A DNA stretch of 41,131 bases from a virus. The stretch covers positions 1 to 41,131 of the IMG/VR virus record IMGVR_UViG_3300000117_000063; one strand, given 5' to 3'. The notes beneath the pieces were generated by a model. It was not told the origin of the DNA, did no database searches, and saw nothing but the letters and a program-made list of their open reading frames with translations. This document shows, one piece after another, positions 1-41,131 of the stretch (within the stretch, counting starts at the first letter, position 1; every line of letters begins with the position of its first letter). The position numbers and the translations under genes were made by a program.

Positions 1-3000
1 AGTATGTTTTTAGGACCAGAAAATAGAAAGAGTGCATATTCTCAAGATGGTTCGTATTGGGCTTCTACACTATTCGGGGCTATGGGTGGTGGTGGATTTA
101 CTATGCTTGGGGGTCTTTATAATAGAAAAACTAATAAAGCACGTCAACAAAGACAGATAGAAGAGATTGGTAAAAGACAAGAGTTTATAATAAATTCTCT
201 AAATAAAAGAAATGAAGCACAAGATAAGGGAGATGTTGAAGGTGTTAAGCTACAAAATAGAATGCTTGCAGTAAACTTAGGATTAAACGCATCTCAAGCT
301 GGAACTGTAGATTTACTATTAGAACAAATAAATGATGAAAATTTTGACGCAATTCTTTTAGATAATGGTATTACACAAGAACAGTTAAATACTACTAAAA
401 AAGAAATAGTTGAAACTATTAATCAGGCTGAAAAACGCTATAGAAATTATAGTAATAGAATATTTGGTAATGAGTATGGTGCTGGAGCAGCAAGAGCTGT
501 TACAGAACTAGAAATGGCTATGGATATGTATAGTGAATTAATGCAAGACATAGATAGTAGAATAACAGAATCTCAAGAAAACACTAAAATAGCTGAAGAA
601 AAGTCTCAAATTGGTGTAAACACTAAAAAACGTAGAGAAATACAAACTAATATTGCTAGTTTGAAGCAGACTTTAGAAAAAGTAGAAACTATAATTGAAA
701 ACTTAGAAAACGATAATGCTACTCCTAATATAACCAAAGAAGAAAAAGCTCAAAATGATTCTACTATTGCTAACTTTATGCAGTGGAAAGATAATTATAA
801 TGCAGAACTAAAATTACTAACTCAAGAAGGAGCAGATCTAGAAAAAAATTCTAAAGAAACTTATACTGAAGATAAATTTAAAGAAGAGCAAGAATATTTA
901 AATCAGACTAATAGAAATGATGTAGTACAATTAGCTAATCAAAAACAAATATATAAAGCAAATAGATTAGCAGCATGGAAACAATTAAATGAAATACTAA
1001 GTGGTAATTTTGAATTTACAGTAAAACAAAAGTCAGATAAAATAGAAGATGCATTATTAAGTGATAAAGAGCTTAAGAAAAAGCTTAAGATGGATAGATT
1101 AGATCGTGCAGATATTGAAAGCAGATGGAATTCTATTACAAAAAAGAACGCAAGAGAAACGCAGAATGATGCTAGTATACAGGATTTGATGGATTTACTA
1201 TCTAATCCGGCTACTACACAAGATCAAATAGATATATTTTTAGATGAGTATCAAGATAATAAAGAAGTAAGAGAAGCTTCAAGGCCTCTTATTGCAAGCT
1301 GGAAATCTAGAAAAGATCAGTTAGAATTACAAGCATCTATAGATAACTTAAGAAAAGCAAGTCAAGAAGTTAATGAAGCTGTTAAAGAAGGTAAAGAAAT
1401 AGAGAACTCTGAAAAAGTTATAAACGAAGTTATGCGTTTATTAAATGAAATTTGGGGTGTTGAGGGTATACATAAGGATAGTAAAGGAAATCCTTTATCA
1501 GAAAAACAACAAAGAGCTAAACAACGAGACTATAACTGGGGTAAAAATTTAGGTAAATTTATAGCAAGATATAAATATGGTATACCTGAATCTTTAAACT
1601 GGCAATGGGATAAGTTATTTGATAACTTTATTCCTTCAGTACAAGTAATGTGGAATGATCGTATAGGAGTAATTTATACAGAGAGTGGTACATTATTTTT
1701 TGAAGATGAGAATCAACATAAAACAGCCATAACAAAAGATGTTGACATACTGTTTAATTTAGATATGATTGTATTAAAAAATACAACAACAGTACCTATT
1801 ACTATAGAAGAAGATGGTAGAACTTTTAATATAAAAGGATCTTATTATAGTAACCTTAAAGAAAATCCAACTGATGCTATTAAGTATAATTCAGAGGGTA
1901 TGCCTACAGCTGTTACACTAACTAGATGGTTAGGACATGATATTACAATAACTACTCCAGGTATTGTATTAGACATAGCTAGAGTTATAGAAACTCTAGA
2001 AGCTGTAAAAATATCTAAGTTTGCATCTTTGAATAATGAAGAAAATTCCTTAGATTTGGGAGATACTATTCATTATGCAGTCTATGAAAAAACACCAAAA
2101 GGTTATGACCTAGTGGTGTATAACCAGGAGACAGGTAAAAAAGTTAAAGGCAGTACTAAAGAAGGTAAGTCTTTAAAGCATTTAGCTAATGCGATCTTAA
2201 GTAATAAGATACAAGAAGAAATTAATAAAATAAAAAAAGAATTTAATGAATCTACAACAACTTATAATGTTACTCCCACCGAAACTTCAAAAGAAGCTCT
2301 TAGCGGTACCCCCGGTCAAGCAGCCAGCGTTTCTCAAGAAGTTGAGGGAGTCGAAGACCCCGCAAAAAAGGAAGAAAAAATAACAGCTTCAGCACAATCT
2401 GCTAGCGCAATAGTTAATGTAGATCGTGCAAAAGTAACTGAGAAGGAGAAGAAAGAAATAATAGATGATATAAATAATGATGCTTTACAAGTAGATAAAG
2501 CAAACGCTGAAAAAATTATAGAAGAAGAGGCTAAAAAGAGAGAAGATAATTTAAAAGAAGAAACAAGCGAAAGTATAGACAATTTATTAAAAGACTCTAA
2601 ATCTAATCCTGAAAAAACTGTAGATCTTATAGACTCTTCAGTTAATCAACAAGAGCCTGGGAAGATAAAAGCACCTAGAAGTAAAGCAGTTACTAATCCT
2701 ACAGCTACTAATAAAAATAAAATAGAACTAGATAAGGCGTACCCTCAAGCATGGACTCCTCAATATATAGGTGTTAATCTAGGTACTAAAGCTAGCCCTT
2801 TATGGGTACAAGCCGTGGATATAAACGGTAATAGTGTTCCAATGTTTTCTAGATCTAATGGCGCTGCGTATAGAATTATACCCGAATCTTTTTTATCTCC
2901 AACACAGCTAGATAATCTTGATAAACAATCTCCTGGTTCAGGAACTGTAACATCTGTATGGTACAATGAGCCTAGAAAAAACATGAACAATCAAGTCATG

Positions 3001-6000
3001 AGAGAGGGTAATCGTATTATAGTAAACAAAGAAAAACAAATTAGATATACGGTTGTTAATCCTAAGACTAAAAAAAGAGAGAATGCTGTTATGGTTGTGT
3101 ATCCAGGGTCAACTAATCAAGCAGATATTGTTGATTTTGATGTAGCTAACAATCCAGATACAGGGGTTGGGACAGATGTTATATTAAGAGTAGAACCTAA
3201 TTGGCAATATTATAAAAGTAAAGATTCTAATGATGTAATAATTACTGTAAGATTAGCAGCGAATCCAGAAACTGTTGTTTCGATTATGAGAGGTGGTACA
3301 GCTTCTTTTAAACAAAACTTATTGCTAAGAAAAAATATAGCCGAAGCTTTAAAAGGTAATAGACCTATGGATATTAAAGCTAAAATTGCAGGTAAAACTG
3401 ATGGCTTTGTTACTAATCTAAAAAAACGTGGTATATCTCTTAAGCAATCTATAGAAGTGTTAGGGCCAGATCTTGTTTTAGGGTATGGTATTGATGGAAC
3501 TGTACGTGTACCTAACTCTACTGTATCTGTTGCTAATTCTCAATTTGTAGAAAACGGTACTATATATGCAGCAATAAAATCTGCTAGCGGAAGAGTAATA
3601 CCTATAAGATTAGAAACTTCTAATCTAAATAATACAGCTGCTAATAAAGTAGTAGAGATTATTTTAGATAATAAACTATCAGAAGAAGATAGGAGAGCAC
3701 AGGTAAATAAAATTGTACAAGTTTATGGTAAACTTGAAGAAGATACTCAGCTTGCTATGGATAATTATAGAATTAAATTTCCATATTCAGGAAAAATGAT
3801 TGGTCTACAAATCCATCCGGAAGGAAGCGATCAAATAAGTAACTTTGAAAAATTTATAACGGGAAAGCCTTACAAATATATTTTATATGACCAACAAGGA
3901 TTAATACAATCTTCAGGCCAAGTACAAAGAACATCGGGAGAAACTGTACAAAAAATATTAAGAGATAGTAAAGATTTTTCTTCACAGAATTTAGTTGATA
4001 ATAGAAATGTATTTATTGAGCATTTAAAAACAAAAAAATATAATGTACAGGGACATGAATTAAATGTTAATGAGCCTTATATGAGCCCAATAAATAATCT
4101 AGAGTATAAAAATTATTTAGAGTATTTATCGGATCCTAATATAAGAGTTGTAACTACAGATATTCCGGGAGGAACTTCTGCTAAATTCCATCATTCTATT
4201 ATATATACAGAAGTCGTAGATGATACTACTAAAATTAGTTTACCTTTTCAAAAAGCTGAGCTAACTAAACAAGAAGTAAAAGAATTTACCGAACCTCAAT
4301 TAGATGAAGATGTTATAAGCGCTATAGAGAATGAAGCTACTATGTCTATAGATGATTTAATTGAGAATAACAAGAAAAAACCTAAGACTAAAAATGATAT
4401 AGACAATATAGATGATATTGATTTACCGGGGATTAAGTTACGAGAAGCTGATCTTGTTAGTCCGCCTTCATATAATATGCTTACACAAGAAGAAGTAACA
4501 TGGTTTAAAGAAAAGTTTGGAAAAGAGGGTGTAAATGTATTAGAAAGAGTAAAATGGATAAGAGTATCAAAGGGTAGAAATGCTTGGGGTTTTTATAAAA
4601 ATGGTTTAGTTACATTAGCACGAGAAGGTAAAGAAGGTACAGCATACTGGGAAGCTTTTAGAAGAGTTTTTGATATACATTTATCTGAAGAAGAGAAAAC
4701 AATGGTATTGATGGAAGCTTCAATGACTTATGGAAAATCTATTAGTATTCTAGAGAATAAAAATTTATCTGTAGAGCAGTTAGAAACAGAGTTAGCAAAG
4801 AACTTTATGGAGTTTATGCTCAACGAAAAAGACCCTTCTTTTAAAGGCGCTATAAAAAGATTCTTTAAAGAATTATGGTATGCAATTAAAAACTTTGTAG
4901 GTTTAAATAGCAGTATAGAAAGATTATTTAGAAATATAAGAGATACAAAATATAAAAATTATACACAGGCAGAATTAGCTAAGCTATCTAATGTAGAAAA
5001 TGAACAGCTTAGACAAATGTATAATAAAGAAGGACAGCCTATGCCACAAGAATTTGTTGAAGAGGTTGTAGGTAATATAAACCATGATCTATATTCTGCA
5101 CTGCAAGTTAAAGCAAAAGAAGATAATGTATCTTTTGAATCTTACCTTAAAGACCAAAAACAACTAGATATATTCTATGATACTCTAAGAAAGCAATATA
5201 AAGCTATAGGTAAAAAGATATTAGAAACTCCAGGAATAAGTGAAAGGGTAAAAAGTATAGGAGAAAATTATCTACGAATAACTGATGACTCTTTATGGGG
5301 TATCAGAACAGATGCATTGCATAATCTAACCTCTCCAGGCTTTAAGAAGCTTGCTATACAAAACTTACAACCATTATTTGGTGTAAAGTATACTACATAT
5401 AGAGGACAAGAAATGACAGATGATCTTGATGCTAATGAGGTTAATGATATAGTACAAGAGACTGAACCTCAAGCACAAGAAAGAATACACGGTATAAATT
5501 ATTATTTTAGACCTGTTAAAGATACATTATCTAAAGATGTTAAAATAGGATTAAGTTTTATAGAATCTAAAGAAAAAGGAAAGTTGTTAGGTAAATATAG
5601 ATTTGTACCATTTGATGATGTATATAACTATCTTGCTTTAAACTTATCTAACGCTCCAGAAGGTAGGGTTTTAGAAAAACTAAAAACATTACAGCATGAA
5701 TTAGTACCTCAAGTGTTACAAAAATACACAGAAGCTAGTCCTGCATGGCAAAATAAATTTATTACACATTTTAATAAACAAAACATAGCATTTAAAACAT
5801 TAGTTATTGATAATAATGGAACTGTTAAAGTTATGTATACAAACCGTAATGGGCTAGAAAGACAGATCATTAATGATTGGATGAGTGGTAAGTCTACTTC
5901 ACCTATATTTAAAGAAGTTAACGGAGAAAATGATACAATAGATACTGAAATAGCTAAAGAGTTTCAAGCAATTATTGAAAAAGATTTAGTAGACATACAT

Positions 6001-9000
6001 AATAAATATAGAAATGTAAACAGTATATCAAAACAAACTGAAGGTAAAAAAGAATATATGGTTCCTATGATGAAAGTTTTAAAAAGCATAGGAATAATAC
6101 TACCTCAGAATATGAAGAGTGATTTATTTAGTGATAATTCTATTACAGTAGAAAGTCTTCATAAATATATGTATGGATCTAACTCTTTCCAATATGTATT
6201 TAAAAATTTAGCAAGGGGTATAAGTCCTTATATGGCAAATAATATGGAAATGGGAGCATTAGGAAAGCTTGCCAAGTTTGTTTCTCAATATAAAATAGAC
6301 TCTTACTTATCTTCTTTTATAGGAGGTAATAGAAAAAGTATATATTCTATTAATTTAAATACATATGATTCAGAAAAGACATTAGCTTTAAGATCTGAAG
6401 AAACATACAAACAAGCTATAGGTAAATACTTTAAAGATATATTCTATAAACCAAATTCAAATGTATCGCATGTTATATTAGACATGATATTAAAACATCC
6501 TGATGTAAGAAATAACTTTCAGTTAAGTACATTTGATGTTATAAAAGAAAAAGGAACTTTTGGTAGAGCTACTGCTTATGATCGAATGACTGAAAACTTA
6601 TCTGCTTTATCCCGATTCTCTATGTTTAATAACAGTGGTAATAGATTTGCAGAATTTAGTACAGGGACTAAGTCTGATAAAGGTCAGTTTAAGTTTTTAA
6701 CATTACCAAAAATACATCCAAAGAATAAAAGCTTTGGAATGTGGAAATCTACTAAACTAGGTGTAGAAGGATTTGTAGAAACTGCTGTTGAACTTATGCG
6801 CCCTTTAGCATTAGGTGAATATGCTCGTATATCAAAAATAGAACGACAGTTATTTGATATAGATATGGATTTAAAACACCAAGTAAAAAATCTACATTAT
6901 AGAAATGAGCCTGGGGATAAAGATGGTAATGGATTAAAGTTTATGTTCTTCAGAGATCTTAATAACTCTGAACTATTTAATGCAGAAACAAATAGATTAG
7001 AAGCTATATCTACTACTAACAACTCAGATCTAGAAGTGTATAACACTTTAAGTAGTAAGTTAGACGGCTACTTAAGAAGTTATGTTTCTAAACAAATAAG
7101 AAAAACAATAGATGCTTTTGTTGAAGCTAAAGCGATAGTTAAAGTTGGTAAAGAAATACACAATATTAATCTACCAATGCAGGCTATTTCAGGTAAAAGT
7201 GTTGGGAAAGATATTACACTAGCAATAGTTGAGTTTGCTGTAAACGATATAGTAATGAAACCTTATATAAATACTATATTTGGTCCAGACCTAGCATTCT
7301 ATAAAACAGATAGACAAGGTAATCCTATGATCGATGCTGGTAAAAGACAGTATCAGTCCGTAACTCCTAAAATGAATCTTACTTATAATGAAGAGCATGA
7401 TTACGGAGCTAAACCTAAATTTACACACGCAGTAGTACGGGATATAATAAAAAGAAGTCCAGAAACTGTAGAAAGGTTTGAAAAAATATTAACAAAAGCT
7501 GGGGTAAATCCTAAAGAAGCTAAAATAATAGCTTCATCTTATGAAGAAGTTCTAAAAACAGATGCACAAGGTTATACAACATTAGAATTCCATAAAAGAC
7601 AAATGGAGTCTCAAGGTAAGTGGTCTAAAGAACATGAAACTGCATATGAAACGTATTGGAAAAAAGGGCTAATGGGAGGAAAGGCTGAACAAGGACTTTT
7701 ATTAGACCCTTTAAAAACATATTTCTTTGGAGAAGTCTTAGAAAATGATGGACATAATAATGAAACTATAGTATTTAAACAAATTAAACACTCTACAATA
7801 CCATTAATGAGAGGTTATACCGAGATTTTTGCAGAGAATGATATAACTACATTAGATGACTTAAGACAACGTATGGAGGCTACAGGTAAGTACAAAGGTA
7901 TGCAACCTATAGATATGATTAATTTTGAAAGTGGAGTTAAGGTAGGTATATCAGGTATATCTAATTTACAAGATCTGGATAATGTAAATGTAGAAGTGTT
8001 AGATACTAAATACTTAGGTTCGCCGCAAATTATTACAACTAAAGCTAAAGACCCACTATTTGGATCGCAGTTTGCTAAATTATTACCTTCTAATATAGAA
8101 AATGATGCTAGCTATGTGTTACCTAATGGGGATAGATTATTAGGAGAAGAAGTTAAAACATTATATAATGATTTATGGTATGAAAAAATAGAGAGATCTT
8201 CTAATAAACTTTCACGTAAGATAGGTTATAAAGCTTTTATGGATATTTTAGCTGATAGAAATAATTTATCTAATAAAGAATTTGGTATTGCACAATTAAA
8301 ATTCTTAAAAAAAGTTAAGAATGAAGTATACCAAATGTTACAAGAAAGAGAATTACCAGATAATTACTTTTTAGCTTTAGATATAGAACAATTAATAGAT
8401 GATGTTGATGCTTATGGATACGTAACGCCTATGGCATTCCCTACTTTTTCTAAAAGATTTGAAAATATATTACTATCATTATTTAAGAATAATATATTGA
8501 AACAAAAAGCCAAAGGAATGTCTGCAGTACAAGTAGCGGATTTTGGATGGTCACTTACAAATGAGCTTCAGATAAAAGCTAATAGTAATGGAGGTGTGTA
8601 TGCAGAAGTTGCATTACCATATGATTTAGTACACAAATTAGGATTAAGAGTAGGAGATAATTTATCAGAAGTAGATCAAACTTTACTAGAATTAGTAGGA
8701 TATCGTATACCAACACAAGGTAAAAACTCCATGCTATCTTTAAAAGTAGTTAAGATTTTACCACAAAATATGGGATCTATTATACAATTACCTGCAGAAA
8801 TAACGACTATAATGGGGTCAGATTTTGATATAGATAAGATGTATATCATGTTTCCAGAACTAACAAAAGATAAGAAAAGAGAAGCTGCATTTAAAATAGG
8901 GCAGTATAGAACTAAAAAATCTTTTGAAGGATTATCAGATCAAGCTGTTAATCAAGCTTTATTTGATATATCTCATAGTATATTATCTTCTAAACATTCT

Positions 9001-12000
9001 GTAAAAGAAATACTAACACCTTTAGATTCTAATACATATAAAGAGGCTATAAAAGATTATAGAGAAGCAGGTATTACACAAGATATATCAGACTTCGACG
9101 TATTTACACCGGCTGCAGATATGTATTTAGAAAAAATAAATAAAGATGCTGCTATGTTGATTGGTTTATTTTCAATGAATTCTACATCTCATGCTTTAGC
9201 ACAGGATATGGAGGTTACATTAAAAGATGGTGCACAAGTTTATTTTAATTCTAAAAAAGGACAAGAGCATACAAGCTTAAGTAATATTTATGATTTTGAA
9301 GGTAACTATATTTCTGATCATATAAAAGATGACCAAAATGAATCTATTGATAATGCTAAAAATCAAAGAATAGGCCCCGCAGGTGTTACAGTATATAACC
9401 ACGGCGTAAAGATGTTATTAAATAGAGTTGGGGTTCCTGGGAGAGCTTCTCTAGATTTTATAAATCAGCCTATGATTAAACAGTATCAAAAAAGTAAAGC
9501 TACAAATACGGACAGTGTATCTGACATCAAGTTAGCAGAAAGAGTAGCGGAAGAATGGGGGGTTAAACAAGAATTTTTAGAAGCTAAAAAACTATTTGGT
9601 GAAGATAGATTCTTTACACCAAGCGCTGCATCATTAAAGAAATCCTTAAACCATACTAAAGGAGGAGAAAGGGCTAATAAAGTACAACAAGCTCAATTAT
9701 TAGCTGACTTTTTTAATTATTTAGATATTGCTAGGGATATTTCTAAGCTTAATATGCTTTTAAACCCTGAAGGTTTGAAGAATTTTAGTAGGTTAAGTTA
9801 TTTAGAAGCTTTTAAAAATGCTGAAGGCCATCTAAAAAGTACATCATCTTATATAAATATAGGTAAAATGCCAAAAAGAACAGAAGCGTTTATAAAATTT
9901 GGTATAGATGAGGCTATCAATGTTACTAGTTACTTTATACCTTTTAATAAAGAAGGGTTTTTAGAATTAAAGAGAAGTATAGCTAAATATACAGGACAAC
10001 AAGATGGAGTACTATCACAAGAGCTAATTGAAACTATAAATAGTTTGGCTTTATACTATGTATTTACTCAACCTGAATCACCTTTAGGTAATTTATTTTA
10101 TACAGAGGGGAAATCAGACATGTCTTTAGTTAAAAAGAGATTGTTTACATTATCAGAATCAACAGTATCTAGATTTTTAAATCTTAGATCTAGAAAAAAC
10201 ATGTTCAATGATAAGTTTTTTGGAATGTTATTTGCGCATAGAGAAAATACAGGTAAAAATAGATTTATAAAATTACTAGCTTTTAATAATGCTAGTAAGT
10301 TAGATGCATCTCAAAAATCTGCAATAACAGATAGATGGGAGCAATTACTAGATCCTAATGTAACTAAGGATGTAGAGGTAAGAAGGATGGCAGAAGCATT
10401 AGTTCTTTATTCTATTATTACTTCCGGTTTTATATCAACAGGGCCTAATACATTTGTAGATCTAATACCTAACTCATACTGGTCTAATAAATCAGAAACT
10501 AGAGATTCATTAAGTAATTTCTTTAGAAAAGAAGTACGAACAATGGAATATTCTAATTACTTTGACGACAATGCAGCTCGACAGATAATCAGAAATGCTT
10601 ATAAAGACCCTGGATTACTACTAACAGTAGATAAAACAGCTTTAGTTCATAATAATATGGTAAAAGACTTAGGGTTAAGTAAAAACCATTATTTTATTCA
10701 CCAAGAAGCTTCTAGTGATATCTTACTTAAAGATAGCCCTGGAACAAAAGCATATGTAGAATATTTTAAAACATATGAAGGTAAATGGAGATTATTTCAG
10801 TTACATAGTGTACGAGAAGCAGGAGCTATTTACCAAGAAATACAACCATTAGGAGAACGTTATAAATTTGTTGAGATGACTAGTAAGGATGCGCTAATTG
10901 AAAGTATACATCCAATGAATACTACTAAACATAAACAAAATATATCACAACAACTAGAGAATTTACCTCCTAATAGTACTGAAGCTACAGAATCTATAGA
11001 CGACTTATTAGGCATGCCACAACTTGCAGCTGAAAAGGTACTAGAAACAAAAATACAAGATCTAGAAAATAGATTATTGACATGGTTAAAAAAAGAATTT
11101 AATATTAATCAAAAAACTTATAATGTATTAAAAACTAAGACAGGAAAAGATGCTTTAGGTGTAGCAGATATAATGCATAAAGTAATACATCTATCAAACA
11201 GAAGAGATAGATATACTGTACCAGAAGAAACAGCTCACTTTTTTATAGAAATGTTAAAAGATAAGGCTATTGTTAAGAGATTAATGGATTTAGCCGCTAA
11301 AACTAATTTACACGGTGAAGTATTAAGAGATTATGCAGAAGTCTATAACAATCCGGAAGAGTTTAAAAAAGAAACTGCAGGTAAAATACTAGGAAAATAC
11401 ATTGTTTCTGAATATTATCAAGGAAAAGGCTTTAGTATTGGAACAGAAAATCAATTTGTTAAAGAATATAGAGGATTTTTAGGACTATTACAGAAGTTAT
11501 GGGACAGAATTAGATCTATTTTTGTAGGAGAGTCTGCAAATACTGAGTTAAATAGACATATTCGAGATGTTTTTGGCCAAAAAGCTAGACAAGTTTTAAC
11601 TGGAAGCTCATTAGGGTTAGATGTTAATTTATTACGAACTAATACTATACAAAAATACTATAGTATAGGGGGTATAATGGATGGTGCAGGAAAATTAGGA
11701 GAGGGTGTATTAAATAAAGTAGGAAAAAGTTTAAGTGTTTTTGATTTTACTTCTAAACAACTAAAAGAATTAGGAGATAAAGGTAAAGCACTGTTACAAA
11801 GAAGAGCATCATGGAATCAATCTGACTATATAACAGAGTTATTAGCAGATAGTAATAGAATAACTGAACCAACAGGAGAAAATAATTTCTATACTAAAGA
11901 TGGAGTACAGTTAACAAGAGTAACTGGTGTACAGGATTACTTTACCGATGCATTTGCGGAAGAAGAGATGGCATCTAAAGTAGCTAAAGCAAATAGAAAT

Positions 12001-15000
12001 AAAGGAGATGTATTTAATTCTGCAGAAAGAGTATTAAATCTATGGAGTTTCTTACAAGAGGGTGGCACAGAAATCCATAAAGTAATGGAAGCTATTATAA
12101 ACGGTAAAAATAATGAACAAATTATGGATTCTGTTAATATAGATCCAAAAAGTAAAAAAGCCATTAAATCTTCTTTATCATTATTAAGAACTTGGGTTCA
12201 AGATAAAATGAATAAAGGTAGTAAGCTATATGCAGAAGTTAAAATAGCTGATATGAATAATCTGTTAGCAGGTACAATAGATGTTATAGAGCAGACAAGC
12301 AGTGGTAGAATATATTTACACGACTTTAAAAGTAAAGTACTTGGAAAGCTGGTGGAGTTAGAAAAAAGATTACCTAATTTTAAATACGCTTTATCAGGTG
12401 TACCTAATACTATATTAAATCAATATAGGTTACAACTTTCGCTATATAAATATATACTAGAGAAAAAAGGTATAAGGGTAGACGGTATAAGAGTACAACC
12501 ATTAGAGGTAGGTGTTAATATAACCCCAGAAACAGGTAATATAAATTATACATCTATTTCATTTCCTAGCGCAACATCACCGGTATTAAATAAATTAAAC
12601 AATTTAAAACCTATTGATAATACTATAGTATCGAATGTTCTTAAAAAACTTAATCCTGAATCTACAGGAGTAGCAGAAGAGTTAAAAGAAAAAGATGCTA
12701 CAGTTAGAGTATTGCAACAAGCTAAAAATGTTATAAGGAAAAAAATAGATAAATATAAAAAGTCTGGAAATCCTAATTATCTAACAGCTATGCAAGATCT
12801 ATCTAAGCAACTAGAAGAAGTAAGCGAAAAAGAAGGTATTGTATTATTTGTAAAAAGAGCACTACAAGAAATAAATGATGCGCATAAAAGATTATTACAA
12901 CTACAAAAAGATGATGCAGTTACAGCTAGAAATCTAGCAGAAATAAGAAACTATGTATCAGCATATGAAATATTAGATGAGATGACATTGTTAGCCCCAT
13001 CATTAGGTAAAACAGGTTATGAAAATTTAATTAATACATATGTAGCACCCGCAGTACTGAAAAGACAGCAGGTAGAAGAGTTATATAAAGCATTAGGTAG
13101 GCCTATTATTGCAGACTTTTTAACGAAGTATAGCACTAAACCAGGGATGACTAAAGTAAAGATGGAAGCAGAGCTTATTAAAGCTAGTCGAGATATTAAT
13201 TATTTAGCTAGATGGTTAAATGCATTAGCAGACTCTTCGATGACAGAGTTAGCAATGATTGATAAGCATGTTGCTATAAAAAGAAATATAGTCCAGGAAG
13301 CTAAATACAATCTAGAGTATGGCCAAGGAAAAGAAAAAGGTATGCTAGACATGTTAAAAACATTCGAAGAGCATAGAGCCCAGGAGGGTGCTAGTGTTAC
13401 TAATTATGTTGAGCTCTTTGAACCGATACTAGAAATGCATGAAGGAAAACCTACAGGACATATAGTAGGGCCACAATCATATGCATTTAGACAAAAGAAA
13501 TATGATTTTATACAAGCAAAGAAAGCAGCCGGAGAAGCTATTACAAGCAGACTTTGGAATGAATTCTTTGAGAATAATGAGTTTGTAGAGGATCCAAAGT
13601 ATGCAGCATTAATGAAGTTACCTGAATCACATCCTACAAGAGCTTTTTACGATTACTTTATTGAGCAGTATAAATATGCACAGAGTATATTACCATCTTT
13701 TGCTAGAAGAGGTCTTATGTTACCTGGGTTAAGAAAGACTCCACAAGAGAAGTTTATGGAGACTGCAGGTTTTGTTGGATTAAAAGGAGGATGGAACGCA
13801 ATAAAAGAAGCAGCGCTACAAAAGTTTACTATACTAGAAGATGAAACAGAATATAAAGAAAATGTAGACGAAAAAGGAGATGCTATGCATTATGTACCTA
13901 TACATTATAGTGAAAAGATCGGGACAGAAGAAGGTATGTTAAATCCTGAAGATGTTTCTTATGATCTATCAAGCGCATTATCTATGTATTATACTATGGC
14001 TGTAAACAATCAGCAAATGAATGAAATAATAGCAGAGTTAGAACTAACAAAAGAATTACTAAGAACAAGAAAAGTTAGTAAACTTAAAGCTGGTATGCCT
14101 GTTATTGATAATGTTACAGATGCACAGGTTACAACAGAAGGTGTTCAATCTTTAGCTTATAATAGATTAGTCGATTATTTAAATATGGTTGTTTACGGAG
14201 AAAGAAAGAAGAAAAGTTCAGATGTAATGACTATAGCAGGAAAGAAAGTTACCATGGATAAGATAATGGATGGTTTCTTGTCGTACAATAGTTTAAGAGT
14301 ATTGGCGTTAAATCCACATGCTGGTTATGTAAACGTAGCATTTGGTAATTTAATGAATACTATAGAATCTTTTGCGGGACAATATTTTGGTAAAAAGAAT
14401 TTTATTAAAGCTAAAACATTCTATTGGGGTAATTTATCAGGTATATTAAAAGATACTGTAGGTAGAGTTCCTACTTCTAAAGTAGGCCTTATGAATGAGT
14501 ATTACAATGTATTACAACATTTTGATGAGTTTGGTAATAGAATTAAACATAAATCATTAGCTATGCGTGGTATGCATACAGGTGCATTCTTCTTTATGAT
14601 GACAATGGGGGAACATATGTTACAGAGTCAGTTATTTATGTCGATGGCTTTAGAAAAAACATTTAAACTAGCTAATGGTAAAACAATAAATCTGTGGGAT
14701 GCTCATAAAGTAGTTAATGACAAATTAATACTTAATGAAGAAGTTGCTGAGCAGTTTACTGAAACTGATAGAGCAATATTTAAAGAAAGAGTACAAGGAG
14801 TCTATCAGAGATTACATGGTATATATAACCAAAAAGATCGAAATGCTATACAACAATATGCAGCAGGTAGGTGGGTAATGCAATTACGTAAGTGGATGCC
14901 ATCAGGATTTGCAAGAAGATTTGAAGGTATGGAAAAACTATGGTATGATAAAAAGTCTGAATTTAAAGGCCCTGAATGGAATGAGAGATTAAAATCATAT

Positions 15001-15537
15001 GTAGAGGGTAATTATATTACTACATTACGTTTTATAAATCAACTAAAGTTTGATATAGCTAAGCTTAAAATGTATACTATAAAAGAAAAGTGGAATGAGT
15101 TAGATACATGGCAAAAACAAAATGTAAAACGTACTATAGGTGAAGTAGCAGCCTTCTTTACTTTATTAGCGCTTTCAGGTCTTATAAGAAGCGGAGATGA
15201 AGATGAAAAGGGATATGTATATTACCAATCTTTATACACAGTGCATAGAATGAAACAAGAGCTATTATTCTTCTCCTGGTTACCAGAAACGTTTAATGTA
15301 TTAAAGTCTCCTGCAGCTAGTATAACATCTTTAGAAGTATTAGTAAATCTAGTAGGTCAGTTACTATCTGATACAGGATCTATTATGATGGGACAGGATA
15401 TAGAAAGATATAAAAGAAAGACCGGTATGTGGGATAAAGGGGATCCTAAAATATATTCAAAGATATATAAAACGTTCCCATTAACACAGATAGGCGCACA
15501 AGCAAAAGATAAGTTAAGCTGGTTCCACCTAAATTAA
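1..15537 (+). CDS. Giant crAss-like virion RNA polymerase polyprotein (probably 5'-partial)
   Basis: Single frame of at least 5,177 residues (numbered from the ATG at 4). The frame is open at base 1 and no leader is visible, so the true start may lie upstream. Residues 20-37 are a Gly-rich hydrophobic segment, followed by a long charged, coiled-coil-like region to about 500. Residues 2900-2950 carry RIPTQG, then a conserved stretch ending in D2940-F-D2942-I-D2944, matching the double-psi beta-barrel and metal-binding loop of RNA polymerase beta' as in the virion RNA polymerase of Cellulophaga phage phi14:2. Two zincin-like modules have lost their metal ligands (W1549-E-A-F-R1553 and E3741-E-T-A-H3745). 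Residues about 4020-4150 form a complete RecB/Cas4-like PD-(D/E)XK nuclease (H4025, E4078, D4093, D4107-F-K4109, Q4144/Y4148). A hydrophobic helix lies near 5046-5062. Known for the family: the polymerase is packaged, enters the cell and transcribes early genes. The nuclease role is inference. Confidence 0.9.
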   Translation, partial: SMFLGPENRKSAYSQDGSYWASTLFGAMGGGGFTMLGGLYNRKTNKARQQRQIEEIGKRQEFIINSLNKRNEAQDKGDVEGVKLQNRMLAVNLGLNASQAGTVDLLLEQINDENFDAILLDNGITQEQLNTTKKEIVETINQAEKRYRNYSNRIFGNEYGAGAARAVTELEMAMDMYSELMQDIDSRITESQENTKIAEEKSQIGVNTKKRREIQTNIASLKQTLEKVETIIENLENDNATPNITKEEKAQNDSTIANFMQWKDNYNAELKLLTQEGADLEKNSKETYTEDKFKEEQEYLNQTNRNDVVQLANQKQIYKANRLAAWKQLNEILSGNFEFTVKQKSDKIEDALLSDKELKKKLKMDRLDRADIESRWNSITKKNARETQNDASIQDLMDLLSNPATTQDQIDIFLDEYQDNKEVREASRPLIASWKSRKDQLELQASIDNLRKASQEVNEAVKEGKEIENSEKVINEVMRLLNEIWGVEGIHKDSKGNPLSEKQQRAKQRDYNWGKNLGKFIARYKYGIPESLNWQWDKLFDNFIPSVQVMWNDRIGVIYTESGTLFFEDENQHKTAITKDVDILFNLDMIVLKNTTTVPITIEEDGRTFNIKGSYYSNLKENPTDAIKYNSEGMPTAVTLTRWLGHDITITTPGIVLDIARVIETLEAVKISKFASLNNEENSLDLGDTIHYAVYEKTPKGYDLVVYNQETGKKVKGSTKEGKSLKHLANAILSNKIQEEINKIKKEFNESTTTYNVTPTETSKEALSGTPGQAASVSQEVEGVEDPAKKEEKITASAQSASAIVNVDRAKVTEKEKKEIIDDINNDALQVDKANAEKIIEEEAKKREDNLKEETSESIDNLLKDSKSNPEKTVDLIDSSVNQQEPGKIKAPRSKAVTNPTATNKNKIELDKAYPQAWTPQYIGVNLGTKASPLWVQAVDINGNSVPMFSRSNGAAYRIIPESFLSPTQLDNLDKQSPGSGTVTSVWYNEPRKNMNNQVMREGNRIIVNKEKQIRYTVVNPKTKKRENAVMVVYPGSTNQADIVDFDVANNPDTGVGTDVILRVEPNWQYYKSKDSNDVIITVRLAANPETVVSIMRGGTASFKQNLLLRKNIAEALKGNRPMDIKAKIAGKTDGFVTNLKKRGISLKQSIEVLGPDLVLGYGIDGTVRVPNSTVSVANSQFVENGTIYAAIKSASGRVIPIRLETSNLNNTAANKVVEIILDNKLSEEDRRAQVNKIVQVYGKLEEDTQLAMDNYRIKFPYSGKMIGLQIHPEGSDQISNFEKFITGKPYKYILYDQQGLIQSSGQVQRTSGETVQKILRDSKDFSSQNLVDNRNVFIEHLKTKKYNVQGHELNVNEPYMSPINNLEYKNYLEYLSDPNIRVVTTDIPGGTSAKFHHSIIYTEVVDDTTKISLPFQKAELTKQEVKEFTEPQLDEDVISAIENEATMSIDDLIENNKKKPKTKNDIDNIDDIDLPGIKLREADLVSPPSYNMLTQEEVTWFKEKFGKEGVNVLERVKWIRVSKGRNAWGFYKNGLVTLAREGKEGTAYWEAFRRVFDIHLSEEEKTMVLMEASMTYGKSISILENKNLSVEQLETELAKNFMEFMLNEKDPSFKGAIKRFFKELWYAIKNFVGLNSSIERLFRNIRDTKYKNYTQAELAKLSNVENEQLRQMYNKEGQPMPQEFVEEVVGNINHDLYSALQVKAKEDNVSFESYLKDQKQLDIFYDTLRKQYKAIGKKILETPGISERVKSIGENYLRITDDSLWGIRTDALHNLTSPGFKKLAIQNLQPLFGVKYTTYRGQEMTDDLDANEVNDIVQETEPQAQERIHGINYYFRPVKDTLSKDVKIGLSFIESKEKGKLLGKYRFVPFDDVYNYLALNLSNAPEGRVLEKLKTLQHELVPQVLQKYTEASPAWQNKFITHFNKQNIAFKTLVIDNNGTVKVMYTNRNGLERQIINDWMSGKSTSPIFKEVNGENDTIDTEIAKEFQAIIEKDLVDIHNKYRNVNSISKQTEGKKEYMVPMMKVLKSIGIILPQNMKSDLFSDNSITVESLHKYMYGSNSFQYVFKNLARGISPYMANNMEMGALGKLAKFVSQYKIDSYLSSFIGGNRKSIYSINLNTYDSEKTLALRSEETYKQAIGKYFKDIFYKPNSNVSHVILDMILKHPDVRNNFQLSTFDVIKEKGTFGRATAYDRMTENLSALSRFSMFNNSGNRFAEFSTGTKSDKGQFKFLTLPKIHPKNKSFGMWKSTKLGVEGFVETAVELMRPLALGEYARISKIERQLFDIDMDLKHQVKNLHYRNEPGDKDGNGLKFMFFRDLNNSELFNAETNRLEAISTTNNSDLEVYNTLSSKLDGYLRSYVSKQIRKTIDAFVEAKAIVKVGKEIHNINLPMQAISGKSVGKDITLAIVEFAVNDIVMKPYINTIFGPDLAFYKTDRQGNPMIDAGKRQYQSVTPKMNLTYNEEHDYGAKPKFTHAVVRDIIKRSPETVERFEKILTKAGVNPKEAKIIASSYEEVLKTDAQGYTTLEFHKRQMESQGKWSKEHETAYETYWKKGLMGGKAEQGLLLDPLKTYFFGEVLENDGHNNETIVFKQIKHSTIPLMRGYTEIFAENDITTLDDLRQRMEATGKYKGMQPIDMINFESGVKVGISGISNLQDLDNVNVEVLDTKYLGSPQIITTKAKDPLFGSQFAKLLPSNIENDASYVLPNGDRLLGEEVKTLYNDLWYEKIERSSNKLSRKIGYKAFMDILADRNNLSNKEFGIAQLKFLKKVKNEVYQMLQERELPDNYFLALDIEQLIDDVDAYGYVTPMAFPTFSKRFENILLSLFKNNILKQKAKGMSAVQVADFGWSLTNELQIKANSNGGVYAEVALPYDLVHKLGLRVGDNLSEVDQTLLELVGYRIPTQGKNSMLSLKVVKILPQNMGSIIQLPAEITTIMGSDFDIDKMYIMFPELTKDKKREAAFKIGQYRTKKSFEGLSDQAVNQALFDISHSILSSKHSVKEILTPLDSNTYKEAIKDYREAGITQDISDFDVFTPAADMYLEKINKDAAMLIGLFSMNSTSHALAQDMEVTLKDGAQVYFNSKKGQEHTSLSNIYDFEGNYISDHIKDDQNESIDNAKNQRIGPAGVTVYNHGVKMLLNRVGVPGRASLDFINQPMIKQYQKSKATNTDSVSDIKLAERVAEEWGVKQEFLEAKKLFGEDRFFTPSAASLKKSLNHTKGGERANKVQQAQLLADFFNYLDIARDISKLNMLLNPEGLKNFSRLSYLEAFKNAEGHLKSTSSYINIGKMPKRTEAFIKFGIDEAINVTSYFIPFNKEGFLELKRSIAKYTGQQDGVLSQELIETINSLALYYVFTQPESPLGNLFYTEGKSDMSLVKKRLFTLSESTVSRFLNLRSRKNMFNDKFFGMLFAHRENTGKNRFIKLLAFNNASKLDASQKSAITDRWEQLLDPNVTKDVEVRRMAEALVLYSIITSGFISTGPNTFVDLIPNSYWSNKSETRDSLSNFFRKEVRTMEYSNYFDDNAARQIIRNAYKDPGLLLTVDKTALVHNNMVKDLGLSKNHYFIHQEASSDILLKDSPGTKAYVEYFKTYEGKWRLFQLHSVREAGAIYQEIQPLGERYKFVEMTSKDALIESIHPMNTTKHKQNISQQLENLPPNSTEATESIDDLLGMPQLAAEKVLETKIQDLENRLLTWLKKEFNINQKTYNVLKTKTGKDALGVADIMHKVIHLSNRRDRYTVPEETAHFFIEMLKDKAIVKRLMDLAAKTNLHGEVLRDYAEVYNNPEEFKKETAGKILGKYIVSEYYQGKGFSIGTENQFVKEYRGFLGLLQKLWDRIRSIFVGESANTELNRHIRDVFGQKARQVLTGSSLGLDVNLLRTNTIQKYYSIGGIMDGAGKLGEGVLNKVGKSLSVFDFTSKQLKELGDKGKALLQRRASWNQSDYITELLADSNRITEPTGENNFYTKDGVQLTRVTGVQDYFTDAFAEEEMASKVAKANRNKGDVFNSAERVLNLWSFLQEGGTEIHKVMEAIINGKNNEQIMDSVNIDPKSKKAIKSSLSLLRTWVQDKMNKGSKLYAEVKIADMNNLLAGTIDVIEQTSSGRIYLHDFKSKVLGKLVELEKRLPNFKYALSGVPNTILNQYRLQLSLYKYILEKKGIRVDGIRVQPLEVGVNITPETGNINYTSISFPSATSPVLNKLNNLKPIDNTIVSNVLKKLNPESTGVAEELKEKDATVRVLQQAKNVIRKKIDKYKKSGNPNYLTAMQDLSKQLEEVSEKEGIVLFVKRALQEINDAHKRLLQLQKDDAVTARNLAEIRNYVSAYEILDEMTLLAPSLGKTGYENLINTYVAPAVLKRQQVEELYKALGRPIIADFLTKYSTKPGMTKVKMEAELIKASRDINYLARWLNALADSSMTELAMIDKHVAIKRNIVQEAKYNLEYGQGKEKGMLDMLKTFEEHRAQEGASVTNYVELFEPILEMHEGKPTGHIVGPQSYAFRQKKYDFIQAKKAAGEAITSRLWNEFFENNEFVEDPKYAALMKLPESHPTRAFYDYFIEQYKYAQSILPSFARRGLMLPGLRKTPQEKFMETAGFVGLKGGWNAIKEAALQKFTILEDETEYKENVDEKGDAMHYVPIHYSEKIGTEEGMLNPEDVSYDLSSALSMYYTMAVNNQQMNEIIAELELTKELLRTRKVSKLKAGMPVIDNVTDAQVTTEGVQSLAYNRLVDYLNMVVYGERKKKSSDVMTIAGKKVTMDKIMDGFLSYNSLRVLALNPHAGYVNVAFGNLMNTIESFAGQYFGKKNFIKAKTFYWGNLSGILKDTVGRVPTSKVGLMNEYYNVLQHFDEFGNRIKHKSLAMRGMHTGAFFFMMTMGEHMLQSQLFMSMALEKTFKLANGKTINLWDAHKVVNDKLILNEEVAEQFTETDRAIFKERVQGVYQRLHGIYNQKDRNAIQQYAAGRWVMQLRKWMPSGFARRFEGMEKLWYDKKSEFKGPEWNERLKSYVEGNYITTLRFINQLKFDIAKLKMYTIKEKWNELDTWQKQNVKRTIGEVAAFFTLLALSGLIRSGDEDEKGYVYYQSLYTVHRMKQELLFFSWLPETFNVLKSPAASITSLEVLVNLVGQLLSDTGSIMMGQDIERYKRKTGMWDKGDPKIYSKIYKTFPLTQIGAQAKDKLSWFHLN

Positions 15538-15866
15538 TGAAAGAGTATGAAAATGAATATGAAGAAGAGTTTTCCGACGAAGAGAAGGAAGCTATAAGAA
15601 GATCTTCTATGATCAATACTTACAAACTTCTTGTAAGTAATTATGACTTTAGTATATTTCCAGATAATCTATTCTGGTTACTTAGTGACTATAATGAGTC
15701 AAATGTATTTAATGTATTATTAGATTATTTTGAGTCAACAGAAGAGTATGAGCTATGTATAGATATAAAAAAAATGCAAGATAATTTTGAGAAAATAAAG
15801 AGCAGCCGTGCAGCTAAAAAAAACACAATGATACGATACATCATGGGGCCTAGCGATGAGAAGTAG
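15537..15866 (+). CDS. Small acidic protein, paralogue of the gene at 38235
   Basis: A 109-residue acidic protein whose ATG overlaps the stop of the giant gene (TAATG), so translation is probably coupled. The centre reads LLDYFESTEEYELC and closely resembles LIEYFEGEEDYEKC in the 81-residue protein at 38235-38480, so the window holds two members of one family. The N-terminus is a run of Glu/Asp and the C-terminus is basic. I know no function for this family; short proteins with this Tyr-Phe-Glu...Cys pattern are common in phages of Bacteroidota. Position after the polymerase polyprotein suggests late expression, possibly as a chaperone or assembly helper, but that is a guess. Confidence 0.75.
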   Translation: MKEYENEYEEEFSDEEKEAIRRSSMINTYKLLVSNYDFSIFPDNLFWLLSDYNESNVFNVLLDYFESTEEYELCIDIKKMQDNFEKIKSSRAAKKNTMIRYIMGPSDEK

Positions 15867-15894
15867 ATATCCTAGTATAAACCAGGAATATCTA
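15864..15894. terminator. Hairpin between convergent genes, possible bidirectional terminator
   Basis: TAGATATCCT pairs with AGGAATATCTA across a 10-nt loop with one bulged A. It spans the 5-bp gap between the convergent plus-strand gene ending at 15866 and the minus-strand gene ending at 15872, and includes both stop codons. There is no long T tract on either side, so intrinsic termination is likely but not certain. Confidence 0.4.
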
Positions 15895-16459
15895 CTATAC
15901 CCATCAATTTCTTAAATTCATTTCTATCAAAGAACTCATCACCTCTACTTACAATAGGCCAAACTTCATCATCTGCTGATAAATTTACACCAAGTCTATC
16001 TTCCCAGTATATTTTTAACGAGCTATCCTTATCCAGGATCAAGGGCATTGGGCTATTAGGAGCGCGATGTCTCATAATACGAATTTTAGCGGGATCGGAA
16101 AGTTGTGAATATTTACCATCTAAAAACTTATCATAGTCTGGTTTAAAAGAAGGAGATATATTAAAGACAAACATTATATATTTACCACCCCATAAATTAT
16201 ATGAGGTTTTAAAATATTTATCTTCTTCTATCTTCTTTTCTAAACGCATAAAATGACGATTACCGTAATATTTCATTAACACGAAAACATCAGGAGATTC
16301 TAGATCCCAATCTAACATATCCTTATCACCAAGATAAGCATTTACTAAATAGGGAGCTAGATCTACCTTATCATATCCAGTCAGTGGAAATATAAAATCT
16401 ACAGTTTTAGTTGGTTTAACTTTATCAGCAATTCTCCTTAATTCTTGAGATATTTTCAT
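15872..16459 (-). CDS. Conserved phage protein of unknown function
   Basis: A 195-residue soluble protein, last gene of the minus-strand replication block. I recognise no domain. It is rich in aromatic residues and Asp, has no signal peptide or membrane segment, and contains short motifs such as DWDLESPDVF and WGGKYIMFVF that look like beta strands of a compact fold. Its start overlaps the end of the PD-(D/E)XK nuclease gene by 35 bases, so the two are almost certainly co-translated. That makes a role beside nuclease and resolvase in DNA processing plausible, but the sequence itself does not show it. Confidence 0.75.
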   Translation of the reverse strand: MKISQELRRIADKVKPTKTVDFIFPLTGYDKVDLAPYLVNAYLGDKDMLDWDLESPDVFVLMKYYGNRHFMRLEKKIEEDKYFKTSYNLWGGKYIMFVFNISPSFKPDYDKFLDGKYSQLSDPAKIRIMRHRAPNSPMPLILDKDSSLKIYWEDRLGVNLSADDEVWPIVSRGDEFFDRNEFKKLMGIVDIPGLY

Positions 16460-17426
16460 CCGATAACTTTAAGTTAATAATTCCATCATTGTCATAATAC
16501 TCCTTTGGAAAATCCCAAAGGTTTTTGCTTACATGCCATTTATATCTTTCGACTAAATCATCAAATTCATCCATACCAATGGATAAATCTGTTGCATTTG
16601 GCTTGAAAGCAACACATTCATGTAGACCTGTAGTTTGAACTACAACAATATAAGAATTAATATCATAGTCTTGAATATCTATGCCAAGAGTCTCTAAATA
16701 ACTATTTACTGCTAGTTTGTAAATAGCCATTTGTCTATAATATCCGTAAGTAAAATATGACCTACTAAAATTATAAACCGACTTTGAAGTAGTTTTCAAG
16801 TCTATGATATCAATTTTTTTATTCTCTACATCAAGTATTAAATTATCAATAATGGATTTTACATTAACATCTTTGTAAATCCAAGAAATTTCAAACTCAG
16901 GTTTTCCATCTTTGTCCTCATCAGGAAACAATAGCGGATGTGTCATCTGATGTTCAATAAGTTTGTCGTAACAATTTTTTACAACTTCCATATCGTCCTG
17001 AGATAACACAGTTTTACCCGAATTTTCTTTTAGAAATTTGAAATAAGCTTGATTCTCGTCAGAATTAAACTTCTTTAACACGGTTTCTAATGCCGTTTTA
17101 AATCCTGCTTTATCATAACACAATTCATGTAGTGTTTGATAACCGTCTATTTTTAATTGTTTTGGCATATGTTCATTAATCATAACAGCTTCCGCTTCTA
17201 CATATGATTCAATAAATGTGCCCATCATACCTCCTACAGGATTAGAATGAGATACTACATATCTATTATTAAACTCTGCATGTTCTAAAACATAACAATG
17301 AATTGCAGACCCTAAATCAAAAGCCTTACTATCTTTATGCAATTCTCTAGCCTTATATTTCTGGAAATACCTAGGGCTAACACTTAATGCACTCAACGAG
17401 GAGTGACTAACATGATCTTCATTCAT
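16425..17426 (-). CDS. PD-(D/E)XK exonuclease, RecE/RecB-like
   Basis: A 333-residue predicted nuclease. The N-terminus HSSLSALSVSPRYF and GSAIHCYVLE (H43) match the opening of RecE-type exonucleases and the PD-(D/E)XK domain often annotated as exodeoxyribonuclease VIII. The core follows with E179, D194 in SIIDNLIL, and D209-L-K211 in IIDLKTT, then Q232-x3-Y236 in YRQMAIYKL, the RecB-family motif that helps hold DNA. All expected metal-binding and catalytic residues are present. Family members degrade double-stranded DNA from ends to make single strands for recombination. The gene overlaps the RusA-like gene by 8 bases and the downstream unknown gene by 35, forming a recombination cassette. 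Whether it is a processive exonuclease or a structure-specific nuclease cannot be told from sequence. Confidence 0.85.
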   Translation of the reverse strand: MNEDHVSHSSLSALSVSPRYFQKYKARELHKDSKAFDLGSAIHCYVLEHAEFNNRYVVSHSNPVGGMMGTFIESYVEAEAVMINEHMPKQLKIDGYQTLHELCYDKAGFKTALETVLKKFNSDENQAYFKFLKENSGKTVLSQDDMEVVKNCYDKLIEHQMTHPLLFPDEDKDGKPEFEISWIYKDVNVKSIIDNLILDVENKKIDIIDLKTTSKSVYNFSRSYFTYGYYRQMAIYKLAVNSYLETLGIDIQDYDINSYIVVVQTTGLHECVAFKPNATDLSIGMDEFDDLVERYKWHVSKNLWDFPKEYYDNDGIINLKLSDENISRIKENC

Positions 17427-17904
17427 CTTTTTTATATTTACTTAATTCAAAAATTAATTTACGATCTTCAAAATCTTCTACCGGTATAAACTCAATTTCA
17501 CCAGAGTTTGGTATTAATTTACAGTTATCATCTTCAATCATTCCCATTTCTACTAATGTATCTTGAAAACATTTGATCCATATCCATAAATTATCTACAT
17601 CCCACTTAGGTTCATAGTCAGGTTTAGGAGCTCTCCATCTTAATTGCCCCTTAAACATTCTTACATCACCATGGTTTATAGTTGTATAGACATATAACTT
17701 TACCTTCATAGGTAAAATGTCTTCCAACTCTAGTACTGGTGGAATATATTGAGATAAATAAGTATGCATTCTCCTTACAACTAACGCCCTTAAGTGATAG
17801 TTCATACCTGTAAATAGCTTTTGACCATTTATTTTTATATACTTGGTATTGGTTTTAGCAATATGCGTAATAAATTTTGGAATTGTTATTAGTACTTTGT
17901 CCAT
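17419..17904 (-). CDS. RusA-like Holliday junction resolvase
   Basis: A 161-residue protein with the RusA signature: D102-x-D104-N105, K111, D115, then D125-D126 in MIEDDNCKL. These correspond to the acidic metal-binding residues and lysine of RusA, an endonuclease that cuts four-way DNA junctions during recombination or before packaging. The N-terminal half (LITIPKFITHIAKTNTKYIK) is less conserved and longer than in RusA of lambdoid phages (about 120 residues). It begins the three-gene recombination cassette after the hairpin at 17925-17946 and overlaps the nuclease gene by 8 bases. Confidence 0.8.
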   Translation of the reverse strand: MDKVLITIPKFITHIAKTNTKYIKINGQKLFTGMNYHLRALVVRRMHTYLSQYIPPVLELEDILPMKVKLYVYTTINHGDVRMFKGQLRWRAPKPDYEPKWDVDNLWIWIKCFQDTLVEMGMIEDDNCKLIPNSGEIEFIPVEDFEDRKLIFELSKYKKDE

Positions 17905-17924
17905 AATTTTTTATTTTAGGAAAT

Positions 17925-17946
17925 AGGGAGCCCGTTAGGACCCCCT
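17925..17946 (-). terminator. Strong hairpin between rIIB and rusA, possible attenuator or terminator
   Basis: AGGGAGCCC, loop GTTA, GGACCCCCT: nine pairs, including wobble pairs on the transcribed strand, with a 4-nt loop. It lies in the 53-bp gap after rIIB on the minus strand. The following bases are AT-rich without a clean U run, so it may attenuate, stabilise a 3' end, or terminate partially. Confidence 0.45.
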
Positions 17947-17957
17947 TCCTGATTAAC

Positions 17958-18968
17958 TTATTTAGAAATTTCAGCAGCTAAACGATCATTTTGAGCCAAT
18001 TCGGCTTCAAGATCATTTATTTGCTTTCTTTTAGCTTCCTCATATGCTTTCAAATCGTTTTTCATAGATTGAGCATTGAATTCACTATAATCAGATTCTA
18101 GATATACATTCTCGTTCTCACCATTACTAATAGCAATAGGAAAATATTCACAGCATCTCATTTTAGTGTTATTGTAATCTGACGGCACTGCCACCACATT
18201 ACGAGGACTTACTAATACTTCTAATATTACACCATCATCATATCCAAAATCATGAACATATTCCATAGACCCCACGTGAAGGCCTGAAGAGCATGTTTGA
18301 TTTGGATTAGAGTCACAATCCTCTCTTGGCATTGTAATAGGCTGACCTACTTTAATTACCATTCCGTGACTGCCACTGTGATAAGGTGCGAAAGTTAATG
18401 ATTGAGTATATTTCTTTTCTCTTTCGCCAGTGTCTTCATTGTACTCGAACTGAACAACTTCTTCCCCAGTCGTTTTATCGTACTTAGATTTAACTTTACA
18501 GGCTTTGTAAGCAAGAAAATACCCTTTGTCTGTTATTGGATGGCCATTGTGCTCTAGAAAGCTATATAATTGCTTTCTAACAGCTTTATCCGGATTTAAT
18601 AACAGATGCTTCCAGAAATTAACTAAACCGTCTAAAGGAATTCCATCCTCCATCCACTTCATTAATTTCTTTGCTAAAAAATTAGGTATAGGATCAGTAG
18701 TACCTTTAAGATACATTTTCCTACCACCATCAAATTCAAATCTCCCATCAGTTTGATTTTGAATTCGGTGTCCAGGAGTTAGCAGCTCCTGAACTTTGCC
18801 CATTATGGCATTACGTTCATCATTATCTCTAGATTTATTATAATTTTCAGCTAATTTAATAACTTTATCAGCTTCAGAGAAGCTTCTAGAAATACTTTTT
18901 GGTAGTCCATCGATAATGACCTGAACGTGGTCTTTATCAACTTTACAGACTAAATAACTATTATTCAT
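17958..18968 (-). CDS. rIIB: rIIB-like protein
   Basis: A 336-residue homologue of T4 rIIB. Diagnostic stretches are LVNFWKHLLLNPDKAVRKQL, FLEHNGHPITDKGYFLAYKA, CSSGLHVGSMEYVHDFG, VVAVPSDYNNTKMRCCEY and VGQPITMPRED, in the order seen in rIIB proteins. In T4, rIIA and rIIB together protect the infected cell from lambda Rex exclusion and affect membrane and lysis physiology; their biochemical role is still unclear. The start overlaps the rIIA stop by 4 bases (ATGA), so the pair is translationally coupled as in other phages. A strong hairpin follows the gene. The N-terminal about 65 residues are diverged and the C-terminus is a short charged helix. Confidence 0.88.
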   Translation of the reverse strand: MNNSYLVCKVDKDHVQVIIDGLPKSISRSFSEADKVIKLAENYNKSRDNDERNAIMGKVQELLTPGHRIQNQTDGRFEFDGGRKMYLKGTTDPIPNFLAKKLMKWMEDGIPLDGLVNFWKHLLLNPDKAVRKQLYSFLEHNGHPITDKGYFLAYKACKVKSKYDKTTGEEVVQFEYNEDTGEREKKYTQSLTFAPYHSGSHGMVIKVGQPITMPREDCDSNPNQTCSSGLHVGSMEYVHDFGYDDGVILEVLVSPRNVVAVPSDYNNTKMRCCEYFPIAISNGENENVYLESDYSEFNAQSMKNDLKAYEEAKRKQINDLEAELAQNDRLAAEISK

Positions 18969-21427
18969 TTTTTTATTTTATTTAATTTTTTAAACTTAAC
19001 CGTCTTTTTATTCTTACTTTTTAAATAAGTTCTTAATGATAAAAACAATTCTTTATTTCTAATTATCGTTTGATCATTTTTTGATTGAACTTGTCCTAAA
19101 TTTTGAATAATTGATAGGTCTTTGGCATATTCTTCTAGCTCTTCTAAAATTTCTAATGATTTGTGATCTTTGCAATCATACTTAGTACACATATCGATTA
19201 AAGCTTCTTTTTCAGTGTAACCCAAACTTCTAAATTGATTATAGTAATTAGTATGCAATTTATGCAATTTTTTCCACTTATAAAAGAGATCTTCATTAAG
19301 AGTTTTAAAGACTTGAAACATATTAATATTTTCAACTCTTTCCTTAATTAGATGAGCAGTATACCATCTTTTTACAATATGATGTTTCATTTCAAATAAT
19401 TGATTAACATTAATAAATTCACTTAATTCGTTCTTGATACTATTAGCAACTTTCAGTATAACTACACCGTCATGCTTATAATACTTTTGACGCTTCTTTT
19501 CATCAGCTTCAAAAGAAAATGTATGACTTGCATAGTCTACTGAATATTGATTATAAGCATCTTCACCTTGTTTGCATATTTGTCCAACAGCTTTAAGTAA
19601 ATCATTATCTTTAGAATTACCATAAATAATAATACCACCCTTATCTTTGTAATTACCCATAATTTCACCATCGGTTTCTATATTACAAAATTTAGGATTA
19701 TTACTATTATCTTGATAATATCTTCTACAAAATAATTTACCTAACCTCTTTCTTCTTTCCTGATCTGTTTCAAATTCACCCATAGCTTCTAACTCATCTT
19801 CATTAGTTACAATAACATCATCATACATTTTAAATTTATGCTTACAACCATCAATTAGTTTACACATAATCTCATAATCAGATATTATAACTCCCTTAAC
19901 TCTTACTTCCAATTTAGAATTCCATAAATCATAATCTTTTTCAGAATCAATTACTTTTTGGTCACATCTATTCCTTCTTAATTGAATATACTTCTTAGTA
20001 GAAGTTTCAGCTATATGATTAAGAATAGTAATATCTTTAGGCTTCCTAAATGTTTTAGTAGGCTTATCAGTACCATCTTCTTTCTTTTCATATACCTGTT
20101 CTTGATAATACACAGGATACTTTAAGAAATCTTCCCAATCAGTCGCTTTTTTAGAGACCTTAAAACCACCAGAATAACTATGATGACTTTCTTTGCTAAC
20201 AGTAGCAATAGTAAAACCCATAAATAATTTTTCTATAGCTTTATCTTGTAAAGGATTTACACTTAAAGAACCAAGAAATTCCATCTTAACATCTGTTTGA
20301 GTTAGCCCAGCAAGATGAGATCTTACCTCAAATGTACTAACCCAATTATGTCCATAGTAACTTCTTTTACTTTTCTTAATTGAAGTAGCCATTTTAATCC
20401 AATGTAAGAAATCAGTAGCATTATTTAATTCTCTATTACAATCATATACACAGCTTTCTCTAACAGCTTTAAATTTCTCTTTAATAGCTTCTTTAGTTCT
20501 ATCAGTATATCGAATATTCTCTCTTGAAGGAACCAAATCGATTTCTCCAATAGCAAATTTAAGAGCAGCTGGAGCACGATCTTCATCTATACCATCTAAT
20601 TGATTAAAATCTAATGGATATCTTACTCTTCCAACTACACAATGTAAATTTTTATCAATCTCAGTATTCTCTAAACCTAAAGCCACTATTAAATCTTCAT
20701 CTTCATAATCTATTTGAATAGAATCTATATGAGCTCCTAGACCTTCATCTACATTTATGTATTGCAGTCCATCAAAATATAATAATTGCTGTTCTATAGA
20801 CTTTTTAAACGTTCTAAGGTCTTTATCCTCTTGTATAGGGATAATGACTTCAGTGCAGTTTAAATCCTCTGTAGGCGTTGCTTTTATCATATCCATATGA
20901 AATGCATCATTACCTTTATATAGCATATAAGAGTGTTTAATACCATTATGGTTTGCTATAATATAAAATGTATTAGTATATGAAAATGGAGATTTAGCAC
21001 CAATACCAAACCCACCGATTTGTAAATTGTCGCTTCTTTTAGTTGAATTACCAAACATAGTGTAGATAGTTTCTACTCTTTGTTGGCTTAATCCAATACC
21101 AAAATCTCTAAATATCATTGCATTACCAATACCTAATAATATATTCTCTTCTTGAAATTCTATTTGAGGACATTTATTGTCAGGATGCCAGTATTTAGGA
21201 ACATCTTCATGAGTACTAGGTATAATACCTTCTCTCTTAAGACGTTTCTCTCTGTGTGCATCATAACAATTAGATGTTACTTCTCTTACTATAGAACCTA
21301 TAGGATCAGAATATAAATTAATCAAAGAATCGATAATAATACCCATCGAGTCTTCTCCTATTTTAAATTTATTGGTTTTCATTTCACCAATAATTTTTTC
21401 TACGCTTTTTTCTCTTTTAATTTCCAT
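18965..21427 (-). CDS. rIIA: rIIA-like GHKL ATPase
   Basis: An 820-residue protein with a GHKL (Hsp90/histidine kinase/MutL/gyrase) ATP-binding domain at the N-terminus: N box E49-VTS-N53-CYDA, G1 box D108-F-G110-I-G112, and a glycine-rich lid GGFGIG at 138-143 followed by AKSPFSYT. This arrangement, the length and the coupled rIIB gene identify a T4 rIIA homologue. The C-terminal half is Lys- and Asn-rich and diverged. The start lies 28 bases inside the upstream primase gene, so expression follows from the replication operon. In T4, rIIA associates with the membrane and with rIIB; here a role in overcoming host exclusion is inferred from family only. Confidence 0.88.
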   Translation of the reverse strand: MEIKREKSVEKIIGEMKTNKFKIGEDSMGIIIDSLINLYSDPIGSIVREVTSNCYDAHREKRLKREGIIPSTHEDVPKYWHPDNKCPQIEFQEENILLGIGNAMIFRDFGIGLSQQRVETIYTMFGNSTKRSDNLQIGGFGIGAKSPFSYTNTFYIIANHNGIKHSYMLYKGNDAFHMDMIKATPTEDLNCTEVIIPIQEDKDLRTFKKSIEQQLLYFDGLQYINVDEGLGAHIDSIQIDYEDEDLIVALGLENTEIDKNLHCVVGRVRYPLDFNQLDGIDEDRAPAALKFAIGEIDLVPSRENIRYTDRTKEAIKEKFKAVRESCVYDCNRELNNATDFLHWIKMATSIKKSKRSYYGHNWVSTFEVRSHLAGLTQTDVKMEFLGSLSVNPLQDKAIEKLFMGFTIATVSKESHHSYSGGFKVSKKATDWEDFLKYPVYYQEQVYEKKEDGTDKPTKTFRKPKDITILNHIAETSTKKYIQLRRNRCDQKVIDSEKDYDLWNSKLEVRVKGVIISDYEIMCKLIDGCKHKFKMYDDVIVTNEDELEAMGEFETDQERRKRLGKLFCRRYYQDNSNNPKFCNIETDGEIMGNYKDKGGIIIYGNSKDNDLLKAVGQICKQGEDAYNQYSVDYASHTFSFEADEKKRQKYYKHDGVVILKVANSIKNELSEFINVNQLFEMKHHIVKRWYTAHLIKERVENINMFQVFKTLNEDLFYKWKKLHKLHTNYYNQFRSLGYTEKEALIDMCTKYDCKDHKSLEILEELEEYAKDLSIIQNLGQVQSKNDQTIIRNKELFLSLRTYLKSKNKKTVKFKKLNKIKK

Positions 21428-22434
21428 GCGCTTATTAATTTATTTATTAAACATTTAGTTTCTTCACTTGTATGAGCTTTTCTATAATCAGATATATCTT
21501 TAAATCCATTTGATCTTGTTTTAAAAGTTTGTAGAAATATAGGTTTAAACCCATATATTTTCCGCAACTTATTAGCGCCTCTTACGCCAGTATAATCAAA
21601 GTCATTTAATATATAAATATCATTGAATCTCTCATATAATTCACGAGTAACAGTATCTTTAATATTCGCAATTTCATTTTGTAGAGCTACACTTATGTAG
21701 CCTAATGTTCTTAACACCATAACATCTTTTAATGCTTTAGTGATAATTAACATATTACCTTTGGTAGGTAATTGATCCCATCCTTGAAAAATAGTTCTAT
21801 TAGTATTGCTCATCCATTTGTATCCTGTTAGGGAAAGTGGACGATAAATCTTCCATGTATATTCATTATCTTTATAAAATAAATAACCATAAATAGGGTT
21901 ATTATTTACATATGTAGCGACTGTATTGTCACCTACGAATACACATTTACAAGAAAATACATTATATAATTTAAGTAAATTCTCATCAATACCATATTGA
22001 TCCCAATAATGTTTATCTACAAAAGTAAACTTCTGTGTTTTAACAGTTATTGATTTCTTAGGAGTAAAATTTAATTGCTTAATATCAGTTTGATAGCCTG
22101 AATACTCTTTAGTTTTATAACCATGTTGGCTATACATTAACTCTAAATTAAAATCTTTGTTTATTTGAATTAGTGAGTCATAAAAATTTACACCAAATTT
22201 CTTTTGTATAAAATTAAAACAATCACCAGATTCACCAGTACCAAAATCTTTATATCTAATAGTACCTCTTCTATCTACAAATAATGAAAAGCTAGGCTTG
22301 TCATCTTGACGAAAAGGACTATTTATTACTATACCGGACTTAAAATCTCTTCCTATATAATAACTAAAAATTTGATATGCACTGAGTTTATTTAGAATAG
22401 CCTCTTTGGTTAATTGAATATTAATTTTATACAT
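21400..22434 (-). CDS. DnaG/Toprim primase-like protein with altered key residues
   Basis: A 344-residue protein with the layout of a phage primase. The N-terminus has SPFRQDDKPSFSLF (39-52) and FGTGESGDCFNFIQ, the CHC2 zinc-domain pattern, but the first Cys and His are replaced by Ser39 and Arg42 and later Cys ligands are missing. The Toprim domain shows ITKALKDVMVL (231-241), where the usual catalytic Glu is Lys233, and ILNDFDYTG with D278-x-D280 kept. So it looks like a primase fold that has lost zinc binding and the Toprim glutamate. Many Bacteroidota phages seem to carry Toprim proteins with a similar LKDVM motif, so it may be an established branch rather than a decayed gene. It sits between the SSB terminator and rIIA, in the replication operon beside DnaB helicase and polymerase. 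Confidence 0.7.
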   Translation of the reverse strand: MYKINIQLTKEAILNKLSAYQIFSYYIGRDFKSGIVINSPFRQDDKPSFSLFVDRRGTIRYKDFGTGESGDCFNFIQKKFGVNFYDSLIQINKDFNLELMYSQHGYKTKEYSGYQTDIKQLNFTPKKSITVKTQKFTFVDKHYWDQYGIDENLLKLYNVFSCKCVFVGDNTVATYVNNNPIYGYLFYKDNEYTWKIYRPLSLTGYKWMSNTNRTIFQGWDQLPTKGNMLIITKALKDVMVLRTLGYISVALQNEIANIKDTVTRELYERFNDIYILNDFDYTGVRGANKLRKIYGFKPIFLQTFKTRSNGFKDISDYRKAHTSEETKCLINKLISAWKLKEKKA

Positions 22435-22458
22435 ATCTTAAAAATATTAAATTAGTCC

Positions 22459-22491
22459 AAAAGAAAAAGGGAGGAGATAAATCCTCCCTTT
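22459..22491 (-). terminator. Rho-independent terminator after the SSB-like gene
   Basis: AAAGGGAGGA, loop of 6 nt, TCCTCCCTTT: ten perfect pairs followed on the minus strand by a T-rich tract (TTTTTCTTTT when the stem end is included). It lies in the 75-bp gap between the SSB-like gene and the primase gene, so it should end or attenuate transcripts from the polymerase-to-SSB segment before primase and rIIA. Confidence 0.85.
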
Positions 22492-22509
22492 ATCCTCAAA
22501 TCATATTAC

Positions 22510-23076
22510 CTAAAACGGTAAACCAGATTCTGCAGGCTCTGCTGCACCAGTCGATGCAGTAGAAGTTAATGTAGCTGGATTATCAGCTTCATCTTTTTCC
22601 ATCTTATCAAAACTACTAATATTTAATTTAGTTGGATCTGTGTCCATAGTTTCAACAAAAGGAACATATTTAGGAATAGATACATAATTATTGTAGCTAT
22701 AAACAGTCTTTACTCTTAGTTTCTTACCTACATAAGTATTACCAAGTAAAGTGATTACAGTTTTTGCAAAACTATCAAAAGAATCTGCATTAATAATTAT
22801 CTTACCTTCATCCATAAATTTAGTTAGGATATGTTTTACTCTCTTCATTTGAGATTGTAATTTCTTTTCCCAACCTTCGTTAGCTGTGTCTATTGGCCAT
22901 TCGAAGTGATTCAATGAAGAACCTTCTTCTGATTTAAAGGTAAACTTTAGAAAAGCATTACCATTACTTGCCGTGTCAACACTAACACCCGTCATTTCTA
23001 CATTCTCACTTATACCAAGCGGAAATATTGAGGATGACGATCCCTCTGACTTTACAGTCTGATTAATTTGATACAT
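22510..23076 (-). CDS. Single-stranded DNA-binding protein, OB-fold type (inferred)
   Basis: A 188-residue protein. The body (about 20-150) has alternating strands of the kind expected of an OB fold, and the tail is low-complexity Thr/Ser/Ala/Glu ending in ESGLPF. A flexible tail with a terminal Leu/Ile-Pro-Phe tip is the hallmark by which SSB recruits replication partners. I do not recognise the core strongly, so the call rests on tail, size and place between the RecA-fold ATPase and primase. It is followed by the best terminator in the block, which fits a highly expressed protein needing its own transcript end. An alternative is a recombination mediator. Confidence 0.6.
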   Translation of the reverse strand: MYQINQTVKSEGSSSSIFPLGISENVEMTGVSVDTASNGNAFLKFTFKSEEGSSLNHFEWPIDTANEGWEKKLQSQMKRVKHILTKFMDEGKIIINADSFDSFAKTVITLLGNTYVGKKLRVKTVYSYNNYVSIPKYVPFVETMDTDPTKLNISSFDKMEKDEADNPATLTSTASTGAAEPAESGLPF

Positions 23077-23098
23077 ATATTTAAATTTAATCGATTAA

Positions 23099-23770
23099 TT
23101 ATTCATTATAGTACTTTTCCATTACTGTCTTAATAGAACGTAAACAGTTAGGAATTAAATAGTCCTCAAACATACCTTCAGGAGATTTCGCAGTTGAAAC
23201 ACCGTCAGATTGTGTCTGAAACATATATTCATTGCTTCCTTTACCATCAGCTTTAACTTCAGTAAATAAAACAACGCTTGACATAGACTCTAAAACAATA
23301 CGATCTAATTGTTTTCCAGCTGTCATTACCTTTTTATATTGAGCACCCATATCATTGTAACCCTCTTCAGAGTGTGCTAATACAAATACATCAACATCAT
23401 CAGGTAATATTTGGTTAATGATAGTAAATACATCATATATACCACCAGATAATTGAGTCCACTTTTCAAAACCCTTAATATGTCTCTCTCCCATTACTTT
23501 ATCTGTCATCATACGATTAATAGTATCGATAACAACAGTTTTAATGTGAGGAGCTTTTTCAGGTATAGCTTTCAATACATTACATACTTCAACTAAAGAA
23601 GAGATTTTAGAGTAATTCTTATTTTCTTTAGAATAACTCTTTTTCCATCCTTTAAAGGGTAATGCTTTTTGATCACTATTTATATAAAAAGTGCTTTTAG
23701 GATCCAATTCTCTACTAGAGGTGGACTTGCCGGATCCAGACTTTCCACATACAATTACTAAATTTGCCAT
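23099..23770 (-). CDS. RecA-fold ATPase, Sak4-like
   Basis: A 223-residue P-loop ATPase. Walker A is G9-KSGSGKST17 right at the N-terminus, Walker B is VVIDTIN after IKT, and a later VFVLAHSEE strand ends in a polar sensor position. The early P-loop, small size and the downstream segment QYKKVMTAGKQLDRIVL fit phage AAA_24/Sak4-type proteins, which act in single-strand annealing or RecA-like recombination. The gene directly precedes the SSB-like gene, which is the usual partner of Sak4-type proteins. It starts one base after the stop of the preceding gene, so it belongs to the same operon. A role in helicase loading is an alternative. Confidence 0.75.
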   Translation of the reverse strand: MANLVIVCGKSGSGKSTSSRELDPKSTFYINSDQKALPFKGWKKSYSKENKNYSKISSLVEVCNVLKAIPEKAPHIKTVVIDTINRMMTDKVMGERHIKGFEKWTQLSGGIYDVFTIINQILPDDVDVFVLAHSEEGYNDMGAQYKKVMTAGKQLDRIVLESMSSVVLFTEVKADGKGSNEYMFQTQSDGVSTAKSPEGMFEDYLIPNCLRSIKTVMEKYYNE

Positions 23771-23771
23771 A

Positions 23772-24152
23772 TTATTCTTTTTCGTTTAATATATAAAACC
23801 CTAATTTTAAATAATTCATTGCATCAGCAAATCTACCATCAATACTTTCTGCTTGTGGGATCGAAGGATCCTTAGCATAAGACATAATAGCAGCTACATG
23901 TTTATAGAAATAAACACTCCATGCTTGCATAGGAGTTGTTCCACTTAACTCTGCAGCTTTTCTAAAATTTGCCAATACATCGCCATTAGCTTGAGTATAG
24001 CCGGGTCTTTTTGCATCCTCAATATTTCTGGCTAGTTTTTCTAATGCTTTTACACATTCATCATAATCATTTCCATTATGATATGTTACCTCGACATCAC
24101 TACTATTAGTGAATCTTTTAGACCAAGGTAAATTTTTAAATAGTCTTGTCAT
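23772..24152 (-). CDS. Small conserved phage protein, unknown function
   Basis: A 126-residue helical protein. The C-terminal part WSVYFYKHVAAIMSYA ... ESIDGRFADAMNYLKLGFYI resembles a helical pattern common in phage proteins linked to nucleotide metabolism or modification (a conserved Arg and Asp in RFADAMNYL), but I cannot assign a named family with confidence. The first codons overlap the end of the DnaB-like gene by 17 bases and the stop is one base from the Sak4-like gene, so it is an integral part of the replication operon. No membrane segments or Cys clusters. Confidence 0.7.
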   Translation of the reverse strand: MTRLFKNLPWSKRFTNSSDVEVTYHNGNDYDECVKALEKLARNIEDAKRPGYTQANGDVLANFRKAAELSGTTPMQAWSVYFYKHVAAIMSYAKDPSIPQAESIDGRFADAMNYLKLGFYILNEKE

Positions 24153-25122
24153 CTGATTTCATTTTATAATTAACATTCTCATTATTATAATCGACCACAC
24201 GATTATACATTAATTCATTTTTCATACGTGCTATACAAGGTTGACCTTCTCTAACTTTTAAGAAGTGCCAAAACAATGCACCAGCAGTATTCCATGATTT
24301 AGGGCCATAAGTTTCTAATCCCAGTTGTTCAGGGTTCATAGATACCATAACTAAATCTGAAAACATATAAACTGAATCACCGCCAAATAAATCCTTCTTT
24401 TTAGGAAATTGTTGTGATGGTTCAGTTGCACGATCTGCATGTTCTATCTCTCTATTTAATTGAGATAAAAATACAAATGCTATTTTATACTTCTTCTTCA
24501 GTGCATTAGCCATAACCATAAGTTCAACTAAAACAAGACGCTCCATTTCACCAGCCCTACCTCTAACAAGAATAGTATGATCTAGCATAACAACTACACC
24601 TCTATCTTTGTTTTCTTCTTGGGTCGCAAAATGTTCTATAGTATTTTTAATTTGTTCTACATTACCTGGCATTTCTACATACCAAATAGGGAATTGAGTT
24701 ATCTCTTTACTTGATGACAATACTTTATAATAAGCAGCATCAGATAAAGTATAGCCATCTATACCACTATGTAACTTTCTTGTTGTTGTATTTAATGCAC
24801 TTGAGAATTTACGACTCACTAATTGACGAGCTAGCATCTCGAAATTAAATGATAGTACTGCAAACTTCTCTTCTGTGTTTAATTGAAATAATTCTGTTTC
24901 TAATTGATTTATAATAGCAGTTTTACCACTACCAGACATACCCGCTATAGTATGTATAGTGTTCCACTCTATTCCATCCATACTCACATGATTATATTTA
25001 GACCATGGAGTCCTTAAGGATTTAATTAATCCTTTTCTTCTGTCGTCAATATACTGCACAGCATCAAATGCTGCTTTCTTTATGCTAGTATATTGCAATC
25101 TTGGTTTATTTATTTGTGTCAT
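24136..25122 (-). CDS. DnaB-like replicative helicase (RecA-fold domain)
   Basis: A 328-residue protein with Walker A G61-MSGSGKT68, a following LSFNFEM strand with the catalytic Glu, Walker B VVVMLDHTILV, and FVFLSQLNRE, the DnaB/RadA motif with the sensor Gln. The pattern is the C-terminal domain of DnaB-family ring helicases; the N-terminal DnaB domain is missing, as in many phages of Bacteroidota. It should unwind the fork for the family A polymerase encoded upstream. The gene overlaps its upstream neighbour by 4 bases and the downstream one by 17. Confidence 0.85.
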   Translation of the reverse strand: MTQINKPRLQYTSIKKAAFDAVQYIDDRRKGLIKSLRTPWSKYNHVSMDGIEWNTIHTIAGMSGSGKTAIINQLETELFQLNTEEKFAVLSFNFEMLARQLVSRKFSSALNTTTRKLHSGIDGYTLSDAAYYKVLSSSKEITQFPIWYVEMPGNVEQIKNTIEHFATQEENKDRGVVVMLDHTILVRGRAGEMERLVLVELMVMANALKKKYKIAFVFLSQLNREIEHADRATEPSQQFPKKKDLFGGDSVYMFSDLVMVSMNPEQLGLETYGPKSWNTAGALFWHFLKVREGQPCIARMKNELMYNRVVDYNNENVNYKMKSDDKTI

Positions 25123-25709
25123 ATTAAATCTTCTCCGTATTTAGTGTCACCGCTAGTAGATGTATTAACTTCAGCTTCAAGGAAACTAGCATATGCATCC
25201 CAAGCATTTTTATTTAAGTAAGTTTCTAACGCATGCATGTATGGCATATTACCACCACGTGTTCTTAGTTCAACTTCCTTCTTTAAACAAGCAAGTATAT
25301 AAGTATGAGTTAAAGGATTACCTTTTACAATTCTATCATATTTTTGCTTACATACAATAGCACTTTTAGCAGATATACTAGAAGGTCTTAACACTCTTAC
25401 TGATCTACCATTATATACCTTAACAGGATATGCAGCAAATAGTTCAGTAAAATAAGATTCTTCTACTCCTAATAATTTTCTTACTTTGTCTCTTGCAAGA
25501 GTTATACAAGTCAAAGGATTTTGTGGATCGCAGGATAATATATACCCTTGATCCACTAGTCCTTGAACTTCTCTTTTAGCAAAACTATAAAGATTTACAT
25601 ATTTCACGAATAAATCAACATTGTTCTCAAATAGTAAGTTTAACATCACATATTGAGACGCGGTTAATTTGTTCTTGATCAAACCAAGAACGTTGATTTC
25701 TATATTCAT
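25119..25709 (-). CDS. Conserved phage protein between helicase and radical SAM genes
   Basis: I place the start at the Met at 25709 (protein starting MNIEINVLGLIKNKLTASQY, 196 residues) because the longer frame to 25763 adds a poorly conserved-looking Lys/Ile-rich leader. The N-terminal half (LTASQYVMLNLLF ... REVQGLVDQGYILS) has the look of a winged helix, and the second half is helical with a Gly-Gly-Asn turn. I recognise no named family. It overlaps the DnaB-like gene by 4 bases, suggesting it could be a helicase loader or origin-binding partner; this is inference from position alone. Confidence 0.75.
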   Translation of the reverse strand: MNIEINVLGLIKNKLTASQYVMLNLLFENNVDLFVKYVNLYSFAKREVQGLVDQGYILSCDPQNPLTCITLARDKVRKLLGVEESYFTELFAAYPVKVYNGRSVRVLRPSSISAKSAIVCKQKYDRIVKGNPLTHTYILACLKKEVELRTRGGNMPYMHALETYLNKNAWDAYASFLEAEVNTSTSGDTKYGEDLI

Positions 25710-25770
25710 ATCGGAAAATTTTTTTGAGTTTATAAAGATAATTAATTTATAGTTTATACACAACTATTTA

Positions 25771-26781
25771 CTAGAATATATAACGAATTTTATTCCAAGG
25801 AATAACTCTGTTATGTAGTCTAATAAACTGGTCTATAAACTGTCTTTTTAAGCCTGATCTATATCTAAGATTTGTACCACCATATTGAGAAGTTTTAAAT
25901 TCTTGCTCATTAGGTTTCCATAAATCTTCTTCTGCTTTAGGATTTTGTACAAGATTATAATTGTGTCTGTTTTCATTGTGTGTTAAAAATATACACTCTG
26001 CTAAAACTTCACTTTTATAATCTACATAATCATTCATCATATTAAATAGTTCTTCATAGTCATCTAACCATTTATCATAAACTATAATAGGAGAATAATT
26101 AACATGCACATCATATCCAGCATCAATAAAAGCATTAATTGCTTTTATACGATCTATAATTTTGGAGGTATTAGGCTCATGTATATCAGCTTTACACTGT
26201 GGCATGAGACTAAATCTAATCCTAATCTTACCTTTAGGGTCAAATGATATTAGATCTGGGTTTACATATTTAGTTGCAAAACTACCCATTGCTGTATCAT
26301 GATCTCTAAAGAACTTAAATATCTTACGCCACTCGTGATGTTTAGCATGAAGAGCAAAATCTTCATTGCAGCTAATATCATAAGTAATATAAGTTTTATG
26401 TGTCTGATTAGGTTTGGCTATTTCCATTTGAGCAAACCAAGCATGTTTGTTTATTTCTGATAATATTTCTTCTGTATTTGTAGCAATAGATAAACCATTA
26501 GGTTTATTACGCTTCATATAACAATAAGAACAATTATATAAACAACCATGTCCAAAACTAGGAGATATATAATCTGTAGATCTACCAGATAGTCTAATCT
26601 TAAAAGATTTTCTTTTAACTTTCTGTACATTTACTACAGGCTTAATTTTTTTATAACTTGTAATCAACTGACTACCAACAGTATAGACCTTCTTCTCAAG
26701 AAGTCTGCCTTTATACTCATAGTAATCTTCTATAGCTTCGTATGGTATATTATTTATACCTTCATCCCATATTTTAGCCAT
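25771..26781 (-). CDS. Radical SAM protein, spore photoproduct lyase-like
   Basis: A 336-residue protein with the radical SAM cluster motif C80-LYN-C84-SY-C87 in FGHGCLYNCSYCYMKR. The setting (SPSFGHGC before it, later IRIRFSLMPQ, DAGYDVHVNYSPII and the ending WNKIRYIF) fits the spore photoproduct lyase branch, enzymes that repair thymine photodimers using a 4Fe-4S cluster and S-adenosylmethionine. The protein is about the length of the bacillus enzyme. Location inside the replication operon, 7 bases before the next gene and overlapping the previous one by 8, fits DNA repair or base chemistry during replication. Whether it repairs UV lesions or makes a modified base cannot be told here. Confidence 0.8.
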   Translation of the reverse strand: MAKIWDEGINNIPYEAIEDYYEYKGRLLEKKVYTVGSQLITSYKKIKPVVNVQKVKRKSFKIRLSGRSTDYISPSFGHGCLYNCSYCYMKRNKPNGLSIATNTEEILSEINKHAWFAQMEIAKPNQTHKTYITYDISCNEDFALHAKHHEWRKIFKFFRDHDTAMGSFATKYVNPDLISFDPKGKIRIRFSLMPQCKADIHEPNTSKIIDRIKAINAFIDAGYDVHVNYSPIIVYDKWLDDYEELFNMMNDYVDYKSEVLAECIFLTHNENRHNYNLVQNPKAEEDLWKPNEQEFKTSQYGGTNLRYRSGLKRQFIDQFIRLHNRVIPWNKIRYIF

Positions 26782-27250
26782 CTTTATTAAGTATTAGTTT
26801 TTTTAAATCTAGCACGTCTTCTAACTTAAAACGTGTTGTAAGAGCTTCAGTCATATTTACTGTATCAGTAGACCATTCATATACGTTACCAGCATATACC
26901 AAGCAATAAGCTGGTACAACTATAGTATCTTCTACAAATGCTTTACCTTTATCAGTTACTCTCCAATGACCATTTTTATCAGGATTAGACTCTATAAATT
27001 TCCACTTTTCTAAATAAGTGTAATCCATAGCAGTAGCTCTCAATCCTAAGAGAGTAAATTCATTTTGTACATGTATATACATACCTGCACCTTTTGTTCT
27101 AGAGTATATTATTGCTAATGCTCTACACATATTAGAATTCAACTTCCGTTTATAAGCCTTAACCAACTGTCCACAAGCGGGACAGTTAGTTCCAGACTCA
27201 TAATGCTTACGAAGATGATCCTTGACTTCAAGAATTGTTTTCATATTCAT
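26774..27250 (-). CDS. Cys-pair winged-helix-like phage protein
   Basis: A 158-residue protein with a single CPACGQ knuckle (C23, C26) near the N-terminus, followed by a helical region with a winged-helix look (FTLLGLRATAMDYTYLEKWKFIES, shown here only in part by its pattern of Leu/Tyr and Lys/Trp) and WRVTDKGKAF, typical of a wing. Only one Cys pair is evident, so zinc binding would need further ligands such as C42. Proteins of this type are frequent in phages of Bacteroidota and are suspected DNA-binding factors. It starts 23 bases inside the SF2 helicase gene and overlaps the radical SAM gene by 8. Confidence 0.7.
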   Translation of the reverse strand: MNMKTILEVKDHLRKHYESGTNCPACGQLVKAYKRKLNSNMCRALAIIYSRTKGAGMYIHVQNEFTLLGLRATAMDYTYLEKWKFIESNPDKNGHWRVTDKGKAFVEDTIVVPAYCLVYAGNVYEWSTDTVNMTEALTTRFKLEDVLDLKKLILNKDG

Positions 27251-28448
27251 TAATATTTAAAAATTTAACATTATAATCCTCTTGAGAGGAAGCCATCCAC
27301 TTCTCCTCTTGACTATTTTCAACATAGATACGATAAATCAGAGCCTGCTTGCCATCTTCCCAACGAACAGTACGGCCTATTCGCTGTATCATATCTTTTG
27401 TTTTGCTTGTCCCACTAGCTATAATAGCCATGGAAATATCAGGTACATTCATACCCTCGTTCAAAGCCTTTGCAGTAGATATTCGTGTTATTGAGTTCCC
27501 GCTTTTCAATAAATCTAAGTTTATAGTTCGTTTCTTTTTAGAAATTTTACTATGAAAACTTACACAATTATCTAACGCATCTGTGACTTTGTCAGCAAAT
27601 TCAATAGTCTGAGAAAATATAATAGCTTTTCTCTCAAGATTCATATTTGATATATATTTAACTGCTTCTAATTTAGCTTGAGCATTATAAATAATGTTCT
27701 TACGCTTAGTCATTGCAGCATTGCACATAAAAGGATAACCTGAATTAGTATTATCTAACACATGTCCTTTAGTTTTTAAAAATATACTATAATTGGCTGG
27801 GTTCATACAAGAGAACATAGTCTTTAGATCCTTATTAAAATATGGAAATAAAGAGTTAAATGTTCTATCAGCCTTTGTATATTCAGATAATTCAGAAGTT
27901 GTTAACTTAATTGGCACGTTATATATCTTGAAAGGACTAATCAATCCAAGATCTTCTGCTTCGTTAGTTGTAACACTGTGAATAATAGGACTTATACCTG
28001 ATAAAATACGTAATTTGATTTTATCTACATAAGCAGTTAGTCCTAATATTTTCTGATACCTGTTATTTACAAAAAAATTAACAAACTTTGGACTCATATA
28101 ATTATGAATCTCATCAGCTATTATTAAATTAAATGTATGACCCATCCATTTATATGCTGTTTGAATGCATACGCATTTAACACATTGTTCGAAGACGTCA
28201 CCTTCTTCCCATTTATAAAATTCATCTTTCCATGATCTATCTCTAATAGTTTCAGTAGGAGTTAATATTAATATCCTAGCTTCCATATTAGTTATTTTGG
28301 CGATGTAAGCCGCAGCCAACACTCCACAACGTGTTTTACCGGTTCCGGTAGCATATTGTAGGGTCCCCCTGCCGTACCACGGCTTATCCCACCATATATT
28401 TAGACCTTGTCTTTGAATTTTATCTTTTGATTTAGACATTGTTTCCAT
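27228..28448 (-). CDS. SF2 DNA/RNA helicase
   Basis: A 406-residue superfamily 2 helicase. Motif I is ATGTGKT (33-39), motif II is D112-E-I-H115, motif Ia-like ILTPTETIRD follows motif I, and motif VI reads QRIGRTVRWEDGK near residue 360. The compact form resembles UvsW/type III restriction-type helicases of phages, which remodel branched DNA or R-loops to switch replication modes. The gene starts one base after the polymerase stop and overlaps the next gene, so it is produced together with the replisome. Confidence 0.85.
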   Translation of the reverse strand: METMSKSKDKIQRQGLNIWWDKPWYGRGTLQYATGTGKTRCGVLAAAYIAKITNMEARILILTPTETIRDRSWKDEFYKWEEGDVFEQCVKCVCIQTAYKWMGHTFNLIIADEIHNYMSPKFVNFFVNNRYQKILGLTAYVDKIKLRILSGISPIIHSVTTNEAEDLGLISPFKIYNVPIKLTTSELSEYTKADRTFNSLFPYFNKDLKTMFSCMNPANYSIFLKTKGHVLDNTNSGYPFMCNAAMTKRKNIIYNAQAKLEAVKYISNMNLERKAIIFSQTIEFADKVTDALDNCVSFHSKISKKKRTINLDLLKSGNSITRISTAKALNEGMNVPDISMAIIASGTSKTKDMIQRIGRTVRWEDGKQALIYRIYVENSQEEKWMASSQEDYNVKFLNINEYENNS

Positions 28449-28449
28449 A

Positions 28450-30315
28450 TTATTTACTCCATTTTTTAGTTATTGTATAGTCTACAGTCATATCAAACCC
28501 TTTGATAATCATTGCGCCAGCTTCTTTCATTAGCCTGCACTGTAATTTTGCCCATTCTTCAGCAAAATCATCTCTTACTTCTACACCTATCTCATCATGT
28601 ACTTGTGTTACCATATAACACGGCAGTTTAAACTTTTTAATATGTTCTCTAATAAGAATCATAGATTGTTTAATCATATCTGCACCAGTACCTTGAATAG
28701 GAGTATTTTTAGAAGCACGCTCAATAGAACCTTTAGTCTTAAAATCTTGAGCAGCAAAGGCTATACCTTTATACCATCCAGGAAACCATCTAATCCTTCT
28801 ATAAGGTTTAAACGTTCTAATGAATCCATTGGTTACACCATACTGTCCTAGTTTATTTAAGAATGCTTTAATATTTGGAAAAGCGCTAAAGTATTTCTTT
28901 ATAAGTTTATCAGCCTCATCTACACTAATATTTAATGTATCAGACAATTTAAACTTACTCATACCATAAGCTAAACCAAAGTTTATAGTCTTAATCATAG
29001 TTCTTAATGCTTTCTTATCACCTGTACGCCATTTATCCCCAAAGACTAGCTCTGCACAAACTGAATGTAGATCTTCATTGTTTTTTCTACACTTAATCCA
29101 TACAGGGTCCTGAGAACCATAAGCTATAATAGCTAACTCCTGCCCACTATAATCAACAGATACAATACTGTATCCATCTCTTGCAGTGAAGCAATTCCGA
29201 AACTCATTCCTGGCTGGAATGTTTTGCATATTAGGCTTACGATCCTCTTTGGACCCACTAGACACACGTCCAGTATTGAGTACTTGCCAAAAGCTGGTTC
29301 TAACCTTACCATCTTTCATTATGTACTTTGTAAATGATTTACCGTATGTACTAGATATCTTTTGTTTCTCCTTATACTGTAAGTACTTGGCAACCAAGGG
29401 TTTATGTTTGTATTTATATAACTCAAAAGCATTAACTTTTTCTAAAGTTATATCTAAATAAGAGTTCATAACTCGCTTTACTTGTAAAGGAGAAGACCAC
29501 TTAACATTGACTTTTCTCAGTTCATCTGCTGGTGTAAACATATCAAGCTGTACATAATCATCAATGAAATTGTTCATATTGTTAACTATAATTTCATCAT
29601 CTAATTTTAAAGCTAGTTCCTGCACCAAACCCTCATTGTTGACTGCATTGTCAAGCCAAGATTCTTTATCAAAACATAGACCATTGTATTCTATGTCAGC
29701 AAATGCTAGAGATGCTTTGGTTTCGAGCAACAGCAAAGTATACAAATCTAACTTTTGTATCTCTTTCAACTGTATATCCATTATTTTTAATAAAAATTGG
29801 ACGTCTTCTGCACCATAACATATTTGCTCAGATGTAAAAGGATTACCTTCTAATCCGATGAATTTGTTTCGAACCTCTTTGTTAAGTGATATCTCCAGAT
29901 ATCTTTGAGTTAAACTATTAAGGCTGTAGCCCCACTTATCTTTTCCACAATGTAATATACATTCAGCCAACATGGTGTCATATATATTATTTACTTCTAT
30001 ATTATAATTTGATTTAATAAATTTATAATCAAATTTAACATTATGAAATATTTTAGTTGCAGATCCTTCTAGATAAGCTCGTAATGGTTCAATAGATATA
30101 GTTCTTGTGTCTATAACATATTGAACATCAGCTGTTCCAATTTGAAACATAACTATTTTCTTACGAGTGAAGTCTTTACCATCAGTTTCTGTATCTACCC
30201 CAACGACTTCTTGTTTAGATATATACTCAACACACTCATCTATTGTCCCTAACTCAAAAGGACATAGACTATTTGCTAACGGGTGTTGATCCGTTACTAA
30301 TATTATTTTACTCAT
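28450..30315 (-). CDS. Family A DNA polymerase with 3'-5' exonuclease
   Basis: A 621-residue replicative polymerase. The proofreading domain shows D41-TE43 (exo I), H91-N92..D96 (exo II) and Y167-x3-D171 (exo III). The polymerase domain has motif A VDYSGQEL (D388), motif B R438-TMIK442-TINF446-GLAYG, and motif C QVHDE near residue 580. All catalytic residues are present, so it should be active in both functions. There is no 5'-3' exonuclease domain, as usual for phage enzymes of the T7/PolA kind. It heads the large replication operon, after two very small genes. Confidence 0.95.
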   Translation of the reverse strand: MSKIILVTDQHPLANSLCPFELGTIDECVEYISKQEVVGVDTETDGKDFTRKKIVMFQIGTADVQYVIDTRTISIEPLRAYLEGSATKIFHNVKFDYKFIKSNYNIEVNNIYDTMLAECILHCGKDKWGYSLNSLTQRYLEISLNKEVRNKFIGLEGNPFTSEQICYGAEDVQFLLKIMDIQLKEIQKLDLYTLLLLETKASLAFADIEYNGLCFDKESWLDNAVNNEGLVQELALKLDDEIIVNNMNNFIDDYVQLDMFTPADELRKVNVKWSSPLQVKRVMNSYLDITLEKVNAFELYKYKHKPLVAKYLQYKEKQKISSTYGKSFTKYIMKDGKVRTSFWQVLNTGRVSSGSKEDRKPNMQNIPARNEFRNCFTARDGYSIVSVDYSGQELAIIAYGSQDPVWIKCRKNNEDLHSVCAELVFGDKWRTGDKKALRTMIKTINFGLAYGMSKFKLSDTLNISVDEADKLIKKYFSAFPNIKAFLNKLGQYGVTNGFIRTFKPYRRIRWFPGWYKGIAFAAQDFKTKGSIERASKNTPIQGTGADMIKQSMILIREHIKKFKLPCYMVTQVHDEIGVEVRDDFAEEWAKLQCRLMKEAGAMIIKGFDMTVDYTITKKWSK

Positions 30316-30360
30316 ATTATTATTATTACTTCTGCGTTACCGCATGCTGGTTCATATTAT

Positions 30361-30591
30361 TTAATAAATTAGATCTTCCGCTTCTTTATGATTATTTATA
30401 TTATTATTAAGACCAAAGTCTTCAATATAACTGATAACGGACTCTACATATTCTGTTTTATACTCTACATTTAAGAATGTAATAGTATCACTATTATTAT
30501 CTATTGCTTCTTTATGCAATTTTTTCATCTCTGTTAAATCTTCCTGATCTAACAAAGAACACCATTTCATATAACTCATGATACTATTCAT
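30361..30591 (-). CDS. Small hypothetical protein
   Basis: A 76-residue protein rich in Asn, Glu and Lys, predicted mostly helical, ending KEAEDLIY. No signal or membrane segment and no family that I recognise. Its start codon overlaps the stop region of the 30-residue membrane peptide upstream by 8 bases, which supports it being a real translated gene, and it leads into the polymerase gene 45 bases downstream. Confidence 0.6.
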   Translation of the reverse strand: MNSIMSYMKWCSLLDQEDLTEMKKLHKEAIDNNSDTITFLNVEYKTEYVESVISYIEDFGLNNNINNHKEAEDLIY

Positions 30592-30676
30592 CCTTCAAAT
30601 TACCTGTAAGTACTCGCCAAACAGCAAAGAGCATTACAGCGGTCACCATGACCATTATTATTTTTGTTCCAATCAT
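30584..30676 (-). CDS. 30-residue single-span membrane peptide
   Basis: ATG at 30676, TAG at 30584. The peptide begins MIGTKIIMVMVTAVMLFAVW and ends in a short polar tail with RVLTGN. One hydrophobic span of about 17 residues with a positive charge on either side. It overlaps the next gene by 8 bases. Size is the main weakness; the hydrophobic profile and the coupled arrangement argue for a real small protein. Function unknown; small phage membrane peptides often act in lysis timing or host takeover. Confidence 0.45.
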   Translation of the reverse strand: MIGTKIIMVMVTAVMLFAVWRVLTGNLKDE

Positions 30677-30747
30677 TTTAATCTTTTATTAATTTATAAC
30701 TATGCCTACAGTTTCTGATTAATTTATGATTGTAATGTAAAAAAATG

Positions 30748-30850
30748 TTGAGATGCTAGGAGTCGAACCTAAAAACACAGTCATGTTTCGAGTAACTAGC
30801 ATGCTCTTTCAATGTATAAACATCAAACATATTCCAACAATGTCATCTCA
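30748..30850 (-). tRNA. Noncanonical tRNA-like element with intact acceptor and T arm
   Basis: On the minus strand a 7-bp acceptor (TGAGATG with CATCTCA) encloses a perfect T arm: TTAGG, loop TTCGACT, CCTAG. The 5' side folds as a short D-like arm with GG in the loop (CAT...ATG). The middle is abnormal: a hairpin TTTGATG/CATTGAA with a 6-nt loop instead of a 7-nt anticodon loop, then two further short hairpins (GAG...CTC and AAACA...TGTTT). Total 103 nt, no encoded CCA. I cannot assign an anticodon. It could be an unusual long-variable-arm tRNA, a decayed tRNA, or a tRNA mimic. Confidence 0.5.
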
Positions 30851-30877
30851 AACATTTATTTGGTGCTGATGTGTGTA

Positions 30878-30976
30878 TTATTTTAAATTTTTGTCAATAA
30901 AATCATTTACAAATATACAAAAATAAAAGCCCATTGCTAGCCCTGCAATAAAACTTATTATAGCTATTTCTACCAT
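30878..30976 (-). CDS. 32-residue single-span membrane peptide
   Basis: ATG at 30976, TAA at 30878. It begins MVEIAIISFIAGLAMGFYF and ends in a charged tail (DKNLK). One membrane span with small residues (Ala, Gly) in the middle. The start overlaps the stop of the 82-residue gene by one base (TAATG), a strong sign of coupled translation. Second membrane micro-protein in this cluster; function unknown. Confidence 0.5.
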   Translation of the reverse strand: MVEIAIISFIAGLAMGFYFCIFVNDFIDKNLK

Positions 30977-31224
30977 TATAATGTTCCTATTATTAAACAG
31001 GTTATAGCAGCTTTTAAACTTGTTGATCTGTGTTCGATTATATTTATATCATCTTTGCTTGCTGTTTTTTTAATACTATCTAATGAAGCTTCTAACTCCG
31101 TTAATTTAGCATCTAATACCTCAACAGCATAAGGTAGCTCAGTCTTCCTCTTACTAGGATTCTGACTTAAATTCATAAGATATTCATATTTCTTATTTAA
31201 TTCTCCTTTTAAATTTATTTTCAT
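30976..31224 (-). CDS. Small helical hypothetical protein
   Basis: An 82-residue protein, helical with a likely coiled coil in the centre (VLDAKLTELEASLDSIKK) and a short hydrophobic C-terminus (AAITCLIIGTL). No family recognised. It follows the 53-residue gene by one base and overlaps the start of the 32-residue membrane peptide, so it is the middle of a three-gene micro-operon. Confidence 0.6.
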   Translation of the reverse strand: MKINLKGELNKKYEYLMNLSQNPSKRKTELPYAVEVLDAKLTELEASLDSIKKTASKDDINIIEHRSTSLKAAITCLIIGTL

Positions 31225-31225
31225 A

Positions 31226-31387
31226 TCATTTCTTTTTATTATACGCCCGGAATTGTTTTAATAAAGTATCAAACTTTCTTTTTAATTTGGCTGTATTATA
31301 TACTTTTTTATATCCAGGCTTAACGTAAGTATATTCTATATCTACAGGCATAATTTCTTCATATGTATGTCCTATTTTACTATTCAT
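31226..31387 (-). CDS. 53-residue basic hypothetical protein
   Basis: ATG at 31387, TGA at 31226. Starts MNSKIGHTYEEIMPVDIEY and ends in a Lys/Arg-rich helix (LKRKFDTLLKQFRAYNKKK). No family recognised. One base separates its stop from the next start. The basic tail could bind nucleic acid. It is the first gene after the 740-bp gene-free block and sits just below the 11-bp tandem repeats. Confidence 0.5.
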   Translation of the reverse strand: MNSKIGHTYEEIMPVDIEYTYVKPGYKKVYNTAKLKRKFDTLLKQFRAYNKKK

Positions 31388-31406
31388 AATTTAATTATTA
31401 TTTAAT

Positions 31407-31433
31407 ATTAGTTTAACATTAGTTTAACATTAG
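31407..31433. repeat. 11-bp tandem direct repeat upstream of the small-gene operon
   Basis: ATTAGTTTAAC occurs twice in tandem (31407-31417, 31418-31428) followed by a partial third ATTAG. It lies 20 bases upstream of the ATG at 31387 and resembles an iteron or operator. No further copies seen in the window. Confidence 0.6.
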
Positions 31434-31514
31434 ATATGTATATTGTACTCAATGAGAATAGACATAACTAAATATTTATACATTATCCTTATGATAATAG
31501 TATTTGCTTTAAGC

Positions 31515-31643
31515 GTATAAGCCTAGTGATACTTTCAATAATAATGGGTTAAACACTATTGTGTTCGGTCGTCTATAAGACTACTTTCCCGCGATAAGCT
31601 GGCCGGCCTATCTTTATTATCTAATCATATCACTGGCTCATAC
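31515..31643. repeat. Inverted repeat closing the first arm of the structured block
   Basis: GTATAAGCC-T-AGTGATA (31515-31531) pairs with TATCACT-GGCTCATAC (31628-31643): 15 Watson-Crick pairs with one mismatch and one bulge. About 96 bases are enclosed, including hairpins AACAC/GTGTT and GTC/GAC. Confidence 0.65.
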
Positions 31644-31942
31644 ATAAACACTGACAAGATCAGAGCAGTCCAGAGTTCACACGCTAATGTAGTCTATACT
31701 CAACTGATAACTTACATACCCTTGTTATCCAAGAATAAGTTTTATTCAACTATGTATATATGACTCATTAGATTAGCAAACAACAAAAACATATCGAAAA
31801 CCCTACGGCAATGGATACATGATCTACCTGGTGACGTGCTTTACAAGACCATTTGGATCTTATCCGTGGTACATGAGGATTTAATCTCATGTCTAATGCA
31901 GCCTCACGGCTCAACACTTGTCATTGTTTATATTTTTATTAA

Positions 31943-32022
31943 AACTATATGAACAGGGAACGTATTATTCACACAAAGTATAACTGGTAGTTAATAATTA
32001 AATACAACCTGTTCATATAGTT
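31943..32022. repeat. Perfect 15-bp inverted repeat with 50-base spacer
   Basis: AACTATATGAACAGG (31943-31957) is exactly complementary to CCTGTTCATATAGTT (32008-32022). The spacer is AT-rich. Could close an RNA domain or form a cruciform. Confidence 0.75.
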
Positions 32023-32028
32023 AATAAG

Positions 32029-32133
32029 TATTAGTGGGGATTAATGAGGACACAAAAAGAGGCTTTATACACACTATGGGTTAGCCAAAAACATCCTAAC
32101 ATATTATTACTAATACATCTTACCCCACTAATA
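32029..32133. repeat. Perfect 11-bp inverted repeat overlapping a gene end
   Basis: TATTAGTGGGG (32029-32039) pairs with CCCCACTAATA (32123-32133), 83 bases apart. The right arm includes the stop of the 84-residue membrane protein gene, so a transcript from that gene would fold back into the block. Confidence 0.65.
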
Positions 32134-32382
32134 GGTTTGATATTGTTTTAGTTTTCTAAATATTCCTTGTCCTTGAGAATAGCTAATTCTTATCTCGTCT
32201 AACAAACAATATAAAACAAAGCATAGCACCCATGATGCTACAAATAAGAAACTACCCGTAAGTGGAGTAGTTGGTATGATTTTATACATTATTTGGAACG
32301 GTACTGTAAAACAGTATATCATACCAAAGAATGCAATGCTGATTAATACAATCTCTCGCATAAATAAAATTAATTGTTTCAT
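32128..32382 (-). CDS. Small membrane protein with two or three predicted spans
   Basis: An 84-residue protein with hydrophobic stretches at about 8-30 (ISIAFFGMIYCFTVPF) and 41-62 (TGSFLFVASWVLCFVLYCLL), followed by a polar, Gln-rich tail. Inner membrane location is likely. I recognise no family. It is a single-gene unit: candidate promoter motif TATAGCGAAAGTA 26 bases upstream, a terminator hairpin of the previous gene just above that, and the structured block after its stop. An early host-interaction role such as blocking superinfection is possible, by position only. Confidence 0.6.
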   Translation of the reverse strand: MKQLILFMREIVLISIAFFGMIYCFTVPFQIMYKIIPTTPLTGSFLFVASWVLCFVLYCLLDEIRISYSQGQGIFRKLKQYQTY

Positions 32383-32407
32383 GTCTTTATATATTTTTAT
32401 AAATTAT

Positions 32408-32420
32408 TACTTTCGCTATA
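32408..32420 (-). promoter_or_regulatory. TATAGCGAAAGTA motif, copy 1
   Basis: The 13-mer TATAGCGAAAGTA reads on the minus strand 26 bases before the ATG at 32382. The same 13-mer is found at 33230-33242, a partial one at 33329-33339, and its first ten bases on the plus strand at 34221-34230. Upstream is TTATATTTA, close to the Bacteroidota -7 box. Likely a promoter or transcript-start element. Confidence 0.55.
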
Positions 32421-32431
32421 AATATAACTAA

Positions 32432-32467
32432 CAAGCAATGAACGGTAGCTATAGCGTCCATTACTTG
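32432..32467 (-). terminator. Hairpin after the 229-residue gene, paired fully only on minus-strand RNA
   Basis: On the minus strand CAAGTAATGGACG pairs with CGTTCATTGCTTG in 13 of 13 positions when two G-U pairs are allowed; on the plus strand the same two positions become A-C mismatches. The stem is followed by TTAGTTATATTT. This strand bias shows selection for minus-strand RNA and fits a terminator. Confidence 0.65.
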
Positions 32468-32488
32468 TCAATCATACATCCAGCAAGA

Positions 32489-33178
32489 TTATAGTCTTCT
32501 ATCTAGAATGTCATCAAATGCTTTCTCAGATGTAACATTTGCTTCAACAGTCATAGCAGCTTCTTGCATCTCAGGTATTAATGTGTGAGATACAGTTCTA
32601 GTTACTTCTCCTGTTTTAGTGTTAAGTGTTTCCATATTAACTTTGACATTACTAAATATCATTGCTCTAGTGCCATTATTGTCACCATAAATGATAGGAC
32701 CATCCTTACCAGCTCTTTTACACCTGTTTTCAGGGTCTTGAGCTTGATAACTATCCATCTCAAATGTTTCTAAGATTTCTAGCTTAAGGTTATGTTGGTT
32801 ATCACCCATTTTTAGATGAGCATTCTTTGCACCTACAAATAAGCCTTCACCTATTTGTAATTTGTCAATATCCTCTTGTTTTAATGTAATACCACTGTTT
32901 TTAGCAATTTCAGTTAATTGTTTAACTGTAGACAGTACCCACGCACGTCTTGCACCACGCTTAAATCGACTATCGTCTAAATTTAATAGCTGTAATGCAC
33001 TATTGTTATTATTGTTGCTTACATTCATTATTTCACCAAAGTTACCTTGGTATTGAGGTTGTCCAGTATCTACACCGTCTTTGTGTACATTTCTTACTCG
33101 CTGAACTGCTAGTAGTGCACATTCTCCTACATTCATAGTAGTTGTGAACTGATTGATTCTATTTTTTAAGTCTTCCAT
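32489..33178 (-). CDS. Early-region protein of unknown function
   Basis: A 229-residue soluble protein. The middle contains an Asn run (NVSNNNNNSALQLLNLDD) and the sequence is otherwise balanced, with a C-terminal acidic helix (SEKAFDDILDRRL). I recognise no domain. The segment LNTKTGEVTRTV resembles VDTNTGELTV in the 80-residue protein at 33791, which may be chance or a shared strand-turn-strand. It has its own control unit: motif TATAGCGAAAGTA inside an inverted repeat 52 bases upstream and a terminator hairpin downstream. Base composition is less AT-rich than the replication genes, hinting at high expression. Confidence 0.75.
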   Translation of the reverse strand: MEDLKNRINQFTTTMNVGECALLAVQRVRNVHKDGVDTGQPQYQGNFGEIMNVSNNNNNSALQLLNLDDSRFKRGARRAWVLSTVKQLTEIAKNSGITLKQEDIDKLQIGEGLFVGAKNAHLKMGDNQHNLKLEILETFEMDSYQAQDPENRCKRAGKDGPIIYGDNNGTRAMIFSNVKVNMETLNTKTGEVTRTVSHTLIPEMQEAAMTVEANVTSEKAFDDILDRRL

Positions 33179-33221
33179 ACTGACTGTTGCACGGTTATAT
33201 CATTGTGCTCTTCGTTTTGTA

Positions 33222-33265
33222 GATTACTATACTTTCGCTATATATATATTAATACTATAGTAATC
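33222..33265 (-). promoter_or_regulatory. TATAGCGAAAGTA motif, copy 2, inside an inverted repeat
   Basis: The 13-mer TATAGCGAAAGTA (33230-33242, minus strand) is flanked by perfect 10-bp arms GATTACTATA (33222-33231) and TATAGTAATC (33256-33265). It lies 52 bases before the ATG at 33178. The arms could be an operator or make a hairpin that opens the site. Confidence 0.55.
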
Positions 33266-33434
33266 AGGGTTATGTTTAAATTGATTAAAATGTGGGTCTA
33301 TACATAGACTACTGTAAGAGAATACATTTACTTTCGTAATTATGCTTTCACTCTGTGGTTAGATTTGTTTTAATGAGACAATCAGGAATATAATTCTCTG
33401 TATTCTCTCTTTAGTAGTTATGTTTATTCCCAAC
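33266..33434. other. Gene-free leader region
   Basis: No coding frame supported. It holds a partial motif TTACGAAAGTA on minus (33329-33339), a small palindrome GTCTAT/ATAGAC near 33296, and two related AGAGAATAC segments. Probably a long untranslated leader or small RNA between the element at 33435 and the 229-residue gene. Confidence 0.4.
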
Positions 33435-33466
33435 TTTAGTAAAGGTCTTTGATCTATAAAAAAAAA
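33435..33466 (-). promoter_or_regulatory. Repeated upstream element, copy 1
   Basis: Plus-strand reading TTTAGTAAAGGT then CTTTGATCTATA and a run of nine A. It matches copies at 33665 and 34041 in order and spacing. The A run is the T tract of the terminator next to it, so the element starts where the previous transcript ends. Confidence 0.55.
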
Positions 33467-33515
33467 GACTAATTAATCAAATGTTACATTCATATGAGGG
33501 TATAATTAATTAGTC
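33458..33515 (-). terminator. Terminator after the 26-residue gene
   Basis: GACTAATTAAT (33467-33477) pairs perfectly with ATTAATTAGTC (33505-33515), 11 bp with a 27-base loop, followed on minus by nine T. The AT-rich stem with long loop is unusual but the T run is clear. Confidence 0.6.
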
Positions 33516-33557
33516 ATCTCTAACCAAAGAGTTTTAGATTGAGCTAGAAACAGACAA

Positions 33558-33638
33558 TTAGAAGCCTGTTTCATAGCTATCTTTATCATTATAGAGTTCA
33601 TCAAGAAGCTCTTCATAAGTTAATTCTTTATCATTCAT
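33558..33638 (-). CDS. 26-residue acidic micro-protein
   Basis: ATG at 33638, TAA at 33558. Starts MNDKELTYEELLDELYND and ends ETGF; strongly acidic helix. Too short for certainty, but it has a repeated upstream element 27 bases before the ATG and a terminator after it, so it is organised as a gene of its own. Acidic phage micro-proteins often bind host enzymes such as RNA polymerase; here that is only a possibility. Confidence 0.4.
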   Translation of the reverse strand: MNDKELTYEELLDELYNDKDSYETGF

Positions 33639-33664
33639 GATCAGTTAGATATTAGTTACCAAAG

Positions 33665-33696
33665 TTTAGTGAAGGTCATGGATCTAATAAAAAAAA
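33665..33696 (-). promoter_or_regulatory. Repeated upstream element, copy 2
   Basis: Plus-strand reading TTTAGTGAAGGT then CATGGATCTAATA and eight A. It sits 27 bases upstream of the 26-residue gene and abuts the T tract of the terminator of the 80-residue gene. On minus the sequence contains CTAAACTTTG, one base off the Bacteroidota -7 consensus. Confidence 0.55.
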
Positions 33697-33741
33697 CACA
33701 ATAAACCCATAAGGCCCGCACTGAGTAAGAGAGTGTGCGGG
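33689..33741 (-). terminator. Terminator after the 80-residue gene
   Basis: CCCGCAC (33715-33721) pairs with GTGCGGG (33735-33741), 13-base loop, then on minus a spacer and TTTTTTTT at 33689-33696. The T run is 20 bases from the stem, so termination may be imperfect. Confidence 0.5.
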
Positions 33742-33790
33742 AACTCCCCAAGCTATTGTCTTGCTGGACTGTTGCTTGCTACTCTAACGC

Positions 33791-34033
33791 TTACTTCAGG
33801 ATCACATAGCCTTTATCAGCCATGATCTTCATGATAGCCTCATGTACCTCTTGATTGTACATGATGAACTCAGTCTTGTTAGCAACAGTAAGCTCACCTG
33901 TGTTGGTATCAACATTGGTTACCTTGCCTGATTGCTCAAGAACTAAGATCTCACCACCACCATTCTCAGCCTTACGTGTGTAAGGACCACGAACTGTAGT
34001 GAAAGCGTTAGATGGAAGATTAGTATCTTTCAT
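33791..34033 (-). CDS. 80-residue early-region protein, GC-richer than neighbours
   Basis: Starts MKDTNLPSNAFTTVRGPY and ends MADKGYVILK. N-terminal half is beta-like with a GGGEILVLEQSGKV strand pair, C-terminal half a helix. No family recognised. Codon use is visibly less AT-biased than in the replication operon (many third-position C and G), which suggests strong expression or a different origin. It is the first gene leftwards from the divergent switch, eight bases below a copy of the repeated upstream element, so it is likely among the first genes transcribed. Confidence 0.7.
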   Translation of the reverse strand: MKDTNLPSNAFTTVRGPYTRKAENGGGEILVLEQSGKVTNVDTNTGELTVANKTEFIMYNQEVHEAIMKIMADKGYVILK

Positions 34034-34040
34034 ATCTAAT

Positions 34041-34070
34041 ATTAGTGAAGGTGATAGATCTATTTAATTT
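34041..34070 (-). promoter_or_regulatory. Repeated upstream element, copy 3
   Basis: Plus-strand reading ATTAGTGAAGGT then GATAGATCTATTTAATTT. It lies 8 bases before the ATG at 34033. Its position inside the leader argues that the element includes or follows the transcript start rather than being only a -33/-7 promoter. Confidence 0.55.
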
Positions 34071-34112
34071 CGACCCACGGGGGGTTTGATTGCGCGTTGG
34101 GCCCGGGGGGAG
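34071..34112. other. 42-bp GC-rich island at the divergent switch
   Basis: 31 of 42 bases are G or C in an otherwise very AT-rich spacer. It includes two runs of six G (CACGGGGGG and GCCCGGGGGG) separated by TTTGATTGCGCGTTGG. It divides leftward and rightward transcription. Could be a packaging or terminus site, an origin element, a G-rich structure, or an assembly join. Confidence 0.6.
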
Positions 34113-34192
34113 TTTTCAATAATGGTCTGCATCTATGAATACTTACCATGAAAAAAATATTATAGAAAATTATTTTTTTTAATTTATTTTAT

Positions 34193-34230
34193 TATATTTG
34201 GATTCTAATAACTAATAAACTATAGCGAAA
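34193..34230 (+). promoter_or_regulatory. Rightward promoter region with Bacteroidota -7 box
   Basis: TATATTTG (34193-34200) matches TAnnTTTG exactly; a TTG near -33 is not seen, only a T-rich tract. TATAGCGAAA (34221-34230) follows just before the ATG, the plus-strand copy of the early motif. Likely start of the rightward transcript. Confidence 0.5.
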
Positions 34231-34406
34231 TGAATTTTATAAACTCATGGAAAAAGGGAAATAAAAAGAATAAGATAGATATATCATTAAGATTTGGAAC
34301 ATTAACTATTCTGGAATTTTATATGTGTTTTTCATCAATGTGTGAAAAAGATTGTAAATGTTCAAGATTTAGATTAATGGTATTTAATTTTGGGGTAGAG
34401 ATATAA
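34230..34406 (+). CDS. 58-residue Cys-containing small protein
   Basis: ATG at 34230, TAA at 34404-34406. N-terminus is Lys/Asn-rich (MNFINSWKKGNKKNK), then a beta-type ISLRFGTLTIL and four Cys in MCFSSMCEKDCKC, ending RFRLMVFNFGVEI. The Cys group could bind zinc. The closing FNFGVEI strand looks like that of other short phage proteins, but I cannot name the family. It is the first gene rightward from the switch point, right after a -7 box and the TATAGCGAAA motif. Confidence 0.55.
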   Translation: MNFINSWKKGNKKNKIDISLRFGTLTILEFYMCFSSMCEKDCKCSRFRLMVFNFGVEI

Positions 34407-34417
34407 AAATATGATTA

Positions 34418-34792
34418 ATGGATGCATTACATGAAAAAAGAAAAAAGAGGGCTGAAGCTTGGAGTAAGTTAACTGATAAGCAAAAAAAAGAACATGATAA
34501 AGATTTTTATCAGTGTACCCATGCAAAGTTTAGAGCTTTATCCTATGTAGATAGAAAAGAAGCTTTAGAAATATTTACTAATAGTAAATTTAAAGCAGAG
34601 TATACCCATCTACTAAAAGATGGTACAAACAGATGGTTATGGACAGTTAGAGATAAAGATTATAACAAAGTAGGATTCATATTAGGTACTCCTACTATAG
34701 ATCAGAAACAAGGTAATTATAATCATAACGATCCATTTAAATCAGATTTTGATTATATGGAAATTGATAATCATAACAGTATAGCGGGTTAG
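34418..34792 (+). CDS. Small charged protein ending inside a tRNA gene
   Basis: A 124-residue protein with a strongly charged N-terminus (HEKRKKRAEAWSKL) and a compact beta-type second half (TNRWLWTVRDKDYNKVGFIL, GTPTIDQ). No family recognised. Its last codons and TAG lie inside the 5' end of the tRNA at 34783, a 10-base overlap, so a ribosome finishing the gene and the tRNA share sequence. The start at 34418 is chosen because the ATG at 34411 is out of frame and stops after seven codons. Confidence 0.7.
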   Translation: MDALHEKRKKRAEAWSKLTDKQKKEHDKDFYQCTHAKFRALSYVDRKEALEIFTNSKFKAEYTHLLKDGTNRWLWTVRDKDYNKVGFILGTPTIDQKQGNYNHNDPFKSDFDYMEIDNHNSIAG

Positions 34793-34854
34793 AGTAGTGG
34801 TTACTCACGGGTTTCATTAGCCCGTCTAGGTTGGTTCGATTCCAACACCCGCAA
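34783..34854 (+). tRNA. tRNA with anticodon CAT (Met or Ile2 type)
   Basis: Full cloverleaf of 72 nt: acceptor AGCGGGT/ACCCGCA (six pairs plus an A-A mismatch at 1-72), D arm GAGT/ACTC with GG in the loop, anticodon arm CGGGT, loop TTCATTA, GCCCG, variable loop TCTAG, and a perfect T arm GTTGG, TTCGATT, CCAAC. Anticodon CAT at 34-36. Position 37 is T, unusual, and the 1-72 mismatch recalls initiator tRNAs. No encoded CCA. Could read AUG, or AUA if the C is modified to lysidine. Confidence 0.8.
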
Positions 34855-34885
34855 CTAAATAGTAATAATAAATAAAAAGATAATA

Positions 34886-35212
34886 ATGGCAAGGACATGG
34901 AAAAGTATATTAAACGAATCTATACGTATTAACGATAAGAAAGAGTTTGGACAGGGTGTAGTAACATACATTACTGGTGTAAAAAGACACGTAGGACCAT
35001 TCTATGCATTATACGCATTAACAGAATCTGTAATAGATACATCAGAATGCTGGCAAGGAGATAACCTACCATGGGGATCAGATGCAGCTTTACCTGGTAC
35101 TATTACTGTGCCTGCGGGTACAATGTTATATGGAAATTTTAATGATATAGAATTAGACAGTGGTATAATAATAGGGTATTCATTAGGAGCAGTAACTATA
35201 GACGCAGCGTAA
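34886..35212 (+). CDS. Small beta-rich protein, probably virion-associated
   Basis: A 108-residue protein. After a short helical N-terminus (MARTWKSILNESI) it is beta-rich, with IPAG-like turns: TITVPAGTMLYGNFNDIELD followed by SGIIIGY. The pattern (aG..lYG.f..i.l.sG.iiaY) recurs in short proteins beside tail and fibre genes of marine phages, where they are thought to be small structural or attachment proteins. Good A-rich leader (AATAAATAAAAAG) ahead of the ATG. Its stop overlaps the start of the next gene (TAATG). Role inferred. Confidence 0.65.
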   Translation: MARTWKSILNESIRINDKKEFGQGVVTYITGVKRHVGPFYALYALTESVIDTSECWQGDNLPWGSDAALPGTITVPAGTMLYGNFNDIELDSGIIIGYSLGAVTIDAA

Positions 35213-35790
35213 TGGGAGGTATAGGATTAGGATTGGGAGTGCAATTTGTAACAGAACCTATAGCAACGGTTGTACCAGATGTTGGTTGGTTAAAAGGTAC
35301 GTTTACTGCTGATCCGTCTGCTATTGCTCTTGCTGGTATGAGTAAAACTATAAGTGGTGGGTATACAGAAACTGCGGGAGATTATCATCAAACTTCTGCT
35401 AAAATGTATTTACAAAATACAACAGGAGGTAATTGGGATGGTACGGATGACCAGGGAGATCCAGTTACAACAAGTTTTGTTTATTTTGGGTATGGGGCTT
35501 CTACTGATCCTATTGCTCAAGATACATTAACTGAAGTTGTTACAGACAATTCTGGTGGTGCACCTAGTGCTCCTTATAACAATATTTATAGAATTAATTG
35601 GCCTGTTGCTTTTGATAAACCTTCAGTCGGTGCAGTATTTTGGGTTAAAGATATTGTTTTTAAAGTATTTAATGCATCAGGTGTTTTATTGTTTACTTAT
35701 ACTAGTGACTTTAGTAGTGGTTTAGATGGATGGGGACCTGTTACTTCAGATGTAGTAACATTAGAGTATAACCAAGAATTCTTAAGTTAA
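35212..35790 (+). CDS. Beta-sandwich-like probable virion protein
   Basis: A 192-residue protein rich in Gly, Thr, Ser and aromatic residues, with no signal or membrane segment. Starts MGGIGLGLGVQFVTEP, then repeated strand-like stretches (KMYLQNTTGGNWDGT, TSFVYFGYGAS, VFKVFNASGVLLFTY). It looks like an extracellular or virion beta-sandwich, perhaps a fibre or decoration protein. No family recognised. Coupled to the upstream gene by a one-base overlap. Confidence 0.65.
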   Translation: MGGIGLGLGVQFVTEPIATVVPDVGWLKGTFTADPSAIALAGMSKTISGGYTETAGDYHQTSAKMYLQNTTGGNWDGTDDQGDPVTTSFVYFGYGASTDPIAQDTLTEVVTDNSGGAPSAPYNNIYRINWPVAFDKPSVGAVFWVKDIVFKVFNASGVLLFTYTSDFSSGLDGWGPVTSDVVTLEYNQEFLS

Positions 35791-35793
35791 TGT

Positions 35794-35997
35794 ATGAAAG
35801 ATATAATAAAACAATTAGCTAAAGAATATGATTTACCTCCTTTTGTAATAGAAAGTATAGTTAGATCAGAATTTAAGTTTGTTAAAGATTGTATGGAAAC
35901 AGACGAGTGTGTAAAAATAAGACTCCATCATTTTGGGGTCTTTAAGGTTAAACCAAAAAGATTATATATAATAAATGGCGAGACAGAGAGAACATAG
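35794..35997 (+). CDS. Short HU/IHF-like DNA-binding protein
   Basis: A 67-residue protein that follows the HU/IHF body: helix IIKQLAKEYDLPPFVIESIV, helix, then VKIRLHHFGVFKVKP, the beta element with the conserved Gly-x-Phe-x-Val. It ends soon after, so the DNA-wrapping arm of HU (about 90 residues) is missing or strongly reduced. An IHF-like gene near virion genes is a known feature of crAss-like phages. It may organise DNA for packaging or act with the virion. It overlaps the next gene by 23 bases. Confidence 0.7.
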   Translation: MKDIIKQLAKEYDLPPFVIESIVRSEFKFVKDCMETDECVKIRLHHFGVFKVKPKRLYIINGETERT

Positions 35998-36265
35998 GGA
36001 TTCAATAGAGAAAGCTCTTTTATATAATTTCAAGAAAGATCTTGATATGTATAGACAAGAATTACAGGCGGAAAAAACAAAAGAAAATCCGGATGAGACT
36101 AAAGTAGGTGTATGGCAGGCTAAGATTGATTACTATGAACGTAAAATAAAAAGATTACCAGAACGTATGAGAAAGATAGCAGAAGCTAAAACAGATCTTC
36201 CAGACTTTATGCAACCAGATATAAATGGTGTTACTAAAAATAGTGAGAATGAAGAATATCAATAA
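35975..36265 (+). CDS. Coiled-coil charged protein
   Basis: A 96-residue protein, about 45 percent charged, with a long helix (DLDMYRQELQAEKTKEN, IDYYERKIKRLPERM) likely to form a coiled coil, and a short Pro-containing tail. No family recognised. It starts 23 bases inside the HU/IHF-like gene and overlaps the next gene by 17. Location suggests a head or neck assembly factor; no direct evidence. Confidence 0.65.
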   Translation: MARQREHRDSIEKALLYNFKKDLDMYRQELQAEKTKENPDETKVGVWQAKIDYYERKIKRLPERMRKIAEAKTDLPDFMQPDINGVTKNSENEEYQ

Positions 36266-36566
36266 AATATTAAAAGAAATAGAGAAAGAGTTAAAAAAAC
36301 CTAATGGTAATATAGCAGGTAAAACTTTTGTAGAATTTTATAATAATAAAAAATTAACTACTTATTCAAAAGAAGTTGTAAATACTAAATTAGATCCCAG
36401 GTTAAAAGGAGGAGAAGAGTATGGAAAAAATATTAGATACTTAACAGATAAAGAAATAAAAGGATTAAAACAAACAAATAGTTTAGATAATCCTCAAAAC
36501 CCAGGTCTTATAAACAAGAGTAAAAAGACTCAAGATTATATGGATCGTAAACGTAGACAAATATGA
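36249..36566 (+). CDS. Small basic hypothetical protein
   Basis: I start it at the Met at 36249 (MKNINKILKEIEKELKK, 105 residues) rather than 36225, since the longer frame begins inside the preceding gene with an atypical hydrophobic leader. Basic, Lys/Asn-rich, with DPRLKGGEEYGKNIRYLTDK in the centre and a basic end. No family recognised. Its TGA overlaps the ATG of the 42-residue membrane protein (ATGA). Confidence 0.6.
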   Translation: MKNINKILKEIEKELKKPNGNIAGKTFVEFYNNKKLTTYSKEVVNTKLDPRLKGGEEYGKNIRYLTDKEIKGLKQTNSLDNPQNPGLINKSKKTQDYMDRKRRQI

Positions 36567-36691
36567 TAGAATTTATAGAACATATGTTAGGACTGTGCGG
36601 GGAATCCCATCCTAACTTAATAACAATTATTCCTATAGTAGGATTAGTAATATATACAATTAGAAAAGTATGGCGTCATTATTCGATCTAA
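36563..36691 (+). CDS. 42-residue single-span membrane protein
   Basis: ATG at 36563, TAA at 36689. Short polar start (MIEFIEHMLGLCGESHP), one span NLITIIPIVGLVIYTI, then a basic end RKVWRHYSI that would stay in the cytoplasm. It overlaps the upstream gene by 4 bases and the next one by 22. Shape and position among virion and lysis-type genes would suit a holin-like or spanin-like accessory, but size is small and no family is recognised. Confidence 0.5.
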   Translation: MIEFIEHMLGLCGESHPNLITIIPIVGLVIYTIRKVWRHYSI

Positions 36692-37212
36692 GAGATGGTC
36701 AAGTAGTATTAAATGCGGAATCATTAGCGATTCCAATATTTAATAAAGTATGGAAGCGAGATAAAACAAAGTCTAAAGAAAAGGCTAATAAAGAAATAGC
36801 GTATATATTTTTTATGTGCGATTTTAATAGCCCTTATATGGCTTATCCTAATTTAAAAAGAAGGGAAGTTGTGTTAAATGATTTTATGAAAGATCCTAAA
36901 TGGAAAGAAGATGAAGATATTAAACATGCCATGGGTAAGTATTTAGAATTTCAAGAAACTCATACAATGAGGTTAATGAAGTCTGCCAAAGGAGCTGTAG
37001 ATAAGCTTACTTCTTATTTTGAAAATATAGATTTTTTAGAAAAAGGAGAGAATGGTAAACCTTTATACAATGCTAAAGACGTAGCTATTAATTTAGAAAA
37101 GGTTGGTAGTATTGTTGAAAGTCTAGATAAACTAGAGAATAAGATTAAAAAAGAAATTAAAACTGATTCACGTGTCAGAGGTGGCGGTGATATAGGATTA
37201 TATGAACGTTAA
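36670..37212 (+). CDS. Conserved phage protein in the virion block
   Basis: A 180-residue helical protein starting MASLFDLRDGQVVLNAESLA. Conserved-looking stretches are IPIFNKVWKRDKTKSKEKA and EIAYIFFMCDFNSPYMAYP, then a long helix pair and a Gly-rich tail (RVRGGGDIGLYER). Similar proteins occur beside IHF-like and tail genes in Bacteroidota phages, but I know no function. Its start lies 22 bases inside the upstream membrane protein gene. Confidence 0.7.
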   Translation: MASLFDLRDGQVVLNAESLAIPIFNKVWKRDKTKSKEKANKEIAYIFFMCDFNSPYMAYPNLKRREVVLNDFMKDPKWKEDEDIKHAMGKYLEFQETHTMRLMKSAKGAVDKLTSYFENIDFLEKGENGKPLYNAKDVAINLEKVGSIVESLDKLENKIKKEIKTDSRVRGGGDIGLYER

Positions 37213-37223
37213 AATTATGTATT

Positions 37224-37541
37224 ATGGGATGCGGATGTAACAAGAAAAAACCAAAACAAACTGATGCTAATAAAGCTAGTATACCACAAAAAATGCCTAG
37301 CCTAGCTAGAAGAGCATTTACTTTTGCTAAGTCAGCAACTAGTTATGTTAGAAGTGGGATGGAGAATGTTTCAGAAACTCAGTATGAAACTAGATTAAAA
37401 ATATGTGAAGTTTGTCCTTTTAGAAAAGATACTCAATGTACAAAGTGCGGATGTTTTATAGAGATGAAAGCAAAATGGGCCACTTCAACGTGTCCTGATA
37501 ATAGATGGCCATTGACTTTGGCAAATCAAAAAAACAAATGA
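37224..37541 (+). CDS. Cys-rich zinc-ribbon-like protein
   Basis: A 105-residue protein with two Cys groups: MGCGCNKKK at the start and ICEVCPFRKDTQCTKCGCF ... TSTCPDNRW near the end, eight Cys in total, arranged as a small zinc ribbon. The ending is seen in short phage proteins of unknown function. N-terminal MGCGC might also be a metal or lipid site. The middle is basic and helical. A zinc-binding structural or assembly role is likely. Confidence 0.7.
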   Translation: MGCGCNKKKPKQTDANKASIPQKMPSLARRAFTFAKSATSYVRSGMENVSETQYETRLKICEVCPFRKDTQCTKCGCFIEMKAKWATSTCPDNRWPLTLANQKNK

Positions 37542-37542
37542 T

Positions 37543-37794
37543 ATGGCAATAACAAGAAAAATATTAAAAGATAAATACAATTTTAAAACTATAAAAGATA
37601 ATAAAAAAGTATTAGTACGCAAAATAGGCGGAGCAGAAACTTTAGATTTACATGGCAGTGCTCTATGTTTTAGAGGTGAAGTAATGATGACTTTAGAATG
37701 CATGTCAATTAGAAGTTTTGGGGAGTATTTGGAAAAATTAATAAGAAGTATAAAAAAACGAAATGAAATTAAAAGTAATAAGAATAAGCAGTGA
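37543..37794 (+). CDS. Small basic hypothetical protein
   Basis: An 83-residue, strongly basic protein starting MAITRKILKDKYNFKTIKD and ending in a Lys/Asn-rich tail. It begins one base after the upstream stop and overlaps the DUF5675-like gene by 32 bases. No family recognised; small beta-rich centre (KVLVRKIGGAETLDLHG). Confidence 0.6.
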   Translation: MAITRKILKDKYNFKTIKDNKKVLVRKIGGAETLDLHGSALCFRGEVMMTLECMSIRSFGEYLEKLIRSIKKRNEIKSNKNKQ

Positions 37795-38242
37795 GGCGGA
37801 CTCAACATCGGGAGTGTTGTTTGATGTTACGGATCCTGATAATAAAAAATTTTTAGCATACACATTAGAAGATGAATATAGAGATAGTAAAAATGAAAAA
37901 GTTATGCATGAAACTAGGATACCTGCGGGAGAGTATAAAGTTATACTTAGGACGCATGGTAGAATACATGAAAATTATACTACACGTTTTGCTGATATTC
38001 ATAGGGGGACTCTTCATGTTATTGACGTTCCTAACTTTAAGTATATCCTTATTCATTGTGGTAACACTGATGAACACACGAGTGGGTGCTTACTTGTGGG
38101 GGACACACAGAAAAACAACCAAGTCGAGAAGAACGGTTATATAGGAAGTTCTTCTAAAAATTATGCAAGAATTTATCCTGCCATTGCAGCAGCATTAGAA
38201 GCAGGAGAAGAAGTTACAATTAAATATGTAGACTATGCCTAG
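37763..38242 (+). CDS. DUF5675-like protein, possible cell-wall enzyme
   Basis: A 159-residue protein matching the DUF5675 pattern: FLAYTLEDEYRD, TRIPAGEYKVILR, RGTLHVIDVPNF, then ILIHCGNTDEHTSGCLLVGD with H98 and C109. The His...Gly...Ser-x-Gly-Cys arrangement resembles the active site of L,D-transpeptidase-type folds, so it may act on peptidoglycan. Such genes often sit beside lysis genes in phages. No signal peptide, so if it acts in the periplasm it needs a holin-type partner; the 42-residue membrane protein nearby is one candidate. Enzyme activity is inferred. Confidence 0.75.
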   Translation: MKLKVIRISSEADSTSGVLFDVTDPDNKKFLAYTLEDEYRDSKNEKVMHETRIPAGEYKVILRTHGRIHENYTTRFADIHRGTLHVIDVPNFKYILIHCGNTDEHTSGCLLVGDTQKNNQVEKNGYIGSSSKNYARIYPAIAAALEAGEEVTIKYVDYA

Positions 38243-38480
38243 AGAAAAATATGATCATGAAATATTAGCAGAAGCAATGAATTATGCTTATTTAATTGTA
38301 ACAAAAAAAGCTACATTTGAAGATCTTGTGGATACAGAAGATGAGATAATGTTACCTTATAATATATTAGAAGAAGAAGATGTTAATTTTACAGCGCTTA
38401 TAGAATACTTCGAAGGAGAAGAGGACTATGAAAAATGCGCAGATTTAATGAAAATAAAAAAAAGTAAAGAAAATAAGTAA
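38235..38480 (+). CDS. Small acidic protein, paralogue of the gene at 15537
   Basis: An 81-residue acidic protein with LIEYFEGEEDYEKCADLMKI, closely matching LLDYFESTEEYELCIDIKKM of the protein at 15537-15866. Both end in a basic segment. The two copies sit at separate places, one after the polymerase polyprotein and one after the DUF5675-like gene. It overlaps the upstream gene by 8 bases and the downstream lipoprotein gene by one. Function unknown. Confidence 0.7.
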   Translation: MPREKYDHEILAEAMNYAYLIVTKKATFEDLVDTEDEIMLPYNILEEEDVNFTALIEYFEGEEDYEKCADLMKIKKSKENK

Positions 38481-39544
38481 TGAAAAAAATAATATTATTA
38501 CTAGTAATTTTACTAGTATCATGCGCTACACCAAAGAAATGTTGTGCACAAAATAACTTTTTTAAATACTCTACCTTTTATACATCGGTGTCTACAGGTA
38601 CATCGTTTATAGAAGATCAAGATTATACAGCAGTAGATAAAGGTTATACTGAAGTGACAGATGTTAATCCCTATGACTATAATTTAACTATAGGGTTAAG
38701 AAAAATAGCAAGATTTGATTATGAATATAAAGTTAAAACATGGTATTATGGTACTGAAGACAATATTGCAGATAATGTCACTATTGGTAATTCTATTGGT
38801 TGGGAGTATTTATTTAATTATTCGTTTATACGTAATCGTGGTGATAAGTTTACTGAGCAGAATTTCTGGCTTAGATACTTGGGAAATAGCTGCGTAACTA
38901 AAGTACAATATACAAATAACCAAAGAATAGATTTAAAATATACTTCGTTTGATACGAGATATAGGGTAACTAAAGGTAACTGGGATTTTACAATAGGTGG
39001 AGTTTTACGTGTACATCCTGTGTACGGATTTTCTCCTATAGATGATTTTTGGGTACCAGGAGAAAATACATTTCAAGATCTAGCAGAAGATTTTGGATAT
39101 GCACCAGAACAGTGGGTCCAAGGATTTTACGTCAACCAGAACTGGTATGACGTTAGTGGTGGGGATTCGTTATTGATAGCTACCTCCAATGATGAATTCT
39201 ACCACCACTTTTTTGGAGATGCAGTTGCCAGATTTAATGAACAGGAGTTAGAAAAATTAGGAGATCAAAAAGAACTTAGTGTTGTATTTGGTTTAGCTTA
39301 TTATAAACATACACCTAAGTTTTGGTTACATGCTTGGACTAATGTAATGCCATATCATTATGGCTTAGATGAATATTCTTATGTTTATGAGAATAGTAAA
39401 GATATGCTTGAATGGGATGCTGGAATGGTTCTGGGTGCTAGAATTACGAAAAATTTAGGTATATTTGTAGAAGGCACCCATCAAAAGTATTGGGGTAAAC
39501 CAATCTTTGATGTTAAATTTGGTTTTAACTATTTAATATTTTAA
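38480..39544 (+). CDS. Outer-membrane-type lipoprotein, predicted beta-barrel
   Basis: A 354-residue protein with a signal peptide MKKIILLLVILLVSC; the Cys at 15 in LVSC is a good lipobox. The mature part is a series of alternating aromatic and polar strands (FWLRYLG, RIDLKYTSFDTRY, WDFTIGGVLRV, LSVVFGLAYYKH) and the last strand ends KFGFNYLIF with terminal Phe, the usual signal for outer membrane barrel assembly. So it is probably placed in the host outer membrane rather than in the virion. Phage-coded outer membrane proteins can block superinfection; that is inference. A signal peptidase I site after CCAQ is an alternative to lipidation. Confidence 0.7.
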   Translation: MKKIILLLVILLVSCATPKKCCAQNNFFKYSTFYTSVSTGTSFIEDQDYTAVDKGYTEVTDVNPYDYNLTIGLRKIARFDYEYKVKTWYYGTEDNIADNVTIGNSIGWEYLFNYSFIRNRGDKFTEQNFWLRYLGNSCVTKVQYTNNQRIDLKYTSFDTRYRVTKGNWDFTIGGVLRVHPVYGFSPIDDFWVPGENTFQDLAEDFGYAPEQWVQGFYVNQNWYDVSGGDSLLIATSNDEFYHHFFGDAVARFNEQELEKLGDQKELSVVFGLAYYKHTPKFWLHAWTNVMPYHYGLDEYSYVYENSKDMLEWDAGMVLGARITKNLGIFVEGTHQKYWGKPIFDVKFGFNYLIF

Positions 39545-39547
39545 AGA

Positions 39548-40255
39548 ATGAAAAGAATTATATATATATTACTTGTGTTTATTGGCTCGTTCGTCAATGC
39601 ACAAGGTTACGATTTCCAAGAGTTATGTTTAAACTGTGCAGAGCAACAGGGTTTTTATTGTGGTGATGACCCAGCTAACTGGACTCAATATGCTCCATTA
39701 GGGTGTGTACAAACTTCTTGGTTAAATGATGGATGGGAAGATTGTGTAGATGCAGGGGATGAGAATGGGGCAGAACCAACTCTACCTATAAACTGTGAAC
39801 CACCTGTAGAACCATGTGATACAGTATATGTAGATGTACCAGTATTTATAACAGATACATTATACGTAGATAACTTTATTTTTGATACTATTATACAAAC
39901 AGAGTATATAACACAGATAGTTATAGATACAGTAGAAGTAGAAGTATTTGTTCCTGAATACATATATGTTACAGATACACTATGGATGGAAGGAGCTTTA
40001 GATACTTTATTTGTAGATGTTATTGAATATGTAGAAGTTACTGTATTTGATACAATAATAGAAACAGAGTATGTAGAATTTTTTGTAGTTGAATATATAG
40101 ACTGCGATACAAATGAACCATGCGGTAATTCACAAATTATAGAAATAATGAAAGGATCTTTTGGATCTGATATTATGTATAATTTAAATGGACAAGTTAT
40201 AAGAAAACCAGAAGGAATATATATCCAAAATGGCGAGGTAAAATACAAATTCTAA
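39548..40255 (+). CDS. Secreted protein with LDLa-like Cys motif, stalk, and T9SS-like C-terminal signal
   Basis: A 235-residue protein. Signal peptide MKRIIYILLVFIGSFVNAQ. Residues 27-90 hold seven Cys (27, 30, 38, 53, 66, 83, 90); the stretch CVQTSWLNDGWEDCVDAGDE has the D-G-x-x-D-C-x-D-x-x-D-E pattern of calcium-binding LDL-receptor class A repeats. Residues about 91-190 form a Val/Asp/Thr-rich stalk with repeated DTLYVD and DTII-x-TEY units. The end, YNLNGQVIRKPEGIYI followed by QNGEVKYKF, matches the type A T9SS C-terminal sorting domain of Bacteroidota (Gly-x-x-y-x-x-Gly-Ile-Tyr-Ile-x-Asn-Gly). So it should be exported and perhaps attached to the host surface. Known: T9SS is confined to Bacteroidota; phage-coded substrates are not something I know as described. 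Confidence 0.75.
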   Translation: MKRIIYILLVFIGSFVNAQGYDFQELCLNCAEQQGFYCGDDPANWTQYAPLGCVQTSWLNDGWEDCVDAGDENGAEPTLPINCEPPVEPCDTVYVDVPVFITDTLYVDNFIFDTIIQTEYITQIVIDTVEVEVFVPEYIYVTDTLWMEGALDTLFVDVIEYVEVTVFDTIIETEYVEFFVVEYIDCDTNEPCGNSQIIEIMKGSFGSDIMYNLNGQVIRKPEGIYIQNGEVKYKF

Positions 40256-40256
40256 A

Positions 40257-41131: not shown

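Follow-up and report, generated by a model that had tools for sequence, protein, structure and literature searches.

The window, that is, the whole stretch of DNA analyzed here, is the linear virus record IMGVR_UViG_3300000117_000063 (positions 1 to 41,131; 41131 bases). In the transcription/virion-cargo block, a giant polyprotein ORF (1..15537, plus strand) encodes 5178 aa within the window, with the 5' end missing; its frame stays open over nt 1-15537, and the translation contains no cysteine. Complete polyproteins of relatives are 5520-5714 aa long, which places a few hundred N-terminal residues outside the window; the absolute numbering used here will shift accordingly. The neighboring genes examined were a helicase, rIIA/rIIB, an exonuclease, and a DNA polymerase, and the rIIB and rIIA homologues lie in the replication block at 17958-21427 on the minus strand. 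Four relatives of 86-89 kb with the same polyprotein encode a crAss001-like terminase (TerL), portal, and MCP, genes that fall outside the window, and we therefore regard the phage as crAss-like. In the human gut, crAss-like phages are the most common of all phages.

Along the plus strand, the polyprotein could be divided into several regions. The RNA polymerase region (aa 1832-3627, 5494..10881) is homologous to the virion RNA polymerases phi14:2 gp66 and crAss001 gp50, both by hhalign (E=1.4e-66) and by tblastn. It carries the catalytic signature GSDFDIDKMY (aa 2939-2948, nt 8815-8844), in which DFDID at aa 2941-2945 corresponds to the DxDxD that characterizes crassvirus RNAPs homologous to phi14:2 gp66. 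A zincin-like segment follows (aa 3690-3860, 11068..11580), with EETAH at nt 11224-11238 where MT835645 has HEYAH and cr1_1 has HELVH. A second zincin-like segment with an altered metal motif, TAYWEAFRR, was seen at nt 4639-4680 (plus strand), and we presume that this motif may be derived from HExxH. The changes in both zincin-like motifs appear to be old because they are uniform among the clade relatives checked. The C-terminal region (aa 4230-5175, 12688..15525) is homologous to the virion, RNAP-associated proteins phi14:2 gp65 and crAss001 gp49 (hhalign E=9.3e-75).

Between the first of these zincin-like segments and the gp65-like part lies a PD-(D/E)XK nuclease domain of the RecB/Cas4/MGME1 branch, recognized by profiles, alignments, a structural model, and fold searches. 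The original prediction had placed a RecB/Cas4-like nuclease at nt 12010-12480; the domain is indeed found there, although its extent is a little longer, about nt 11836-12525 (aa 3946-4175, plus strand). The active-site residues that had been named are all present, in order, in the open ORF. The earlier numbers take the ATG at nt 4 as their start; here the count begins at nt 1, which adds one to each. Thus, the first motif has H4026 (earlier H4025) in GTEIHKVME at 12076..12078, strand beta1 has E4079 (E4078) at 12235..12237, strand beta2 has D4094 (D4093) in LAGTIDVI at 12280..12282, strand beta3 has D4108-F-K4110 (D4107/K4109) in HDFKSK at 12322..12330, and the helix after the core has Q4145-x3-Y4149 (Q4144/Y4148) at 12433..12447, all on the plus strand. 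This is the motif order of the RecB branch, H - E - GxxD - DxK - QxxxY. The ordered motif together with its flanking glycine signatures occurred once in the polyprotein, and none of 2000 shuffled versions contained it, while the bare motif residues without the glycine signatures were found in 255 of the 2000 shuffles (13%). Motif spacing alone is weak evidence for a nuclease, and with the bare pattern appearing in 13% of shuffles, the claim must rest on homologues and fold.

Homologues from other crAss-like phages carry a counterpart domain in the same place of the protein. In a 237-residue alignment with cr1_1, cr4_1, and MT835645 (24-26% identity), 25 columns were invariant and all 7 motif residues were among them, for which the probability by chance is about 6e-8. 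All 7 were also kept in 5 relatives of the same clade. The proteins of cr4_1 and MT835645 can be read only with TAG as an amino acid, and the conserved motif glutamine of cr4_1 is itself encoded by a TAG codon. Compared with the nearest relative, dN/dS was 0.053 in the nuclease domain and 0.060 in the RNAP core (0.166 and 0.117, respectively, compared with the next relative); by these ratios, purifying selection on the domain is strong. Profile searches matched the nuclease segment to the exonuclease family phrog_298 (E=4e-10) and to two further exonuclease families. PDDEXK_1 (PF12705) matched weakly in all 7 clade members (best 0.002), with a match of 3.2e-4 inside one relative's polyprotein, and a Pfam scan of the polyprotein segments gave nothing above the cut-off. 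A single scan of viral contigs with the cr1_1 domain gave no match. Searches of PDB sequences, with the single sequence or with profiles, returned no nuclease, and relatives of solved structure came only from the fold search.

The original prediction had proposed a fold prediction and a comparison with Cas4/AddB nucleases as its check. AlphaFold2, given seven related sequences, produced a model of the domain with a pLDDT of 79 and a pTM of 0.78; this value was reached by 2 of the 5 models, and the alignment is to be regarded as thin because the other three stayed near a pLDDT of 50. In the model, strands 146-155, 160-169, and 175-184 bear E150, D165, and D179/K181, respectively. E150 and D165 are placed symmetrically around one turn, and D165 and D179 around the other, in exact hairpin register, and the E, D, and D should therefore lie side by side in the predicted structure. 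As far as strand register shows, the aspartates and lysine that had been expected to come together (D4093, D4107, and K4109 in the earlier numbering) do so in the model. Secondary structure, register, and fold matches all point to an alpha-beta-beta-beta-alpha-beta PD-(D/E)XK core with adjacent acidic residues. The best solved match was human MGME1 (Z 9.2 over 193 residues, rmsd 4.5), followed by AdnA (8.7), the Cas4-family protein ACE1 (8.2), Cas4 (8.1), RecE (7.9), AddA (7.8), RecB (7.6), Dna2 (7.5), and Exo5 (7.4). These Z values are moderate, yet the top rows all belong to one enzyme branch, the RecB-type nucleases. In a fold search of viral models, the second best match was "Exonuclease [uncultured phage cr4_1]", with several large crAss-like proteins after it. 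Given the homologues and the predicted fold, we rejected the view that the motif residues are there by mere chance. Homologue conservation, profiles, and the model thus confirmed, at the level of sequence and predicted structure, a RecB-branch nuclease domain with a full, intact-looking active site inside the polyprotein that carries the virion RNA polymerase.

The likeness to Cas4 and AddB that had been proposed for the domain held for the fold but not for the iron-sulfur cluster of those families, which is held by four cysteines. The domain has none, nor has the rest of the 5178 aa, so an iron-sulfur Cas4 or AddB nuclease was rejected, and the domain is not strictly of the Cas4/AddB kind. 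Its solved relatives (MGME1, AdnA, RecB/AddA, RecE, Cas4, Exo5, and Dna2) resemble it in fold and motif order (Z 7-9) but share only 11-20% identity with it, and they belong to different proteins and pathways; the Fe-S cysteines are a further difference.

Yutin et al. (2021, PMC7886860) reported PDDEXK domains from some crAss-like phages, within large proteins associated with transcription. The kind has thus been known since 2021, and the polyprotein domain adds another member. In those phages, the nuclease protein has a gene of its own, whereas in the window the nuclease and the polymerase are joined in one polyprotein of >5100 aa, and the zincin-like motif ahead of the nuclease reads EExxH in the polyprotein, unlike theirs. 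The cr4_1 protein YP_010112557.1 (annotated VOG1134 exonuclease) belongs to the same superfamily and is encoded in the same gene block, directly behind the RNA polymerase; the cr4_1 and cr1_1 proteins have both the nuclease and the C-terminal region in common with the polyprotein. As far as the literature consulted shows, what appears to be new here is the conservation and fold test, the occurrence of the domain, with altered motifs, at a second location in gp47, and a contrast in cysteine content.

The second location emerged when other cargo proteins were compared. No counterpart of the nuclease stretch was found in phi14:2 gp65 or crAss001 gp49, and the stretch can therefore be regarded as an optional insertion. 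A related domain was present in gp47 or its counterpart in crAss001, cr128_1, cr85_1, Bajarodcaudo virus 1, and Dulem virus 41; these sequences suggest that the cargo nuclease domain can occupy either of two cargo proteins. The gp47-type domains retain AGEVDI/AGEADI and DVK/DIK, as well as QLxxY except in Dulem virus 41, while the His is replaced (by Asp in 4) and so is the Glu (by Asn or Asp in 4). In crAss001 gp47, a virion protein annotated as a putative RNA-polymerase subunit, the domain spans aa about 1748-1850 and reads AGEVDI, DVK, and QLxxY; it sits in a different cargo protein from that of the polyprotein domain, with His changed to Asp and Glu to Asn. In the cargo blocks of phi14:2, cr50_1, cr109_1, and cr114_1, the domain was not found with these profiles, and it is thus not essential to all crassvirus infection cycles. 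A related domain was also seen in a 1529-aa protein of MT835470 (8323-12909, plus strand); its DxK aspartate is apparently replaced (LYLFKSS), and it is possibly an inactivated version.

These altered motifs, with 2 of the 7 motif residues replaced in crAss001-type gp47 and the DxK aspartate apparently lost in MT835470, indicate that the fold can persist without a full site. They are what would be expected if the domain were a catalytically idle DNA-binding or structural module that tethers the polymerase to DNA. We consider this improbable for the polyprotein domain, as the window clade, cr1_1, cr4_1, and MT835645 all keep the 7 residues in an alignment with just 25 invariant columns.

The same genome encodes a separate PD-(D/E)XK exonuclease of the exonuclease VIII type in its replication block (16425..17426, minus strand; phrog_412 E=2e-40; PF12705; 5 cysteines). 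The hhalign probability of the polyprotein domain was 98.7 with the Suoliviridae cargo group, 72.9 with gp47, and 0.4 with the exonuclease VIII group, and by this profile comparison we rejected an origin as a copy of the enzyme in the replication block. By these comparisons, the cargo domains are nearer to one another than to the replication-block exonuclease of the same phages.

The original prediction also held that the nuclease enters the cell together with the phage DNA. This was partly borne out, by homologues found in virions and by cysteine content. crAss001 gp47, gp49, and gp50 have been detected in purified virions (PMC6235969; PMC10172136), and the records of phi14:2 gp65-gp67 bear mass-spectrometry notes. 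Cysteine is lacking not only from the polyprotein but also from its clade relatives, compared to 1.46% in the window's replication genes; at that rate, 0 cysteines in 5178 aa would be expected with a chance of about 1e-33. Cysteine made up 0.04-0.12% of crAss001 gp47/49/50 and phi14:2 gp65-67 (gp47 of crAss001 has 1 Cys in 2341 aa), and crassvirus virion RNAP-block proteins generally contained 0.04-0.2%, compared with 1-2% in replication genes. Among 17 cargo nuclease domains, 0 of 4135 residues were cysteine, compared to 36 of 3017 in nine crAss-like replication-block nucleases (Fisher P 3e-14, a value that overstates independence because the sequences are related). The known ejected proteins N4 vRNAP, T7 gp15, and T7 gp16 also have 0 cysteines. 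The N4 virion RNA polymerase is likewise a giant, cysteine-free polymerase that is ejected with DNA, but it has a T7-like polymerase fold (PMC2784036) and is unrelated to the crAss-like polyprotein. Polymerases of the N4 type have been proposed to be cysteine-free for passage through tail and periplasm (PMC2784036; PMC3715699). Missing cysteine may thus be a signature of ejected proteins, or it may reflect storage rather than ejection. Together with the homology to virion proteins detected by mass spectrometry, the absence of cysteine supports indirectly that the polyprotein nuclease enters the cell with the DNA, and counting cysteines is an inexpensive way to test from sequence which crassvirus proteins are ejected.

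Delivery of a DNA nuclease into the cell along with the genome is known from few dsDNA phages, and a nuclease lying beside its own packaged genome raises the question of what prevents that genome from being cut and which DNA is cut after entry. Because the active site is conserved, single substitutions can address this question. The original prediction had named host DNA and phage ends as possible targets. A search of the literature found no experimental paper on a crassvirus cargo nuclease and no activity, substrate, or virion data for this phage or for homologues of its domain. Among the RecB-type nucleases that head the fold matches (MGME1, AdnA, RecE, AddA, and RecB), many take DNA ends, flaps, or single strands as their substrates. 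We tentatively favor, at somewhat less than an even chance, a domain that processes ends or flaps of phage DNA after entry, a choice of substrate drawn solely from fold analogy. The polypeptide would be packaged, then threaded through the tail along with the genome, and in the cell it would refold as a metal-dependent nuclease for free DNA ends or single strands. Its most likely task would be to process ends or flaps of phage DNA, either incoming or freshly replicated; it might, for instance, resect terminal repeats to allow pairing and circularization, beside the polymerase reading the same DNA. Packaged double-stranded DNA would also survive storage next to an enzyme that depends on ends or single strands. 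Terminal repeats are present in crAss001, and terminally redundant genomes have been predicted for crAss002 (PMC10136315); these would need recombination to circularize. End or flap processing is thus preferred because many of the closest folds act in this way, because a stored nuclease must spare intact dsDNA, and because terminal repeats need circularizing. Counting against it, several crassvirus cargo blocks lacked the domain by these profiles, the virion-detected relative crAss001 gp47 has lost the His and Glu, and the second PD-(D/E)XK exonuclease of the same genome could do the end processing.

The intact active site, together with a cargo position from which the enzyme would act first, could also suit a nuclease that degrades host, plasmid, or competing phage DNA, or defense nucleic acids, soon after entry, with nucleotide supply or removal of resistance as the benefit. 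Weak Cas4 and DruK profile matches, to families that share the fold, point the same way. However, the closest DNA at hand would be the linear genome of the phage itself, no specificity partner was found, and RecB-type nucleases usually require ends or single strands, neither of which an intact circular chromosome has; we therefore consider both the attack and its supposed benefit unlikely. Less likely still is a late function, in which the domain is made with the structural genes, trims concatemers or terminase ends before or during packaging, and ends up in the virion only through its fusion to cargo. The terminase possesses a nuclease of its own, and the cysteine-free domain points to threading through the tail. 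Late transcription of the cargo genes (PMC10136315), and the occurrence of the domain in either of two cargo proteins, are nevertheless compatible with such a role.

Returning to DNA processing after entry, we consider it possible, though doubtful, that crassviruses own a dedicated lineage of ejected nucleases, namely, a cysteine-free PD-(D/E)XK module carried in the gp47 or the gp49/gp65 protein (the latter fused to the polymerase in the window), delivered with the virion RNA polymerase, and acting on DNA in the first minutes of infection. Fusion beside an RNA polymerase would also fit an enzyme that cuts RNA, trimming phage transcripts or degrading host mRNA as does herpesvirus SOX, which has the same fold and whose complex with RNA was among the fold matches (Z 6.2). 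This seems very unlikely, as DNA nucleases (Z 7-9) ranked above SOX and all family annotations are DNA exonucleases. Finally, a 75-aa antisense ORF at nt 11937-12164 overlaps the nuclease domain and is presumably due to chance.

Follow-up and report, generated by a model that had tools for sequence, protein, structure and literature searches.

A gene-free block in the genome of a crAss-like phage

The window, the whole stretch of DNA analyzed here, spans 41,131 nucleotides (positions 1 to 41,131 of IMG/VR virus record IMGVR_UViG_3300000117_000063). Upstream of its DNA polymerase gene (28450-30315), a gap of 740 bases separates the two minus-strand open reading frames at 31226-31387 and 32128-32382. 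The longest stop-free run within this gap is 72 codons and no frame is conserved, in agreement with a sequence-only reading that had described the block as free of genes. The same reading had reported a perfect 15-bp pair 50 bases apart, which we recovered (31943-31957 with 32008-32022), and a tRNA-like element nearby; the tRNA nearby is a tRNA-Met at 34783-34855 on the plus strand, 2.7 kb from the block. Its claim of a higher GC content holds against most other spacers (0.32-0.33 in the block versus 0.27-0.31) but not against some short spacers of 0.37-0.42. On either strand the block folds far more strongly than its dinucleotide shuffles, none of 20 being as strong (z about -4.75). Folding of a single sequence can neither give the strand nor prove function, and relatives were therefore sought.

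The phage is crAss-like, on several grounds. Among named polymerases, the crAss-like ones come closest to its own (about 30% identity). An open reading frame of 5178 aa carries a DFDID motif, which we take to be the signature of the crAss-like giant RNA polymerase. Among other features of the genome, genes resembling rIIA and rIIB lie at 17958-21427 on the minus strand, in the crAss-like replication module. Relatives also conserve two noncoding stretches, 33185-33535 and 34077-34406, that flank the strand switch and might hold promoters, an origin or an RNA. Parts of 33185-33468 are conserved also in more distant relatives (L014, L015, L016 and L018). The motif TATAGCGAAAGTA occurs on the minus strand at 32407-32420 and 33229-33242, upstream of two adjacent genes, as well as in L004, L007 and L010, and is a possible phage promoter. 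A similar promoter reading of AGCGAAAGTA, found upstream of two window genes, was dropped as the motif is too rare to support a claim.

Relatives of the block

With the polymerase as an anchor for finding relatives in IMG/VR, homologs of the block were identified in 16 contigs besides the window, six of them close and ten remote, representing about 13 distinct lineages. The close contigs (group I) share 75-89% DNA identity over the block and 77-94% polymerase identity, and two of the six are nearly identical. The remote contigs (group II) came from searches with DNA patterns and covariance models. One such model, R1, represents the 3' domain and revealed the same element in L011, L016 and L018, with polymerase identities of about 65%. 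Reading of loci together with two DNA-pattern scans added L014, L015, L108, L109, L110, L112 and L114. A weak R1 match in L014 (1606-1679) was discarded, the true site being 2128-2230. RNA length ranges from about 330 to 970 nt among members, and the element is single-copy in each record searched whole.

Searches further afield returned nothing credible. The block and two remote members produced only short chance matches and no homolog among 50,697 annotated phage records, and R1 to R3 had no credible match in phages of about 50% polymerase identity. A scan of a genome collection for the 3' arm gave seven matches, all rejected as chance, and the model confirmed none. Searches of the open-licence literature yielded no description of an RNA of this kind in crAss-like phages.

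Anatomy of the RNA

The sequence-only reading gave no strand; we assign the structure to the minus strand. The predicted RNA and its neighbor comprise the following features.

32128-32382, minus strand: upstream neighbor gene for a protein of 84 aa that has hydrophobic stretches; in most members a homolog lies ahead of the RNA
31419-32131, minus strand, read from 32131 down to 31419: whole structured RNA of about 710 nt, from a structure-conserving alignment of close relatives
32032-32130, minus strand: domain A, the variable 5' domain, closed by UAGUGGGG/CCCCACUA; the closing helix covaries across relatives
31943-32022, minus strand: domain B, a long hairpin with the 15-bp perfect stem and a conserved internal loop, from inverted repeat and alignment
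31934-31942, minus strand: linker joining the 5' and 3' halves, with insertions here in L004, L007 and L010 (alignment A1)
31644-31933, minus strand: domain C, the conserved multi-branched 3' core with outer stem UAUAAACAAUGACAAG with CUUGUCAGUGUUUAUGUA; compensatory changes in both groups
31828-31915, minus strand: core junction of two hairpins and the UGUAAAGCnnGUCAC box, recovered by R3
31684-31771, minus strand: long arm of domain C, CUAAUG.../...CAUUAG; 8 pairs changed on both sides
31478-31643, minus strand: domain D, the 3' domain, with outer stem GUAUGAGCCAGUGAUAU with GUAUCACUAGGCUUAUAC and a conserved bulged A, from a 14-sequence alignment and R1/R2
31593-31612, minus strand: hairpin GAUAGGC-CGGCCA-GCUUAUC with a palindromic GGCC loop, identical in the six group I sequences checked
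31430-31471, minus strand: domain E, terminal hairpin of group I with an almost invariant stem of 13 to 15 bp

The alignment of close relatives (A1) shows islands of complete conservation, stem arms that change together, and length changes limited to certain loops. Domain A and the stop codon of the preceding open reading frame overlap, and domain B is poorly conserved in L010. The linker grows by tens of bases in relatives, up to roughly 180. The hairpin with the CGGCCA loop sits inside domain D, and this loop is invariant in the close group; the GGCC loop is absent from group II. The stem of domain E varies little, and its pairing is a prediction. Domains C and D are both kept by the remote members, although little of the interior of D remains there, and the 5' parts of these members are unrelated.

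Base pairing, strand and unity of the family

Base pairs are retained by compensatory changes. In the alignment of close relatives the whole RNA has 210 consensus pairs, with 95% of cells paired and 53 pairs changed on both sides. Domain C shows compensatory changes at 23 of 61 pairs in the close group (92.5% of cells paired) and at 20 of 46 pairs in the remote group (91.9%). Column shuffles of domain C left 81.8% (close) and 78.1% (remote) of cells paired, and with partners slid only 28-43% of cells formed standard pairs. The 3' stem of domain D is paired in 98.3% of cells across the 14-sequence alignment of both groups, and the core junction in 98.2% across seven remote sequences. Each cell stands for a sequence and not for an independent event, and the alignments scored here are also those that supplied the structures, so that the exact figures lean towards structure; the argument is carried by the slid controls and by the two groups agreeing with each other. 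Taken together, the comparison of relatives indicates that the block encodes a large structured RNA. The suggestion of a new ornate RNA class, made from one sequence alone, is supported by many compensatory changes in homologs that lack both a conserved frame and an Rfam match. The homolog search and covariation check proposed with it did find compensatory changes, and a conserved reading frame, named there as evidence against an RNA, was found neither in the homologs nor within 31419-32131.

Non-Watson-Crick pairs point to the strand. Folded as the minus strand, alignments A5, A6 and A8 together contain 51 G-U versus 13 A-C pairs; folded as the plus strand, they contain 13 G-U versus 24 A-C. 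The asymmetry persists even if the plus strand is given a fold of its own. Since the non-Watson-Crick pairs are G-U on the minus and A-C on the plus strand, the element is predicted to act as a minus-strand RNA. The functional form is thus, as judged from pairing patterns, an RNA read from the minus strand, which is also the strand of the neighboring replication genes.

The close and remote groups form a single RNA family. A model built from remote members only (R2) matches the window at 31485-31651 on the minus strand (E 4.7e-5 in its own record) and matches the other close members likewise, save L009 and L010; R1 and R2 are reciprocal for domain D. A third model (R3), which covers another portion of the remote sequences, ranks five close members, the window included, just under its training set in 614 kb, with E values of 0.03-0.07 and each at the corresponding place. 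Its match in the window, at 31828-31915, has an E value of 0.034 in 614 kb and of 5.6e-5 in a local search. The parts covered by R2 and R3 are alike in order and strand across groups. We take as the mark of the family a covarying domain D stem and a domain C core in the same order, strand and neighborhood, and both groups have them.

A stand-alone RNA or a part of its surroundings

Members share a neighborhood upstream of the DNA polymerase wherever flanks are present. Homologs of the upstream hydrophobic protein have 77-93 aa and a conserved C-terminal tail, and the RNA directly follows their gene in most members. L010 has another gene in place of the usual upstream one and retains the RNA. 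The immediate downstream gene varies, with at least five different ones among members. The RNA is kept while its neighbors change and hence behaves as its own unit. The comparisons establish a conserved RNA structure, its strand, a single family, a conserved neighborhood and independence from particular neighbor genes.

We favor, with a probability of about 0.6, the block being a gene for a large stand-alone noncoding phage RNA, likely a folded particle and possibly oligomeric, that serves phage multiplication. The RNA would be made from the minus strand with, or inside, the transcript of the replication module and could exist as a discrete folded particle. Its conserved 3' core (domains C and D) would carry a fast-evolving 5' half attached via the variable linker. 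Loop-loop contacts such as the GGCC loop might allow a homo-oligomer, as in GOLLD and ROOL, and the role may lie in phage multiplication or infection rather than in the regulation of one neighboring gene.

The main rival is a cis-acting mRNA element whose fold controls processing, stability or translation of the flanking replication-module genes, and we give it a real though clearly smaller chance. The RNA shares the strand of its neighbors, its 5' end abuts and overlaps the upstream stop codon, and only tens of bases separate its 3' domain from the start codon that follows. No clear promoter or terminator of its own was found, and the RNA could thus be part of a longer mRNA. However, the next gene varies among members and the upstream gene differs in L010 while the RNA stays, and at 330-970 nt the RNA is long by the standards of such elements. 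The position directly after the gene of a small hydrophobic protein in most members would also suit a membrane-associated RNA-protein particle similar to OLE and OapA, in which the RNA binds the adjoining protein. That L010 has the RNA without this neighbor, and that Rfam scans gave no OLE match, makes such a particle rather improbable.

Improbable to a greater degree is a role in phage DNA synthesis, whether as a primer RNA or as a replication origin, the latter being the alternative offered by the sequence-only reading. The block does belong to the replication module, and the strand switch and the cumulative GC-skew minimum are about 2 kb away. The GC-skew switch at about 33-34 kb falls outside the block though, what is conserved is RNA structure, the asymmetry of G-U over A-C pairs points to RNA, and priming does not need such an extensive multi-domain structure. 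We consider a ribozyme or intron remnant the least probable explanation: large size, branching and conserved unpaired segments would fit, but no intron or ribozyme family matches, the flanking open reading frames are complete and the position is constant.

Comparison with known large RNAs

The Rfam scan called for by the sequence-only reading was run with Rfam 15 on the window and its homologs and gave no gathering-score match inside the block. Weak matches were unrelated chance hits, apart from a tmRNA-like element in L008. This tRNA-like element (2359-2435, plus strand) resembles the tRNA-like part of tmRNA at 42.3 bits, below gathering, and lies just 5' of the RNA. L009 has by sequence a tRNA-like element at the matching place. 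ARAGORN does not call the L008 element a tRNA, nor does it call a tRNA-like sequence with a long variable region in a noncoding gap of L015 (about 3628-3722, plus strand). Noncoding gaps upstream of the polymerase in more distant phages (L032 3187-4182, L060 3107-4409 and L058 2816-3302) fold well on the plus strand (z -4.1 to -4.6), match neither R1 to R3 nor GOLLD, and are possibly unknown RNAs.

OLE RNA with OapA offers a parallel in being a large structured RNA beside a membrane-protein gene. In OLE L9.3, a self-complementary GGCC loop brings two copies into symmetric contact (PMC12286853). By analogy, the GGCC loop of domain D could be a candidate kissing loop joining two copies of the RNA. 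The loop is missing from group II, and oligomerization through it therefore cannot be general. Unlike our RNA, OLE is known from Gram-positive bacteria and not from phages; neither the window nor its homologs have an OLE match in Rfam, and the neighboring protein is unrelated as far as seen. ROOL (RF03087) is likewise a large phage-associated structured RNA, yet its model matched none of 14 records, in a search where no positive control registered, and nothing in the Rfam scans.

GOLLD (RF02032) is the closest analog. GOLLD is phage-encoded, lies near tRNAs and has a conserved 3' region and a variable 5' region (PMC12286853). The new RNA is also phage-encoded and several hundred bases long, with a conserved 3' part and a variable 5' part and linker; domains C and D are common to both groups while the 5' parts differ. 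The tRNA-Met 2.7 kb off on the other strand and the tRNA-like elements of L008 and L009 might correspond to the tRNAs near GOLLD. Sequence and recognizable structure are not shared with GOLLD though, R1 to R3 do not match GOLLD loci, and with E values up to 10 allowed the GOLLD model picks out nothing in the window or in 13 homologous records. The likeness to GOLLD and ROOL proposed at the outset proved apt as an analogy for GOLLD, as two more distant relatives with about 50% polymerase identity, L073 and L074, carry true GOLLD at 215.9 bits. In L073, GOLLD lies about 5 kb upstream of the DNA polymerase, and a tmRNA and a Pistol ribozyme are close by (the three at 550-954, 2871-3297 and 113-188, all on the plus strand and within 6 kb upstream of the polymerase). 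GOLLD was found in none of 41 further relatives, in a search where no positive control registered.

We regard the RNA as a new family with GOLLD-like anatomy that may work like GOLLD, rather than as a member of GOLLD. More tentatively, and with the odds against it, it could be a new class of homo-oligomeric RNA-only particle that crAss-like phages encode, with no sequence relationship to GOLLD or ROOL but doing the same job from a similar place in the genome. Independent evolution of giant phage RNAs, or replacement among them, would follow if this were true. Very few classes of giant structured RNA are known. The family described here spans about 330 to 970 nt, with L014 as a natural minimal version, and within one phage lineage one relative uses GOLLD and others the new RNA upstream of the same gene. 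The minimal member and this lineage thus make the role of giant phage RNAs directly testable by comparison.

Follow-up and report, generated by a model that had tools for sequence, protein, structure and literature searches.

Phage T5 makes Llp, a lipoprotein that faces the periplasm and blocks the receptor. Among the phages of Bacteroidota, Cryophage encodes proteins that are predicted to use the type IX secretion system (T9SS) of the host, and superinfection exclusion was suggested for them (Bellas et al. 2020, PMC7468147). Further, contigs of crAss-like cluster 2, reported in 2019, carry phage ORFs with BACON or T9SS sorting domains near their head genes (PMC6949934). These two reports precede the present one, and the statement in the original prediction for our locus that no phage T9SS cargo had been described thus does not stand.

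The signals that direct proteins to the T9SS differ in size. Type B signals comprise 150-235 aa, and their cargo is found with a cognate barrel of the PorP/SprF kind (PMC12618676). Short signals of 40-55 aa, bearing motifs B, D and E, have been described in Prevotella intermedia, and their cleavage was shown experimentally in five cases. They are predicted to form a three-stranded sheet and were modelled to bind PorV as the long signals do; P. intermedia is the only species reported to have both short and long signals (PMC11969387). For the secretion of GFP in P. gingivalis, the final 22 residues of a T9SS signal, which hold motifs D and E, were enough (Shoji 2011, as cited in PMC5445135).

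In the present study, we analysed a viral record of 41,131 nucleotides (IMGVR_UViG_3300000117_000063; its whole length is called the window below). The evidence of its sequence suggests that one of its products, P0001, is probably a T9SS cargo that the phage encodes and that carries a signal of the short type; it would be secreted by the host. The elements on which the original prediction was built, that is, a signal peptide, an LDLa-like motif, a stalk with DTLYVD and DTIIETEY, and an NGEVK end, are all present in the ORF (Table 1).

Table 1. Coordinates of P0001, its parts and its neighbours in the window.
Feature	Position	Strand	Remarks
Outer-membrane beta-barrel gene P0002, 354 aa	38480..39544	+	predicted barrel, AlphaFold pLDDT 73.8
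Cargo gene P0001, 235 aa, putative phage-encoded T9SS cargo	39548..40255	+	85 distinct viral homologues; purifying selection
Sec signal peptide, predicted cleavage before Gln19 ("Q rule")	39548..39601	+	MKR, hydrophobic core, then NA before the Q
N-terminal Cys-rich LDLa-like domain	39605..39811	+	6 invariant Cys; GFYCGDDPANWTQYSPNGCV
LDLa-type calcium box, DGWEDCVDAGDE	39704..39766	+	weak PF00057 matches among family members
Variable DTxYVD/DTIIETEY stalk	39815..40105	+	similar stalk in cellular L110, L112, L115, L116
Putative short T9SS-type C-terminal sorting module	40118..40252	+	44-46 aa in every complete homologue
Cleavage-like site N-S/Q-I	40127..40138	+	cf. P. intermedia consensus PT/GI; site itself assumed
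Motif B, YNLNG	40178..40192	+	Tyr 83/85, Gly 85/85
Motif D, GIYI	40214..40225	+	[G/S/D]xYI 85/85
Motif E, NGEVKYKF	40229..40252	+	basic residue 85/85
Downstream fibre-like gene	40257..41129	+	truncated by the contig end; weak PHROG matches (head-fibre/Hoc-like families)

The ORF is no chance reading frame, for P0001 belongs to a large family of viral proteins. Searches of IMG/VR recovered 28 loci with P0001 itself, 118 with the barrel (80 retained) and 227 with the N-domain (80 retained). The first 108 of these loci contain 104 ORFs homologous to P0001, 85 of them distinct. Nearly all of the 85 share one plan: a signal peptide of the Bacteroidota type, then the LDLa-like N-domain, a stalk that varies in length and, last, a tail of fixed size. 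Among 50,697 records of named phages, tblastn found no match for P0001 or P0002.

The signal peptide of P0001 is MKRIIYILLVFIGSFVNA, followed by Q. This residue, Q19, is nearly invariant among the homologues, and a simple pattern match finds a signal peptide that obeys the Bacteroidota "Q rule" (Gln after the cleavage site; PMC10367356) in 83 of the 84 homologues possessing an N-terminus. The N-domain that follows spans about 70 residues, and the family alignment displays its six invariant cysteines and a conserved D..DC..D..DE box; AlphaFold models most of the domain at a pLDDT of 86-91. Its likeness to LDLa, which the original prediction had noticed as a calcium motif, is best described as real but divergent. 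The PF00057 (LDLa) model matches 54 of 65 family members weakly (best E 4e-4), with P0001 itself, at E 0.07, below the cut-off, and the Foldseek matches to the N-domain model are mostly LDLa modules, all with E > 0.5 and none significant.

The stalk ranges from 5 to 176 residues across the family, and the tail is held to 44-46 aa (sd 0.5). In the AlphaFold model of P0001, the stalk has no predicted structure (pLDDT 24-37). The tail, which closes P0001 with MYNLNGQVIRKPEGIYIQNGEVKYKF, is modelled with moderate confidence (pLDDT 67-80) as a short helix and two strands (223-227 and 230-234) that form a C-terminal beta hairpin. Codon analysis shows purifying selection in every part of the protein, with dN/dS of 0.13 in the N-domain, 0.11 in the stalk and 0.22 in the tail.

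Is the tail a T9SS signal? Curated models do not say so: the sorting-domain check proposed with the original prediction came out negative, as PF18962 and TIGR04183 match none of the 65 members even at E<=10, and no model in Pfam, NCBIfam or PHROG matches the tail. The canonical long signal is also of a different build, with about 70-100 aa in a seven-stranded Ig-like sandwich, as against the 44-46 aa, helix and two strands of the phage tail. When the tail was compared with canonical long signals in hhalign, the score was 17.9 and the maximum for shuffled sequences 22.5. Because this profile-profile score is not significant, kinship of the tail to the long signals rests on the pattern of motifs and not on homology statistics. 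The failure of the curated models is not decisive, however, because cellular secreted proteins that bear the phage-type tail are likewise unmatched by PF18962 and TIGR04183, and because the tail fits the short signal of P. intermedia. The original prediction is partly supported: T9SS sorting has good support, although by way of the short signal and not through the check that was proposed.

Judged against the published description of the P. intermedia signals, the phage tails share their length, the order B-D-E, the conserved Tyr and Gly of motif B, the GxYI motif (here [G/S/D]xYI), a basic motif E and an Ile in the cleavage motif. The distance from the cleavage-like site to the C-terminus is 40-42 aa in 85/85 homologues, the site being an assumed one that mostly reads [S/T]-x-[I/M/L]. 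Motif D has the exact form GxY in 67/85 and Ile after the Tyr in 85/85, a constant gap of 7 residues separates the Gly of motif B from motif D in all members, and motif E holds two or more basic residues in 82/85. There are also differences. The residue after motif B is mostly Gln here and Arg/Lys in P. intermedia, and the predicted folds are a short helix with a C-terminal beta hairpin here and a three-stranded sheet there.

The same tail is present in cellular genomes. A tail profile (A3) run on bacterial and archaeal genomes found two cellular loci, both in Flavobacteriales; the genes around them are ordinary chromosomal ones (mnmG-like and gamma-glutamyltransferase-like, as judged by eye), with T9SS cargo nearby. 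Among 398 Flavobacteriales genomes, the phage-tail profile matched 13 at E<=1e-3. In a 12-genome marine Flavobacteriales family, the tail occurs in G001, G002, G007 and G010, where it ends secreted proteins whose fronts are unrelated: GCxDPxACNY repeats in L110, an LRR-like front in L116 and others in L112 and L115. A stalk similar to that of the phage accompanies the tail in each of these loci. Beside the short-tail protein of L110 lies another with the same repeat, and this one ends in a canonical PF18962 domain (E 1.3e-9). The matches in the nine genomes outside this close family are weak (E 7e-5 to 1e-3), and every one of them lies at the C-terminus of a protein that looks secreted; in eight of the nine, the tail is of the Y[DN]xxG...YI type, such as I-x-E ... 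Y-D-L-L-G-R ... G-x-Y-I-x-N-G-K-K.

When an HMM was built from nine cellular tails, it recovered 92 of the 104 ORFs of the phage family at E<=1e-3, with an E of 3.2e-5 for P0001. This reciprocal test is partly circular, since the phage profile had served to find the nine tails. Nothing outside the family fell below E 0.2 when this HMM was run on 9,191 phage ORFs. In 19 phage records, there is one strong tail match per record, and one of the 19 also has a second, weak match (E 0.009).

Orthologues of one of the weak-match proteins, found through the body of the protein, bear similar tails, and other orthologues, in G002, G007, G009 and G010, end in a short tail of another kind (LLGR ... NGxVxKKYIIK). 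The end of this protein is therefore exchangeable. This second tail (LLGRxxx...NGxVxKKYIIK, or IYDDGTVDKTYLLK) was observed on secreted proteins of marine Flavobacteriales at L166, L167, L168, L169 and L109:469-1656, and orthologues exchange it with the Y-D-L-x-G-R type. It is likely to be another short T9SS signal that Pfam misses.

These distributions bear on another reading, in which P0001 is an exported surface or periplasmic protein whose tail caps the structure or anchors it to the phage barrel, host and phage having come to share a stalk-plus-cap module by horizontal transfer. The stalk and tail do travel as a unit in the putative host family, the barrel gene is obligately adjacent to the cargo gene in the phages, and the curated T9SS models go unmatched. 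However, weak tail matches are also found on proteins without a stalk, no similar barrel stands beside the host tail proteins within the flanks that were read, and the spacing and residues of the motifs fit a short T9SS signal. We thus consider a cap or anchor quite improbable and favor a sorting function for the tail.

Both halves of the phage protein lead to the same small lineage. Among the 398 Flavobacteriales genomes, the N-domain occurs in cellular proteins of G002, G005, G006 and G011 only, and these four and the four strong-tail genomes all lie within the 12-genome family. Because the two halves are common to this one lineage, we infer, from shared modules only, that it is the phage host or a close relative of it. 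One N-domain protein of this family ends in a weak PF18962 match (E 0.0014, below the cut-off).

The T9SS machinery is available in these bacteria. SprA was found in 12/12 genomes of the family and in 12/13 tail-bearing genomes, including the four with strong tails; because it is common in the order (319/398 genomes), its co-occurrence with the tail is expected and not diagnostic. PF18962 is present in 15/15 genomes tested, with 20-42 matches per genome in the 12-genome family. PorV is present in 12/12 genomes tested, among them all seven tested from the family, and PorP/SprF in 14/14.

The neighbouring gene product, P0002, was proposed to be an outer membrane barrel, and the AlphaFold model and PDB matches agree with this assignment. 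The PDB matches are to generic barrels only (FapF/COG4313, at low TM), and no PorV-like structure was found among the top ones. A viral structure in BFVD, A0A516LKJ4, resembles P0002 (E 4.7e-25, 29% identity). Of 107 loci, 103 have the barrel gene upstream of the cargo gene, in most cases abutting it, and the 4 exceptions are at contig ends. In the 80 N-domain loci examined (80 retained of 227), the tail is present in 79 and the barrel in 79, the two misses being truncations. The phage barrel is thus always co-inherited with the cargo, and it probably acts with the cargo protein at the outer membrane. In some phages (e.g. L054, L071, L002), a gap of 0.1-1 kb separates the two genes, which suggests an insertion point. 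As a candidate PorP/SprF or PorV protein, P0002 was rejected on sequence grounds: the hhalign probabilities were 3.9% and 9.7%, respectively, with scores only slightly above those of shuffled sequences.

This pairing raises the possibility that the cargo has in P0002 a shuttle or anchor of its own, in the way that PorP/SprF barrels serve type B proteins; such a role would be a compatible extension of the explanation we prefer. The near-constant presence of both genes, with exceptions at contig ends, is in keeping with such a role, as is the fact that type B cargo genes commonly adjoin their shuttle genes (PMC12618676). We nevertheless regard it as rather unlikely, given that P0002 lacks similarity to PorP/SprF or PorV, that the top PDB matches include nothing PorV-like, that the short signal was modelled to bind PorV, and that shuttle genes are usually downstream of their cargo, whereas the barrel gene here is upstream. 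A complete surface-display cassette, in which a short-signal T9SS cargo is joined to a dedicated barrel shuttle or anchor unrelated to PorV or PorP/SprF, is in our estimation unlikely.

On its other side, the cargo gene adjoins a gene that had been called a tail fibre gene, a label that its weak PHROG matches do not establish. The position of P0001 beside this fibre-like gene, among structural-looking genes, would suit a virion component, either a fibre or a decoration, that is made within the cell. Against such a role stands the signal peptide that essentially all homologues possess; further, the invariant cysteines suit an oxidising compartment, and secreted host proteins bear the same tail. 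A virion role is therefore, in our view, highly improbable, and export of P0001 is the better reading.

Several other features of the phages deserve mention. The DNA polymerase of the 41-kb record has its nearest counterparts, at about 30% identity, in crAss-like phages from Bacteroides and from gut samples. The left end of the window (4-15537) is taken up by one ORF, about 5,178 aa long, an ORF at 25771-26781 (-) has a radical-SAM-like GCLYNCSYCYMKRNK motif and is possibly spore-photoproduct-lyase-like, and a phage-encoded tRNA-Met (CAT) is found at 34783-34855 (+). In three other loci (L015:9739-10143, L047:10582-10965, L033:11035-11415), the cargo gene is followed downstream by one whose product is exported and thioredoxin-like (VVEFWASWN); the CXXC cysteines are apparently missing from this product. 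A large phage ORF at L047:1-2736 has a CTDASAANYD-type repeat that resembles the GCxDPxACNY repeats in secreted proteins of the putative host family.

Taken as a whole, the explanation that P0001 is exported by Sec and then, through its short tail, by the T9SS for surface display of its LDLa-like head is one that we consider likely. Sec would take the cargo to the periplasm. There, the tail would be recognised by the host translocon SprA plus a shuttle, most likely the host PorV, and the protein would cross the outer membrane; the tail would then probably be cleaved by a PorU-type sortase. The PorV and PorU steps are taken from other species. Finally, the infected cell would bear the LDLa-like head on its surface. 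What it might do there is the least certain step; receptor masking, changed adhesion and particle capture were the roles suggested in the original prediction. Because the protein is length-variable and surface-directed, and because its gene is beside a fibre-like gene, we favor, speculatively, receptor shielding or superinfection exclusion, followed by adhesion of infected cells.

From these results, it appears that the ocean phages of one large clade re-dress the surface of their host by way of the host's own T9SS, using a minimal signal that current models miss. Marine Flavobacteriales would be the second bacterial setting for short T9SS signals, and the tail of 40-42 residues offers many natural variants for mapping T9SS recognition. 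Further, a link emerges between the phages and one small family of marine Flavobacteriales, and the locus offers a candidate phage cargo with an obligate barrel partner that is as yet unexplained. The open-access literature yielded no earlier report of a short T9SS signal, whether from phages or from Flavobacteriales. We take as new the short signal in both, the way it is conserved throughout a clade of phages, and the obligate pairing with a barrel gene that has no detectable relation to PorV or SprF.

The locus is related to each of the known systems in part. Like Llp of T5, P0001 would be a surface protein made by a phage, and its gene lies near genes for receptor binding; unlike Llp, it is proposed to be exported by the T9SS. 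In Cryophage, annotated type A sorting domains are carried by an endoglucanase, a GH39 protein and a PA14 protein, and these vary between variants, whereas here one conserved family has a short signal and an obligate barrel partner. The crAss-like cluster 2 contigs have phage ORFs with T9SS domains, as here, but they are from gut phages and have BACON and annotated sorting domains. With the type B systems, our locus shares a gene for a secreted protein beside a gene for an outer-membrane barrel; it differs from them in its short and unrelated tail, in a barrel not detectably of the PorP/SprF kind, and in the reversed order of the genes. Finally, the short signals of P. intermedia are found on the cellular proteins of an oral bacterium, and those proposed here are found on the proteins of marine phages.
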